64,000 nt of DNA, taken from NCBI GenBank assembly GCA_963422465.1, contig OY730172.1, forward strand, positions 1,922,001 through 1,986,000, in the 5' to 3' direction. A program made the position numbers and the translations under genes. This DNA is from Lichina pygmaea. Lineage: Eukaryota > Ascomycota > Lichinomycetes > Lichinales > Lichinaceae. The stretch's first letter is position 1. Every line of letters begins with the position of its first letter. Positions 1 through 64,000 of the stretch are shown piece after piece. The notes beneath the pieces are model-generated. The model was not told the origin of the DNA. It did no database searches and saw nothing but the letters and a program-made list of their open reading frames with translations.

Positions 1-630
1 TCCCGCTGCGCTACCTGGCGCTGGCGAGTTCGTAGGCGCTGCAGCACGCACCGTGCCAGCACCGGCGGCAGGACCAGCTGCAGCATGCGCGACCAGGTCG
101 GCGACCTGCACCTCGAGTTGACGGCCGAGGAGGAGTGCTCTAGCGACGACTCTGCCGAGCCACAGGGTCGACCACATCCTGCCGACGACGCATCGGAGCT
201 CGTCGGCGCGACGCCAACGGACCAGGACGTCGGCGTGCAGCCTCTCGTAGTCCTGCTGCAGCACGTCGACGCGGTCGCGCACGTCGTCGGCGACGGCGGC
301 GCCGCTCGCGCCGCGCTCCTTGGTGTAGGTCAGCAGCGGCACGGCGGCCCGGCTCGCGACGGCGTCGATGTGCGTGTCGACCTCCTGGATGTCGAACAGC
401 ACCTTGGACAGCGCCGGCGATAGGTCCAGCGGCGGCTCGTCCTGCGTCGTCGTCGTGCCGTGCACTAGCCCGTTCGCGAACGCCGTCGCATCGAACGTCT
501 CCGACAGCAGCGCTGCGAAGTCGATGTACGATGATGGCGACGACGACGATGGGGGGAGTCCTGCTGCTGCTGCTGCTGCTGCTGCTTCTGCTTCTGCCTC
601 GTCATCGTCGGCGGCGGCAGGGGCCGCCAT
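1..630 (-). CDS. COG5: Conserved oligomeric Golgi complex subunit 5, N-terminal part (runs off the window)
   Basis: The minus frame is open from an ATG at 630 to the window edge (210 codons). It starts with an Ala/Asp/Glu-rich segment, partly encoded by a GCA/GCT run, followed by YIDFAALLSETFDATAFANG and then LSPALSKVLFDIQEVDTHID, which match the Cog5 N-terminus as I know it in ascomycetes. Further on, LQQDYERLHADVLVRWRRADEL and RVVARALLLGRQLEVQ follow the helical Cog5 pattern. Cog5 is a lobe-B subunit of the COG tether, which acts in retrograde intra-Golgi vesicle traffic. SYS1, another Golgi-traffic gene, lies just upstream on the same strand. The last ~25 visible residues are Ala/Pro-rich and fit Cog5 less well, so an intron or divergence near the edge is possible. 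The plus-strand ORF over the same stretch is its shadow. Confidence 0.75.
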   Translation of the reverse strand, partial: MAAPAAADDDEAEAEAAAAAAAAGLPPSSSSPSSYIDFAALLSETFDATAFANGLVHGTTTTQDEPPLDLSPALSKVLFDIQEVDTHIDAVASRAAVPLLTYTKERGASGAAVADDVRDRVDVLQQDYERLHADVLVRWRRADELRCVVGRMWSTLWLGRVVARALLLGRQLEVQVADLVAHAAAGPAAGAGTVRAAAPTNSPAPGSAAG

Positions 631-899
631 CGTGTTATGGTCTGGGAGGGCAGATGTGGCGGGCCGGGGGAAGGTCGAGTGAGTTGCGTGGCTACGGATG
701 GTTAATGGCGGCAGGTGGACACGGTCCGAAAAGGAGGGGATATATTTGTCGGTATCGGTCACTCGGACAGGACTTTCTTCACGTTGGATTGTGGAGACAT
801 TTGCTAACAACGCTGACCATGCATCAATGTGTGTATGCTACATAAAAGAACCCAACGTTCCCCATCCCAAGAGTCGCTCCTCGTGGACGCCAATCATCG

Positions 900-1630
900 T
901 TATCGAAAACTTCCTCCCTCCTCATCCTTGATGCCCACCAGCTCGTACTGATCGGCTCGCTGGCCTCGAGCGCGTCCGAAGAGAGAACTGAGCATTCCAC
1001 CGCCCGTGTCCTGGTGGCCAAGGTGTCCGGCTTGGCCTGAGCCAGGCTGACGCGAGTCGCGCGTCGTGCTGTTGCCCTTGCCTCCGAAGCTGATCGGCTG
1101 CAGTTCCCGCCACTGACAGCTCCACATGCCGAGCAGGGTCATCAACGCCGTGCTCGCCAGCTGCAAGGTCCACCAGAGAGTGTTTTTCGGGAAGGAGCGC
1201 GAGTAGAAGTACGTGACCAGCAGATGGATGCAATGGATCGTGAGGGCAAAGTCCGGGACGAGCTTGGAGCGAGCGACGAGGAGAAGCAGGAACATGACAC
1301 TGCGGGGGCAAGTAAGCATGGAACTCTGGAAAGCAGCTAGAAGGCCGTCTCCCGGGGGCAGTGAACGGAACCACCGACGCACCCAACGAGGCTGTTCAAC
1401 ATCCATACCAACCCTAGCATCCATCCCACCGTCGTGTCTCCCCGCAGGGAATGCCAGTCGAAGACGAGATCAAGATTGAACCGATGTCCAGCGACGAGTG
1501 CCGTGAACAGGATGAGGACGATGGCGCAGACGTAGTACGCCGTCTGGAGCAGGACAATCTGCCGGAAGATCCTCAGCGGCGCGAGGTCCGCGAGGGCGCC
1601 GGCTCGAGGTGGTCGCCGTCGTCGTGGCAT
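900..1630 (-). CDS. SYS1: Sys1 family Golgi integral membrane protein
   Basis: Two exons, 1630..1383 and 1299..900, joined across an 83-bp GTGCGT...CAG intron, give about 215 aa. The protein begins MPRRRRPPRAGALADLAPL and has four hydrophobic segments: VLLQTAYYVCAIVLILFTALV, GWMLGLVWMLNSLVGVMFLLLLVA, FALTIHCIHLLVTYFY and LWWTLQLASTALMTLLGMW. It then carries the family signature CQWRELQPISFGG and a polar tail. Sys1 sits in trans-Golgi membranes and recruits the Arl3 GTPase, which in turn places Arl1/GRIP proteins. I chose the ATG at 1630 because the frame upstream to 1651 opens only with a TTG and the family starts close to the basic stretch. The splice restores LVG-VMFLLLLV in frame. It is co-directional with COG5, 269 bp upstream of it. 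Confidence 0.93.
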
Positions 1631-2142
1631 CGGCGGTTCATGGTTTTGCAAGAGGTCGTTGGTGGTTACATCAGCCCGCCATGCTGGATCGGAGATGAAC
1701 GTCGCTTGACGGTGTACTCGTAGATGCGCTGGACGTCATCTAGGCTGAGCACAAGGGACGAGGACCGTTTCGCAAGATGAGCCTTTGGATTTCTGCGGAA
1801 AAACATATTTCCAGCCACATGGTGGAACGGAAAAACTATGTTCCATAAGATACACTCCTGTATTCCGTACGGTACAGTACGGTACCGTATGGTACCCCCT
1901 CGTACGTAGCGTACAGGTCCCGTGCCTTACGTACAAAGCCTGAGCGAAGTAGCTCAGTACAAACCAGCAGCTTCAGAATCACCAGTAAGTGACCAGGCCT
2001 ACACCACGCAGGCAAGTCAACTGCAGTCCAAACAGATCCAGCACTCACAAGCTCTTACTGACAAGCCAATTCTCACAGGCCAAAGTCTCCTTGGAATTCA
2101 TCTTTTCCTTCTACCTCCTGCACCCAAAACAACCCAAAAAAA
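1631..2142. promoter_or_regulatory. Divergent promoter region between SYS1 and COA6
   Basis: This 512-bp spacer separates the divergent starts of SYS1 (1630, minus) and COA6 (2143, plus), so it should hold both promoters. It contains a cluster of GTAC/TACG palindromic tetramers at about 1862-1932 and a pyrimidine-rich leader just before the COA6 ATG. The short ORFs here show no family features. I see no clear TATA box. Confidence 0.5.
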
Positions 2143-2709
2143 ATGAGCTGGCTCTTCGGCGGATCAAGCGCGACGGCAGCCACGCCACAAGCCAAGATCT
2201 CTGCGGACGGCACGCCCAAGGCGCCGAGTCGCGACGCGCGCCAGCGATGCTGGGACTCGCGTGACGCCTTCTTCGACTGTCTCACACGGCACGACATTGT
2301 CGACAGCATCAAGGACGACTCTCTGGCGCGGCAACAGTGTGGCGTCGAGCATCGTGGCTTCGAGCAGAACTGCGTGAGCACTTGGGTATGTTCTCCTGCG
2401 TCCGTCTCGGTCTGTCAGATCGAATTCTGTGAATGAGAGCGGAGGGGTAGATTGGCTCTCTTCTCCCTCGTCTCCCTTCGGGCGGTAGCAAGGGGAGGGA
2501 GGGGAGGGGAGAGGGCATCCGGAGATGAACGAAGAATATCTTTCGATAATATCTCGCTGACTTACGGTTCCCGGAGTCAACAGGTCGAATACTTCAAAAA
2601 GAGAAGAGTCATGGAGCATCAGAAGGCGCAGATGATAGCCAAGATCCAGGCCGAGAACGCAAAATCCGAGCAAGAGAAGAAGTCTTCATCGAGCGCGTCG
2701 TCGCGGTAG
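2143..2709 (+). CDS. COA6: Cytochrome c oxidase assembly factor 6 (twin-CX9C type)
   Basis: Two exons, 2143..2385 and 2584..2709, with a 198-bp GTATGT...ACAG intron, encode 122 aa. The cysteine pattern is C-x9-C (CWDSRDAFFDC) and C-x10-C (CGVEHRGFEQNC), followed by W-VEYFKKRRVMEHQ, which is the Coa6 signature. The splice falls exactly between STW and VEYFKKRR. The tail is Lys/Ser-rich. Coa6 is a small intermembrane-space protein that, with Sco proteins, helps deliver copper to the CuA site of Cox2. The N-terminus MSWLFGGSS also resembles fungal homologues. The ATG follows an A-rich leader. The mitochondrial asparaginyl-tRNA synthetase is next downstream on the same strand. Confidence 0.93.
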
Positions 2710-4776
2710 TCAAACGAGACGGGTGGGGCAAGCACCCGAGGATCCTCGCATACAGCTTCTGGCATTGCACGTGCAGCCCTTTTGGAGCCTTTTCTCTCGA
2801 AAGTCTGAAATCTTGAAGCATGACGGCGCATCCTGGTGTGTACGGTGTACGGAGTACGGTGTTCTAACTCTGGTCGGACGACATTTGATCCTCCCAGGCT
2901 GTTTGTTGCGGGAAACATAAGCAGGGGGTTAATTGCCTTAGGTCGTTAGCCTTCGCATTGGTCTTACTCTCTAACCCACCGTCGACATGCATTTTCCTGA
3001 CCGATGACTGTGAACCGAGTGTACCTGTTATCATTCAACGCCGCTCGTCACTGATCTCTCTTCTTGTCTCTTCTAAAGACCAGCCCAACCATCTCCCTCC
3101 CTCCTAAAGCACACGTACACACACATCCAAGGATACTTCAAGAATTTCAAGAAAAATGAGAAGAGACAAATCTACGTATCGTTTCATGGTAAGAGACGAT
3201 ATTCGCAATACATGGATTCGAGACGGTCTACCGACACGGTAGACGTAAAACATATGGCTGGAGGTCAAAGCATCAAGTGACATTCGCCATCGCACTTTAG
3301 GAGGACTAAGAAACGATGGAAACCACCCGTGCTGGTCGGTCGAGTGAGTGGAGGGATCATTGATGGTGCACGGTAGTTGAGATATGTACGTTACGTACAG
3401 ATGGAGGCTAGCTGATTGACCATGCGTATGTGTCCCCTGCGGCCCTGGCTAGGGCGAACCCCAAGCCTCAAGGAAGTGCAACACGCTCCATGATACAGAC
3501 AGGCTTCGTCTCGCGAAGATTGTACCCATACTATGCGGGCCTTGTATCAGTGGCGTTCTGTCTGTTCATTGCTGATAGCTGTCAAAGGCACGGCAGCCCC
3601 CACTTCATCCAGGGTGCTATATAGTGGTGAACTCGTGACTAAGAGGTTTGCCCTCGACTCGCATAGCCTCGCCTGAAGGTGCGTCGGTGGCAGTCTGAGA
3701 GACTCTCGGCTGATCTGCCGCAAGGGCCCATGTGAAAGTTGGATTCTGACGATACGTATAGTTTCTAGCTTTGCCCTGCAATCCAAAGCGTGACCGACGG
3801 CCCGGATGTCGCAACTCCCTCAGCGGCAATCGAGAACAGCGATCCCAGATGTCATCACCATCATGGGAGAAGGCTGCGTCAGCGATGAATCTCTAGATAT
3901 CGGCAGGATTCGACGAAGGTGCTGGGTCAACATACTATCAACCTCCGCGTCGAAGGAAGCTCAAAAGTCTTTTCTCAGCTGTCATTTTTCCATACGAGTC
4001 GAGCCAGCCAAGCTGGCCAAAGCTCAGGCTGATTCCAGGAGGCCAGATCTCAAGGTTCCCAATGCCTTGAAAAGGACTGCTTGTTTGCGCCTTTGGTTTG
4101 GAGGTCTGGGATAGCATATATTTGACGCTAAGGGTGTTCAGACCAGTACCGTAAAGCCCGGAGCTTTCCTGGCCTCTGTCACTGGCTGAGGATCGTGTGG
4201 AAGCAAGAGTGACCGTCCCTGTACGAGGTTGGACAAGCCAATCAGTAAGACGAATAGAGACTGGAAGTAGAGAGTGACAACAGCCATCATTAGAAATTCT
4301 TTCAGTAGGCTGTCTCCTTTGACGGTGAATAAGCAACAATGACACAGGCGCAAGCGGCGAGCTGGAATGATGGGCCTCTCCGAGGGTTCAGAGGTCCTTC
4401 TTATACATTCGGCGCTCGGTCATAGAAAAGGGGCAGCGGATGGGTAGTACGAGCACCATCGTACGCTTGAAACCATATCATCTCGAGGCAAGCTTGCTTG
4501 CCTCTTAATGTTAGTCTGCTCGAGCTCAGGACCAGTTCTAGTGCTGCTTAGCGCCCGTGGCGCCCCAGTCACCACTTCTCCACTGTGCTGAGCCTGCCAT
4601 GCCTGCGTCGTGACGGCTCTGTATTTGAGTCTTGGTCCCCGTGCGCTGAACCCACTTAGCGCTCAACCATACCGGTACGTGACGAGTCTGGCCCGCATCA
4701 ACTCGCTTGCGGCAGAGACGACTTACATAGTCACGGTAGTTTCGCAGTGACGCCAGAATACCTCGTCCACTTCCCC
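2710..4776. other. Spacer with no gene recognised
   Basis: About 2 kb between COA6 and the asparaginyl-tRNA synthetase. ORFs on both strands are short, overlap each other and show no domain, signal or splice pattern I can support. It should hold the COA6 3' UTR and the SLM5 promoter. Confidence 0.5.
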
Positions 4777-6807
4777 ATGATCAACCGAAGCAGACATGCG
4801 TTGCGCGGAAGACACAACGCCCGAATCCACCCGTCGCGATGTGTCCCTCGACGGCGGGGCTCGGGCCCAGCGTCTAAAGTCGACGGGCCGACACCGGTAG
4901 TCCCTGCAATCGCGTCGCTTCTGTCAGCACGTTACTCTCCCTCGGTCGAGGAGACAATCACGGTCAACGGCTTTGTTCGTTCCGTGCGCAGACATGGAAA
5001 GGTCGCCTTTGCGGCTATCCAGGATGGCTCGGCCCTCGAGCCTCTTCAGGTGGTTCTGACGCCGTCGCAGTCTGAACCGTGCGTTTTTCCCCGAGGTGCG
5101 CCTTGCTGTGGCGCGTCGATCGTCGAGCCGTACCGACCGACTTCGAGCAGCACTGACGTCTGTGTAGCCTGACCAATGGCGCTGGTGTCAGGATCAAGGG
5201 TCGATGGCTGCCCTGTCCAAAGGGCAAACAGCAGACTCACGAGCTGCATTGCTCGGAATTGACTGTTCTGGGTTCCTCTGATTCCGAGGTATGTGATGGT
5301 TCCACTCATCATGTCGAGCGTGCAGACAGAAATAGGAAGGATTCTTATGTCCGGCAAAGATATGCTAACTGGCTGTTTGGAGTAGACGTTCCCCATCCAG
5401 AAGCAGTCGCATAGCTTGGAGTATCTACGCTCGATCCCTCACCTGCGCGCGCGAATACCCTTCAACGCGCTCCTCCTGCGACTGCGCTCCCACGCGATAG
5501 CCCGGCTGACCAAGTTCTTTGGGGAGCATGGCTTCGTCCAGGCTCATCCGCCCGTTCTGTCATGTTCCGACTGCGAGGGCGCGGGCGAGGTGTTCAGCGC
5601 GTCGGCCGCCTCGGACACGCATGGCGACGAGGTGGCAGCCGTCGAGGGAGATGCACATAGCCGGCCGAGATACCTCACAGTCTCGTCGCAGCTGCACCTC
5701 GAAGCGCTCGCGCAGTCTGTCGGCAAGGTATGGGCTTTGGGGCCCACCTTTCGCGCCGAACGAAGCGACACGGCGCGTCATGTCAACGAGTTCTACATGC
5801 TCGAAGCCGAGGTGGGCTTTGCCGACGAGCTGGAAGATATCATGCGTGTGACGCAGGATATGCTGACCGATCTCGTGTACGACCTCTCTCGCTCGGCCCT
5901 GGGGCACGAGTTGCTTCTGGCGAAGAGAAACGGCGAGGGCAGGGAGGACGACGTGCTATCGACTAGGTCCGAGCAGCTGCAAGAGCGCTGGCGCGGCATG
6001 CTCGAGAAGACGTGGCCGCGGCTCACCTACACCTCGGCCGTGCAACTCCTCGAACAGGCGGTCGAGAAGGGCGACGTTCACTTTGACAAGCCGCCGTCGT
6101 GGTGGGACGGTCTCCGCACCGACCACGAGCGATATATCGCCGAGACGGTGGGCCGAGGTCGGCCGGTGTTCGTCACGCATTATCCCCGTCATCTGAAGCC
6201 TTTCTACATGGCGCCGTCTCCTCCACCAGGACCGACCGCATCGGTCGAGATGGCAGAGATTGCTGCTGCTGCTGCTGCTGCTGCTGCTACCGATGCCGCC
6301 AAGTACGGACCCGGAGCTGCCACGGTCGCGTGCTTCGACCTGCTAGTTCCAGACCTGTGCGAACTGGCCGGGGGCTCGATACGTGAACATCGTCTCGAAG
6401 GACTGCTGGAGTCGATGCAGAGACACGGGTTCTCCGGAGCGACTGGGGCAACTGCAGCGGCGACGACTGCCACCGGCAGCAGCGCAACAGCCAAGGGTCA
6501 TCGACAGGCAAGCCCGTCATCCAGCGTTAACAGCAGCAGCACCACCACCACCACCATCAGCGACACAACCGGTCCTTTGGCATCGCCATCGACAGACGAG
6601 TCAGCAGCCTCACCATCACCGGCAAGCGGTCCAGGAAAAAATATCGATCCTGCGATGCAATGGTACGTGGACCTGCGCCGGTGGGGCAGCGTGCCGCACG
6701 GCGGCTTCGGGCTCGGGTTCGACCGTCTGCTGTGCTATCTGTCGGGGGTGTCGAACGTCAAGGACATGGTGACTTTTCCTCGATGGGCTGGGAAGGGACA
6801 CTGTTGA
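4777..6807 (+). CDS. SLM5: Asparaginyl-tRNA synthetase, mitochondrial (class II)
   Basis: Three exons, 4777..5078, 5168..5288 and 5386..6807, with introns of 89 and 97 bp (the second has a CTAAC branch site), encode about 614 aa. The N-terminus, MINRSRHALRGRHNARIHPS, is Arg-rich and lacks acidic residues, as in mitochondrial presequences. The OB-fold anticodon domain follows (ITVNGFVRSVRRHGKVAFAAIQDGS), then FPIQKQSHSLEYLRSIPHLRAR, class II motif 2 (FRAERSDTARHVNEFYMLEAE) and motif 3 (GGFGLGFDRLLCYL). It charges tRNA-Asn in mitochondria. The ATG at 4777 is preferred because the frame upstream opens with GTG at 4747. Oddities are an alanine run (6260-6290) and a roughly 80-residue Ser/Thr/Ala-rich insertion (about 6430-6640) between conserved catalytic blocks, both simple-sequence expansions. 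The C-terminus is slightly truncated relative to typical AsxRS ends. Confidence 0.9.
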
Positions 6808-6902
6808 TACTTCATTGTTGTTGAATCTTGATCTATAGCTGATCTTGATGGTCAATCTTGATCTTGACAAGTAGTCGGTATCGGTGTCGTTGATCTCGAT
6901 AA

Positions 6903-7022
6903 TTGATCTTGATCTTGATCTTGATCTTGATCTTGACAGTTCCTGATCTTGATTCTTGGTTCTTGGTTCTTGATTCTTGATTCTTGATTCTTGATTCTTG
7001 ATTCTTGATTCTTGATTCTTGA
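6903..7022. repeat. Two adjacent microsatellites, (TTGATC)n and (TTGATTC)n
   Basis: A hexamer array TTGATC at about 6903-6937 is followed by a heptamer array TTGATTC at about 6951-7022, just 3' of the synthetase gene. The units differ by one base, so the second may have grown from the first. Confidence 0.9.
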
Positions 7023-7859
7023 CCTTGACATCTATCGTCCAATATCCAATCCCCTGTCCCAGACTGAGTGGGATATCCAAGCCAATCTCTCTGATTGTAT
7101 CCGTCTCGCTGTATCAGCCACACTAGAACCCATCCATGCCGGGGTCAACCACGCCCGGGTCAATCACACTCCGATCATAGCGCGCGCCGGGGGGGGGGCG
7201 GGGCGAAATGCAAGGTATGTCGATCTCATCTTAGTTGCTGAAGATGATGACGATGATGAATCCAACCTAGGGTATTGTTATCAGTACGGAGGTACGCCCT
7301 ATTATGTTAGCAACACATCCTCCAAAACATGTTAGCAATACACCCTGTTTAGCGCTGTTAGAGACACTCCAGCTCTGTGTCGCTCTTGACACACGTCTAT
7401 ACCCCTCAACTTACCGCAGGTACTTTCAAACCTGTGACAGTCCCACAGAAAGATAAGTACCTCTAAACTTTTGAGGTATCCAACCGCCAGAGTTCCATAG
7501 CCTGTACGGAGTAGTGTCTACACTCTAAAAAAAACTACAAATAACATCACAACAGAGGTTAATCTACATACTTTTATTGTGTTTGACTCAAGAGTCTGAG
7601 TGAGTGCACACACAGCAGGAGGTGCTAGGTATGTATGTATGTATGAATTCCTACACCATTCTAAAGCTAGCTAAGCTAGATTATGCTGGGAGGTCTATGT
7701 AATTGGTAAGGAAAACCTTGAGGCCCTGTCCCCAAGATGAAAACCCTTCCCTGCAGCTCCTAGGTAGCAGCCATCCTGTCGAGAGTCTGTAAACTAGGTA
7801 GGTGACTGTTGCAGTCAAGCAGGAGAAGAAAAGAAAGGGAGGGGGGAGGGGGTAGGGGG
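7023..7859. other. Spacer without a recognisable gene
   Basis: Contains a short (GTAT)n run near 7628-7645 and AT-richer stretches. No ORF shows a recognisable domain. The right part merges into a reverse-oriented LINE-tail relic. Confidence 0.45.
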
Positions 7860-8190
7860 AGGAGCAGGGGGGGAGGGGGGAAGAGCTGCTGCTCCTCACA
7901 GGCCCAGGAGAACTGGGAGAGGAGGTTGAGATGGAGGAACCACGTCGTGGTGATGGCGGCTGCCCGGGGGTTAGAAATCAGCCTCTGGTAGTCAGTGGTG
8001 GAGATCCTCTGCCTTAGCTGCCAACATTCCTGTGTAAAGCGGGGGCAGTCTAGGATTATGTGCTTGGCTGTCTCCCATTGTCACCCACAGGGGCACGCTG
8101 GGGAGTCGAAGTCGGGGACCCGGCACCGGTGCAGGAAGGCTGCCAGTACAACAATTGTACGAGTATAGAGTCGGTTCAGTCTCTTTGGTC
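7860..8190 (-). pseudogene. Relic of LINE ORF2 C-terminus (same family as the copies at 45.4 and 62.2 kb)
   Basis: On the minus strand the text reads, with breaks, as the end of the LINE ORF2 seen at 45.4 and 62.2 kb: RCRVPDFDSPACPCG, then QWETAKHIILDCPRF, then STTDYQRLISNPRAAAITT, then SQFSWACEEQ. These match the KRRVPGFPTPACSCG, WETAKHVVLDCPRL, TTDYQALTSRPRPA and PQFSWAQEQ blocks of those copies. The CxC...H...C zinc-knuckle positions survive, but an in-frame TGA lies directly after CPCG. It is older and more divergent than the other two copies. Its outer limits are uncertain. Confidence 0.75.
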
Positions 8191-8587
8191 ACTTAATTGC
8201 TGCTCTCTAGGTGCCAGCCAGCTGCACCACATTTGTATGGGACAAGGCACTTAGATCAGAACAAACGATTGAGACTTCTGAAATCCAAGAGTGGATGCCC
8301 GCCAGACATATAGCTGTGTAGCCACGTCAATAATGTCCATCAATCTCCATCAGTCTCATGTGGCGCACCACGAGAGCTGAATCTGATCTCATGTGTTTAA
8401 AACATGACGTGATCAAAAAACAAAGGTAGGAGGGATATGAAAGTAGAAGAAGAGGTGTCTCACTGAATGGATTCCAGTGGCCGCGAACAACTCAGGCGTG
8501 GTCACTCGGGCACGATGGACAATGGCAACCAGCATCTACTTTTTGTATTCTGATGCCCAGCTTGGCCGAATGTCAGCAAGTTAATCT

Positions 8588-9024
8588 TTGTTCTCAGCAA
8601 CGGTCTTATTTCCAGCAGTGGCTTTCACTCCCAGCTCGGGAGACAACAGAGGACGTGAATTGGACAGCGCGCGTCTCGGACACGGACAGCACACATCTTG
8701 TCCAAAACCATCATTCGAGCAAGAACGATCCAGGTCGGGCGAGACGGTGTGGTCGTCACAACAGCCTCACAGCTCGTCCCGTTCGTGGTCTTTCTTTTTG
8801 TTGAACCTGTTCCACGCTCTGCGGCTGGGCTTCATTTTTCCCTTCCTCGTCGCCTGCATGATCATGGTAAGTAGCCACGGTAGTTGAGCACTTGACGGAG
8901 ACTGGCAAAGACAGTCTGTACTTCTCTCGTACAGGTGTTTATGACTGAAACGGAGGAGCGTGAGCAGCAGTCCCAGGCAGTTCCAGCACCTCGACGATCA
9001 GGGTCGTATCAATATGAGCTTTAA
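8588..9024 (+). other. Possible small spliced gene with a membrane segment
   Basis: A textbook splice pair is visible: donor ATG|GTAAGT at 8866/8867 and acceptor CGTACAG|GTG at 8934/8935. It joins a frame ending LFHALRLGFIFPFLVACMIM to VFMTETEEREQQSQAV...SYQYEL and a TAA at 9022-9024. The result has one strong hydrophobic segment followed by an acidic tail. No in-frame ATG is found upstream in this frame, where a TAA lies at 8582, so at least one more 5' exon would be needed and I cannot place it. I do not recognise the family. Confidence 0.3.
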
Positions 9025-12000
9025 CCGCGAACGAAGTCACGTAAGCAGCATCTGCGTGCTGGTAGTTTGATTTAGCCGGGGCCGCCTGCGGCGAGCAGGT
9101 AAGAAAGTCAACTCACAGTGTCTCGGCGGTTCCCCTCACTTTGGCCAGGTCCAATCGCTTGCCGAGGCGCGTCTCGAAGCTCAAGACTCGGCTGCGCCCT
9201 GTCAAGCCTTGGCCGATAGATGACACCGCCTGTGATCTCACATTCGCTCGCGAGTATCGCTCCGCGACCGAGGCGTGACAAGGAGGCTCCGACCAGACCG
9301 CACCAAGATGATACAGTACGGGGCTCTGTTCCGGCGCGAGTCGCTACGGTCGCGGGCATCCTTTCTTTTCCCTCTCTGCTTCGAGTTAGGGCATCCTCTT
9401 TGCCGTCTTGCTCGGCTCCTTTTTCCTCGTTGGCGTCATAGCGCGGTGTTCGCTTTCGGTAAGTTACGGCCACGAGACAGCAGAGGAACGGCATTGAAGC
9501 AACTCGACGAAGGCGGAGAACCTGAGCTCTTCGCTTCGAGGAGCTAATGCATCGCCAGTGAGCCCCCAACCAAATCCGCTAATTAGAGTAGAACGAGCTA
9601 GGCACGCTAGAGTAGAATGAGCTGCAGGCGAGTCATTTGCGCATACCGGCGCCAGCGACGAGTGAGCGATGAATTGACCCAGTGCATCAGCTCCGGTGGA
9701 CACGATCGTCGCAGGCAGGAACGGGCCCCAAGTGTTTGATTGCGGAGCTCGCGGGTACCGACAGGCTGTTGTACGGCGTGGGCTGTGTACTCGTAGGCGC
9801 GCTGGAGACGGTTCAGCTGGCCCGGCCGCTTTGACCTCCATGCGGCAATGGACTGCTGCTGCTCCGATGCATGGGGGTGGCAGGTTGCAGCAAGAAGGAT
9901 GATCCAAGGCGCGTCGGGTCGTCGTCCGCGACGGAAGGGGCTCTCTGGGCCGTGAGATAATTATGCATAAGCGTCTCCCGCGCGGCCGATAAGGATGTCG
10001 GGGACCTGCAATTCGGCGGCTGGAAGGTGGAGATGATTAGCGTCATGATCGGATCTGGGATTAGAGCTCCGATTAGGTTGAGCCAAGTCAACGTTTACCA
10101 GAGTCCACACGTACCGCGACAGAAAGATTCCAGGAGCACGACAGACGGACGGACAGAGGACGTGACCGCAGCACCAGCAGACTTTCGTCCGATTCAATCA
10201 ATCAGACGATGACGACGACGCATGGACCACCACGATATCCGAAACCAATCGGAGAAGCTTTCCCGCCCCTGACCAGAGGTCGCTGGAGGATTGGCACCCC
10301 TGTCGCTGGCAAGGCGCGGGTGTTTTCGACGCACGTAATACGTACATGCCTACCGTACCTCCTCCTCGTCAGTGCCTTTTCCCCTCCCTCGTACCTCGTA
10401 CAGTACGTATACGTACCGCAAGTAAGCTTTGGCGGGGCGCGAGACAGAAGGAAGGCCTAACAGGCGTATCTCAGCCTAGGTGCAGTACGTACGTACTGTA
10501 CGCATCGTATGCAAGCCGAGCTCCGAGAGCGCCAAAGAGAATCGTCAAGGCGAGTAGCCCAGACTCGCGGAACGCCGGCTGGGCCGAGGGCCGCTCATGC
10601 AAGCTCAACAAGGTTAATTTGACGCCTGCAGAGTGGAGGACGGAGTGCCAGCCGTGCCAGCCCAGAGAAGCCAAGCGTCCTTCGGTCGGCAGTGCGGCCC
10701 AAGACATTTCAGGCTCGTCGTTCCCGGAACGGGCCAACAGCGGCCCTCACCTGGCTTGTGCTATGGGGTCGGGCGGACCGCGACCGCCCCGAACAGAGAA
10801 GCCATCTTCCCCGACGCGGCCGCTTGGTTGCTTTGGCGTATGATGGCGACGATGCCGCTTCGAGTTCCGTTTCAGGACGTTTCACAGCCCTCCCCGTCCA
10901 AGCTTATCTCCAACGATTGGGGGATCGGAAGTGGCCGTGTCACCGTCCCACCAGAGATTTGAATGCGATTGGGTGCCGGGATGAGAGCGTCGAGCACCTG
11001 CAGCGACGGCTTCGTCCGAGCGACGCCCGAGCATCGGCGGCAGCATCAGCAGCAGCAGCGGCGGCGGCAGCAGTACGAAGTACTGTGGCAGCAACAGCAG
11101 GCTCGTCGCCTATTCGGAGGCCTGCAGCACCCTAGGCAAAAGGCGACCAAGGATGGCGCCGGATGAAAGAAGCGCCATTCCCACGGTGACCCCAGTCTGC
11201 TCGGGGAACAAGGGAGCGCCGTCGCAGACTTTGGCCCATCGTCCTTTAGAGCGCCGCGGGGACCGTGCCGTCCCGGAGAAGCCGGCATGGGCTTCTCAAT
11301 CTTGGATCGCCTGTAGGCTAAAACCGAGTTCCTTGGACCGGATCGAGTACGTAAGTTGTGGGCTACTGCAAGCTCGCACGGTAGCACGACGAGGCTGTTT
11401 TGCGCTCGAGCACGCCGTGTCGTCTGTATGATATGATCTCGACGAGGCCCAATCTCATCGGCGATGACGCCTCCCTCAGCAGAGCGAGAACGAGGCCGAC
11501 GCGGTCATGGCTAGGCGCAGCGCGGTCGAGCTCCGGTCCGAGCTTCATCCTCGATCCTTGTCGGGCAGCTCCGGGACGGCCGGCGTCGCCGACGGCCGAT
11601 GGATGGTGGGGCAGCATATCGAAGGGAAGCTGGTCGCCGTGTCGAGTGAAGATCCATCCTCGGAGCTGCATTCGAGCCGGAGGGGTAGGGGTCGACATGT
11701 GATGTGCTGCAGGTGCTCTCTCGCGCCTGTGACAGCGTCAACGTCGTCATCCTACAGTCGACGCGACATGACGGCATCGCGGAGCCGGATCCGGTCCTCG
11801 CTCGAGTATCGCATCGTTTATCTGGGTTGCACGGTGTCCGGCAACGGTCGACGTACGAGTCGTAACGTCGAGTTCAGGGGAGTCGTACGCCTCGACAGGG
11901 ACACCCGACCACGTCCGCGTCTTGGTAGCCTGGTCGACACACCCTCGAAGATGCCTGTACGTACGTACATACGTACGTATGCACGGTGGTGCAATGCCGG

Positions 12001-14064
12001 CGTCGTGCACTGGCCAGACCAGACGACTAGACCACCGGGGCGGCCACTTGAGCATATCGAGTAGGCGCCGGACCATCATCATGATCTCGTACTGGCGTAC
12101 AGTACGGGTAGATTGTCCGCTCATATCTGCCGTCGTACTCGTACGGCCGTCGACGGCGGCCACGCTTGTTGGCCGTCAGAGCCAAGCAGAGCAACACCGC
12201 AGGAGGCAGATGGCAACCATCTCGCCTTCGATCTTTAATCTTGATTGCCCGTCCCACGCGCCGTCTGATCATCTTCAGGAAGGAGGGGCCCCCCCCTTTC
12301 TGGTCAGATTCACGCTCATCTCATCCTCCGACAGAGCCGCCTCGGCCACGGACGGCTGCTGGCCGTAAACGGCCCTGGACGTGAGCTTACAGTCCTCCAG
12401 TGAGAGGCGTTGGTAGCGAGCCTCGGTCGACCGTTCAACTCTCCTGTCGAGATCAGGGTTTGGTGGCTGAAGCGAGTCGTTGGGCCTCCCCCCCCCCCCC
12501 CCCCCCCCCCCCCCGCGCCCCTCTCCCCCCCCTCTCCTTCCCTCGTTCTTGACCGTCACGACCATCCGGCCCTCCAGCCTTCCCCCAATCAATGTAGTTA
12601 CCCCTGCAACGGCTACTGCAAGGTGCATGCTAGGTGGCCATTAGCGTCGAGTTAGCACTGGCTCTAGGCTACATCAGTACTACAGCAGGAGACCGTTGTG
12701 GCCTGCTGCAGCATCTTTGGTCAGGCATGTGATGGTGGTTGCAAGCTTTACGAGACACGGTAGTTGGGTGTTGTGGGTGTCGGCGTTGCCTAGCGTCTAA
12801 TCAAGTCGTTGGGTCTCCGGCGCCACAAGTGCCCGTCGCTGGGCTTGGTGAGCCGGCGCAGACAGGCCTTTTAATCACTGTAGTTGGACCGTTTGGCGTT
12901 GCTCGAGTGGCGGTTGGTGCCTAGCGTGCCTGCGAGGGCAGCCTCGCATTCTCATAAGTCGTGGAAAGCAGTCACGGTTCTGTAGCGGGCGACAGCGCAC
13001 CATCACGACATTTGCCGTTGCTTTTTTTATCTCTGTCAAAAAAGAAATCTGGCGTGCCAGTAGGGGAAAAAAAATAATTTTACCCGAAAAAGGATAAAAA
13101 GCTTGGAGGACCCTGCGATGGTGTTGCTTTTAACATTGGCAGGGATGAGTCCTTGGGGATAGGGTGCGACGACGAGCTACGAACGTACGTACAGTATGTT
13201 ACAAGGCATCGATCCAGGAGAACCTCCTCTTCTTATAACTTCGTCCGTCCTGCTTCTCCCACACCCCACCGACCTTCGCTTCCCGTCGGCCTGCTTCTCG
13301 TCTTCTCCTACTCGTCCGCAGTCGCCGCCGAGGACGAACAACGTCCACCTGCCCTAATGATCCCGGTTCCGTCGGTCTTTGAGTCCCTCGTTGAACGTGT
13401 CGAGCTCGAGTCCTCGCTCTCTTCAGCTCTACCATCTCCGGAGCCCATTCGTTGCCCTTGGTGTCACTACTGCTTTCCGTGAGGCGTCGTGGTCTGCGCT
13501 CGGTCTTTGCCAGATCACCACCGAACACTGAAGGGGACGAACCTCCTTTCGGTCTTGTCAGGTCCCCACATCTGCTTTGTGTCATACGCGCGGCGTCTTG
13601 GACGTGCCACAAGCTCGACCTGGTGCGGGCCCCGACACGAACCAATCACGTTCCGCCGGCATCACCGGATCGAGCTCGATTCTTGAATCTTCAATTCTGA
13701 ATCCTGAACGTTGGACGCTGGAACTGCCCAGGCCAGAGGAAAGGTCGTCTCGTCGCGGTGTCAACCGCCGCGTGCCGGTTCTGGAGAGCACCACGCTCTG
13801 CGAGAGGAAGATACGCCGTTGGATCGGCCGGCGAAGCTCTGGTCGAGCTGGCTCGGTGCACCCGTCGAGCAGTCGGCTCGCAGGCGTTGGAAAGGAATGC
13901 TGACGTGCTCGTCACCTCGGCATCGGACACGGCAGGACGGTGCCTGGATCGTCGTGAGCTCGACGACACGGTGTGTCGTCGTCGACGGCCCTTTGGTGGC
14001 CACGTGAGAATCTTGGCGCGCCGAGGACCACCTGTCGAGCTCGTCGCCCGCCGTGAGAGTGGCC
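9025..14064. other. Five-kilobase stretch without a supportable gene
   Basis: Many overlapping ORFs exist because the DNA is G+C-rich, but none shows a family motif. There are isolated splice-like signals, for example on the minus strand a GTAAACG donor near 10108 with a GCTAATC branch and TTCCAG acceptor near 10020, so a divergent multi-exon gene or non-coding transcript is possible. GTAC-rich palindromic patches occur at 10330-10505, 11957-11985 and 13185-13200. The last 900 bp must contain the promoter and leader of the WOPR gene. Confidence 0.4.
12488..12514. repeat. Homopolymer tract C27
   Basis: Twenty-seven consecutive C residues are followed by a GCG break and further C-rich sequence to about 12540. 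It is one of several long C or G runs in the window. Confidence 0.95.
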
Positions 14065-15555
14065 ATGGAGACGTACTACGGCCACGTCCGGACCCCGGCC
14101 GATGCCATCATCCTGTTCGAGGCCTGTCGACTCGGCCTGCTGCCTCGCGTGCAGCGGCGGCTGTCGGAGAAGGAACGACAGTCGATCCGCTCCGGCTCCG
14201 TCTTCGTCTGGGATGAGCGAGAGGCCGGCATGCGGAGATGGACCGACGGCAAGTCCTGGAGCGCCAGCCGAGTGTCCGGGAGCTTCCTGACGTACAGGGA
14301 GATGGAGGGCAAGCGCGGCGGCGGTGGTCCCGCCTTCGCCGCTCCCGCCGCCGCCGTCAGGCACCGCGCCGCCAAGACGCCGGACAGCCCGCGAGGGAGC
14401 GACTCGGACGTCGACATGCTCGACGACGCCCAGGACGGGTACCGGTACAAGGCCGACGGTCTGATGAAGCAGTCCTTCAGCATCACGACCTCGACCTCGC
14501 AGCACCTGCACCTGATCAGCTACTACTCGCGCTCCCACCCGGCCGCGGCCTCGCTCGGCCAGCCCTCGAACGACCCGGCCCTGCGGCACGTCCGGCCTCA
14601 GAAGGGCATGTACCCCGAGTCGACCGTCTCCGACCCGACCCATGTCGCCGTGGCCGCGCGAGCGCCCATCGCGAGCGCGCCCTTCCCGACCGCCTCGGTC
14701 CTCGGTCCGCATCGGCTGTCCCCGTCCGGCGCCGCCCACGCCCGGGCCTACGTCGCCCCGCCGTCGTCGTCGTACACCTGGCCTCCGAGCCCCGTCGCCA
14801 CCCCGCCGCACCATCCGTACCAGCATGGCCCTCCGCTGCCGGGCCCGTACGGACCCGCCGTCGCGCGTGGCCCCGCCGCCTCGCCGCTGCAGTACAACCA
14901 ATCCTTCACCTCGGCGCCGGTCGCGTCGTCGACGACGACGACGACGACGACGATGTCTTCGTCCTTGGCCTCGGCCGATGTCTCAAACATCTTCCCCGCC
15001 CATCACCTCCCCCCCCTCCGCCGCGGCTCGAACTCGTCCGAGTCGGGCGGCCATCGGCCGCAGTACACGCCGCCGACGTCGTCGCCGCAGGTGGCCTCCG
15101 TCGCCCTCGACTACGGATCGGCGACGCCGCTGTCGAAGATCGACCCCCGCCTCACCGGCCTCGCCGGCCCACCGCCGATGCTGGCGCCAACGTCGGCGTC
15201 TCGGACGCCGCCGCTGGCCCCGGACCGTCTCGACACCGCCGCGGCCGCGATGCACTACGGCCGCGAGAGCGGCGGCACGCCGTCGCCCGCCAGCGCGCAC
15301 GGCAGCCTTCACGTCAACGGCGGCTCGGCCATCCCGAGCATCGGCAACCTCATGAACGGGGCCGGCACGCTCGAGAGGGTCGACGCCGGCAGCGACCGGA
15401 GCACGAGCCGGACCGGCAGCCGGAGCCCCGGCGCGGCCAGCAACGGAACCAACGGCGCGGGTGGATATCCAACGGAGATTCCCACGGACAAGGTCTCCAA
15501 CTTTGGTGAAGATGCCCGGGCCCTGATGGTTCTAAACCGCGCCTTTTCGGCGTGA
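14065..15555 (+). CDS. Gti1/Pac2 (WOPR) family transcriptional regulator
   Basis: A single-exon ORF of 496 aa. The ATG at 14065 gives METYYGHVRTPADAIILFEACR, the standard N-terminus of the Pac2 clade; the frame upstream opens only with GTG. WOPRa covers residues ~1-90 and includes LLPRVQRRLSEKERQSIRSG, SVFVWDEREAGMRRWTDGKSW and SASRVSGSFLTYREME. WOPRb, at ~130-160, contains YKADGLMKQSFSI and QHLHLISYYS. The rest is Pro/Ser/Ala-rich and probably disordered. WOPR proteins bind DNA through both halves of the bipartite domain and control development, morphological switching and virulence-related programmes in fungi. This sequence matches the Pac2-like clade rather than the Wor1/Ryp1/Sge1 clade (METxxGxVRTPADA start). 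It converges with the C2H2 gene 3 kb downstream. Confidence 0.93.
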   Translation: METYYGHVRTPADAIILFEACRLGLLPRVQRRLSEKERQSIRSGSVFVWDEREAGMRRWTDGKSWSASRVSGSFLTYREMEGKRGGGGPAFAAPAAAVRHRAAKTPDSPRGSDSDVDMLDDAQDGYRYKADGLMKQSFSITTSTSQHLHLISYYSRSHPAAASLGQPSNDPALRHVRPQKGMYPESTVSDPTHVAVAARAPIASAPFPTASVLGPHRLSPSGAAHARAYVAPPSSSYTWPPSPVATPPHHPYQHGPPLPGPYGPAVARGPAASPLQYNQSFTSAPVASSTTTTTTTMSSSLASADVSNIFPAHHLPPLRRGSNSSESGGHRPQYTPPTSSPQVASVALDYGSATPLSKIDPRLTGLAGPPPMLAPTSASRTPPLAPDRLDTAAAAMHYGRESGGTPSPASAHGSLHVNGGSAIPSIGNLMNGAGTLERVDAGSDRSTSRTGSRSPGAASNGTNGAGGYPTEIPTDKVSNFGEDARALMVLNRAFSA

Positions 15556-16730
15556 CCTCCGACGTGCCTTTGGAGTCTCTCTGCAGTCTCTACCTCCTCA
15601 TGGTCCTGGGGGGGATGCTTTTCTGTTTTCGTCTCCTGTTGGCGAGCGAGGCTTGTTTCGACGCCTCGTCCGAGTGATGGAAGCGGTCGCGTCAGGTGTC
15701 TTTGGGGAAACATCTGCGGTCAAGGTTGGCGAACGGGGGAGAGAATCCGGAGTGATTGGCTTCTTTGCGGCTGCTGGGACTTTACACGACAGCATCCAAC
15801 GGAGCGACGTGGTCGACCAAGGGGTATCTGCAAGCGATTACGGAGCGGACAGAAAATATGGGCCAAGCCAGGGGCGTACGATGTGTTGATTTCAACAATG
15901 GAGATGCATTCCAACCGACGAACGGCAGATTTGCGGACGTCAGAAGATGTGAAGACGAGCGGAATCATCAGCAACGAATTTTTTTTCTCTGGGCTTTGTT
16001 GTTCTGTTTGACCTAGGTTTCATGGCGGTGCGGTCAAGCGGATTCTGGAATCGGGGAGCTGGGGCCGGGGTTGGGTCGGTACACGCTTGAGCCCGTTTGA
16101 CGACGACGAGACGACTGATGATGTTGCTGCTGTTGCTTTCGTTGTTGGCGATGATGCTGTTGTTATTCTTGCAGTCGCTTCCGTGGATGTTGCAGCTGTT
16201 GAACCTCTCATGGTCTTGGTGGAAGAGGCACATCTTGCGAGCGTTGTTCTTGCGGGGGTCATACCAAACGGGATGGCGGATACAAAAAAAAGTGTGGGGG
16301 GGGGGGGGGGTGGTGGGGGCGCAGGGTGCGGGTTTCAATCACAAGATGAGGACGACGATATGTCGCTAGCTAGGCAGCGGGCTAATCGCTCCTCTCTAGA
16401 CCTGAACATTCAGCTTCTCACTGCTGTACAACGGACGTTCTTTGCGAAAAAGCAGTATCGGTTCTTAGATGTCTGACGCATCGTCAGCTCAGAAGTCCAG
16501 CAATGCTGGGTTCACTTGTCCTCGATTACAAGCTCTAATGACCGATCTTCAAACCTTGCGGCCAATCTTCAGACTCCCGAAGCGTGTTAGTCAAGGTGGA
16601 GATGGACGATAAGAAGGACGAGGACAGTAAAGTGGCTGTCCCCAGCGGACATCTCCCTGCACTTTCTGCGGCCCCTTTTCTTTCCGCCAAGCTTCACCTG
16701 ATAACAGCTTCCCTCTTCGACCTCCGATTA

Positions 16731-16878
16731 CCCGTGCCGAGGAGGTACCTACGTACGTAACGTACCACCCACTCCCCATACGGAAGTACGGTCGGGACAC
16801 CCTTTCTCCGTAAGGGTGTCCCGACCAAGCTAGCGAGGGAAGGGGAGGGTACGTACGGCGGTACCTCCTCGGCACCGG
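16731..16878. mobile_element. 148-bp MITE with CCCGTGCC ends and TA duplication
   Basis: The element is bounded by TA at 16729-16730 and 16879-16880. The left end CCCGTGCCGAGGAGGTACC and the right end GGTACCTCCTCGGCACCGG are near-perfect inverted repeats. The centre contains a perfect stem GTCGGGACACCCTT / AAGGGTGTCCCGAC. The same terminal octamer, the same hairpin and the following AGCTAGCGAGGG block make up the long terminal inverted repeats of the 2.5-kb transposon at 45968-48454. This MITE therefore looks like two fused ends of that family with no coding sequence between them. Confidence 0.85.
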
Positions 16879-18430
16879 TAGCCTGTCGGGCGAGGAGCGA
16901 GGCGCTCAAGATCTACATTGTCGTTCACCGGGCCACATCTCACACCGCAAGAGGCGATCAGGTGGCGGGCGTTCCCAACTCGACTACCGTACACCGATTC
17001 ATACCCAGGGATTCATCTGTTCCACTGGATTCTCACTGTAGAGCAGTGCTCGTCCCTAATTACGTCGATGTCCAGTTCTTCCGACAGATGCAGTCCGCTA
17101 CCGCTGGTGGCATCTGTGACTGGTGCATGTTTGGTGCATGGTCCTTTGGCTCAGTTGTAGTAAGGTTGATGATCAAGAACACAGCTGTCGCTGTTGAATA
17201 TGGAAGTATGACCTTGACAATCACTTTCTGGACATTTTTGTGGCCCAGGTAAGGTAGACCCTGTTTGGTGATTGTTGTATACTGCGTGAGAGAGATTTGT
17301 TCAAGAGAAAGTTTTTTTGGTTGTGTGATTGGTTGTGGTTGATAGTTGACAGTGATGATGGTGACGATGATGATAACAAGTGACTCTGTCTTGGTCAAGA
17401 TGTCTGACCCGGCTGAGATAAGATAGATTGTCACAGAAGCAACTAAGAACTGAACTAAACCACACCAAACAAGATCCTGAAAAGAGTGTCCTAGCAGAAG
17501 AGCCTTCCAGTAGAAAAGCCACCCACTACACCTCTTCCTCCCAAAAACGAAAAAAAGAGAGGCTAGTGGTTGATAGCAAAAATGTATGCTGGCACATGAC
17601 ATGACAAGCAGACAGCAAGACTGTCACAAGCAAAGAAGCTGCAGCAAGTCTACTACAGATAGCTAGCTGAAGCAAGAATACTGAGCAAGCTGAAGCATGT
17701 ACTGAGCTAGCTGAAGCAAGAACACCAAGCTAGCTGAAGCCGGAGAGAAAAAAGAAAGCACAAGAAGAGAAATCAAAGAAGGCAAGGTACTTGGATGAAA
17801 GCTAGACACCACTTAGAACATGGTGGAGAGAAGAGAGATGATGTCGGAACAGTCAAGACAAGTCAAGCTGAAAGGAAGATGACGAAAAACTCCATGAAAG
17901 AGCCAGATGGGATCACCACAGTCACAGACACAGGCACTGGAACAGGCACAGGAATAGGCATGCCAGACACAGCCATCATCATCATTGTCATCATCATCAT
18001 CATGATCATGGGTTGAGATTGAAAGAGCTCAGCAAAAGTAGAAAGAAGGAAGTATGGACATTGGAATGGGTTGATGTTGACATGAACTCCAGACAACATA
18101 AGGCAACTGATGATGGGTATGGGTATGAGTGGATATGCTTTCATTCGGTGCAAAAAGACATGGGATGTGGTATCACGTCATATCGTATGGGATTGCATCG
18201 TATCGTATCGTATCGTAGCATCTTCTCACAGAGAAGGCGGAGTAAGAGAAACAAAAGGAGAAGAGAAAAAGGAGGAAGGAAAAGAAGGAGAGGAAGAACA
18301 AATGATTGGAGAGAAGCAGTGGGGCCATCGCAAGCAAGCAGCCGGGAAGAAGGAGAAAGAGCAGGCATGAGTCGATGACGATCTATCTTCCTATGTCAGA
18401 TTGACCCTCCACCCTCCTTCGCTAAATTAT

Positions 18431-18451
18431 CCCCCCCCCCCCCCCCCCCCC
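18431..18451. repeat. Homopolymer tract C21
   Basis: Twenty-one consecutive C residues lie just downstream (on the gene's strand) of the C2H2 gene stop codon. Confidence 0.95.
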
Positions 18452-18647
18452 TCCCAACCGTCCGATGTTGTTGGGAAAGGGAAAAATAAGCCGGTAGGTT
18501 AATCGGGAAAAAGGATGGTGCAAGCTGACTGGGACGAGAACGAGGTGAGCTGATGCGAGTTGTAGGGCATAGTTGCTCGGTCGAGTAGAGGGGGAAGGAG
18601 GGGTGACGCCTCTGAGAGAGAGGGAGAGAGGGAGAGAAGAGAGAAGA

Positions 18648-19879
18648 CTACTTCTCGCTGGTAGCCACGGCGACGAGGGCTTCGAGACGAAGCATGTTGT
18701 TATCGCGATGAGGGGGATGCGACGGCGGTGGCGGTGGTGGTGGCGGGGGTGGCGCGTGGGATTGGTGGGATTGATAGGGTTGGTAGGATTGATAGGATTG
18801 ATATGGCCGATACGACTGATTTGGCTGGCTCGACTGGTTGGACTGGCTCGGCTGGCCCGGTTGGTTGGACGCACCGACGCCACCACCTACGCCGGCGCCG
18901 GCGCCGACGGCCGGAGACGTGACGGGGTTCGCAAAGGAGTAGTCACCGGCTGCCATGACGTTTCCTGAGATCTGTACGTTTCGTAGCTGGGGGGTCAGAC
19001 TCGTAAACCAGGGCAGTCGACCACGGCGAGATCAATCCCGGCGAGATAAATCCAGACGAGGCGGGGTAAGACAAGGCAGGAAAGAAGAAGATAAGACAAG
19101 ACAGGACAGGACAAGACAGCACAACACAGATAGGACAGCACAGACAGGACAGGAGAAGACAGGACAAGAAAAGACCAGTCTCAAACGTACCTTCTGAGAC
19201 TCCAAAGACGGCACGCTGATATCAGGATCGAACCAGCCGTTGCTGTTCCGGATCGAAGGGTTGGCCTCGACGACCGAGGACGTCGACGGCGTCGCGATGC
19301 CCTCGGAGCCGCTTGACTCGGGCGAGGGCCGGTGCGGGGCGAGCGGGCCGTTGTACCATCCGTGGCGCTTGTTCTTGCGCGGCGTCTCCGGCGGCTGCTG
19401 CTGCTGCTTGCTCGCTGCTGTTGCTGCTGCCGGGTCGATAGAGCGCGGCTGCGGCTGATGCGGTTGCTGCGGCTGGGGCTGGAGCTGTGGATGCGAGTGC
19501 GAGTGCGAGTGCGAGTGCGAATGCGAATGCGAATGGGACTGCGGCTGGGACTGCGATTCAACGCTCGGTCGGACCATGGACGACAGGTCCGTTGGCCGTG
19601 CGACCGGCCCGTCGGTCGACCCGTGGATCCCGAGACGGTTGAGGTTTCGATGCAACACCATGTCCCAGTCGGCCATGCAGCCGCGCTTGTCTGGTCCCGT
19701 GGCCGAGCGTTCGAGCGGACCGGGCACGCCTTGAGGTCGGCTGGGCGAGTCGATCTGCATCGGACTCGGCCCACGTCGCGGTGGTGTCGCCGGTTGTGGC
19801 GCCAGCTGGTCAAAGCTCTCGATGCCAGGCAGACGGGTGGGCGCGCCCGGCTGATGTGAAGCAGGGTGTGGAGGTGGGG

Positions 19880-19928
<49 letters not shown>

Positions 19929-21431
19929 ATGCGACGGCATCGACACCAGCTCGCGCGGGGCATAGGCGACCGAGCTGTTTGCGAGTGGGCTCGTAAAGGT
20001 GGAGCGCGACTCGGGATGCCAGGTACGACGCTTGAGGCCGACGTCCGGCGCCATGTGATGATGATAGAGATGGTGGTGGTGGAGGTGGCCGCCGGCGACG
20101 GAATCGAGGGAGAAGATCGAGCTGGTCGGGCTACCAAAGACGCTGCTCTGCGGGGAGAAGGTCGACGACGACGGCGTCGTCGAGGACGGTAGTGGTGGCG
20201 CCTGCTGCTGCTGTCGCTGCTGCTGCTGCGGGGCCGGGCCGTACGGTGGGCCATGAGGCGCGACGACCGGCAACAACGGCGACGACGACGACGGCGGCAT
20301 CGGCCTCGTGCCTGACGGGACCGAGAGTCGTCGCGCCGGCGTGCGGCCGGCCCAGAAGCCCGCCGACGGACTCATGGGCCCCACGGGCGAGCGCAGCGAC
20401 GCCGAGAAGCGCGGGCTGCCGGGCCCGGCCGAGAACGTGGCCGAGGTCGGCGTGCTCAAGCCGGGCGGCGACGAGGGCATGTAGGCGAGGTACGAGTCGC
20501 GCGAGCCCGGGCTCTCGGGCGGCGACCGGAACGTATCGAGGGTGAGGCCGGCCCGGCGCAAGGGCGACGAGAGATCCGCGGCCACGGCCAGCGGGGGCGG
20601 ACGCGGTCGACCCTCGTCGCGGTAGGTGATGCTGGAAGCGGTCGAGGTGATGCTCGAGGCCGACAGGTTGCGCGAGTGACCCCGCGCCGGGCCGCCGACG
20701 TGGCCGCCACCGATGGTCGAGGCGCGCGACCGGGCCGTCGACGTTGGTCGCATGCGTTCGGTCCGGACCTGACGCTGGAAGCGCGTGCCCGTGGCCGCGA
20801 GCGAGTCGGTCGGGATGTCCTCGTTCACGTGCACGGTCTGGGCGTGCTGGCGCAGGTTGTCGAGGCGCGAGAAGCGCCGGGCGCAGTGGCACTGGAACGG
20901 GCGCTCGCCCGTGTGCTTGCGGATGTGTCGGGCCAGGTGCTCGCTGCGGGTGAAGCTGAGGTTGCAGGGAGGGAAATCCTTGCAGAAGAAGCGCTGGCCC
21001 TTCTTCTTCGTCTTCTTCTTCTTGGCCGCCTTCGACGCCGGACCGGTGCCGCCGCCGTCCTCGGTCTCGGACGCGGCGGCGGCAGCGGCGGCAACGGCGT
21101 CGTCGTCATCTTCGTCGTCGTCGGATTCGTCCATGGTGACATCCTGGCCGTCGTCGATCCACGACGACCGCTGCGAGTCCGTCGCACCGGCGAGGACGCC
21201 GTCCGAGGCATCGGTCGCGACGCGGGCGACGAAGCTGTCGCGCGTCGGCGTGCGCAGGGACGTTTCATCCTTGCGGCTCCCACCGCCGGCCTCGCCGGCG
21301 CCGGCGCCGGCGCCGGCGACCGCCGACGAGGTCATGGGTCTGGGGGTTGTCGGCGTCGTATCCTCGTAAGGTCGATCGCGCATGGTCTCCTCGAGCGACC
21401 GGCTCGAGTTGACGGCCGTGAAGGTCGACAT
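18648..21431 (-). CDS. C2H2 zinc-finger transcription factor, two tandem fingers
   Basis: Two exons, 21431..19191 and 18971..18648, with a 219-bp GTACGT...ACAG intron, encode about 854 aa. Residues ~136-144 form a Lys-rich patch after an acidic stretch. Finger 1 is C150-x5-C156-x12-H169-x3-H173 ([14 protein letters not shown]) and finger 2 is C181-x-C183-x12-H196-x4-H201 ([15 protein letters not shown]), joined by the TGERPFQ linker. The rest is low-complexity: Ser/Pro-rich, a poly-Q tract (CTG array on the plus strand at 19881-19926), a Ser-His alternation and Gln/Pro repeats. The second exon is Ser/Gln/Tyr-rich, then poly-Pro, and ends [14 protein letters not shown]. The paired fingers resemble ADR1/Msn2-type stress and metabolic regulators; I do not assign an orthologue. 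The intron is itself simple sequence (GACAG/GACAA units on the plus strand). Confidence 0.9.
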
Positions 21432-21586
21432 CTGCCGATCGACTCAGGAAGAAGGCTCGAGGCCAGAGGAGGCGAAATGGCGGTCGAGCGACGACGGGTA
21501 ACAGCCTCTTGCGGAGAGTCGACACGGAAGTGATGCTCCCAGCGGAGTCCACCCCTCTTCTCTCGTCCTTCTTTTCCTTCCCCTCT

Positions 21587-21718
<132 letters not shown>

Positions 21719-24413
21719 TCCCTCGCGCTTCTGTCCTTGACGCTGTCGTCGAGACGGGTCGGGAGACGACTTGCGCCTCGGTTTGCGGTCGGATCTGTTT
21801 CGCAGTCGGGCGGGACCGGCCGCGAAACGGCTGGACTCGACCTCAGCGCGGGAAGAGGCAGGGGCACAGTCGCTGTGGGATGCCGCAGTGGCGGATGCCT
21901 GCTCGGTTGAGATCCTAAAGTGTTCGTACCTACGGTACGTGCGAACGTCCGGACGGTCGAGCACTTCAGCTACCTGCAGTGGCGTCGGCGGGGCGGAGGG
22001 CAAGAATGTGCCCCTTCCTGCTCATCGATCTCGACTCGACCGCGGTTCTCTATGCCACAAACCAAAGATGTCAGAATCGTCGTCTCATGGCTACGTGCGC
22101 GGCGGTGCGTATGTACTGCGTCGCCGCGCGCGCGCGCGGTGGCGCGCGAGACGAAAAAGGGCCGGCTGAGAGGCATGTGGGCTGCTTACATGGGCAGGCC
22201 GGGCCAACCGACGGCCTCCCCGGTATTCCAGGGACGGGGCCCGAACGGGCGCACGAATGGTCGTGGGCCGATCAATGGCGGGGCAAATCGACGGATGGAA
22301 TATGACGGGGTCGCCGTCGAGGCGCAGATGAGAGATGAGGTAAGTATGTACAGGGTACCGGAAAGTCAAGATGCGGAGAGCCGCGTGATGTAGGTTGACG
22401 TGACCGTCGGAGCCTGGTCTCGACCTATCAAGACGATCGAGGGTGGAGAGATGATGGCGATGTTGGAAATGATGGATGATGTTGCGAACGTGGCGTAAAG
22501 GAAATTCACGAGGGAGATGTTACAGATCCCCCTGGAAAACTCAAGAGGGGCAAAACACTTATACCCCGGAGGCAAGGGGGGGAGGCGGGGGAGCGAGCCG
22601 AGGGTATCGGGAAAAAACAAGACCGACGAGAAACGGACGAGGAAGACATCAGCGTGTTTGTAATGAGCTTCTCCGCGTACGGAGGATGAAAGGCCAGAAG
22701 ACCAACCAGGACCACAACCGTTCAATCACCACGCAGAGAAGCGTGGAAAGACATCATCAGATGCCACTCTGTCCGAATCATCGCGACTTCGGTTCTCTTC
22801 CGCCTCGGTCATCCCTTCCGGCTGACGAGGCTGGGACGGACGACAATGTTCAGCCGCAGCGTTTCTTCTTTGATCCTGCTTGCCCCCCCCCCCCCCCCCC
22901 CCCTTTCCCCCCCCCTCCAAATGCCGTACCGCAAAGCACGGCAACGCCATCCAGGGCGATTACGCTTTCGTACCTTGGTTGCCTAGCCCAGGTCGGTCGT
23001 AGCGGTCAGCTTAGGCCCATGTCCCGGCCATCGTCGTCAGCGTGACCGATGCCAGATACTCCGTAAGTTTGTATCCTGTACGGCGTTCGACTGGCGCGCA
23101 GCGCGAGACGGTACCTGGCAGTACCGCGGCAGACCCCTGGTCAAGCAGTCGCGAGCGACAGACTGCGTACCTGAGATGGGCCGTCGTCCCCCAAGACGCT
23201 GCGGAAAGCCGTGCCCGGGCATGCCATGCCATGCCATGCCATGCCATGCCATGCCATGCGAGTCACGTCCCTTTGCCTTATTGGGTGTAACGACGGACTG
23301 CAGAAGCAGCAGGCTGCAGCTTAACTCCAAGCTAGGCAATGCACTAGGTGCGGCAATCGCAAGGCATCGACTGGACCTGGGTGCCCTGACCGCTCAAGGC
23401 TCATGGTGGGGATGACCCCTCGTCGCGGATGGAGTAGAAGACGTCAAAGTCGTGGATTGCTATTTCGACGCCATGCGAGGACCGAAGATCCACGCCGGCG
23501 GAAGTATGTTTGACGTTAGCAGATCGACTTGACGGTTGATTTGCACAGAGTCCTGACCTGGGCTGCCGCACTTCCGTGGCTTGAATGTAAGCCGGAGTGG
23601 GTCTTGTTCCAGGCTGCGTTGTGGGCAACACCATCACTTCGCCACCTAGAGTCCTTCCGCATGCGATACTGTGTGAGATGTCAGCCGAATCCATCTGTCT
23701 TCGACATCTGTCGGTGATCTGTACCTGGCCGTACCCAGTCGTACGAGTCTAGTCGTCCTCTTGCGCGTACTGGATGTACCCCTCGAGTACCCTGTATCGT
23801 GCGGGGCAGAGACGCCACTGTCTTTGAATGGCCTTCGGTGACTTACGTAATACTTGTCCAACGCCAGAAGATATCAAAAAGACGGCTGAAGACGAGGGAA
23901 CGGTGAAACACGAGTCGGCCGGCTTGGACCTGGCCCGCTCCACTGCGTTTCAGCAGGCCGACTTCTCGGGGTATGCTGAGTCAGCAGCTAGGTGATCACG
24001 TGGTAAGTGGCAGGGTCAGAAGATGAAGTTACGTTCGAGTACGTATTACTTCCGTACATATGTACTGTACGTTCGTACGCCATGCGGAGATGTTCATTGC
24101 GAAGAGAAACCAAGACAGCCGTTTGCAGAAAGTCAGGTTGGAGCATTGAAACGGTTCATCCATTTCTCCGCTTCTGTACGTGGATGGTCAACAGCCGCTG
24201 ATCCCACGCGATATACTCGCCGTACTTCCGTACGGTTCCGACCTTCATGTAAAGGCGACGGCTCCAGCTTTGGGTGATGATTACGCGTCATGATTTAACT
24301 CATCGTTACAGAAGTACGTTACGTAGCTCTACCTCTAGTCACCTCCCTAAAGATCCAGCAGATCCAAATTACTCACAGTACGTACTGTACAGTATGTACG
24401 GCGCATAATGGCA
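21719..24413. other. Spacer with simple repeats, no gene recognised
   Basis: Contains a C21 run at 22883-22903, an (ATGCC)n array at about 23221-23259, a short (CG)n run near 22128-22138, and scattered GTAC palindromes (23700-23860, 24040-24080, 24300-24400). No ORF shows a domain. Confidence 0.5.
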
Positions 24414-24415
24414 TA

Positions 24416-24458
24416 CCCGTGCCATGGGGGGGTATTACGCCCCCCCCCATGGCACGGG
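24416..24458. mobile_element. 43-bp palindromic micro-element, CCCGTGCC ends, TA-flanked
   Basis: The 43 bp between TA (24414-24415) and TA (24459-24460) form an almost complete inverted repeat: CCCGTGCCATGG plus a G run, a TATTACG-type centre, a C run, then CCATGGCACGGG. The terminal octamer and the TA flanks are shared with the 50-bp element at 51566, the MITE at 16731 and the 2.5-kb transposon at 45968. Confidence 0.75.
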
Positions 24459-25019
24459 TACCAGAAACCTCCCACTAGCCCCGTCCTATGGAGGCGTGTC
24501 CGACAGTTCTAGCAACTAATCAGCTTCACAAGATTATAGTTCCACGCTACAGCGACTAAACAAGAATCTAACCGGCTTCTTTGATTCCCCTACTTCTGCT
24601 CTATGACACCTGAGATCATAGACTTCTCTAAGTTTTTTGTGGTGGTGCTGAGAAGCCGTTGTGCTGGAACACTGAAACCTTGGGGAGATGGTGGTACGGG
24701 CGTTGCGGCTGACTAACCGTCAGTTTGCTGAGTCATATTGTGGCAACTCGATGCTGCTTAGGTAAGCTAAGAACTTCTTCCGGCCCTCCCCCTTTTCACG
24801 CACATTTGTCATCAAATCCTCGACAACTCAGCACGACGAGGAGCATCACTATTAGGTATCGTACAGGTAGTACTACCACCACAAGTAGTAACAGCAGTAC
24901 CCAGCAGCAGTAGCAGCAGCAGCAGTAGCAGCAGCATCAGTATCACCAAGACTACCCTAAGACCATCAACACTACTACCAGCACTCGTACTAACGCCAGT
25001 GGTAATCCGCAGTCAGTAC

Positions 25020-25211
25020 TGTTGGAGTTGAGCGATCTGCAACGTCATACCACATGACTTACGGAAGGGCGCTAACCCTAGATTGGGAAGAAGGGTGTTC
25101 TCATTTTTCATTATAGACAAATGTCTGAGTACATCCTATTGAATACAAGATCCTATTGTCTTCTAAGTGCCTTGTCATTCTGAAGTGTCACCAACACTGA
25201 TTATCCCAACA
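25020..25211 (+). repeat. Copia 5' LTR (192 bp)
   Basis: TG...CA-bounded repeat of 192 bp. It pairs with the 3' LTR at 42777-42895 plus 45030-45102, also 192 bp once the DNA transposon is removed. The two LTRs differ at about eleven positions, about eight of them CG versus TG or CA. Confidence 0.95.
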
Positions 25212-25375
25212 GGTTATAAGCCCGGGAATTCTGCTGACAAGGTTGAATCAACTGTGAAGAAGTCAAAGAAGAAGAGGAGAAGAAGAGCCTAGAGGAAAAG
25301 GCTGCAAAGAAGGGCCTAGAGGAAAAGGCCATAAGGAAGGGCTAGCCACGACGTTAGCAGAAGGCAAGCCAATAG

Positions 25376-26894
25376 GATGGAAGACAAGAAGGAACAGGGC
25401 AGGAAGGTCCTGCTCCGGGGCCCAGAGAACTATGAAGACTGGGCACAAGTTATCAGGATGCGGCTATTGGCTGCAAGAGTCTGGCACACCGTCCTTGTAG
25501 AGCCAGAAGAGTCAGAGATGAAGCCTGCCCAAACATCAGCAACAGGATCCAAAGATCAACAGATTGAGGCCACAAAGGAGTGGCAGGATATCAAGGCAGA
25601 AGAAGGAAAGGCAGCAGACATCATACTGTTGTCAATCAGTGAATAGCAGCAAAAGCACGTCTGACAGATCAAGCACCCCTACCACATCTGGAAGACCCTG
25701 AAAGGGATCCACAAACAGCTGAACAACAAGAAGCTGCACAACATGATAGTACAGCTGTTTTCAAAGGACCTCAGCCGAAAAATCAAAGAGAGAGGGTTGA
25801 GGATCTGTGTGCTCAATGCTGAAATAGAGAGCTACGACTTGACACTGAAACTGCCTGAAAAGACATTAGTGATCCTGCTCCTAGAGTCGTTGACACCAGA
25901 ATACAACACCATGAAGAAGATCCTTATAACAACAGATCAGATCAACAAACTGGACAAGGTCCTGCAGAAGTTAGCAGGAGAAGAGGCATGGATTGTCAAG
26001 GGAGAAGTGGAGCAGGCACTGGCTGTCTGTAAAGAGGGCAAAGGATGGAGCAAGGGCTGACAAGACAGAAAGGACATGAAGTGCTTCTGGTGTGACTGGA
26101 CAGGGCACAGGAAGTCTGAGTGTTTTGCGACGTGGTCAGCAGATAGAACCCCATTGGAGGACAAACCCCTGGTGAAACCCAGGAAGAGAGGGGAGAAGGC
26201 AAGAGTGGCAATGTGCCAGGAGGATGAGGAAGGAGAGGAGACCTACCTCACTTGCTTTGTACCAGAGCTGGCAATCAGGGAACCACGGACAAGTGATTGG
26301 ATTGTTGACAGTGGTGTGATCCAACACATGAGCTGGGATCACAGGTTATTTGTTAAGTTGAAACCCCTAGGCAGCCACCTGTCAGTAGCCAACAGAGACA
26401 GGCTCGTGATCAAAGGTGTAGGAACTGTACAGACCTGGTTCAACCAGCAGAGTGGTGTTGCGACTATCACAGAAGTGCTGTACATACCTGGATTGACTGC
26501 CAACTTGATGTCAGTTTCAGATCTGGACAAGAAGGGGTTTGAGACAACAAGAAAGAATGGGGAGATAGCCATAATGAAGAATGGCAGAAGAAGGGTAACG
26601 GCCAGAAGAGAAAAGGGCATGTACCACTTGAAGACAAATGGCGAGGTAGTCCTTGTGACAGGACAGGAGAGCCTGACCAGTGGGGCAGGACAGGAGAGTC
26701 CTGCAGACACAAAGAAGACCTGGCACTGGAGGCTAGGGCACGCGAGCAAGACTGTCATGAAGAGGGCAGCACTTACTGGCAAACTTGAAAGGTTTGAGTA
26801 TGATAAAGAGGAAGTTGAGAACTGTGAGGACTGCATATTAGCCAAGATGCAGAAGACTCTCCAGAAGAAGACTGAAGCAACAACAGAGAGAAAG
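25376..26894 (+). pseudogene. Copia gag, CCHC knuckle, protease and pre-integrase
   Basis: Translation gives gag (MEDKKEQGRKVLLRGPENYE...), then after two stops a segment ending IVKGEVEQALAVCKEGKG, then CFWCDWTGHRKSEC (CCHC knuckle, about 26080-26121). The protease region has DWIVDSG (about 26296-26316), and the GAG-pre-integrase motif includes WHWRLGHASKTVMKR and CEDCILAKMQ (26718-26850). Stops occur after LLSISE, after QQKHV and after EGKG; the latter two are TGA where Arg (CGA) would fit. The frame is cut at 26894 by the first gypsy element and resumes at 33396. Confidence 0.9.
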
Positions 26895-27517
26895 TGTTAC
26901 GACCCAGGAGGAACACAGTCTTTATATACTCACAGAAAGCAGCAGACAGGATACTGGACGGAAGTACCAGACAGCGTGGCACGGGAACCAGTCACGTGAC
27001 CGGCGAGACAAACCAGGGGGTGCTTGCCGCAGCATGCATATACGTGAGCAGAGTGAGCAGAGCTCACCCAGCTCACCGCAGCGTGCATGAAAAGTGAGCA
27101 AAGTGAGCAGAGCTCACCCAGCTCACCGCAGCGTGCATGAACAAGTGAGCAAAGTGAGCAGAGCTCACCCAGCTCGCTGCAGCGTGCATGAACTGTGAGC
27201 AAAGTCAGCAGAGCTCACCGATCTCACCGAGTGAGTAAAGTGAGCAGAGCTCACTGTGCTCACGAACTGAGCACTATATAGTCCAGCGATAGTTCCCTTA
27301 TGGAACAATTGTCTTCAACTCATGTTGTGATCCAGACAACTAGATCTACTTCAATACAATCCTTTTGTACGAAGCCGTTGATCAGGTGTCACCACCACCA
27401 CATGCCACCAAACCCCTTCGCACTCCTTGACACTCCTCTCCTGCGAGAACCAACCTGTCTTCCGCCTCTTGCCCTAATCCTATACTCGGATAGGACAGTA
27501 CGGTACAGACCGCAACA
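26895..27517 (+). repeat. Gypsy copy 1, 5' LTR (623 bp) with internal minisatellite
   Basis: Begins TGTTACGACCC and ends CCGCAACA. It contains four degenerate ~50-bp units built around GTGAGCAGAGCTCAC, each ending GCAGCGTGCATGAA (about 27041-27260), followed by ACTATATAGTCC, a probable TATA element at about 27272-27283. Three further LTRs of the same family are in this window. Confidence 0.95.
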
Positions 27518-27535
27518 CTTTGAAGACCCTCAAGA

Positions 27536-28363
27536 ATGAGTACCTCAGGAGCAACCAATCCCAACTTCCCAGATGGAAAGATTAGTGTCGCCAAGCCAGA
27601 CCTGTTCTACGGCGAAAGAAACAAGGTCAACGACTGGCTTATACAACTCCAAGTCTACTTTCAATTCCAACCAGAGACGAAGCTGCCTAAGGAAAAGTGA
27701 TCCCTCTTTGCAACCACTTACATGAGAGGTAATGCTTATTGATGGATCAAGCCCTACATCAACAAACATCTCTCAGGAAACAGAGACCACGACGGCACAA
27801 CAGAATGGATGATAAAATAGACGTGATTCAAGGACAAGATCAAAAGGATCCTTGGACTATCTAACAAAGACAAAGTGGCTATACGAATGATCCAGCACAT
27901 CAAACAATAACGCTCAGCTGCAGAGTATACCACGCAGTTCAAGCAATACTCAGTACTGACTGACTGGGACAACAACACCCTGATGGTCATGTACTGACGT
28001 GGACTCAAGGAAAACATGAAGAATGAAATCACCTTTGATGGACAAGTGGTCAACACACTGGACAAACTCATCGCACAAGCAATCAACATCGATAACAAGC
28101 TATTTGAGCGAGCGATGGAGAAATGCCATGACAGAGGATACAGCCACCCCGCATGGCATGTGAGCAACCACTACAAGCCGCCTAACAAGGCACCGCCACA
28201 TGACCCATATGGCTATGCACCTATGGAACTGGATGCAGTCCACCACAAGGGAAGGCTCACAAAGGGAAGAAACAACAAAAAGGGGAAAGCACTGAAGTGC
28301 TATACCTGTGGCAAGCTAGGTCACATGGTGAAAGACTGTTGTTTAAAGAACAAGGTGCACTGA
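27536..28363 (+). pseudogene. Gypsy copy 1 gag
   Basis: Starts at an ATG 18 bp after the LTR (MSTSGATNPNFPDGKISVAK). It contains the retrotransposon gag region (FKDKIKRILGL..., YTTQFKQYSVLTDW) and ends with the CCHC knuckle CYTCGKLGHMVKDC. Several in-frame TGA/TAA codons interrupt it, for example at 27700, near 27740 and near 27994. At several of these, copy 2 reads CAA or TGG. No intact product is possible. Confidence 0.9.
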
Positions 28364-28616
28364 CAGCAACTTAATACGCTCGACGGAGACTGGAATGTCA
28401 TCGAGCCAGAGGACCCACCAGGAGAGGCTCAGCTATCCCTCGAACAATGGGATAACTACAATCAGACATTGGAAGCAGCCCACCAACTGGCAACATCAGG
28501 AGGCAAGGACCTACCAGAACAGACAGGTCAGGACAAGGGACAGGAGCCCTTAACCACCTCTGATAGGGACTGAGACAAACCCACGTCTATCAAAGAAGAA
28601 ATACTACAAGGAAGCT

Positions 28617-31600
28617 ATGCTTACAGCATGGACCCACGAAATCTACGGCACGGCAAACTACAGTGGAGGTTTTGCACAAAGCACTACTGCACCTACTACG
28701 AACAACTACAAAGGTACGGAGGACATTCACCCTACCACGCCACCTGCCACAAGCATTGGGTCAATTGCGAGAAGGATGCGTGTGAGATCCATCTTTGGGA
28801 CAAACACCAACACACCGCATTCCCCGGGCACACACATGATTGGCACGAACACCTCATGTTCCTACAGCAAGGTAACAACCACAACTGCTACGTCAACAAT
28901 TGGCAGTACTGCCTCAAGCCTGGATGTGGCAAGCATCAGCAAGACAAATTCATGAACAGATTCCTCAGAACTGATGGGAATGGCTAGACCCATTGCCCAG
29001 TCAGTGGAAAGACACTTCAATCAGGAAAAAACTGAACTCCCTTGTCAAGGGGTGACATCGGGAGCTCAACAACATGACCCCTAGCAACACAAAGCACCTG
29101 TGATTGCCTGTGTCACTACACGCCAACACGCCAGTACAGACATACGCACTTGTTGACTCTGGAGCCAGCGGGAACTACATCTCAAGACAACTTTACAACA
29201 CCCTTGGCACTGGAAGGAGACGCAAGCAGTAGCTCTATCAGCTCGCGATAGCAAATGGACAGACAGAGCTAGTCTGCCATGAGATGCAGCCAATGGAAAT
29301 GGTTACTGGACACTATGCTGAAAGGATCCACCTTGATATTGTCAAGTTAGCCACTCAGGATATCTATTTGGGGATGCCTTGGCTAAAGAAGCACAACCCA
29401 GTTGTTAACTGGAGGACAGGAGTACTCATGTTTAGGAACTGCACTAACAACACAGCTTGGACCTGTTACCAGCCGCAGAAGGCGTGGACAGATGAGGGAA
29501 GGAGTCCTCAGTGGAACCTCACTGACAGAAAGGATGACTTTCAAGAGAAGAGGTCTGCCTTGACAGGCACACCCCGGAACCAGGTGGCCAAACAGTCAGA
29601 GATGAAGAGAGAGGAAGTTGTTAACCTTCTGTAGATCCCTGAAGAGTACTGACCTGGGTATGATAACCTCTTTCAGGAAGAGACAACAACAGCAGTGTTG
29701 CCTAAGCACCAACCTTGGGATCATGAGATCAAGTTGCAACCAGGGATGGAGCCAGGATTTGGACCAATTTACCAGTTATCAGAGAAAGAGCTCCAAGTAC
29801 TTCGCGAGTACCTGGAGGAAAACCTGAAAAAGGGTTTCATTCAAGAATCTCAATCGCCAGCAGGATACCCAATACTATTTGCACCAAAGAAAGACAGAAG
29901 TCTTCAACTTTGTGTGGATTACAGGAAACTCAACAACATTACCATCAAGAACTGATATCCGTTGCCAAATGTGAACAAATTGCGAGACAGGATCAGCCAA
30001 GCTACAATCTTTACCAAGCTGGACTTGAAAGGAGCATACAACCTGATACGTATGAAAAAAGGAGAAGAATGGAAGACAGTCTTCAGAACCTGATATAGAC
30101 ACTACGAGTATCTGGTTATGCTATTCAGACTCACGAACACACCAGCAACATGTCAAGCATTGATCAATAACATCATCAGAGCACACCTGGACCAAACAGC
30201 TATCACCTACCTGGACAACATTCTTGTCTACTCGAACACGCAACAGGAACATACCAAACATGTGAAGGATGTTCTACGATGCCTACAAGAGGCAGGGCTC
30301 AAGCTCAACCCAAAGAAATGTGAGTTCAACAAACCGGAAGTTGAATTCCTCAGATACATCATAGGGATTGAAGAGATCAAGATTGACTCTGAGAAAATCA
30401 AAGCAATTTAGCAATGGCCAACACTGACATCAGTTAAGGAAGTACAAGCCTTCCTAGGATTTGCCAACTTCAACTGACAGTTCATTAAGAACTACTCACA
30501 GATGGCAACACCACTGACAGAACTCACAAAGAAGGACGTGGAGTACTGGTGGATGGAGAGACAACAAAAAGTATTCCAACAGCTCAAGGACACTTGCGCC
30601 AAGGAACCAGTTCTCCTCAACTTCAAGACAGGCCAACCAACATGAATCAAGACAGACACTTCAGATCAGGCAGTGGGAGCATGTCTATGCTAACAGGCAG
30701 ATGGCAAGTGGCACCCAGTTGTCTACTACTCACAAAAAATGACACAAGCAGAACAAAACTATGATATCCACAACAAAGAGCTACTGGCAGTCGTCAACGC
30801 ACTCGAACACTGGAGAGTGTACACGGAAAGCAGTTCTGAACTCACTGTTCTCACAGACCACAAAAATCTGACAACGTTCACGATAACCAAGAAGCTGAAC
30901 AGATGGCAAGTCAGATAGGCTGAACTCCTAGGGCAACACAAGTTCAAGATCTTGTACACCCCTGGATGAGACAATGGGAGAGTAGACACACTAAGCTGAC
31001 AAAAAGACTATATGGAAGATGATGAACACCAAGGAATAATCTTACAGCAGGACCAGCAAGGAAACCTGGTGCCTCAACCACAGATCAACAAGCTTACGGC
31101 AGAAGACACTGAAGAACTAATAAGGAACTACCACAATAATCCAGCACATGGTCACCCAGAAATCTCCAAGACTACAGACCTTATCCAACAGGCAGAGAAC
31201 AATGTTATTAACCTCTGACAACATGTCACAAACTACATTAGCAAGTGTCTACTATGCCAGAAAAACAAACATGGAAGACATAAGCTATATGGAGAAGGAC
31301 ATCCGAACACAATACCGAGAGGTCTGTGGGAAGACGTGTCAATAGACTTCATCACAAAGCTACCCAAGTCTAAAGACCCAGTCACAGGAATCACCTACGA
31401 CTTGATTATGGTGATAGTGGACAGATTCACAAAATATCTAATAGCAGTACTATTCAAGGAGACCCACACAGCAGAACAGTTGGGACACCTTTTACTGGAC
31501 AGATTGGTCAGAGACCACGGAGTTCTGATCACGATTATTACAGACAGAGACAAACTCTTCACATCCAACTACTGGAAGACAATCAGTGCAGCCATGGGAA

Positions 31601-32373
31601 CAAAACCCAAAATGTCTACGGCCTATCACCCACGAACTGACAGCCAGACAGAGTGAGCAAACCAAGTCCTGGAGACTTACTTACAGCATTACATCAACCA
31701 GACCCACAGCAATTGGGTACAGTTATTACTGGTGGCACAGCTGGTAATCAACCAGCACAGATCAGACTCAACAAAGGAATCACCATTTTTTGCCAGTTTT
31801 GGATAACATGCGAACATCAGGATACTAAGCAGAGCTTCACCAAACACAGAGAAAGCACTCCAACATGACAAGCTCCTACGACAAACACACACGATGATGA
31901 GGCACTACCTTCAAGAGACCTCAGAAAGAATACAACATCAAATAGACAAGAAATCAAAAATGGCACCTCAGCTAAAGAAGGGGGATAAAGTCTACCTCCT
32001 CACAAGAAATTGGAAAACAAAGAAACCAAAGACAAAGAAACTTGACAACATCAAGGTCAGACTATTTTCAGTCAAAGAAAAAACAGGACCAGTCAACGTC
32101 AAGATACAACTACCAAGGGATGCCAGAGTCCATCCAAATTTTCATATATTGATGATTGAACCAGCCGACCAGAGCACACCCTTGCAGGAAACATTCCATT
32201 ATCAACCTGAAGAAGAACAAGAGTTCAAAGTTGAACAGATCCTGGCTAGAAAAGGTCAGCAATACCTTGTCAAGTGGAAAGGATACCCAGACTCAGAAAA
32301 TACCTGGGAACCACTCAAGAACCTCGTGAACTGCCAGCTTCTTCTGCGACAGTTTCAGCAGGAGCAGGACTGA
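28617..32373 (+). pseudogene. Gypsy copy 1 pol: protease, RT, RNase H, integrase, chromodomain
   Basis: The segments in order are protease VDSGASGNYISRQL (about 29152), RT with [15 protein letters not shown] (about 29908) and TYLDNILVYS (30208), RNase H-type segments ([15 protein letters not shown], about 30770), integrase VSIDFITKLPKS...IVDRFTKYLIAV...TAYHPRTDSQTE (31336-31656), and a chromodomain ILARKGQQYLVKWKGYPDSENTWEPL (about 32240-32320). The chromodomain is expected to direct integration to heterochromatin. Several stops break the frame, mostly TGA where Arg is expected (NRYPLP, LSRQK, LRQHV contexts). The second catalytic Asp of the RT YLDD box is Asn. Confidence 0.92.
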
Positions 32374-32454
32374 ACAGCTCGGCCTGCAAGAGGGATGTGT
32401 CAATAACTGATCAAGTCAAATCCTCGCCATCCGACTCCATCTCTTTCACCAAGC

Positions 32455-32815
32455 ACTGAAGCTTCTGCTTTGCACAGACCTCGGCACCCTCCAACACCTT
32501 TCACTTCCAAGACAGACAAGCCTGCACTGTGGCAAGTTGTTCAAAGAGTGTGTTGCGTGTTGCCTTGTCAGCGGCCACATCCTCACAGAGGTTGTCCCGG
32601 GACATGTTCAGAGATTCCCAGAACACAGAGACACAAGACCTTCCGCACCAAGTGCACGCAGCATATTTCAACTTATCGTCTTCTCCCGGCATCTGGAAGC
32701 ATGGACAACCACGGAGAACACAAAAGTCGCAGGGCGTACGCGAAACAAAACTCTGATCACGGATTTGAGCAGTAAGCTGAGTTCGGCTAACAGTCACACG
32801 TGACTTTGGAGGTAT
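32455..32815 (-). pseudogene. Antisense Cys-rich ORF of gypsy copy 1 (degraded)
   Basis: The counterpart of the intact antisense ORF at 39714-40118. Most of it can be read (TPCDFCVLRGCPCF, GEDDKLKYAACTWCGRSC), but one zinc-ligand-type Cys is Tyr and the frame meets a TAG at TGG/CGA-type sites near 32501. Almost every difference from copy 2 is a CG in copy 2 and a TG or CA here. Confidence 0.7.
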
Positions 32816-32858
32816 GACCAGATTTCATCAAGATGATGAAAGATGGAGAGGAGGATAG

Positions 32859-33395
32859 TGTTACGACCCAGGAGGAACACAGTCTTTATATACTCACAGA
32901 AAGCAGCAGACAGGATACTGGACAGAAGTACCAGACAGCATGGCACGGGAACCAGTCACGTGACCAGCGAGACAAACCAGGGGGTGCTCACCGCAGCGTG
33001 CATGAAAAGTGAGCAAAGTGAGCAGAGCTCACCCAGCTCGCCACAGTGTGCATGAAAAGTGAGCAAAGTGAGCAGAGCTCACCCAGCTTGCCGCAGTGTG
33101 CATGAACTGTGAGCAAAGTGAGCAGAGCTCACTGTGCTCACGAACTGAGCACTATATAGTCTGGCGATAGTTCCCCTATGGAACAATCATCTTCAACTCA
33201 TGTTGTGATCCAGACAACTAGATCTACTTCAATACAATCCTTTTGTACGAAGCTGTTGATCAGGTGTCACCACCACCACATTCCACCAAACCCCTTCGCA
33301 CTCCTTGACACTCCTCTCCTGCGAGAACCAACCCACCTTCCACCTCTCACCCTAATCCTATACTCGGATAGGACAGTACGGTACAGACCGCAACA
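32859..33395 (+). repeat. Gypsy copy 1, 3' LTR (537 bp)
   Basis: Same ends as the other three LTRs but 86 bp shorter than its partner, because the ~50-bp GTGAGC...GCATGAA units are reduced to two plus a terminal part (about 33003-33140). It is preceded by a purine-rich tract (AGATGGAGAGGAGGATAG). Confidence 0.95.
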
Positions 33396-34190
33396 GAAAG
33401 CTCAAACTGGTGCACACAGATGTGTGCAGACCTCTCCAGGATGAAGGGTATAACAGATCACAGTACCTGTTGACAATAATTGATGACTGGACCTGTATGA
33501 CATGGGTTTACCCCATGAAGCTCTGGAGTGAGCTACCAGTTGCTTTTGGCAGCTGGAAAGCCATGGTGGAACAGGAATCTGGTGAGAAGCTGTGCAGGAT
33601 ACAGTGTGACAATGCCAAAGAATACATCAGTCAGTACTTGAAGTGTCTGAAGCTGGAAGGAGTAAGAAAAGAACCCACTGTGCCATACAACCCACAGCAA
33701 AACAGGGTTGCCAAGCAGTATAACTGAACAATTATCAGTCGGGTGAAAGTGATGTTGGCGGACACAGAGCTGCCAATACAGCTGTGGCCTGTAGCAGCCC
33801 AGATGTCAGTGTATCTGGACAACAAGCTGCCACACAGAGACAGGAAGAACTTGCCGGAAGGAGAATGGACAGGACAGACTGTCAACACAGGCCATCTGAG
33901 AGTCTTTGGGTGTGTCACATACATGCATATACTGAAGGAGAAGAGGAAGAAGTTAGATCAATTGGCCTGGAAAGGAGTAATGGTGGGGTACCGGGGTAAT
34001 CACATTTACCTTGTATGGAACCTGGAGACAAAGAAGATTGCAGCTGCAGTGTCTGTGCAATTCATAGAAGAGGTTGTCAGACAACAAGCACAGGTGTGAC
34101 CTAAGGAGAAGGTCAGCATTAAGGGGGGGTGGCCACGGGTCACCTCAGTGCCCAAGCAAACCAGGACAGAGAGACAGGTGCAAGGTGTAC
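33396..34190 (+). pseudogene. Copia integrase segment between the two gypsy insertions
   Basis: Continues the copia frame after gypsy copy 1: LVHTDVCRPL, then YLLTIIDDWTCMTWVYPMK, then IQCDNAKEYIS and VPYNPQQNRVAKQYN, a TGA, then TIISRVKVMLADTELPIQLW and LRVFGCVTYMHI. This is the copia integrase core with its C-terminal extension. Copia integrases normally have D,D and E residues at TDV, DN(A/G)xE and QNGVAE; here the last reads QNRVAK, so the catalytic Glu is lost. The copia frame stops at CTGGT, where gypsy copy 2 entered. Confidence 0.9.
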
Positions 34191-34195
34191 CTGGT

Positions 34196-34820
34196 TGTTA
34201 CAACCCAGGAGGAACACAGTCTTTATATACTCACAGAAAGCAGTAGACAGGATCCTGGACAGAAGTACCAGACAGCGTGACACAGAAACCAGTTACATGA
34301 CCGGTGAGACAAACCAGGGGGTGCTTGCCACAGCATGCATATACGTGAGCAGAGTGAGCAGAGCTCACCCAGCTCACCGCAGCGTGCATGAAAAGTGAGC
34401 AAAGTGAGCAGAGCTCACCCAGCTCACCGCAGCGTGCATGAACAAGTGAGCAAAGTGAGCAGAGCTCACCCAGCTTGCTGCAGCGTGCATGAACTGTGAG
34501 CAAAGTCAGCAGAGCTCACCGATCTCACCGAGTGAGCAAAGTGAGCAGAGCTCACTGTGCTCACAAACTGAGCACTATATAGTCCAGCAATAGTTCCCTT
34601 ATGGAACAATTGTCTTCAACTCATGTTGTGATCCAGACAACTAGATCTACTTCAATACAATCCTTTTTGTATAAAGCTATTGATCAGGTGTCACCACCAC
34701 CACATTCCACCAAACCCCTTCACACTCCTTGACACTCCTCTCCTGCAAGAACCAAACTGCCTTCCACATCTCACCCTTAATCCTATACTTGGTTAGGACA
34801 GCATAGTACAGACTACAACA
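34196..34820 (+). repeat. Gypsy copy 2, 5' LTR (625 bp)
   Basis: Begins TGTTACAACCC and ends CTACAACA, with the four-unit GTGAGC minisatellite at about 34343-34560 and ACTATATAGTCC near 34573. The first line and the end carry transitions relative to the 3' LTR (40162-40786). Confidence 0.95.
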
Positions 34821-34838
34821 CTTTGAAGACCCTCAAGG

Positions 34839-35666
34839 ATGAGTACCTCAGGAGCAACCAACCCCAACTTCCCAGATGGAAAGATTAGCGTCACCAAGCC
34901 AGACCTGTTCTACAGTGAAAGAAACAAGATCAACGACTGGCTTATACAACTCCAAGTCTACTTTCAATTCTAACCAGAGACAAAGCTGCCTAAGGAGAAG
35001 TGGCCCCTCTTCGCAACCACTTACATGAGAGGCAATGCTTATTGATAGATCAAGCCCTACGTCAACAAACATCTCTCAGGAAACAGATACCACGATAGTA
35101 TGTCAGAATAGATGACAAAATAGACATGATTCAAGGATAAGATCAAAAGGATCCTTGGACTATCTAACAAAGACAAAGTGGCTATACGAATGATCCAGCA
35201 CATCAAACAACAACACTCAGCCGCAGAGTACACTACACAGTTCAAACAATACTCAGTACTGACTGACTGGGACAACAACGCCCTGATAGTCATGTACCAA
35301 CATGGACTCAAGGAAAACATGAAGGATGAAATCACCTTCAACAGACAAGTGGTTGACACACTGGACAAACTCATCGCACAAGCAATCAACATCAACAACA
35401 AATTATTCAAGCAAGTGATGGAGAAACACCACAACAGAGGATACAGCTACCCTGCATGGCATGTGAGCAACCACTACAAGCTGCCTAACAAGACACTGCC
35501 ACATGACCTATATGGCTATGCACCCATAGAACTGGATGCAGTCCACCACAAGGGAAGGTTCACGAAGGGAAGGAACAACAAGAAGGGGAAAGCACTGAAG
35601 TGCTATACCTGTGGCAAGCTAGGCCACATGGTGAGAGACTGTTGTTCAAAGAACAAGGTGCACTGA
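34839..35666 (+). pseudogene. Gypsy copy 2 gag
   Basis: Same start as copy 1 gag (ATG 18 bp after the LTR). The 3' part is open for 162 codons (35178-35666), reading MAIRMIQHIKQQHSAAEYTTQF... to the CCHC knuckle CYTCGKLGHMVRDC. The 5' part has stops at the TYMRGNAY-WIKPYVNK region and nearby. Copy 2 keeps Gln codons where copy 1 has TGA or TAA. Confidence 0.88.
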
Positions 35667-35919
35667 CAGCAACTAAATACACTTGACGGAGACTGGAATG
35701 TCATCAAGCCAGAGAACCCACCAGGAGAGGCTCAGCTATCCCTCAAACAATAGGATAACTACAATCAGATATTGGAAGCAGTCCACCAACTGGCAACATC
35801 AGGAGGCAAGGACCTACCAGAACAGACAGGTCAGGACAAGGGACAGGAGCCCTTAACCACCTCTGATAGGGACTGAGACAAACCCACGTCTATCAAAGAA
35901 GAAATACCACAAGGAAGCT

Positions 35920-38900
35920 ATGCTTACAGCATGGACCCACAAAACCTATGGCACAGTGAACTACAGTGGAGGTTTTGCACAAAGCACCACTGCACCTACC
36001 ACAAACAACTACAAAGGTACAGAGAACATTCACCCTACCACACCAACTGCTATAAGCATTGGGTCAATTGTGAGAAGGATGTGTGTGAGATCTATCTTTG
36101 GGACAAACGCCAACACACCGTATTCCCCGGGCACACACATGATTGGCATGAACACCTCATGTTCCTACAGCAAGGCAACAACCACAACTGCTACATCAAC
36201 AATTAGCAGTACTGCCTCAAGCCTGGATATGACAAGCATCAGCAAGATAAATTCATGAACAGATTCCTCAGAACTGATGGGAATAGCTAGACCTATTGCC
36301 CAGTCAGTGGAAAGACACTTCAATCAGGAAAAGACTGAACTCCCTTGTCAAGGGGTGACATCAGGAGCTCAACAACATGACCCCTAGCAACACAAAGCAC
36401 CTGCAATTGCCTGTGTCACTACACGCCAACACACCAGTACAGACATACACACTTGTTGACTCTGGAGCCAGTGGAAACTATATTTCAAGACAACTTTACA
36501 ACACCCTCAACACTGGAAGGAGACGCAAGCAGCAGCTCTATCAGCTCACGATGGCAAATAGACAGACAGAGCTAGTCTGCCATGAGACGCAGCCAATGGA
36601 AATAGTTACTGGACACCATGCTGAAAGGATCTACCTTGATATTGTTGAGTTGGCCACTCAGGATATCTATTTAAGGATGCCTTGGCTAAAGAAGCACAAC
36701 CCAGTTGTTAACTGGAGGACAGGAGTACTCACATTTAGGAACTGCACTAACAACACAGCTCAGACCTGTTACCAGCCACAGAAGGTGTGGATAGATGAGG
36801 GAAGGAGTCCTCAGTGGAACCTCACTGACAGAAAGGACAACTCTCAAGAGAAGAGATCCACCTTGACAGGTACACCCCGGAACCAGGTAGCCAAACAGTC
36901 AGAGATGAAGAGAGAGGAAGTTGTTAACTCTCTGGAGATCCCTGAAGAGTACTGACCTGGGTATGATAACCTCTTTCAGGAAGAGATAACAACAGCAGTG
37001 TTGCCTAAGCACCAACCTTGGGATTATGAGATCAAGTTGCAACCAGGGACAGAGCCAGGATTTGGACCAATTTACCAGTTATCAGAGAAAGAGCTCCAAG
37101 TACTTTGTGAGTACCTGGAGGAAAACCTGAAAAAAGGTTTCATTCAAGAATCTCAATCACCAGCAGGATACCCGATACTATTTGCACCAAAGAAAAACAG
37201 AAGTCTTCGACTTTGTGTGGACTACAGGAAACTCAACAACATTACCATCAAGAACTGATATCTGTTGCCAAATACAAACGAATTGTGAGACAGGATCAGC
37301 CAAGCTACAATCTTCACCAAGCTGGACTTGAAAGGAGCATACAACCTGATACACATGAAAGAAGGAGAAGAATAGAAGACAGCCTTCAGAACCTGATACA
37401 GACACTACAAGTATCTGGTTATGCCATTCGGACTTACGAACGCACCAGCAACATGTCAAGCATTGATCAACAACATCATCAGAGTACACCTGGACCAAAC
37501 AGCTATCAACTACTTGGACAACATTCTTGTCTACTTGAACACGCAACAGGAATATACCAAACATGTGAAGGATGTTCTACAATGCCTACAAAAGGCAGAG
37601 CTCAAGCTCAACCCAAAGAAATGCGAGTTTAACAAACTGGAAGTTGAATTCCTCAGATACATCATAGGAATCAAAGGGATCAAGATTGACCCTGAGAAAA
37701 CCAAAGTGATTCAACAATGGCCAACACTGACATCAGTTAAGGAAGTACAAGCCTTCCTAGGATTTGCCAACTTTAACTAACAGTTCATCAAGAACTACTC
37801 CCAGATGGCAACACCACTGACAGAACTCACAAAGAAGGACGTGGAGTACCAGTGGACGGAGAGATAACAAAAAGTATTCTAATAGCTCAAGAACACTTGC
37901 GCCAAAGAACCAGTTCTCCTCAACTTCAAGACAGGCCAACCGACACAAATTAAAACAGACGCTTCAGACCAAGCAGTGGGAGCATGTCTATGCCAACAGG
38001 CAGACAACAAGTGGTACCCAGTTGCCTACTACTCACAGAAGATGACACAAGCGGAACAGAACTATGATATCCACAACAAAGAGCTACTGGCAGTCATCAA
38101 CGCACTCGAACACTGGAGAGTGTACGCGGAAAGCAGTTCTGAACTCACCATTCTCACAGACCACAAGAATCTGACAACGTTCACAACAACCAAGAAGCTG
38201 AACAGACAGCAAGTCAGATAGGCTGAACTCCTAGGGCAACACAAGTTTAAGATCTTGTACACCCCTGGACAAGACAACAGGAGAGTAGACGCACTAAGCT
38301 GACAAAAAGACCACATGGAAGATGATGAACACCAAGGAACAATCTTACAGTAGGACCAGCAAGGGAACCTGGTGCCTTGACCACAGATCAACAAGCTCAC
38401 GGCAGAAGACACTGAAGAATTAATAAGAAACTACCACGACAATCCAGCACATAGTCACCCAGGAATCTCCAAGACCACAGACCTTATCCAACGGGCAGGG
38501 AACAATGTCATCAACCTCTGACAACATGTCACAAACTACATCAGCAAATGTCTACTGTGCCAGAAGAACAAACACAGAAGATACAAGCCATATGGAGAAG
38601 GACATCCGAACACGATACCAAGAGGCTTGTGGGAAGATGTGTCAATAGACTTTATCACAAAGCTACCCAAGTTCAAAGACCCAGTCACAGGAATCACCTA
38701 CAACTCAATTATGGTGATAGTGGACAGATTCACAAAATATCTAATAGCAGTACTATTCAAGGAGACCCACACAGTAGAACAGTTGGGACACCTCTTACTG
38801 GACAGATTGGTCAGAGACCACGGAGTTCCAATCACGATCATTACAGACAGAGACAAACTCTTCACATCCAACTACTGGAAGACAATCAGTGTAGCCATGG

Positions 38901-39709
38901 GAACAAAACCCAAAATATCTACGGCCTATCACCCACGAACCGACAGCCAGACGGAGCAAGCAAACCAAGTCCTGGAGACTTACTTACGGTATTACATCAA
39001 CAAGACCCACAGCAATTGGGTACAGTTATTACCGGTGGCACAGCTGGCAATCAACCAGCACAGATCAGACTCAACAAAGGAATCGCCATTTTTTGCCAAT
39101 TTTGGACAACATGCGAACATCGGGATGCCAAGCAGAGCTTCACCAAACACGGAAAAAGTACTCTAACATGACAAGCTCCTACGACAAACGCACACGATGA
39201 TAAGGCACTACCTTCAAGAGACCTCAGAAAGAATGTAACGTCAAATGGACAAGAAATCAAAAATGGCACCTCAGCTAAAGAAGGGGGATAAAGTCTACCT
39301 CCTCACAAGAAATTGGAAAACGAAAAAACCAAAGACAAAGAAACTTGACAACATCAAGGTCAGACTATTTTCAGTCGAAGAGAAAACAGGACCAGTCAAC
39401 GTCAAGATACGACTACCAAGGGATGCCAGAGTCCATCCAAACTTTCACATATCGATGATTGAACCAGCCGACCAGAGCACACCCTTGCAGGAAACATTTC
39501 ATTACCAACCCGAAGAAGAACAAGAGTTCGAAGTTGAATAGATCCTGGCTAGGAAAGGTCAGCAATACCTTGTCAAGTGGAAAGGATACCCAGACTCGGA
39601 AAATACCTGGGAACCACTCAAGAACCTCGCGAACTGCCAGCTTCTTCTGCGACAGTTTCGGCAGGAGCAGGACCGAACAGCTCGGCCTGCAGGAGGGACG
39701 CGTCAATGA
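35920..39709 (+). pseudogene. Gypsy copy 2 pol with chromodomain
   Basis: Contains a 192-codon open protease segment (36377-36955, LVDSGASGNYISRQL), RT pieces (LCVDYRKLN near 37213; NYLDNILVYLN at 37510, again Asn for the second Asp), RNase H pieces ([26 protein letters not shown] at 37976-38221), an open integrase segment (38627-39166, VDRFTKYLIAV...TAYHPRTDSQTEQANQVLETYL), and a chromodomain (QQYLVKWKGYPDSENTWEPL) entered after a TAG at 39538. Pol ends ...GGTRQ with TGA at 39707-39709; the same end in copy 1 stops earlier at a TGA in place of CGA. Confidence 0.92.
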
Positions 39710-39713
39710 CTGA

Positions 39714-40118
39714 TCAAGTCAAATCCTCGCCATCCGACTCCATCTCTTTCACCAAGCACTGAAGCTTCTGCCTCGCACGGACCTCAGCACCCTCCAACAC
39801 CTTTCGCTTCCGAGACAGACGAGCCTGCACCGTGGCAAGTTGTTCAAAGAGTGCGTCGCGCGTTGCCTCGTCAGCGGCCACATCCTCACGGAGGTTGTCC
39901 CAGGACATGTTCAGAGATTCCCAGGACACAGAGACACAAGACCTTCCGCGCCGAGTGCACGCAGCACATTTCAACTTATCGTCTTCTCCCGGTATCTGGA
40001 AGCACGGACGACCACGGAGAACACAAAAGTCGCAGGGCGTACGCGAAACAAAACCCCGATCGCGGATTTGAGCAGCAAGCTGAGTTCGGCTAACAGTCGC
40101 ACGTGACTTTGGAGGCAT
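39714..40118 (-). CDS. Antisense accessory ORF of the gypsy element: Zn-cluster-like coiled protein
   Basis: An intact 134-codon ORF from ATG at 40118 to TGA at 39714, antisense to the element and tail-to-tail with pol (pol stop ends at 39709). It begins with a basic segment (MPPKSRATVSRTQLAAQIRD), then has six or more cysteines in CDFCVLRGRPC...CAACTRRGRSC, resembling a binuclear zinc-cluster or Cys-rich DNA-binding patch. A probably coiled-coil C-terminal half follows (DEATRDALFEQLATVQARLSRKRKVLEGAEVRARQKL) and an acidic end (MESDGEDLT). I recall similar hypothetical proteins in fungal genomes but know no function. It lies between the chromodomain and the 3' LTR, so it would need its own promoter, perhaps the antisense side of the LTR. 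The 5' end is within 45 bp of the LTR. Confidence 0.6.
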   Translation of the reverse strand: MPPKSRATVSRTQLAAQIRDRGFVSRTPCDFCVLRGRPCFQIPGEDDKLKCAACTRRGRSCVSVSWESLNMSWDNLREDVAADEATRDALFEQLATVQARLSRKRKVLEGAEVRARQKLQCLVKEMESDGEDLT

Positions 40119-40161
40119 GACCAGATTTCATCGAGATGATGAAAGATGGAGAGGAGGATAG

Positions 40162-40786
40162 TGTTACGACCCAGGAGGAACACAGTCTTTATATACTCAC
40201 AGAAAGCAGCAGACAGGATACTGGACAGAAGTACCAGACAGCGTGACACGGGAACCAGTCACGTGACCGGCGAGACAAACCAGGGGGTGCTCGCCGCAGC
40301 ATGCATATGCGTGAGCAGAGTGAGCAGAGCTCACCCAGCTCGCCGCAGCGTGCATGAAAAGTGAGCAAAGTGAGCAGAGCTCACCCAGCTCGCCGCAGCG
40401 TGCATGAACAAGTGAGCAAAGTGAGCAGAGCTCACCCAGCTTACCGCAGCGTGCATGAACCGTGAGCAAAGTCAGCAGAGCTCACCGATCTCACCGAGTG
40501 AGCAAAGTGAGCAGAGCTCACTGTGCTCACGAACTGAGCACTATATAGTCCGGCGATAGTTCCCTTATGGAACGATCGTCTTCAACTCATGTTGTGATCC
40601 AGACAACTAGATCTACTTCAATACAATCCTTTTTGTACGAAGCCATTGATCAGGTGTCACCACCACCACGTTCCACCAAACCCCTTCGCGCTCCTTGACA
40701 CTCCTCTCCTGCGAGAACCAACCCGCCTTCCGCATCTCGCCCTTAATCCTATACTTGGTTAGGACGGCACGGTACGGACCGCAACA
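40162..40786 (+). repeat. Gypsy copy 2, 3' LTR (625 bp)
   Basis: Begins TGTTACGACCC and ends CCGCAACA. It keeps the highest number of CG dinucleotides of the four LTRs by eye, including in the GTGAGC minisatellite (CTCGCCGCAGCG units, about 40310-40520) and at ATATAGTCCGG. Confidence 0.95.
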
Positions 40787-42678
40787 CTGGTTGGCCGGAA
40801 GAGCCAGAAGAAGAAGACTGTGACAAAGAGTCAGTAAGATACGACACAGAAGGGACAGAAGACTCACCTTGGCAGCCCTGACAAGAAGTGGCTGAAGAAC
40901 CAGCTGAAGCACCTGAGGAGGGAGCTCAGGAATCAAACAAGGCAGAAGAAAGAGGTCCACAAGAGAACAGGGCCACAGGCAAGGCCACAAAGGAAGAGTC
41001 TGAAAGGGCACAGGAAACAGAGCCAGCGAGGTGGAGTACGTGGATCCGCAAGGCAACAGGGAAGGTGAAGGAAGGTGCCTTCGCAACAGAGGAGCAAGGT
41101 GCTGTGGCACCCGTACCAATGATTCCGGGGTTGTACAAAGAAGTGGTGAACAACACAGTGTTCAGACATGAATGGAGGAAAGCTACTGAGAAGGAATTAA
41201 GTCAGTTAGCAAGCTTCAAGTTGTGGAGACCTGAAGACTTACCCACTGGAAAGAACCTGGTTAGTTCCAGGTGGGTATTTGACCTGAAGAAGAATCAGCA
41301 AGGCAAGGTCACCAAATTCAAAGCAAGACTGGTTGCATGGGGCTTCTCACAAAAGAAAGGAATTGATTACATCAAGATGTTTGCCCTGACTACGAAGTAC
41401 AACTCCCTGCGGATGCTGTTAGCAATTGCCGCAACGGAGGACCTTGAGATCCACCAGGGTGACATTGAGAGCACTTACCTGGCTGCAGATCTTGACAAGG
41501 AGATCTTCATGGAACCACCGGAAGGGGTGGAGACCAAAGGGAAAGTCTGTAGGGTGCTGAGAGGACTGTACAGACTGAAGCAGTCAGCCCAGCTCTGGAA
41601 TAGGAGACTTACCAGTTTCCTGTTGAAACGCAGTTTCCGACAGCTGTCAACAGACTTCAGTATCCTCACGAAGGGGAATATGAAGGAAGGACTCATGATA
41701 CTGATCTATGTGGATAACTTGCTATTTATCAGTCCACATATGGAGCAGATCAACTGGGTAAAGAAGCTGTTAGCCAGTGAGTTCAGGATCAAAGACCTTG
41801 GTGAGGCAAAGACAATCCTCAACATGCAGGTAACAAGGGACCGGAAGAAGAGACAACTCACCTTGTCACAACCCAGATACACCAGGAAGGTTCTCGAGAG
41901 GTTTGGCATGACAGATTGCCACCCAGTCGCAACACCAATAGAACCTGGAGCAATAAAGGTGTTAGACAGGGTGTATAAGAAGGTGAAAGACTCACCGGTG
42001 GAATCAAGAGCGGACAAGACTTGGTATCAAGAGGCAATTGGGTCACTAATGCACTTGATGGTCAGTACAAGACCAGACATTGTGTATGCAGTGGGAAGAC
42101 TCAGCTGTTATTGCCAAAATCCAACAGAGGTGCATTGGAAGGCCGCAAAACAAGTGTTCCGATACCTGAAAGGATCAACTGAGCGAGGGATTTGATTTGG
42201 GAAGGACAAAGGACTTACAGGAGTGTCAGACAGCAGTTTCGCAGATGACCTGATCAAAAGGAAGTTGACTGCAGCATACGTTTTCCTGCTGAACGGAGGT
42301 GCAATCACCTGGGCAAGCAAAAAGACCCCCGTTGTCACCCTATCGAGTACGGAGGCCGAGTATATGGCCACAACGGCAGCAGCACAAGAAGAAGCCTGGG
42401 TATCGCAACAGTTAGCGGAGCTTGGGATAAAGCAGACGGGACCCACAAGGATTGACATGGACAATCAATCGACAATCCAGATGATGAAGAACCCGGAGTT
42501 CCACGCACGGACCAAGCACATCGATGTCCAATACCACTATATTCGTGAGCAGGTTGCCTCGGATAAAGTACAGGTTGAATACGTGCCTTCTGCGGAATTG
42601 CTCGCGGACGAGCTCACGAAGCCACTCAGCGCTCAGGCACGGAAGGAGAAGCTGCAGGGACTCGGTCTGACACAGTAG
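40787..42678 (+). pseudogene. Copia reverse transcriptase and RNase H
   Basis: After gypsy copy 2 the frame resumes in a Glu/Ala-rich linker and then the copia RT: FRHEWRKATEKELSQL, NLVSSRWVFDLKKN, FKARLVAWGFSQKKGIDY, LEIHQGDIESTYL and VCRVLRGLYRLKQSAQLW. The catalytic box reads IYVDNLLF (41704-41727), with Asn for the second Asp. RNase H follows a TGA after TERGI (42195): GVSDSSFADD, WASKKTPVVTLSSTEAEYMA and RTKHIDVQYHYIRE. It ends at TAG 42676. Three stops or catalytic changes are CpG-type transitions. Confidence 0.93.
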
Positions 42679-42895
42679 ATGTCAGCTAATGGAAGCAGCA
42701 GCGGACGAGGACGGTGGGCCCACATACTCACCTTGGGGAGATAAATTGCAAAGTGGGGATGCAGCTCGAGGGGGGGTGTTGGAGTTGAGTGATCTGCAAC
42801 GTCATACCACGTGACTTACAGAAGGGCGCTAACCCTAGATTGGGAAGAAGGGTTTTTTCATTTTTCATTGTAGACGAATGTCCGAGTACATCCTA

Positions 42896-45027
42896 CCGTA
42901 GTCGATCACGTGACGCTCGTTATCACCCAACGCTCGGTTGAGCGACCAAGCACCCCCTCAAGGGAAAGTTGAATAACTTAATAGATATTTGTCGGGACTA
43001 TCTCAAACTTGGATATATGATAGAATAGCATGTATAGAAGAGATAGTGAACAATAGAAGTCTAGTGTACAAAGCGTGATGGCTTCTTCAAGACTCGACCA
43101 CGTGAAGTCAGTTTAGGAGCCTCCTCCTCAGAGCTCCACTTATCTTCGTCATCTTCAATGATAGGAGCTTCCTTGCTTGGTGGAGAAGACTCCTCAACAG
43201 TCTCTGAGCCTCCCTGGACCTTCTCCTTTCCTGCTGCCTGCTTTTTGGCCTCCCTATTAGCTTTCACAATTGCAGCTTTTTGGCCTTCTCTTCTCTTGCC
43301 ACTTGACAAGCAATTTCTCGGTCAGTCTGTTGCTCTTCCTTCTCCAATTGCTTTTGCGTACGCTCCCCCTTCTTCCTATCCTTCTCCTCCTTCTTCTGCT
43401 TCTCCTCCTGCTCCTTTTCAGCATTTCTTGCAAGTGCAGCTTGGATTTTCGTTGGAGTGAAGATCTGAGGCTTATTATCCTCCTCTCCAAGCAGATTAAG
43501 CCGCTTTCCTCGCTGTTTCTTCTTCTTCTCCATTAATAGAGCCTGTGTTAGCTGTTCCACTGTAGCTTTATAGAGATCTCGCTCTGTGATAACTTTTGCA
43601 AAGCCATCACTGATCTGCTCAAGCCCTTCTGAGGAAGTAGCTTTCTTCTGCGCTCGAATTGCATAACGGAAAGATTTGAGTGTAACAGGAGTCTTAGCAC
43701 AGATAGGGGCAGGTTTCTGAGGTGTATGAGAAGGTGGATTAAGAACATCAAGTACTCGAGAAGCATTCAGGGGAAAGATACCAGTAGCCTCAAAAGCTGA
43801 CTGAATATTCTCAGTTGTAAAGCTTTTTTGCCACGCAGAGTAGAAGATAGGCCAGAAGATGTGTTTTGTGATAGATGTAATGCCTAAGCTGTTACGCATC
43901 ACAACATCAAGCTGTTGGGAATAGTGTTGTGCTAGGGGAGAGAAAAGACCAACATCAAGGGGCTGTAATCGATGGGTAGTATGAGGAGGTAGTACAAGAA
44001 TAATAATACTATTTGCATCAGCGTATTCAAGGAAAGGAAGATTAACATGGCTAGAATGGCCATCAACAATAAGAAGACGACGACGGCTTCGTCCTGTCTG
44101 AGTTCTGGTAGACTTGTTGAAGACTTTCTCTAACCATTGCAGACCTAGATCATTATTAGTCCACCCTTTCTCAGAGACAGCAAAATATGCCTCAGTATTG
44201 TTCAGATCTTGCACCCAGGTATCAAGAAGGTCATGAGATTGGCCTTGGTAGATAAGAGTTGGAGGGATATATGATCCAGTTGCTCGAACACATGCAACTA
44301 GAGTCACAAACTCTCGACTCCCATCTTGATTAACACCTAGAATCCTGCCAGCTTTCCGTGCCTCCTTGTTGACAATTCGTCGTGTGGCATGCCCCTGGCC
44401 AATGAGGAAGCCTTTCTCGTCAACATTGTAGATGTTATCCGCTGTGATATGGTATTTCTCAATAGCGTCATCTAGCTATATGAAGATTAGCAAGAATTCA
44501 TCAATAATACTGGGGATAGTAATACCAGCTGGTAAAAAGCCTTGATTTGGGCTATAGATTCTGCCCATTTACGCTTCTTATCTATAGGCTTCAGGTAGAC
44601 ACTTTCAATAGTGTCCAAATGACGTTGCACAAAGCGTTGCGTCCAGCACTTCCCAAGAGGTCTTCTGGCAATACGTTCTGCCAAGTCTCGGACAACCTGA
44701 GGTGTCATTGGCCATCCCTTAAGGCTCAGAGCACTGATACGCTCTACCAGAACTGCTTCCTGGCTATCGGAGAGAGCTTTGACGATCGTGGAGTTGACTT
44801 CTTTTCGGGAGGTGCTCTTCCCCTGGTGGCGACGAGAAAGTGCATGACGACTGATATCATGCTTTACAGCAGTTGCCGTATAGTTGATTCGATCCGCTAG
44901 GTCCAGCTCAGCAAGAGCATCACTCATTCGGTCGTCGTATGACCTCTCCATGGCGATATAAAAAAAAGGTCAAAATCTACAAATACCGAGCGTTGGGTGA
45001 TAACGAGCGTCACGTGATCGACTACGG
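42896..45027 (-). mobile_element. Fot1/pogo-like DNA transposon with ~42-bp perfect TIRs
   Basis: A 2132-bp element flanked by TA (42894-42895 and 45028-45029). The ends read CCGTAGTCGATCACGTGACG and onward, identical as inverted repeats over about 42 bp. The target is the copia 3' LTR; the intact 5' LTR shows the empty site with a single TA. It carries one transposase gene on the minus strand. The perfect TIRs and nearly intact coding sequence mark it as the youngest insertion in the nest. Confidence 0.95.
43264..44951 (-). CDS. Pogo/Fot1-family DDE transposase
   Basis: Exons 44951..44526 and 44475..43264, with a 50-bp GTATTA...TTGCTAATC...ATAG intron, give 545 aa. A psq-type HTH is at ~25-60 (AVKHDISRHALSRRH) and a CENP-B-type HTH at ~65-130 (LVERISALSLKGWPMTP, LGKCWTQRFVQRHLD). 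The DDE_1 domain holds the three acidic residues YNVDEKGF, LLIVDGHSSH and HRLQPLDVGLF. The Lys/Glu/Gln-rich coiled C-terminus ends at 43264. A second frame (43309-43061) continues the expected Fot1-type C-terminus (KAAIVKANREAKKQ...), so a one-base change in an A5 run near 43282 has probably truncated ~70 residues. The catalytic core is intact. Confidence 0.93.
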
Positions 45028-45421
45028 TATTGAATACAAGATCCTATTGTCTTCTAAGTGCCTCGTCATTCTGAAGTGTCACCGACACCGATTATCCCAA
45101 CAAGTACCACAACCGCCACCACACCTCGCCGCCACCACCAACACAGCAAGATGGTGTTCATCTACGAAGTTCGAGAGGGCCTGGTGCTCCGAGGCTGGAA
45201 CAAGGAAACCACGATGACTATCAAGTGCCTTAAGCGAATATAGATTGAACATTCCCCCCAAAACTAGCAGAAACCTATACGGAGCACGTCACGCGGCGTA
45301 CAAGGCTCGCTGGGGCAAGGGGGCGAAGCCGAATGCTGAGGACCCAGATCTGGAGGACGAGGAGAGGCTCCGGTAAGTAAAGTCAACATTCATTTTTATC
45401 TAAGCCTTACGCGTAGTTTTG

Positions 45422-45889
45422 CAATGGTGCTGGGAGCGCTGGCACCAACTGCATGGAGGCCCCCCACCGACAACACAGACACTGGACCCGGACCCCGGAG
45501 GCGGAGACAACTGGAAGCCCAGCAAGATGCCGTACCGGTCGGCCCTCCGGTTACACGTCGGCCTCTCGAAGGCGCAGAGCAGTATTCTGACACAGGTCCG
45601 CACAGGCAAGATTGGACTGGCGGCATTCCTCTGCAAGCGACGGGTACCTGGCTTCCCCACACCGGCGTGCAGCTGTGGAGCGCCGTGGGAGACAGCCAAA
45701 CACGTGGTTCTAGACTGCCCACGCCTTCTCCGAGCGCGGCGAAGCCTGTATCTAGCGGCCGCAACCACTGACTACCAGGCTCTGACATCCCGACCACGGC
45801 CCGCCGCCGCCCTCACAGCGTGGATCCTCTGACAAGGCATTCTCCCCCAGTTCTCCTGGGCTCAGGAGCAGCTGGAAGCTGGCTGCTAG
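45422..45889 (+). pseudogene. LINE ORF2 C-terminus, copy 1
   Basis: Reads WCWERWHQLHGGPPPT...MPYRSALRLHVGLSKAQSSILTQVRTGKIGLAAFL, then the zinc-knuckle C-x-C-x7-H-x5-C (CSCGAPWETAKHVVLDC) and TTDYQALTSRPRPAA. A TGA at 45830-45832 stands where copy 2 has CGA (LRQGIL), and then PQFSWAQEQLEAGC and TAG follow. This is the tail after the RT/RNase H of Tad/I-type LINE ORF2 proteins; RT itself is absent through 5' truncation. Confidence 0.88.
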
Positions 45890-45967
45890 CCAGCCACCCC
45901 CCATGTTCTACAGCATCTCGACAGGATAGTGCTGGCCAGGCACTGCAGAAGGAGGTTTTTCACCCTA

Positions 45968-48454
45968 CCCGTGCCTTGGAGGTACTTCGTACCTCCCCTC
46001 CCCTCGCTAGCTCGGTCGGGACACCCTTACAGAGTAAGGGTGTCCGACAGTGTAACAGTGTGGACAGTGCAACAGTCCCCACACAAAATTGAAGTAAATT
46101 GGCATCGGCCACCTTCAAATCACCATAACTTCTCAACAACATGCCCAAATTGTACGCTGAAGTTGAGGATCAGATCCAGGAAGCTCTTGGATCAATTCTT
46201 CCTGACAGAAGTTTTAATTCCAGAATTAGCTGCTAGATTCAACATTCCTGCGCGACACCTCGAAAATCGCCTAAAGGGAACTCTGTCTCGAAATGCCCAG
46301 GTTCTAGCCAGCAGGAAGCTCTCTCCAGCTGAGGAAGTTGCTGTCTGTCGTTATATTGACAGACTTGATCAGCTAGGATTATGTGTTAGACCACCAATAC
46401 TACGTAACTGTGCCAATGTCATTCTAGCCCGGAACCACGACAGCAATAGTCCCCCACCTACTGTCAGCTCTCGATAGTCTCAGAGATTCCTGGATCGCCA
46501 TCCTGAGTACTCTGTACGCAAACAGAAAGCAACAGACCCAAGACGAAAAGTTGCGAACAATGCTGAGTCAATAGAAGCATGGTTCAAGGATTTCCATGCC
46601 ACATACCTGGAAAAGGGGATCCAGTCTTGTGATTGCTGGAACATGGATAAGTCTGGATTCCAGATAGGTCTGGGAAGGAACCAGAAGATCATCACCAAGG
46701 ATATTTGTCACCAGTCCTATACTGGAAGTGCCAGTAATCGTGAGCTAGTTACAGTTGTTGAGGCTATCAGTGGTGGAGGAAAAGCAATCCCCCCACAGGT
46801 GAGTAGATAATAAGCAATCCAAAAATACTCAATAGATAGTAATGAAATTGTCTATATCTAGGTCATCTTATCAGGAAAAATCTATCAGGAGTGGTGGTAC
46901 ACTTGTACAAGCCTTGAAGACAACGCTCTTGTCTCTGTGTTGGAAAGTGGCTTCTCAAATGATCAGCTCAGCTATGAGTGGATCAAGCACTTTGAGGAAC
47001 ACAGTGCCAAGTCCCAGACTGGTGCTCATCGGCTTCTGTTGCTTGATGGCTACAGGTCCCACTGCATGTATGAGTTCCTGGACCACTGTGAGAAGAACAA
47101 GACTATACTGTTCTGTCTCCCACCTCATGCCACCCATCTTCTCCAGCCTCTGGATGTTGTTGTTTTCCAGCCCTATAAGCATTGGCATGCTGAGGCTGTT
47201 GACGCTGCTGCTTGTACAGGGTGTGTAGACTTCAACAAGCTGGAATTCCTTGAAGCTCTAGGATCAATTTGCCAGAAAGTATTGAAGCCATCAACTATTC
47301 TTTCTGCGTTCAGGGAGACTGGTCTTATCCCATACAGACCTAAGAAGGTGGTCGACAGACTACAAGAAAAAAAGAAGGAAAGACAAAAAGATACAGAACT
47401 TCGACGGCTGGCCACCCCTCCTGTACAGCCACAGGCTATCAAGCCAATGTTCACAACACCTCTCACAATTCGAACATTCAAATGGCAGCTTAGCAATTAC
47501 ATGGACCCAGAAACACCAGCGTACCCCGAGGACTTACGCAAAATTGCTAAAGTGACTATTACCTAGGCGACAGAGAACATCATTCTCAAAGATGAACTGA
47601 GGCATACAAAGGTAGCAGAAGTTGCTTGAAGCACGTGCCAGAAGCCAAGCTGGTAACAAGTTCAGAACAGGGGCTCTATTAGCTCTGGTGCAGCCTGGGC
47701 GGTGGCGGAAAAACAACAAATTGAGGAGGAAAAGCGCGTGGAACGTGCTTGAGTGTGTGACGCAAAGAAGGCTGAAAAAGCAGCAGTGGCAAAATCAAAA
47801 GAGGAAGCAAAGGCAGTGAAAGATGCAGAGAAAGCAGCAGTAGCTAAAGTGAAAGAAGACGCAAAGATAGCAAAGGAGATGGCAAAGGAAGCAAAGAAAG
47901 CAACAATGGCAGGGCATGGTAGGGCAGTAGTGGGGCATGGTGGGGCAACGTTTGTGGAGCCAGCGACAGAACAGCAAGCAACAGTGGAGCCAGTGATGGT
48001 GGTGCCAGCAAGCTCCCCAGGCTCTCAACAACGCCACGAATTCCCAGAGGAGGTGATACCTTGGGTACTGATAGAAAATCTGATCTAGAATCAGATAGGC
48101 TCATAAAATCTACAGTTTTATCACTTTGTTGTAAAGTTATTAACGTTGTAAACTTGATATGTCAAGGATCTGTTATTGGGGTTGTAACTACGATAGTTTC
48201 TTAGCTTTGCTATAAAATTCACAAGAGCTCTAAAACTTCAGAGATTGTACTTGAGAGGTAGGGGAATCTAATGAGCAAATCAGATTTCAATTTAGTCATT
48301 GCGTTGTGAAGTTATAGAACTGCGAAGCTGATTTTGTGGAATGTGACCGTTGCACTGTCCACACCGTTGCGCTGTCGGACACCCTTACGGAGTAAGGGTG
48401 TCCCGACCGAGCTAGCGAGGGGAGGGGAGCTACGAAGTACCTCCAAGGCACGGG
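45968..48454 (+). mobile_element. 2.5-kb TA-targeting DNA transposon with CCCGTGCC ends (pogo-like)
   Basis: Bounded by TA (45966-45967 and 48455-48456). The uninterrupted LINE copy 2 at 63208-63212 reads TTCACCCTAGCAGG and gives the exact empty site. The TIRs are about 105 bp, starting CCCGTGCCTTGGAGGTAC and including a sub-terminal hairpin GACACCCTTAC / GTAAGGGTGTC and a CACTGTCCACAC-type block. It contains one broken transposase gene. Its ends define the family of the MITE at 16731 and the micro-elements at 24416 and 51566. Confidence 0.95.
46141..48088 (+). pseudogene. Pogo-like DDE transposase, broken
   Basis: Starts at an ATG (MPKLYAEVEDQIQEALGSIL), shifts frame near 46215-46230 into PELAARFNIPARHLENRLKG (HTH), and meets TAG at 46475-46477 just before SQRFLDRHPEY (a TGG is expected, giving RWSQRFL). 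It runs on to CWNMDKSGFQIG, has an intact 63-bp intron (46799-46861, GTGAGT...CTAG), then LLLDGYRSHCMYEF and LLQPLDVVVF, so all three catalytic acidic residues survive, and RPKKVVDRLQEKK. A TAG at 47564-47566 precedes a Lys/Ala-rich tail that extends to about 48088 with more stops. Confidence 0.88.
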
Positions 48455-49107
48455 TAGCAGGCCTAGGGTTTTCCTTGCTTAATTTTCATAGCTGACCCAG
48501 CATAGTCTAGATAACTAGCACTAGAATGGAGTAGGAATACCAATTACCAATTACGCGTAGTTTTGTCCAAGTCTAATTTCGGATGGAGCAAAGTCCTGGT
48601 CAAAGGTCCACACTCGCTCCTGCACGAAGTGCTTTGGCTGCCGGGTCAATGGCTACAAGAGGCCAGCAAATCTACGACGTGGCATGGACGACAAGAACCT
48701 CCTCAGTTGTGGCTGCGAGTATAACGCAAGTAAATTTTCGCTCTTACTGAAGAGCGGTAGTGCAGTCACAAAGTACTGACATGGGATTTTTTCAGGAAGC
48801 GATGATCGAGATGTGGATGGTGGACGAAGGCATCAATCCCGACTCCCCTCCAACCAGAATCCCCGGCGAGCCACAGGTACGTCACATTGTTCAACATGGT
48901 TGAAAATTGATCTTCAATACTAACCAAAATTAGGCCCGCAAATGCATCAACCCAGTTTTTCGCCAGTGGTTTGCCGAGGCTCTCAGCAAGTTGCATGAGC
49001 GGCCTTTTGAGGCTTCAAGTATCTTCAAGGATCCTATTGCGAGGTTGCTGGCAATGAGGGTAGCTGGCAGTGGAAGCGGTGTTAATGTAACAGAATTCGT
49101 CTTCTAG

Positions 49108-49757
49108 AAAGAAAGAAAAGAAATCCCACTCTTCTTGCCCTCGGATCCTAGGTGTGCACCCGATTGACAACCCAACAGAGTCAACTAGCAACATCCGCCC
49201 GAAAAATGATGGACGACCGAGCTACCACCCCCAAACACCACGGTGAAAAGCTGCATCATCCAACACCCATCGTCAAGGCAAAAGTGGATACTATCGAATT
49301 CTGCGATGCCATGGGCTTTGACTATAGCCACGAAGATGTCTTCAATTTTGTTGGTCACACTTGGCTCTGATTCTCAAGTCCTCAACAGCAACAGTTCTTG
49401 ATGGCACTACAGTGACCCGAACGCCTCAGAAGCTCGGGAAGATCACCAAGGAGCGATGAGAAAGAAAGTGGAGCTCACCATAGAGGGCTTCGTTCCCGTG
49501 GCTCTACCGCGTAGAGACGTAAACTCTAACAGGGCTACTGACGGAGAAGCTAAAGATTTGGGCTTCTCCTTCTTCTTCTTCAAAGGAGAATGGTGTGAAA
49601 GGAAAGAATTTCTATTGCCATCTTCATGATTATGGTCTATGTTGGTATCGTAACTGTCGAAAAAACAATACATGTATCCCGCGAGTGACTCCTGAGATGC
49701 ACTACACCAACCGTAAGGATTGATGCTGCGCTATACAAGGGTGAGGGGGGATTAACC
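49108..49757. other. Short interval without a supportable gene
   Basis: A 72-codon ORF (49152-49370) and fragments in other frames are present, without a recognisable domain. It may be 3' sequence of the disrupted host gene or a relic. Confidence 0.4.
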
Positions 49758-50381
49758 CTAGTAGAGGTCCGGGTACGAAGCGTAGCGTCCTGGGCTTTCT
49801 CTGCCTTCTGTGTAGGAACCGGACGATATCGGGATGTCTTTCGCGCTGTACTCGCCGTCTTGGATCTGTGCCGGCTCGATCAGGCGACGGACCGGACGAC
49901 GAAACGACGACGCGTGTGTGAGATTGTGGATCGTGGCTTTCATTTCGTCTATCAAGTTGAGGAGGTGAGGATAACGAGCGACACTGTCGATCAGCCGTTG
50001 CGCCCGGTCCTCTCGTCCCTGTCGGCCCTGTCCAGCGACCGACCTATACGAGGCGTAACGGTCCCGCTGGTCGTAGTCCAAGGGAGCGGCGTTGATCAAC
50101 ACGCTAACGCATTCGGCGCATTGATCCGCGGCCTGCCACATAAATCCTTGAAGCGGCTGTGAGATTGGCCGGGTTCGTTGACTCTCGAGCCGTCGGCATG
50201 TCTTCTGGACGGCGGATTCGAGCGCCGCCCAGCGGTCGGCAAGGGCTCTGATGTCTTGCTGGCCCGGGGTGCGGAAACCGTATCTGCTGTGCTGGGATGT
50301 GGTCAAGACGTGGCGGATGAGGTCGACGTCCAGAGCCGGTTCTTCTTCCCGTAATCTCCGTAGGAGGTACTCGTCCGCCAT
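49758..50381 (-). CDS. Hypothetical protein, 207 aa
   Basis: A complete single-exon ORF starting with ATG (MADEYLLRRLREEEPALDVDLIRH) and ending PGRYASYPDLY. It is mostly helical and polar, with Arg/Asp/Glu-rich segments (RALADRWAALESAVQKTCRRLES; DRAQRLIDSVARYPHLLNLIDEMKATIHNLTHASS), no signal peptide and no membrane segment. I do not recognise the family. Codon use is G+C-rich like the host genes and unlike the neighbouring transposons. A 22-bp minisatellite lies just upstream in its presumed 5' leader. Confidence 0.45.
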   Translation of the reverse strand: MADEYLLRRLREEEPALDVDLIRHVLTTSQHSRYGFRTPGQQDIRALADRWAALESAVQKTCRRLESQRTRPISQPLQGFMWQAADQCAECVSVLINAAPLDYDQRDRYASYRSVAGQGRQGREDRAQRLIDSVARYPHLLNLIDEMKATIHNLTHASSFRRPVRRLIEPAQIQDGEYSAKDIPISSGSYTEGRESPGRYASYPDLY

Positions 50382-50435
50382 GTCAGAGGGCGATGTTTGA
50401 CTGGGAAAGACTGAACACTAGGTCCGCAACAGATT

Positions 50436-50528
50436 CTTCGAGCAAGCAAATCGGGGACTTCGAGCAAGCAAGTCGGGACTTCGAGCAAGCAAATCGGGGA
50501 CTTCGAGCAAGCAAATCGGGGACTTCGA
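50436..50528. repeat. Minisatellite, ~22-bp unit, four copies
   Basis: Units of the form TTCGAGCAAGCAAATCGGGGAC, one with a short deletion, repeat in tandem within about 150 bp upstream of the 207-codon ORF. Confidence 0.9.
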
Positions 50529-50921
50529 TGCTGGAGAAGCATCTCCATGTTGGTGCGAGGCAGCCTCCTTATATGCGCTGCCAGAATGCCGTCCGGGAGC
50601 CCCAACTGTAGCTTGATGGTCCTGCAGGCTTGTGTTGACCTCATCTTGGTGAGGCCGCAACTGGAACTTGACCAGCCACGGTCAGCCTTGCTGGAAGCGG
50701 TCACGACATTTTTAGTTCGGCCGACACTTAAGACACGAGTCTTCGCGTAGAAGCAGCTGCAGCAGCTCTGTGAATACCATGGCTGGTACTTCCAAGAGAC
50801 CACTGAGGTGTAGTACCGAGCAGGGCAATCGCCTTGTGGTAAAAGTCCATGAAAACATGGCTGGGTGCCACTGCGGGCCTTGCGTCAGGCTGCAACAAAG
50901 GACCCCGAGGAGGTGAAGCTA

Positions 50922-51556
50922 CTATTAGGTGCAATGAGTTTGAGCAATGTGGCGCCTGAAGTGACCTCGCTTAGTGTGTGGCTGACTGTTGCGCTAAGAG
51001 TTTTATGTACGTATGTACTATTACTCTGTTGCTGTCAATTCAATAAGACTATCGTCAACTTGGTTCCCGCACATGTCCACACCACAACATCCGTCGCAAT
51101 GCCCCCATTCACAAGGCGAAGATTGTGAAGGAATGGCTACAGCAGACTGGGATTCAACTCCTTGAATGGCCTCCCTACTCTCCAGACCTCAACTGCATCA
51201 AGAATCTCTGGTTTCCATTGAAGGAGAAGACTCGAGAGTTGGCTCCAGGTCTGCAGGATATGACTGCTACCAAGGCTAAGAGAGTTCTCGAGGAGATAGC
51301 ACCAGATGCCTGGCTCCAGATTGATCTAGCACGCTTTCAAAAGCTGATCAACTCTATCCCTCGACAGATTGCAGCTTACATTACTGCTGATGGGTGGTAC
51401 ACCAAATACTAGTCAATTCCATCGCAATCTACCGCACCGCTGTTAAGTCTTATTACTATTGTTACATAAGTATCAATAGACATAGGGTTGTCAGGGTAAC
51501 CAGTAGCAACGCGCTACTCGACGCCACATATTACTCAAACTAATTGCACCTAATAG
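50922..51556 (+). mobile_element. Internally deleted Tc1/mariner-like element
   Basis: Flanked by TA (50920-50921 and 51557-51558). The ends CTATTAGGTGCAATGAGTTT and the inverted right end (CTATTAGGTGCAATTAGTTT when read from the other strand) are imperfect inverted repeats of about 35 bp. Only the last third of a transposase remains inside, so it is non-autonomous (635 bp). Confidence 0.85.
51086..51412 (+). pseudogene. Tc1-like (DDE_3) transposase C-terminus
   Basis: Reads NAPIHKAKIVKEWLQQTGIQLLEWPPYSPDLNCIKNLW and on to QIAAYITADGWYTKY, TAG. This is the end of the DD34E core: NAPIH...WPPYSPDLNPIENLW is the family signature. Here the catalytic Glu of IENLW is Lys and the first two-thirds are missing. 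Confidence 0.88.
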
Positions 51557-51565
51557 TACTCCATA

Positions 51566-51615
51566 CCCGTGCCATGGGAGGGGTACAGTATTACTGTACC
51601 CCCCCATGGCACGGG
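51566..51615. mobile_element. 50-bp palindromic micro-element, CCCGTGCC ends, TA-flanked
   Basis: Lies between TA at 51564-51565 and 51616-51617. CCCGTGCCATGGG...GTACAGTATTACTGTAC...CCCATGGCACGGG is nearly one perfect palindrome. It shares the first 12 bases with the 43-bp element at 24416 and the terminal octamer with the 2.5-kb transposon at 45968. It lies 9 bp from the end of the Tc1-like relic. Confidence 0.75.
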
Positions 51616-52074
51616 TATCAACTGACATCTCCCCACACAAACCGAGGTTGAAGCGCCATTCACGGCGCGCTAGTTTGCAAAAAAAAAAAAAGCAAGCCGC
51701 AACGCGCCCAGAACTTTACCGGTACGGAGGCGAGTGAGCTGAGTAAACATTCTTTGAGCTTCGCTCCTTCGACGCTCTTGGCTCATCTTCGACGAGACAC
51801 CGGCGGCGTGTAAGATCAAATGGCCGTAAAGCGCGAAGATCACAGGGCTTGCTAACTGCAGAGAGTGGGGTAGAATCGAGTCTGCTTTGCACTAGCGTCG
51901 TGTGACGATACCGGTACGTGCCCGGGTTGGACGAACACGACGGCAAACATTCGAATGGCTGTCGTCTCCATTGCCAGGACCGTGATGTCACTCACCACAT
52001 GAGCGGCTCATCGCTTGGTGCGAGGGTCGTCAAGGGCTACGGCATCGTCGTGAGCCGACGTTTCTGCTCTCGAT

Positions 52075-55000
52075 ATGCTCAACTTCACACCCCTGCTGGG
52101 GGCACAGTCGGATTCTCCGGCTTCTCAGTCGCTGCTCGAGCTCGACGGCGGCGTCAAGATCCTCGTCGATGTTGGCTGGGATGACTCCTTTGACCCAGGC
52201 AAACTCAAGGAGCTCGAGAGGTAAGAGCACGTCAATTCCCCAAGAGATGTCTGGATGGCGAAGCTGTGGCACGTCGCTCTGTCTAACGACGCCGCTTCTT
52301 CTTCTTCGGGATGCCCCTGATTACTTCGTTAGGGGCAAACACGATCCTCGTCATGTCCCTCACTTCTTACGTTGTCGAGGATGGCATGGTTATGATGATT
52401 GTTGTGCTGACTTCATGCTGTCTGCGGCAGGCACGTATCGACCCTGTCGATTGTTCTCTTGACACATGCAACGCCGGGCCATCTCGCCGCCTTCGCCTAC
52501 TGCTGCAAGCATTTTCCTCTCTTCAGCCGGATACCGTTCTACGCTACGACTCCGGTGATATCGCTGGGCCGGACATTGACCCTTGACCTGTATGCGTCCG
52601 CACCTTTGGCCCAGGGAGTTATCCCCCAGACGTCGCTCTCGGATGCGTCGTATCCCAGCTTGCCGTTCTCCGCCGAAGGCGAGAACGCCCACATCCTCTT
52701 TCCTGCGCCGACGGCCGAGGAGATCGCGACGTACTTCTCGTTGATACATCCGCTGAAGTATTCGCAATCGCACCAACCCCTTGGTTCGTCGTTCTCCCCG
52801 CCCTTGAACGGGCTCACCATCACCGCCTACTGTTCCGGACATACCTTGGGGGGTTCCATCTGGCATATACAGCATGGCCTCGAGTCGATCGTCTACGCCG
52901 TCGACTGGAATCAGGCACGAGAAAATGTCATCCCGGGCGCGGCCTGGCTTGGAGGCGGAGGCGGTGGTGAGGTCACGGAGCAGCTGCGCAAACCGACCGC
53001 CATGATCTGTAGCGCCCGAGGAGCGACGCAAACAGCGCTTTCGGGGGGTCGGCGGAAGCGGGACGAGAGACTTCTCGCCATGATCCGGCACGCCGTCGCT
53101 CGTGGTGGCAACGTCTTGATTCCGACGGATTCGAGCGCCCGCGTCATCGAGCTGGCGTACCTGCTGGAACATGCGTGGCGGGCCGAATCGGCAAAGGGTG
53201 CGGACGACAAAGACCAAGACCAAGACGACGACGACGACGACGACGACAACGACGACGAAGACGGCAAGTCGCTCAGGCACGCAAAGCTCTATCTCGCCGC
53301 CAAGAGCGCCGGCTCGACCATGAGGTACGCTCGAAGCATGCTCGAGTGGATGGAAGAGAGCGTCGTGCGGGAGTTCGAGTCGGAAGGCACTGCCGAAGCG
53401 AACAATCGTCAGAGGCGTGGCCGCTCCGGCGACGACAGAGACGATCAGACCTCCAAGGCCAGGGCAGGACCCTTCGACTTTCGACATCTCCAGCTCATCG
53501 AGCGTTCGCGGGATGTTGCCCAGGCCTTCCGAAAGGTCGCGAAGGCCCGCGGCAGGGGTCAGCCGGCGGCCGCCGTGGTCCTGGCCAGCGACGCATCGCT
53601 CGAGTGGGGTCTGTCGAGGGACGTCCTTCGACAATTGGCCTCCGACGACCGCAATCTGATCATCCTGACGGAGTGCCACGGCGAGTCGAGCGACGTGCGC
53701 GACCAAGGCTTCGTGAGCGTGAGCAGGAAGCTGTGGGGATGGTGGCGGCAGGAACGCAGGCGCGATGGCTCCGACGCCACCTTCTCACAGCAGGACGCCG
53801 TCTCCGGCAACGGTCGGGAGATGGAGCTTCGAGAGCCACGGCGGACGACGCTCGAGGCGAACGAGCTTCTCGTCTATCAGCAGCATCTGGCCACCAGGAA
53901 GCAACTGCACATCGTGCTCCCGCAAGAGGGCAACGCCGGGGCCGTCGCGTCCCTCGACAACATCGACGACGCCTCCAGCGACGACTCGACGTCGTCGGAC
54001 GAGTCGGACTCGGAACAGCAAGGGAAGGCGCTGAACACCTCTGCGGCCCTCGCCAGCTCGAGCCGCAGCAAGACGCAACTTACGGACCGCGAGCTCGGAG
54101 TCAACATACTGCTTCGACGGAAGGGCATCCACGACTTCTTCGTGCGAGGCAAGAGAGGGCGCGAACGGATGTTCCCGTTCGTCGCCCGAAGACGGCGCGT
54201 CGATGCCTTTGGCGAGACCATCCGGCCAGATGAGTTCCTCAAGGCCGAGGAGCGCGATGACGCGGACGGCCGGCAGCAGGGTCAACCGGGCTCGGGCAAA
54301 GACCAGGCACGACCGGCGTTGGGACAGAAGCGAAAATGGGAGGACGTAGAGTCTGGCGCCGTGCCAGGGCGCAGGCCAGGGCCGAGCGCGGGTGCGACGG
54401 CCAAGGCACCACGAGGCGCGCAAAACCAGCCTGCCCGAGCCCAAGCCGGGGGCAGAGACGAGGTTGGTCGGGCCAACGGTGCGGACACGAGCGACGACGA
54501 CGAAGACGTGCCGGGCGAATCCGACGCGGAAGAGGGGTCTGAGCCGACGGCCGGCCCCTCGAAGCTCGTCTTCGGGAGCGAGAGGATCGCACTCAGGCTC
54601 GGCATCGGCCACGTGGACTTTGGTGGCATCCACGACAAGCGCAGCCTCCAGATGCTCATTCCGCTGATCGAGCCCCGGAAACTGATCCTCGTCGAAGGGT
54701 CCAAGGACGAGACGACGCTGCTCGCCGAGGACTGCCGCAGGCTTCTCAGGGCGAAGTCCGGAGACTCGTCCGACGAGGCCGACAACGTCATCTTCACCCC
54801 TGTCGTCGGTCGAACGGTCGACGCGAGCGTCGACACCAACGCCTGGACGGTCAGGCTGTCCAAAGCGCTGGTCAAGCGACTTCATTGGCAGCATGTTCGA
54901 AGCCTGGGCGTCGTCCACGTCAACGGCCACCTCTCTGCGACGACCGAGGGAGAGGACGACGCCGAGACGGAGCAAGGCAGCAGCAAAAGGCCGAGGGTCG

Positions 55001-55392
55001 ATGGGCAAGAGACGGCGCTTTCGAAACGGGACCACAGAGGATCGTCTCGTGATCCCGAGCCAGAGTCTCCACCTGTGCTCGATGTCGTCCCGCCGACGTT
55101 GGCGGCGACGCACCGATCCGTCGCTCAGCCGTTGCACGTCGGCGACCTCAGGCTCGCCGACCTCAAGAGATCCCTGCAAGGGTCTGGTCACGTGGCCGAG
55201 TTCCGCGGCGAGGGCACCCTACTCGTGGACGGTCTCGTGTCGGTCAGGAAGCTGGGCACGGGCAAGATCGAGGTCGAGGGCGGCAGCTTGAGCACGTCTC
55301 ACGTGACGCCCGACGGCGTGCTGCGCGAAGGCACCTTCAACCATATCAAGAGGCGAGTCTACGAAGGCCTGGCCGTCGTGGCCCGGGCCTGA
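52075..55392 (+). CDS. CFT2: Cleavage and polyadenylation factor subunit 2 (CPSF100 / Cft2)
   Basis: Exons 52075..52220 and 52431..55392 (210-bp intron, GTAAGA...GGCAG) encode 1035 aa. The N-terminus MLNFTPLLGAQSDSPASQSL and LELDGGVKILVDVGWDDSFD is diagnostic. The metallo-beta-lactamase fold continues with LLTHATPGHLAAFAYCCKHF, where the HxHxDH metal motif of the nuclease CPSF73 is absent, as expected for the inactive Cft2 subunit. WHIQHGLESIVYAVDWNQARENV and VLIPTDSSARVIELAYLLEHAW (beta-CASP region) follow, with an Asp run at about 53215-53260. A long acidic, disordered insert (about 53980-54560) precedes the C-terminal domain (LRLGIGHVDFGGIHDKRSL, LILVEGSKDETTLL). It acts in nuclear pre-mRNA 3'-end processing with the CPSF73 homologue. 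ORFs on the opposite strand are shadows. Confidence 0.95.
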
Positions 55393-56137
55393 TCCAGCGA
55401 CGAAGCTGCGTCCTACGCCTTCTGTTCCGTCCCAGACCTGCCTGCCAGACCTGATACTCATATCGCAAACGGGCAAACGGTGGACAGGTTGCCGGCACCG
55501 TAGAGTTTTATCGCATCGAGGACGCAAGATCATGCCCATCGAGACTTCGACATCCCCAACCTGGAGTCGCCCCCCCCTCCCCCCCCCCTCTCACAGAGTG
55601 GCGAATCGGGTGCCAGCCGAGAAGTCCATCGCCAGCGTGGTCTCGAGCGGCTCGACCACTGGGCCGTCGAGGCATGCTGCTTGTGATTTTCGCTCGGCGC
55701 GAGGTGCGACGAATCAGGCTTCGAGCGTTCATCGCCGTCGGGACTTCCTGCTTGGTGAATGGAGACCGATCCGGCCTCTTCACTCGTTCTCCGCCGAGCT
55801 CGCCGACCGACGCCCGCCAACCTGGATGACAAACGAGGAAGCCATCTACACGCGACGCACGATGGTGAATGCCCGTCTCGACACATCGATCCCAGTCACC
55901 ATCTGAGCAACGCGACAGGATGCGATGGCCCGGTCGTCTATATAAGCAGGCTTCGGCCCATCTTCGTGGCTGGATCAAGATACAGCACTTCCGCCATCTA
56001 GAGCGGGACAGAAGGCCGCAACAGCTTGTGTGCATCTCAGCCTCCACTGCTCCCTTACATCAGGCAGGGCGTTCTCTTGACCCGACCAGTGCTAGCCTAG
56101 CCTGGACGTCTTCATCCTCGGGAGCCTCCACCAGGAC
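55393..56137. promoter_or_regulatory. Spacer with a TATA-like element at 55939-55946
   Basis: Intergenic 745 bp containing two C-rich runs (55568-55589). A TATATAAG sequence lies 192 bp upstream of the next ATG and is the best promoter candidate. No gene is seen. Confidence 0.4.
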
Positions 56138-56800
56138 ATGCACGTTACCAGCTGGGATCTTGAATCAGGCTATCTCTTGGGCGGAGAAGAAGCTGCCGAC
56201 GGTCCTCCTCCGCCTTACTCGCCAATGGAGTGGCCCTATTTCTTTCCTCAGCCACCTCCGCCGTTTCCGACCTGGCCTGCGGACCGTCCGGATCTAGGAT
56301 TCCCGATCGGCGCCTTTCCCTTCTTCGGAGGGTTTCAACCTCAGCCTCCGATACCATCTCCTCCAGCTCAGCCGCCGCCGCCACCACCACCTCCCCCTCC
56401 TCCCCCAGCCCCGGCTGCCTCGACCCAAAGTGTAGCCGTTGCGGGCTTGGCTCCCGGCTTCACCTACCTGCTGCCGGCGAAGTACACGTCCCTCCACGTC
56501 GTCCGCGGCGGTGCTGTTCCGTACAACACACCGGGCATCGAATTCAACTTCTCCCTCATCAAGGCTCCCTGCAACATGATCGTCAAGGAGCTCATCCACC
56601 AGCTCGGCGCACGACAGGGGCCGGACAACAAGAACGGGGTGACGGAGATGGTGCAGCTCGGGGACGGAGCGTGGGGGAAAGGGAGAACGATCCTCAAGAG
56701 CGACGACGGCGCGAAGAAAGCCCTTGCGGACATTGGGTGGGACGACAAACGAGGCGGTAGCCTGTCACCCATCTGGCTCGTCGTCTCCAAGGGTTCCTGA
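56138..56800 (+). CDS. Hypothetical protein with proline-rich N-terminus and conserved C-terminal domain
   Basis: A 220-aa single-exon ORF. Residues ~25-95 are Pro/Phe-rich, including a 12-residue Pro run. Residues ~105-218 form a compact block (GFTYLLPAKYTSLHVVRGGA, IEFNFSLIKAPCNMIVKELIHQLGA, MVQLGDGAWGKGRTI, DIGWDDKRGGSLSPIWLVV) of a type I have seen in many ascomycete hypothetical proteins, with typical KELI..LG, LGDG.W.KG and GWD..RG positions. I know no function. There is no signal peptide or membrane segment. A TATA-like sequence lies 0.2 kb upstream. Confidence 0.7.
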   Translation: MHVTSWDLESGYLLGGEEAADGPPPPYSPMEWPYFFPQPPPPFPTWPADRPDLGFPIGAFPFFGGFQPQPPIPSPPAQPPPPPPPPPPPPAPAASTQSVAVAGLAPGFTYLLPAKYTSLHVVRGGAVPYNTPGIEFNFSLIKAPCNMIVKELIHQLGARQGPDNKNGVTEMVQLGDGAWGKGRTILKSDDGAKKALADIGWDDKRGGSLSPIWLVVSKGS

Positions 56801-57371
56801 TGGTTCCGGGGGGGGGGTAGATCGTCTAGAGAGGGGGGGCCGGGTGTGGGCTACCTCTGGTCGAGTCGATTTGATAATTGAGCGTCAATGGTTCATTTGA
56901 TAGCTGCATTGCGGGGAGTCAGCGGGAGGTATGTGTGCTGTACTTGGGCTAGAGGCGGATGTCATCAATTGACTCGACCGCGAGGTCATGCGCTGTGTTT
57001 GGATATATATCCGATTCAGGTTCCAAGCTCATATGTAACCTATGTATCCTACATGCTGCGCCGTCCATCAAAGACCAAGCAGCGAGGTCGCCTGGCCGGA
57101 ATCAACACAACTCTCGCGCCTCTACGCGCTGTCAAGCGACTCGTCAAGTGAGCTACGAGTAGAGGCGATTCTTCACAGTTCTAATACGTACGTATCACCA
57201 CATCATTGAACCCGTAGCAGTTCTCCTTCTCAGCCAAGGGTTAGGGAGGCAAGAACGTCGAGAGAAGCCTGCGACCAGAGAAGCCCGTCCCCGATCCATC
57301 GAGCCATTACGTAATGCAGTCCCCAATCCGGCTATCAAGCGGGGGCCGTTGCCGATTGGACTATCAAACGG

Positions 57372-57570
57372 ATTCAAGTACGTAAAATGTACGTGTGTAC
57401 GTTACGGTACGTAGAGTACGCGTACTCCGTACTCCGTACGGTACTCCGTAGTTAGTTGGGGGTTCAACCCCGAGAAGTCATCGAGGGGCAGCCCCTCACC
57501 GACATGAGATGTTGGGTGCGTACTCCGTAGCTTTACGTCGTACTCGTACTGTACTGTACTGTACGTAGGG
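57372..57570 (+). promoter_or_regulatory. GTAC-dense promoter of the copper amine oxidase gene
   Basis: The 200 bp before the ATG at 57591 hold about fifteen GTAC/TACG tetramers, as in GTACGTAAAATGTACGTG, CCGTACTCCGTACGGTACTC and ACTGTACTGTACTGTACG. GTAC is the core of copper-response elements in green algae and plants, but it is also common in other spacers of this window, so a copper role is only a guess. Confidence 0.35.
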
Positions 57571-57590
57571 AGAAGGAGATAGAAAGCAGA

Positions 57591-60105
57591 ATGGCGATTC
57601 AGAGTGCTCCACAGACTCGAATTAACGGCGCCGCCAACGGCGCCAGTAGCCCATCGCAACATCCGTTCACCCCGCTCACCGTCTCGGAGATCGAAACAGC
57701 TGCCCGATTGGTTAAGCAGCTCTATCCTGAGACGGTGGACCTGCTGTTCAAAGCGATCACCCTCGAAGAGCCCAACAAAGACGTAGTCGTGCCACTCCTG
57801 ATCGCCGAGCACGAGGGCCGGAGCTACGACTGTCCTCCCCGAAGGGCGTTCGTCTCTTACTACATCCACAACACCGTCTGTGGTCTCCCTTGAAAAGGCA
57901 TGCGCCGTCGAGGTACCGATGCTGATGATGGTGCCGTGTAGGACAAGTTCCACGAGGCCGTCGTGAATGTCTCGACGCCGGAAGTCGAACGCAATGTACG
58001 ACTGGGCCCCAACGTCCATGGACCGGGTGATGCCGAGGAGATGGTCGAGATGGAGCGCATCGCTCTGGAGGACGAGTCCGTCAAACGGGAGCTGCAGCAG
58101 TATGGCTTTCCCGAGGGGACCGTCGCCGTTTGCGACCCTTGGATATACGGTATGGCCCAATCGCTGCCCCCCCGTCGCGGTCTGTCGGGCACTTCAGTGC
58201 TGAGGCCTGACAAGGCTCCGACGGCGTGGACGACGATCGGCGGCAGTATCAGTGTTTCCTCTACGTCCGCGATCCCATGAACCCGGGAGAGCTGGATTGC
58301 AACCACTATGCCATGCCGCTGGACGTCTCACCGGTCATCGACGCCGCCACGAAGAAGGTGACGAGGATTGATCGGCTCCCAACAGGGGCGGATGCCTCGG
58401 TCAGCAAGAAGCGGCCGTACAAAGTCCGGCCTGCGAGCGAATACCTGCCGAGCCACCAGCAGCTCCGAAGGGATCTCAAGCCACTCTACGTGGTCCAGCC
58501 CGAGGGGGTCAGCTTCCGCGTCACCCGTCACGGGGAGACGGGGAACGTCGTCGAGTGGCAGAAATGGAGATTTCGAGTCGGCTTCAACCAGCGCGAGGGC
58601 ATGGTGATCTACGACGTTCGTGGTTCGACGTCTCCTCGAGATGCGCTCCAGGAATTGCTGACGTAGACGTCCAGACGCGTTACGATGGACGTCCCTTGTT
58701 CTATCGGATGTCTCTCTCCGACATGACCGTCCCCTACGCCGACCCACGACGTCCTTACCATAAGAAGCAGGCCTTTGATCTCGGAGATGCCGGTGCCGGT
58801 AAGGTTTTCGGTCATGGACTGGAGCGCTTTCTTGGGTCTGATGACGCGACCCGACAGGCGGGATGGCGAACAACCTCAAGCTCGGATGCGACTGCCTGGG
58901 GTCGATCCACTACCTGGACGGGGTCGTGTCCGACAGCAAAGGCGAAGCAAACAAGATGGACAGCGTCATCTGCGTGCACGAGGTCGATTCGGGCATCATC
59001 CACAAGCACGTGAACTACCGTACCGGCGCCGGCGTCGTCGCGAGGAACCGCGAGCTCGTGGTGCAATCGATCATCACCGTGGCCAACTACGACTACGTTC
59101 TGGCCTGGATCTTCAACCAGGCCGGCGAGGTGTCGTACGAGGTCCGCGCCACCGGCATCATGAGCACCAGCCCGATCGACGACGGCGTCGACGTGCCGTG
59201 GGGAACCGTCGTGCACCCGGGCGTCCTGGCGACCCATCACCAGCACATCTTCTCGCTCCGCGTCGACCCTGCTCTGGACGGCTACTGCGGGAATCGATTG
59301 ACCTACGAGGAGGCCCACACGATGCCCCGAGACCCAGAGCTCAACCGGCATGGGGTCGGCTTCGTGGTCGAGGAGACCGTGATCGAGGAGTCGGGAGCGC
59401 ACGACCTGGACTTTGGCCGCAACCGTACCTTCAAGATCCAGAACGCGACGGCGACGAACCCGGTGAACGGGAAACCGGTGGGGTACAGGATCCAGCTGCC
59501 GGCGTCGCAACCGATCCTGGCGGACAAGGACAGCTTCCACCACAAGCGGGCCGACTTCGCCGACCATGCCGTCTACGTCACCAGGTATCGCGACGGCGAG
59601 CTCTACGCCGGCGGCAAGTACACGAACCAGTCGCGCGGAGGGGCCGGTGTCAGGGGCTGGGCCGATCGCAAGGAGAATGTCAAGGACACGGATCTGGTGC
59701 TGTGGCTACAATTTGGGCTCACCCACATCCCGCGGGTCGAAGACTTTCCGGTACGTCCAAACGAACGCCTCTATCCGTTCCTTTCTTTCCTTTTTTTCTC
59801 TTTTTTTTCTTTTGGTCCTATAGATTTTCCTTCGCGGTTCTCCACTCTACCAGCACGGCTGACGGTAATGATGCCCACCTGCGGCTGGCGTCGCCCTCCC
59901 ACAGATCATGCCCGTCGAGACGATCAGGGTATCGTTGAAACCGGCCAACTTCTTCGACAAGAACCCGGCCTTGGACGTGCCCCCAGCCGAACAGACCTTC
60001 AACCGGTCGGTGCTCCTCTCCGAAAGCCACCGTCAGCCGGGCGTCGAAGCGGTCGTCGGCGCCAACGGCCACGTCAACGGCCACGTCAACGGCTCGGCTC
60101 GTTGA
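57591..60105 (+). CDS. Copper (primary) amine oxidase
   Basis: Six exons, 57591..57875, 57942..58149, 58215..58615, 58675..58798, 58858..59750 and 59905..60105, keep one frame for 703 aa. Landmarks are [20 protein letters not shown] (N2/N3 domains), [92 protein letters not shown] (the Tyr of NYD is the one converted to topaquinone), THHQH (copper-ligand histidines) and GINHIPR-type [19 protein letters not shown]. It oxidatively deaminates primary amines to aldehyde, ammonia and hydrogen peroxide. There is no signal peptide. The C-terminus has (NGHV) repeats and no clear peroxisomal SKL. Two splice sites are weak: GTTCGT for intron 3 and GTCTGT for intron 1. Confidence 0.95.
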
Positions 60106-61087
60106 AATGTGAATGATGAGGACCGGTCGACGGAGAGTGGGAGTATACATCGAGCCGTCACGAAGCTTGATAATCCTCTCCCTTTCTGGGTGGGTCTGAG
60201 CGAGTTGGATGTGATGCTGTTGTTTTGATCAGATGCTAGGGATGCCTGTGGATCTTCTACCGTAATCTACTTATCTGATGACTTCTTATCATATGCAGCT
60301 TCAATTGATTGATTATCTTATGACATGCTGATCGATCACAAAGGAGAATCTAATTAGGATATTACAGGTAAGTACGGGATATTAGAGATTGAGATTTGTC
60401 ATGGTGTGGAAGAAGTGTTGCAACTTACTGTGCTGGTAACCTTTACCATAGTCAAATCATTCTAGCTGATACACTGATTGGGTAGTCCTTGGGTACGGTA
60501 GAGCTTCAATCTACTGTACAGAAGGAATTTACTGGCACTCACCACTTGATGCACAAAGTCTTCCAGTCTCAGAAAGAGTACGGATGTAGTAGTCAAGTTC
60601 TTTGCTCGGAGCAGCTCTAGAGTAATACTGTACTTGTTCTGACTGGAGTCGTTGGCAATTTGCCACGACGGGGAGAGAGGAGGCACTTGTTTCTCCGGAC
60701 TGGAATACTCGGCTGGGCATAAGACAAGGCATCGAATCTAGACATCTTCTCTCTTTCGTACTGGACAAAGATGCCCAAATTACAGTCAAACACAGTGACG
60801 ATGGAGGAAAGAGATGGTCTTGACTCTGTTGAAAGGTACAGTACATCTACGAATCAAGTTCTTTCGTGCTTTCTAGCACAATCGAAGTTTCTTCTACAGT
60901 GCAATGACTCAAGAGAATTGCTGGAGTGCTGGCACCATCGCCCCATGTCATAGTTCAAGATACTATAACTAGTTGGTCGGACATGAGCTAACTCCTAGCA
61001 TGCAGAGAAGTTCCAGAAAAGGCCCAAACAACCCTTCAAGGAAAGAATGGTCGGAGACCTGAGGGAATCGTCAGTTCTCACACTCGT
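60106..61087. other. AT-richer spacer, possible spliced relic on the minus strand
   Basis: Minus-strand text at about 60690-60540 reads SWQIANDSSQNKYSITLELLRAKNLTTTSVLFLRLEDFVHQV followed by a GTGAGT donor, with a GTATCAGCTAG acceptor near 60465 and another GTAAGT donor near 60425. No start codon or known family could be placed. It may be a gene relic. Confidence 0.3.
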
Positions 61088-61100
61088 AAGTGGATTTGAC

Positions 61101-63307
61101 GGCCTGCGACGACTCAAACCTCCACGCGGTGCAGGCTGGGAACCTCGTGGCAGCGATGGCAGGCAGTCTCCCAAGCTGCTTGTAGTCGCTGCACCGAGAG
61201 CTAATTGAGTCACCGGTCGAGCTGCTGGTGCCCGTGGAGCGACGGGCCCCCGGAGGTGTCGCGCAGGCACCCTGGACGCCCCCGTGAAGCAACATCAGCA
61301 GAACAGAGGACTGCGACCAAACTGGTTATGAAAACCACCCGACGGATGTCTACCGTGTACGCTACGGCCGGAAGCCAGCCCTGCAGCTGGTGGATGTGAA
61401 GTCTAGGCATCCGACAGGGCACCTCTGGAGTAGTCGAGAGGAGTTCTCATCGCACACCCCCCTTCTAGCAGAGTCTCTAGCAGCTAATGCGTCGAGGATC
61501 TTGTTCTAGGAGGGGAGCGATATCTGCACCGCGGCATTGTTAATCGAACGGGGAATACATGTTCAAGAAGGCGAGCAGGCAGCCCGGAGGAAGCCCGCCG
61601 CTCCAGTGCCTAAGGGCCGTGTGATAGCCAAAGTGCTGGCTTGATGGTTTTGCCTAAGGCCTTGCCACGGGTTCCCTTCGGACTGCCTGCGGACCGGGGC
61701 CGGGGCACTGGAGATTCTCTGTTCGGAGGTTCTCTGTTCGGAGGTTCTCCAGTGGGTCACCACGTACAACCGGGGCCCCACAGGCGACAGCGGGCAGATT
61801 GAGACTCCTCCCTACTTGGTTAGTGGGCTGGAAAGGCGGTCCTGCAGGTGCTGGCATGGCCTGCAGGGTCCGTAGAGCCTGCGAGGCATGGTCGGCCTCT
61901 GTACGAGAGATCTACAGAGGTAACGTGAAACAGCGAGAGCTGCGGGGCGTGGCATATGATGGCAGTGACGGCAGTAGGGTCTGGGCCTACTTCGAGACTG
62001 TCTATATGGCCCGAGAGGACGGAAGCGCATGCCGGTCCGTACAGAGTGCAGGCTCAGGCTGCAAATGACGGGCTCAAGGAGCAAACTACAGTTGGAGCGT
62101 GGGCTCCGGGCTGGCAACCCGGCGCTCCGAAGCAGGACCTAGGGGTGAGCGTACACGGCGGAGCGCAAAAGGCCTCAGGACTGCGGGGAAGCGTGGCAGA
62201 GACCCTGCACGGGATATCGACTCTGCGCTATGCCTTGGCATAGCTTAACTGTGGCAGGGCTGCCTCCGGACAGTCACCGGCGGCTTCAAGGCGACCAGCC
62301 GGCAACAGCTGGAAGCCGAAGCGGCAGTCCCACATCTCCGCGCCCACATCGCACGTTTACAGCTACAGGCGTGTGCCCGGATGGAGGCCTCCGGGGTACA
62401 GGCCGAGATCCAGGAGGCCTGCGCCAGAATCCAGCGTCAGCTTGCCCCGAGGCGAGGCCGCCGGCGCCGCCCTGGCATCACCCCGGGCCAGAACCGCCAA
62501 CAGTGGGCCAAAACAATCCTGTGGTCACGAAGAACCATGGAGGACTCGACGGCAAGGCTCGGCATCCCCCCGTGGTCTGATGGACCACCCCCGCCCCCCG
62601 CCATCACCACGCTGAACACCCCCCTTCCGCGGTCAGTCTGGCAGGCGTACCAACTGGCAGAACAATGGTGCTGGGAGCGCTGGCACCAACTGCACGGAGG
62701 CCCCCCGCCAACAACACAGATGCTGGACCCGGACCCCGGAGGCGGAGACAACTGGAAGCCCAGCAAGATGCCGTACCGGTCGGCTCTCCGGCTACACGCC
62801 GGCCTCTCGAAGGCGCAGAGCAGTATTCTGACACAGGTCCGCACAGGCAAGATAGGACTGGTGGCATTCCTCTGCAAACAACGGGTACCCGGCTTCCCCA
62901 CACCGGCGTGCAGCTGTGGAGCGCCGTGGGAGACAGCCAAACACGTGGTTCTAGACTGCCCACGCCTTCTCCGAGTGCGGCGAAGCCTGTATTTAGCAGC
63001 TGCCACCACTGACTACCAGGCTTTGACATCCCGACCACGGCCCGCCACCGCCCTCACAGCGCGGATCCTCCGACAAGGCATTCTCCCCCAGTTCTCCTGG
63101 GCTCAGGAGCAGCTGGAAGCTGGCTGCTAGCCAGCCACCCCCCATGTTCTACAGCATCTCGACAGGATAGTGCTGGCCAGGCACTGCAGAAGGAGGTTTT
63201 TCACCCTAGCAGGCCTAGGGTTTTCCTTGCTTAGTTTTCATAGCTGACCCAGCATAGTCTAGATAACTAGCACTAGAATGGAGTAGGAATACCAATAACC
63301 AATAACC
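61101..63307 (+). mobile_element. LINE copy 2, non-autonomous
   Basis: Flanked by the 13-bp duplication AAGTGGATTTGAC (61088-61100 and 63308-63320) and ending in an (ACCAATA)n tail. The last ~1 kb is the ORF2 3' end and 3' UTR, collinear with copy 1. The first ~1.15 kb (61101-62248) carries no recognisable RT and includes a tandem GGTTCTCTGTTCGGA repeat near 61710-61750, so the element is either internally deleted or retains an untranslated 5' part. It provides the empty site for the transposon inserted in copy 1. Confidence 0.88.
62249..63130 (+). pseudogene. LINE ORF2 C-terminus, copy 2
   Basis: Open for 293 codons: GCLRTVTGGFKATSRQQLEAEAAVPHLRAHIARLQLQA (end of the RNase H-like region, as in Tad-type LINEs), RRPGITPGQNRQQWAKTIL, WCWERWHQLHGGPPPT and the zinc-knuckle CSCGAPWETAKHVVLDCPRL, ending QFSWAQEQLEAGC with TAG. 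The RT domain is absent upstream, so it cannot be autonomous. Compared with copy 1 (45422-45889) most differences are CG versus TG or CA. Confidence 0.88.
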
Positions 63308-63320
63308 AAGTGGATTTGAC

Positions 63321-64000
63321 ACCGCTTGATGTGGCGCTGATTACAAATCCCTACGCTACACATGTGCTGCTCATGTACTGTACTCCATCACCATCAAGCC
63401 TTCACAATGTTGCGAAGCCAAGACAGGGCCACTGCTGGAGGCCGCACGATGCGGTCAGCAAGCGGATATCCACCCATGCCCATGCAGCCATGCCTCCCCC
63501 TGTTTAGTAGTAGAGGTTCGTCTGTACAAAAGTACACTGACTCTCCCTTTGCTAGCCCGATTGAGATGCTTGGCCCGATTCCATGCGCTGCGAACACCGG
63601 CCATCTCGAGAGCCGGCTCGACTTTCCGGCTTGACAAGTAGGGAAGGCTCTCCAGCGGCAATGTGGCGAAGGTGTCTCTACAGCACGAGGGTACCACAGA
63701 CGGAGAGTTCATATATAAGCAGTGCCGACGGCTCGGCAGTCGGCCACAGAAATCCAACAACACAACAGACGTCGATAAGGAAGACCAGCAACATGCAAGC
63801 CCCTGCAGAGACAGGAGGTATTACCTGCAGAGAAACTCCCAACAGAGCTTCTTGCCTGAGAAGACGCCGTGGAAGCCAACAAACTAGGACAAGAAACCCG
63901 ATCACATGGGAGATACTGTAGGCAAGCACGGCAAGCTTGCTGCAGCACACTCGACGCTGCATGCCGTAAACCAATCTTACAACAACTGCAGCAGCATGCG
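63321..64000. other. Right-edge spacer, no supportable gene
   Basis: A TATATAAG lies at about 63711-63718, and an ATG at 63794 opens a 42-codon frame (MQAPAETGGITCRETPN...) ending at 63921. Nothing recognisable is encoded; a gene continuing beyond the edge through an intron cannot be excluded. Confidence 0.35.

What the first reader, a model, noticed from the sequence alone, without database searches (positions are those of the whole stretch)
26895..40786. CpG-directed hypermutation of retroelements, with complementary outcomes in the two gypsy copies
Aligning gypsy copy 1 (28016-28140) with copy 2 (35325-35445), almost all differences are TG in one copy against CA in the other, or CG retained in one. 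Examples are TTTGATGGA versus TTCAACAGA, GTCAACACA versus GTTGACACA, TGCCATGAC versus CACCACAAC, and TACTGACGT versus TACCAACAT. Each resolves to an inferred ancestral CG. The antisense-ORF region (32481-32580 versus 39780-39880) differs almost only at sites where copy 2 still has CG. The copia LTR pair (11 differences, about 8 CpG) and the two LINE copies show the same. Classic Neurospora-type RIP prefers CpA; a CpG preference with little other divergence is unusual for an ascomycete.
Basis: partly seen in the sequence, partly recalled or inferred. Interest (0 to 1): 0.78.

Follow-up and report, generated by a model that had tools for sequence, protein, structure and literature searches.

The report
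CpG-first hypermutation of fungal retrotransposons
Copies of a jumping gene in this fungal genome have lost about half of their CG letter pairs to C-to-T changes, apparently after they landed; this is a CG-targeting form of repeat decay already reported in a few other fungi, recorded here in unusual detail.

Summary
Over 6,501 aligned bases the two gypsy copies differ by 420 transitions and 15 transversions; C/T differences hit 49% of CpG cytosines against 4-10% elsewhere. "Almost all CpG" holds for the quoted stretches; element-wide, CpG-class events are 179 of 401 and CpA is a clear second target.

In 31 copies (2,498 columns) none of 126 CpG columns is intact in every copy and half of the CpG cells are no longer CG. 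CpG cytosines were hit about 770 times more often than sites were hit by transversion, and 15 times more than CpA. Hits at different sites are uncorrelated across copies, which points to many separate hits after insertion. At single CpGs one strand is often favoured, predictably from neighbouring bases (CCG hot, ACG cold).

The genome encodes DIM-2-, RID- and DNMT5-like methyltransferases. Best reading: methylation-coupled C-to-T mutation of silenced repeats, CpG first, CpA second. CpG-type decay is already reported for Uncinocarpus reesii and Aspergillus elements, so this is a new member of a known kind. Repeat-induction, methylation and the enzyme were not tested.

The parts
25020..25138 (+). 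copia-type element, 5' LTR core (partner 42777-42895)
   Evidence: 93% identical direct repeat; spectrum
25139..26894 (+). copia internal part 1 (Pol_BBD, GAG-pre-integrase), cut by gypsy copy 1
   Evidence: Pfam PF22936, PF13976 on 26061-26996
26890..26894 (+). target-site duplication of gypsy copy 1 (GAAAG; partner 33396-33400)
   Evidence: sequence
26895..33395 (+). gypsy copy 1, LTRs 26895-27517 and 32859-33395; 63% of scored CpG sites mutated
33401..34190 (+). copia internal part 2 (integrase core, SH3), between the two gypsy insertions
   Evidence: PF00665 on 33356-33724 (this frame starts inside the gypsy LTR) and PF25597 on 33728-34096
34191..34195 (+). target-site duplication of gypsy copy 2 (CTGGT; partner 40787-40791)
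   Evidence: sequence
34196..40786 (+). gypsy copy 2, LTRs 34196-34820 and 40162-40786; 84% of CpG sites mutated in the 2.5-kb part, much less towards the 3' end
   Evidence: RVT_1, rve (30.0 bits, just under its cut-off of 32.6) and protease pieces
40792..42776 (+). copia internal part 3 (reverse transcriptase RVT_2)
   Evidence: PF07727 on 40882-42192
42777..42895 (+). copia 3' LTR core

Best explanation
The likely source is cytosine methylation of silenced repeats (de novo by the DIM-2-like or RID-like enzyme, CG upkeep by the DNMT5-like enzyme) with deamination of methylcytosine. Shown: C-to-T type, CpG preference, independence of hits between copies, strand-specific context, near-absence of double hits, and the three genes. 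Inferred: that the sites are methylated, which enzyme is responsible, that silencing rather than DNA pairing selects the targets, and the order CpG then CpA.
For: Spectrum in 31 copies: 49.7% of CpG-class cells mutated, against CpA 2.3%, CpC 1.4%, CpT 0.7%, all transversions 0.045%. TA seen in 21 cells against 227 expected if the two cytosines of a CpG were hit independently, so a hit CpG is no longer a strong target. No correlation between CpG columns at any distance: mean r2 0.031-0.035 against 0.033 for independence. No strand runs within 30 bases (z 0.5 and -0.15) and a continuous range of erosion, 24-84%, which suggest many rounds. Choice of strand is repeatable (split-half r 0.78) and predicted by context in held-out sites (r 0.54, sign right in 119 of 149). 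Non-gypsy sequence beside the copies has CpG O/E 0.15 pooled over 23 flanks. DIM-2-, RID- and DNMT5-like genes with catalytic motifs.
Against: No methylation data. The CpG-to-transversion ratio (about 770) is far above the roughly 30 that I recall for passive deamination in mammals, and one-strand hot spots are not what symmetric CG maintenance alone predicts. The review PMC7862722 (passage) reports no CG preference in the methylation of U. reesii, although its repeats are CpG-decayed, so methylation preference and CpG decay need not go together. The two LTRs of copy 1 are more alike than expected if all change came after insertion (0.29 differing at CpG sites; 1 of 19 other copies is closer), while those of copy 2 are not (0.65; 15 of 19 closer). 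A weak excess of same-strand neighbours exists at 30-80 bases (z 1.7 in 31 copies, 2.7 in 29) and between adjacent hits (0.569 vs 0.554, reached by 18 of 1000 shuffles). Similarity between copies varies more than column shuffles give (variance 0.0033 vs 0.0018, shuffles not keeping copy totals). CpA load does not track CpG erosion (rho 0.22, p 0.22; 0.07 in 29 copies), CpC does (rho 0.52, p 0.003); transversions do not.
Confidence: 0.55

Rival explanations
1. RIP in the strict sense: before meiosis, duplicated DNA is recognised by homology and a RID enzyme with CpG (then CpA) preference mutates the copies, repeated over many sexual cycles.
For: RID-like gene with intact-looking catalytic motif; its one in-frame stop lies in a plausible GT-AG intron. 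Rate far above background and second preference CpA. CpG decay sits in repeat-rich stretches of the window while gene DNA keeps O/E about 1.1. In U. reesii the review links CA and TG increase to RID and RIP (passage of PMC7862722).
Against: Few-cycle RIP should, as I recall it, leave strand runs and clustered hits; no clustering was seen and at most weak strand concordance. Copy-number dependence and a length threshold could not be tested because the genome server stopped answering.
Confidence: 0.22
2. Passive decay: ordinary spontaneous deamination of symmetrically methylated CpG, as in vertebrates, with no defence function.
For: CpG-specific, continuous, mostly even over the copy length (28 of 31 copies have regional p above 0.001; two of these 28 lie at 0.016 and 0.023), near-absence of TA.
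Against: CpG hits are about 770 times transversions per site; mean hazards range from 0.814 (CCGA) to 0.081 (ACGC); 29 of 92 well-hit columns show hits on one strand only. The contrasting vertebrate figures are recalled, not from a call.
Confidence: 0.18
3. The CpG differences are old variants of the source elements, shared by descent among copies rather than made after insertion.
For: Some columns are nearly fixed for CA or TG; the LTRs of copy 1 resemble each other, though the closest other LTRs (L038, L041, L042 among the nearest) suggest that retained CG drives part of such likeness.
Against: No linkage between CpG columns even within 20 bases (91 pairs, mean r2 0.035); 77 columns hold CG, CA and TG together; LTRs of copy 2 differ at 26 of 40 CpG sites.
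Confidence: 0.04

Closest known systems
RIP of Neurospora crassa (RID-dependent, CpA)
   Same: C-to-T in repeats, RID-like gene present
   Different: CpG hit about 15 times more than CpA; in the CpG-poor flanks GC is 0.45, TpA/ApT 0.84 and (CpA+TpG)/(ApC+GpT) 1.44, so the usual CpA-based RIP indices would not flag them (thresholds recalled)
CpG-type repeat mutation in Uncinocarpus reesii and CpG>CpA in Aspergillus nidulans MATE elements
   Same: CpG as main target in a filamentous ascomycete, CpA second in MATE; the review table lists one Dim-2, one RID and one DNMT5 gene for U. reesii (passages of PMC7862722, PMC4165359, PMC2621366)
   Different: Only passages were read; no strand-specific context or copy-independence analysis was seen in them
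Tuber melanosporum TE methylation and CpG>CpA signature
   Same: CpG then CpA signature with RID and Dim-2 (PMC4352252, passages); CG-preferring methylation of TEs (PMC4165359, passages); DNMT5 listed (PMC7862722)
   Different: PMC4165359 itself found no CG-to-TG enrichment in Tuber; here half of the CpGs are gone in the sampled copies
Zymoseptoria tritici Dim2-dependent mitotic mutator
   Same: C-to-T in silenced repeats over many divisions; Dnmt5 and RID genes present (passages of PMC8016269)
   Different: There over 98% of C-to-T events were at CpA and CG was not targeted although most methylated sites are CG; here CpG is the main target
Microbotryum TpCpG-type mutation (basidiomycete)
   Same: CpG target with a 5' base preference
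   Different: There the preferred 5' base is T and only a Masc2-type Dnmt1 was found (PMC4352252, passages); here 5' C is hottest (mean hazard 0.66, T 0.47, G 0.39, A 0.22) and DIM-2- and RID-like genes are present

Membership tests
RIP (strict) | C:G to T:A transitions, in repeated DNA | tested here: met
   31 copies: 31 transversions in 69,440 non-CpG cells, C-to-T dominant
RIP (strict) | CpA is the preferred target | tested here: not met
   CpG about 15 times CpA per cytosine
RIP (strict) | RID gene present | tested here: met
   PF00145 on two exons with SPPCQ motif; a GT-AG intron covers the stop. Assignment to RID rests on recalled motifs; the PDB search gave only general methyltransferases
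RIP (strict) | Depends on sequence duplication and occurs before meiosis | not testable with these tools
   Copy-number searches did not complete (and repeats of 54); timing needs crosses
CpG-type repeat mutation of ascomycetes (U. reesii, A. nidulans MATE) | CpG preferred, CpA second, in repeats | tested here: met
CpG-type repeat mutation of ascomycetes (U. reesii, A. nidulans MATE) | Host is an ascomycete | tested here: inconclusive
   Genome unnamed; a DIM-2-like plus a RID-like gene is the usual set of Pezizomycotina (PMC7862722, passages)
Methylation-coupled deamination | 5mC at the mutated sites | not testable with these tools
   No bisulfite data
Methylation-coupled deamination | Cytosine methyltransferases for de novo and CG maintenance methylation | tested here: met
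   Match to PDB 9baq, labelled DNA (cytosine-5-)-methyltransferase (E 6.5e-181), and to 7r76, labelled Rad8 (E 9.4e-263); that these entries are DIM-2 and DNMT5 is recalled; expression unknown

The most novel reading that the evidence does not exclude
An active, context-reading CpG mutator: an enzyme (RID-, DIM-2- or DNMT5-linked) that picks one strand of a symmetric CpG by its flanks (YCGW hot, ACGC cold) and converts C to T at rates well beyond chemical deamination, acting through ordinary growth rather than in one pre-meiotic burst.
Probability: 0.25. Interest if true: 0.7.

Novelty: new member of a known kind. Interest (0 to 1): 0.42.

Why it matters
The gypsy family is caught half-way: 31 copies with about half their CpGs gone and almost no transversions give a readable record of one mutator's sequence preference. 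Usual RIP indices built on CpA would score these sequences as not RIPped, so CpG-type genomes may be undercounted. The genome adds a case with DIM-2-, RID- and DNMT5-like genes together, as listed for U. reesii and Tuber, and the strand-specific context makes the enzyme question testable.

Tried and rejected
Coding constraint as the cause of strand bias: looked at by codon phase and stops. All 31 copies carry stops in every frame, and CA exceeds TG in 8 of 9 phase classes, so selection was set aside in favour of context; codon phase was not modelled together with context. Strand bias by flank symmetry: in 62 sites with palindromic neighbours CA still exceeds TG (594 against 400), so a residual orientation bias remains unexplained. 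Spatial clustering of hits in a copy: none in the 2.5-kb part (lags 1-10, |z|<1), but g2, L017 and L031 have patches of low mutation, perhaps gene conversion. Organism name: not found; two guesses at the genus gave no lead. One paper search was aimed at Coccidioides CpG loss; the review then opened (PMC6141143, passages) held nothing on it, so that precedent, recalled by me, is not used. Genome-wide tables for copia and other families, copy number of the CpG-poor flanks, and ten more 3' LTRs were planned and not obtained.

Limits of the sample: the 30 fetched gypsy loci are the best 30 of 40 scored among 988 first-look candidates, ranked by similarity to copy 1, so heavily eroded copies are probably under-sampled. 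One of the 30 is copy 1 itself (L015); with copy 2 from the window this gives 31 copies. The non-CpG excess of copies 1 and 2 (CpA 18 and 34 against 3-13 in the other 29; T-to-C 10 and 13 against 2-9) may partly reflect their distance from the other copies. The context and polarity calls use the commonest state per column. In the LTR test 20 of 31 5' LTRs passed the length and N filter. Dropped: seven flanks that match about 30 or more gypsy stretches, matches under 150 bases, under 85% or over 99.9% identity, and further pieces of a pair already listed.

Full report
Setting. The window lies at contig C4, 1922001-1986000, of an unnamed 32.47-Mb genome in 8 contigs. A copia-type element (LTR cores 25020-25138 and 42777-42895; domains) is split by two gypsy insertions in the same orientation: copy 1 at 26895-33395 with target duplication GAAAG, and copy 2 at 34196-40786 with CTGGT.

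Observation. Aligned over 6,501 bases the copies differ by 420 transitions and 15 transversions. C/T differences by 3' neighbour per cytosine: CpG 145 of 295, CpA 114 of 1,083, CpC 38 of 611, CpT 38 of 928, plus 34 CA-against-TG pairs. CpG against non-CpG: odds ratio 12.4, p 9e-69; CpA against CpC plus CpT: odds ratio 2.3, p 1e-7. The quoted stretches are fair examples (9 of 13 and 9 of 9 CpG-class), but element-wide CpG-class events are 179 of 401.

Family-wide spectrum. Thirty-one copies (30 fetched, one of them copy 1, plus copy 2 from the window) were compared column by column over 2,498 ungapped positions. Of 126 CpG-class columns none is CG in every copy; cells are CG 1,964, TG 688, CA 1,230, TA 21, other 3. 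Allowing for saturation a CpG cytosine took 0.343 hits, against 0.0233 for CpA, 0.0142 for CpC, 0.0071 for CpT and 0.00045 transversions per site. Columns in which one copy alone differs give a stricter background: T-to-C 35 in 1,270 sites, CpT-to-TpT 14 in 343, CpC-to-TpC 34 in 297, CpA-to-TpA 69 in 432. So CpT is near background, CpC and CpA are a few-fold above it and, setting the CpG hits against that T-to-C background, CpG is some hundreds-fold above it. Part of the non-CpG excess may come from columns that were CpG before any sampled copy.

Timing. If the mutations were inherited from source elements, neighbouring sites would be linked. Mean r2 after removing row and column effects is 0.031-0.035 at every distance class from 1 to 2,500 bases, against 0.033 expected for independence. 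The two LTRs of copy 2 differ at 26 of 40 CpG sites; with LTRs identical at insertion (established knowledge) this change is later. Copy 1 argues the other way in part: 10 of 35, lower than for 18 of 19 other copies; its 3' LTR is nearest to L038, its own 5' LTR, L042 and L041, so shared retained CG may explain some of this. Within single elements, CpG-class differences between the LTRs are 15 of 18 (copy 1) and 24 of 38 (copy 2). Erosion per copy runs from 24% to 84% and is overdispersed (sd 0.108 against 0.045 binomial, 29 copies). It shows no correlation with transversions, whose counts (0-4 per copy) are too small to date copies.

Mechanism clues. (1) A CpG hit once is rarely hit again: TA 21 against 227 expected. 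(2) Choice of strand at a CpG is strongly site-specific: among 92 columns with at least 10 mutated copies, 29 have no copy hit on the other strand. A flank model trained on the 2.5-kb part predicts per-cytosine rates elsewhere in the element (r 0.585; strand sign right in 119 of 149; largest |r| of 200 shuffles of the asymmetry 0.22). Mean competing-risk hazards: CCG-A 0.81, CCG-T 0.72, TCG-T 0.69, ACG-A 0.15, ACG-C 0.08. From memory, spontaneous methyl-CpG deamination in human tissue favours ACG, the opposite order. (3) A 5' C preference also appears at CpA and CpC (CCA 4.2%, CCC 3.4% against ACC 0.4%) but not at CpT (CCT 0.3%); this hints at one agent for several contexts, yet CpA load per copy does not track CpG erosion while CpC load does. 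(4) No strand runs within 30 bases, a weak excess at 30-80 bases (z 1.7; 2.7 without copies 1 and 2), and regional patches in 3 of 31 copies at p<0.001 (g2, L017, L031): mostly separate hits, not one pass. (5) The 5' flanks of the insertions have a median CpG O/E of 0.08 (31 flanks, seven of them gypsy-like and one, L040, masked and counted as 0), or 0.15 pooled over the 23 others. Of eight flank pairs compared, L018-L039 and L018-L024 differ chiefly at CpA (12 and 13, against 4 and 3 CpG-class); L024-L039 has 7 CpG-class and 6 CpA; L026-L034 has no CpG-class difference, 19 other transitions and 6 transversions; g1-L035 has 4 and 4; L021-L006 has one difference; L031 against the window's DDE element has 7 CpG-class of 12; L035 against the window's copia has 16 of 34.

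Machinery. Three PF00145 genes were found. L012 1696-5934 matches PDB 9baq, labelled DNA (cytosine-5-)-methyltransferase (E 6.5e-181; read here as DIM-2-like). L014 392-4414 (minus) has methylase and SNF2 domains and matches 7r76, labelled Rad8 (E 9.4e-263; read here as DNMT5-like); exons beyond this frame were not searched for. L013 3192-6248 (minus) is RID/Masc1-like by its SPPCQ...AHT and EET motifs (family meaning recalled); the single in-frame TAG falls in a GTAGGT...CCTAG intron. The PCQ motif, or its DNMT5-type counterpart, can be read in all three.

Literature. PMC4352252 (abstract and passages) ties CpG signatures to methylation followed by deamination and lists Tuber with CpG then CpA. 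PMC2621366 (passages) reports CpG then CpA in A. nidulans MATE elements. PMC4165359 (passages) cites U. reesii as predicted to be RIPped at CG and finds no such enrichment in Tuber. PMC8016269 (passages) shows a Dim2-dependent mitotic CpA mutator in Z. tritici that does not target CG. PMC7862722 (passages) lists Dim-2, RID and DNMT5 for U. reesii and Tuber; it reports CG-preferring methylation in Tuber but none in U. reesii, where it links raised CA and TG to RID and RIP. PMC8091789 (passages) suggests spontaneous deamination in V. dahliae. PMC12543289 (abstract and two sections) concludes that RIP-like defences share a CpA preference, which this genome does not fit. One search for papers combining RIP, CpG, trinucleotide, strand and ascomycetes returned four, none opened.

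Verdict. A CpG-first, CpA-second, C-to-T-dominated decay of repeats, largely after insertion and by many separate hits, in a genome with DIM-2-, RID- and DNMT5-like genes. The kind is known; the strand-specific context and the clean separation from background are the interesting additions. Whether it is RIP in the strict sense is open.

Noticed in passing
34196-40786, 3' end from about 39000: Gypsy copy 2 is uneven: its 5' LTR keeps CG at 4 of 40 scored sites, its 3' LTR at 28 of 40. Fetched copies L017 and L031 have low-mutation patches too; gene conversion or recombination with a fresher copy is possible.
   Followed up: partly
39714-40127 (-): An antisense ORF near the 3' end of gypsy copy 2 has a cysteine pattern like a small zinc finger (CDFC...RGRPC...CAACTRRGRSC); no Pfam match.
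   Followed up: partly
17101-18100: A 1-kb CpG-poor island (O/E 0-0.34 per 200 bases, GC about 0.44) between normal gene DNA, perhaps an old repeat remnant.
   Followed up: no
27044-27243, 33009-33157, 34345-34544, 40311-40510: Tandem units of about 50 bases inside the gypsy LTRs (GTGAGCA..GAGCTCACC); copy 1's 3' LTR is shorter than its 5' LTR (537 against 623 bases).
   Followed up: no
43264-44475 and 46862-47566: Two DDE_1 transposase remnants beside the copia element.
   Followed up: no
26895-27517 and 34196-34820: The 5' LTRs of both window copies (623 and 625 bases) are longer than those of 16 of 18 other copies that passed the filter (594-606), a possible LTR subtype.
   Followed up: no
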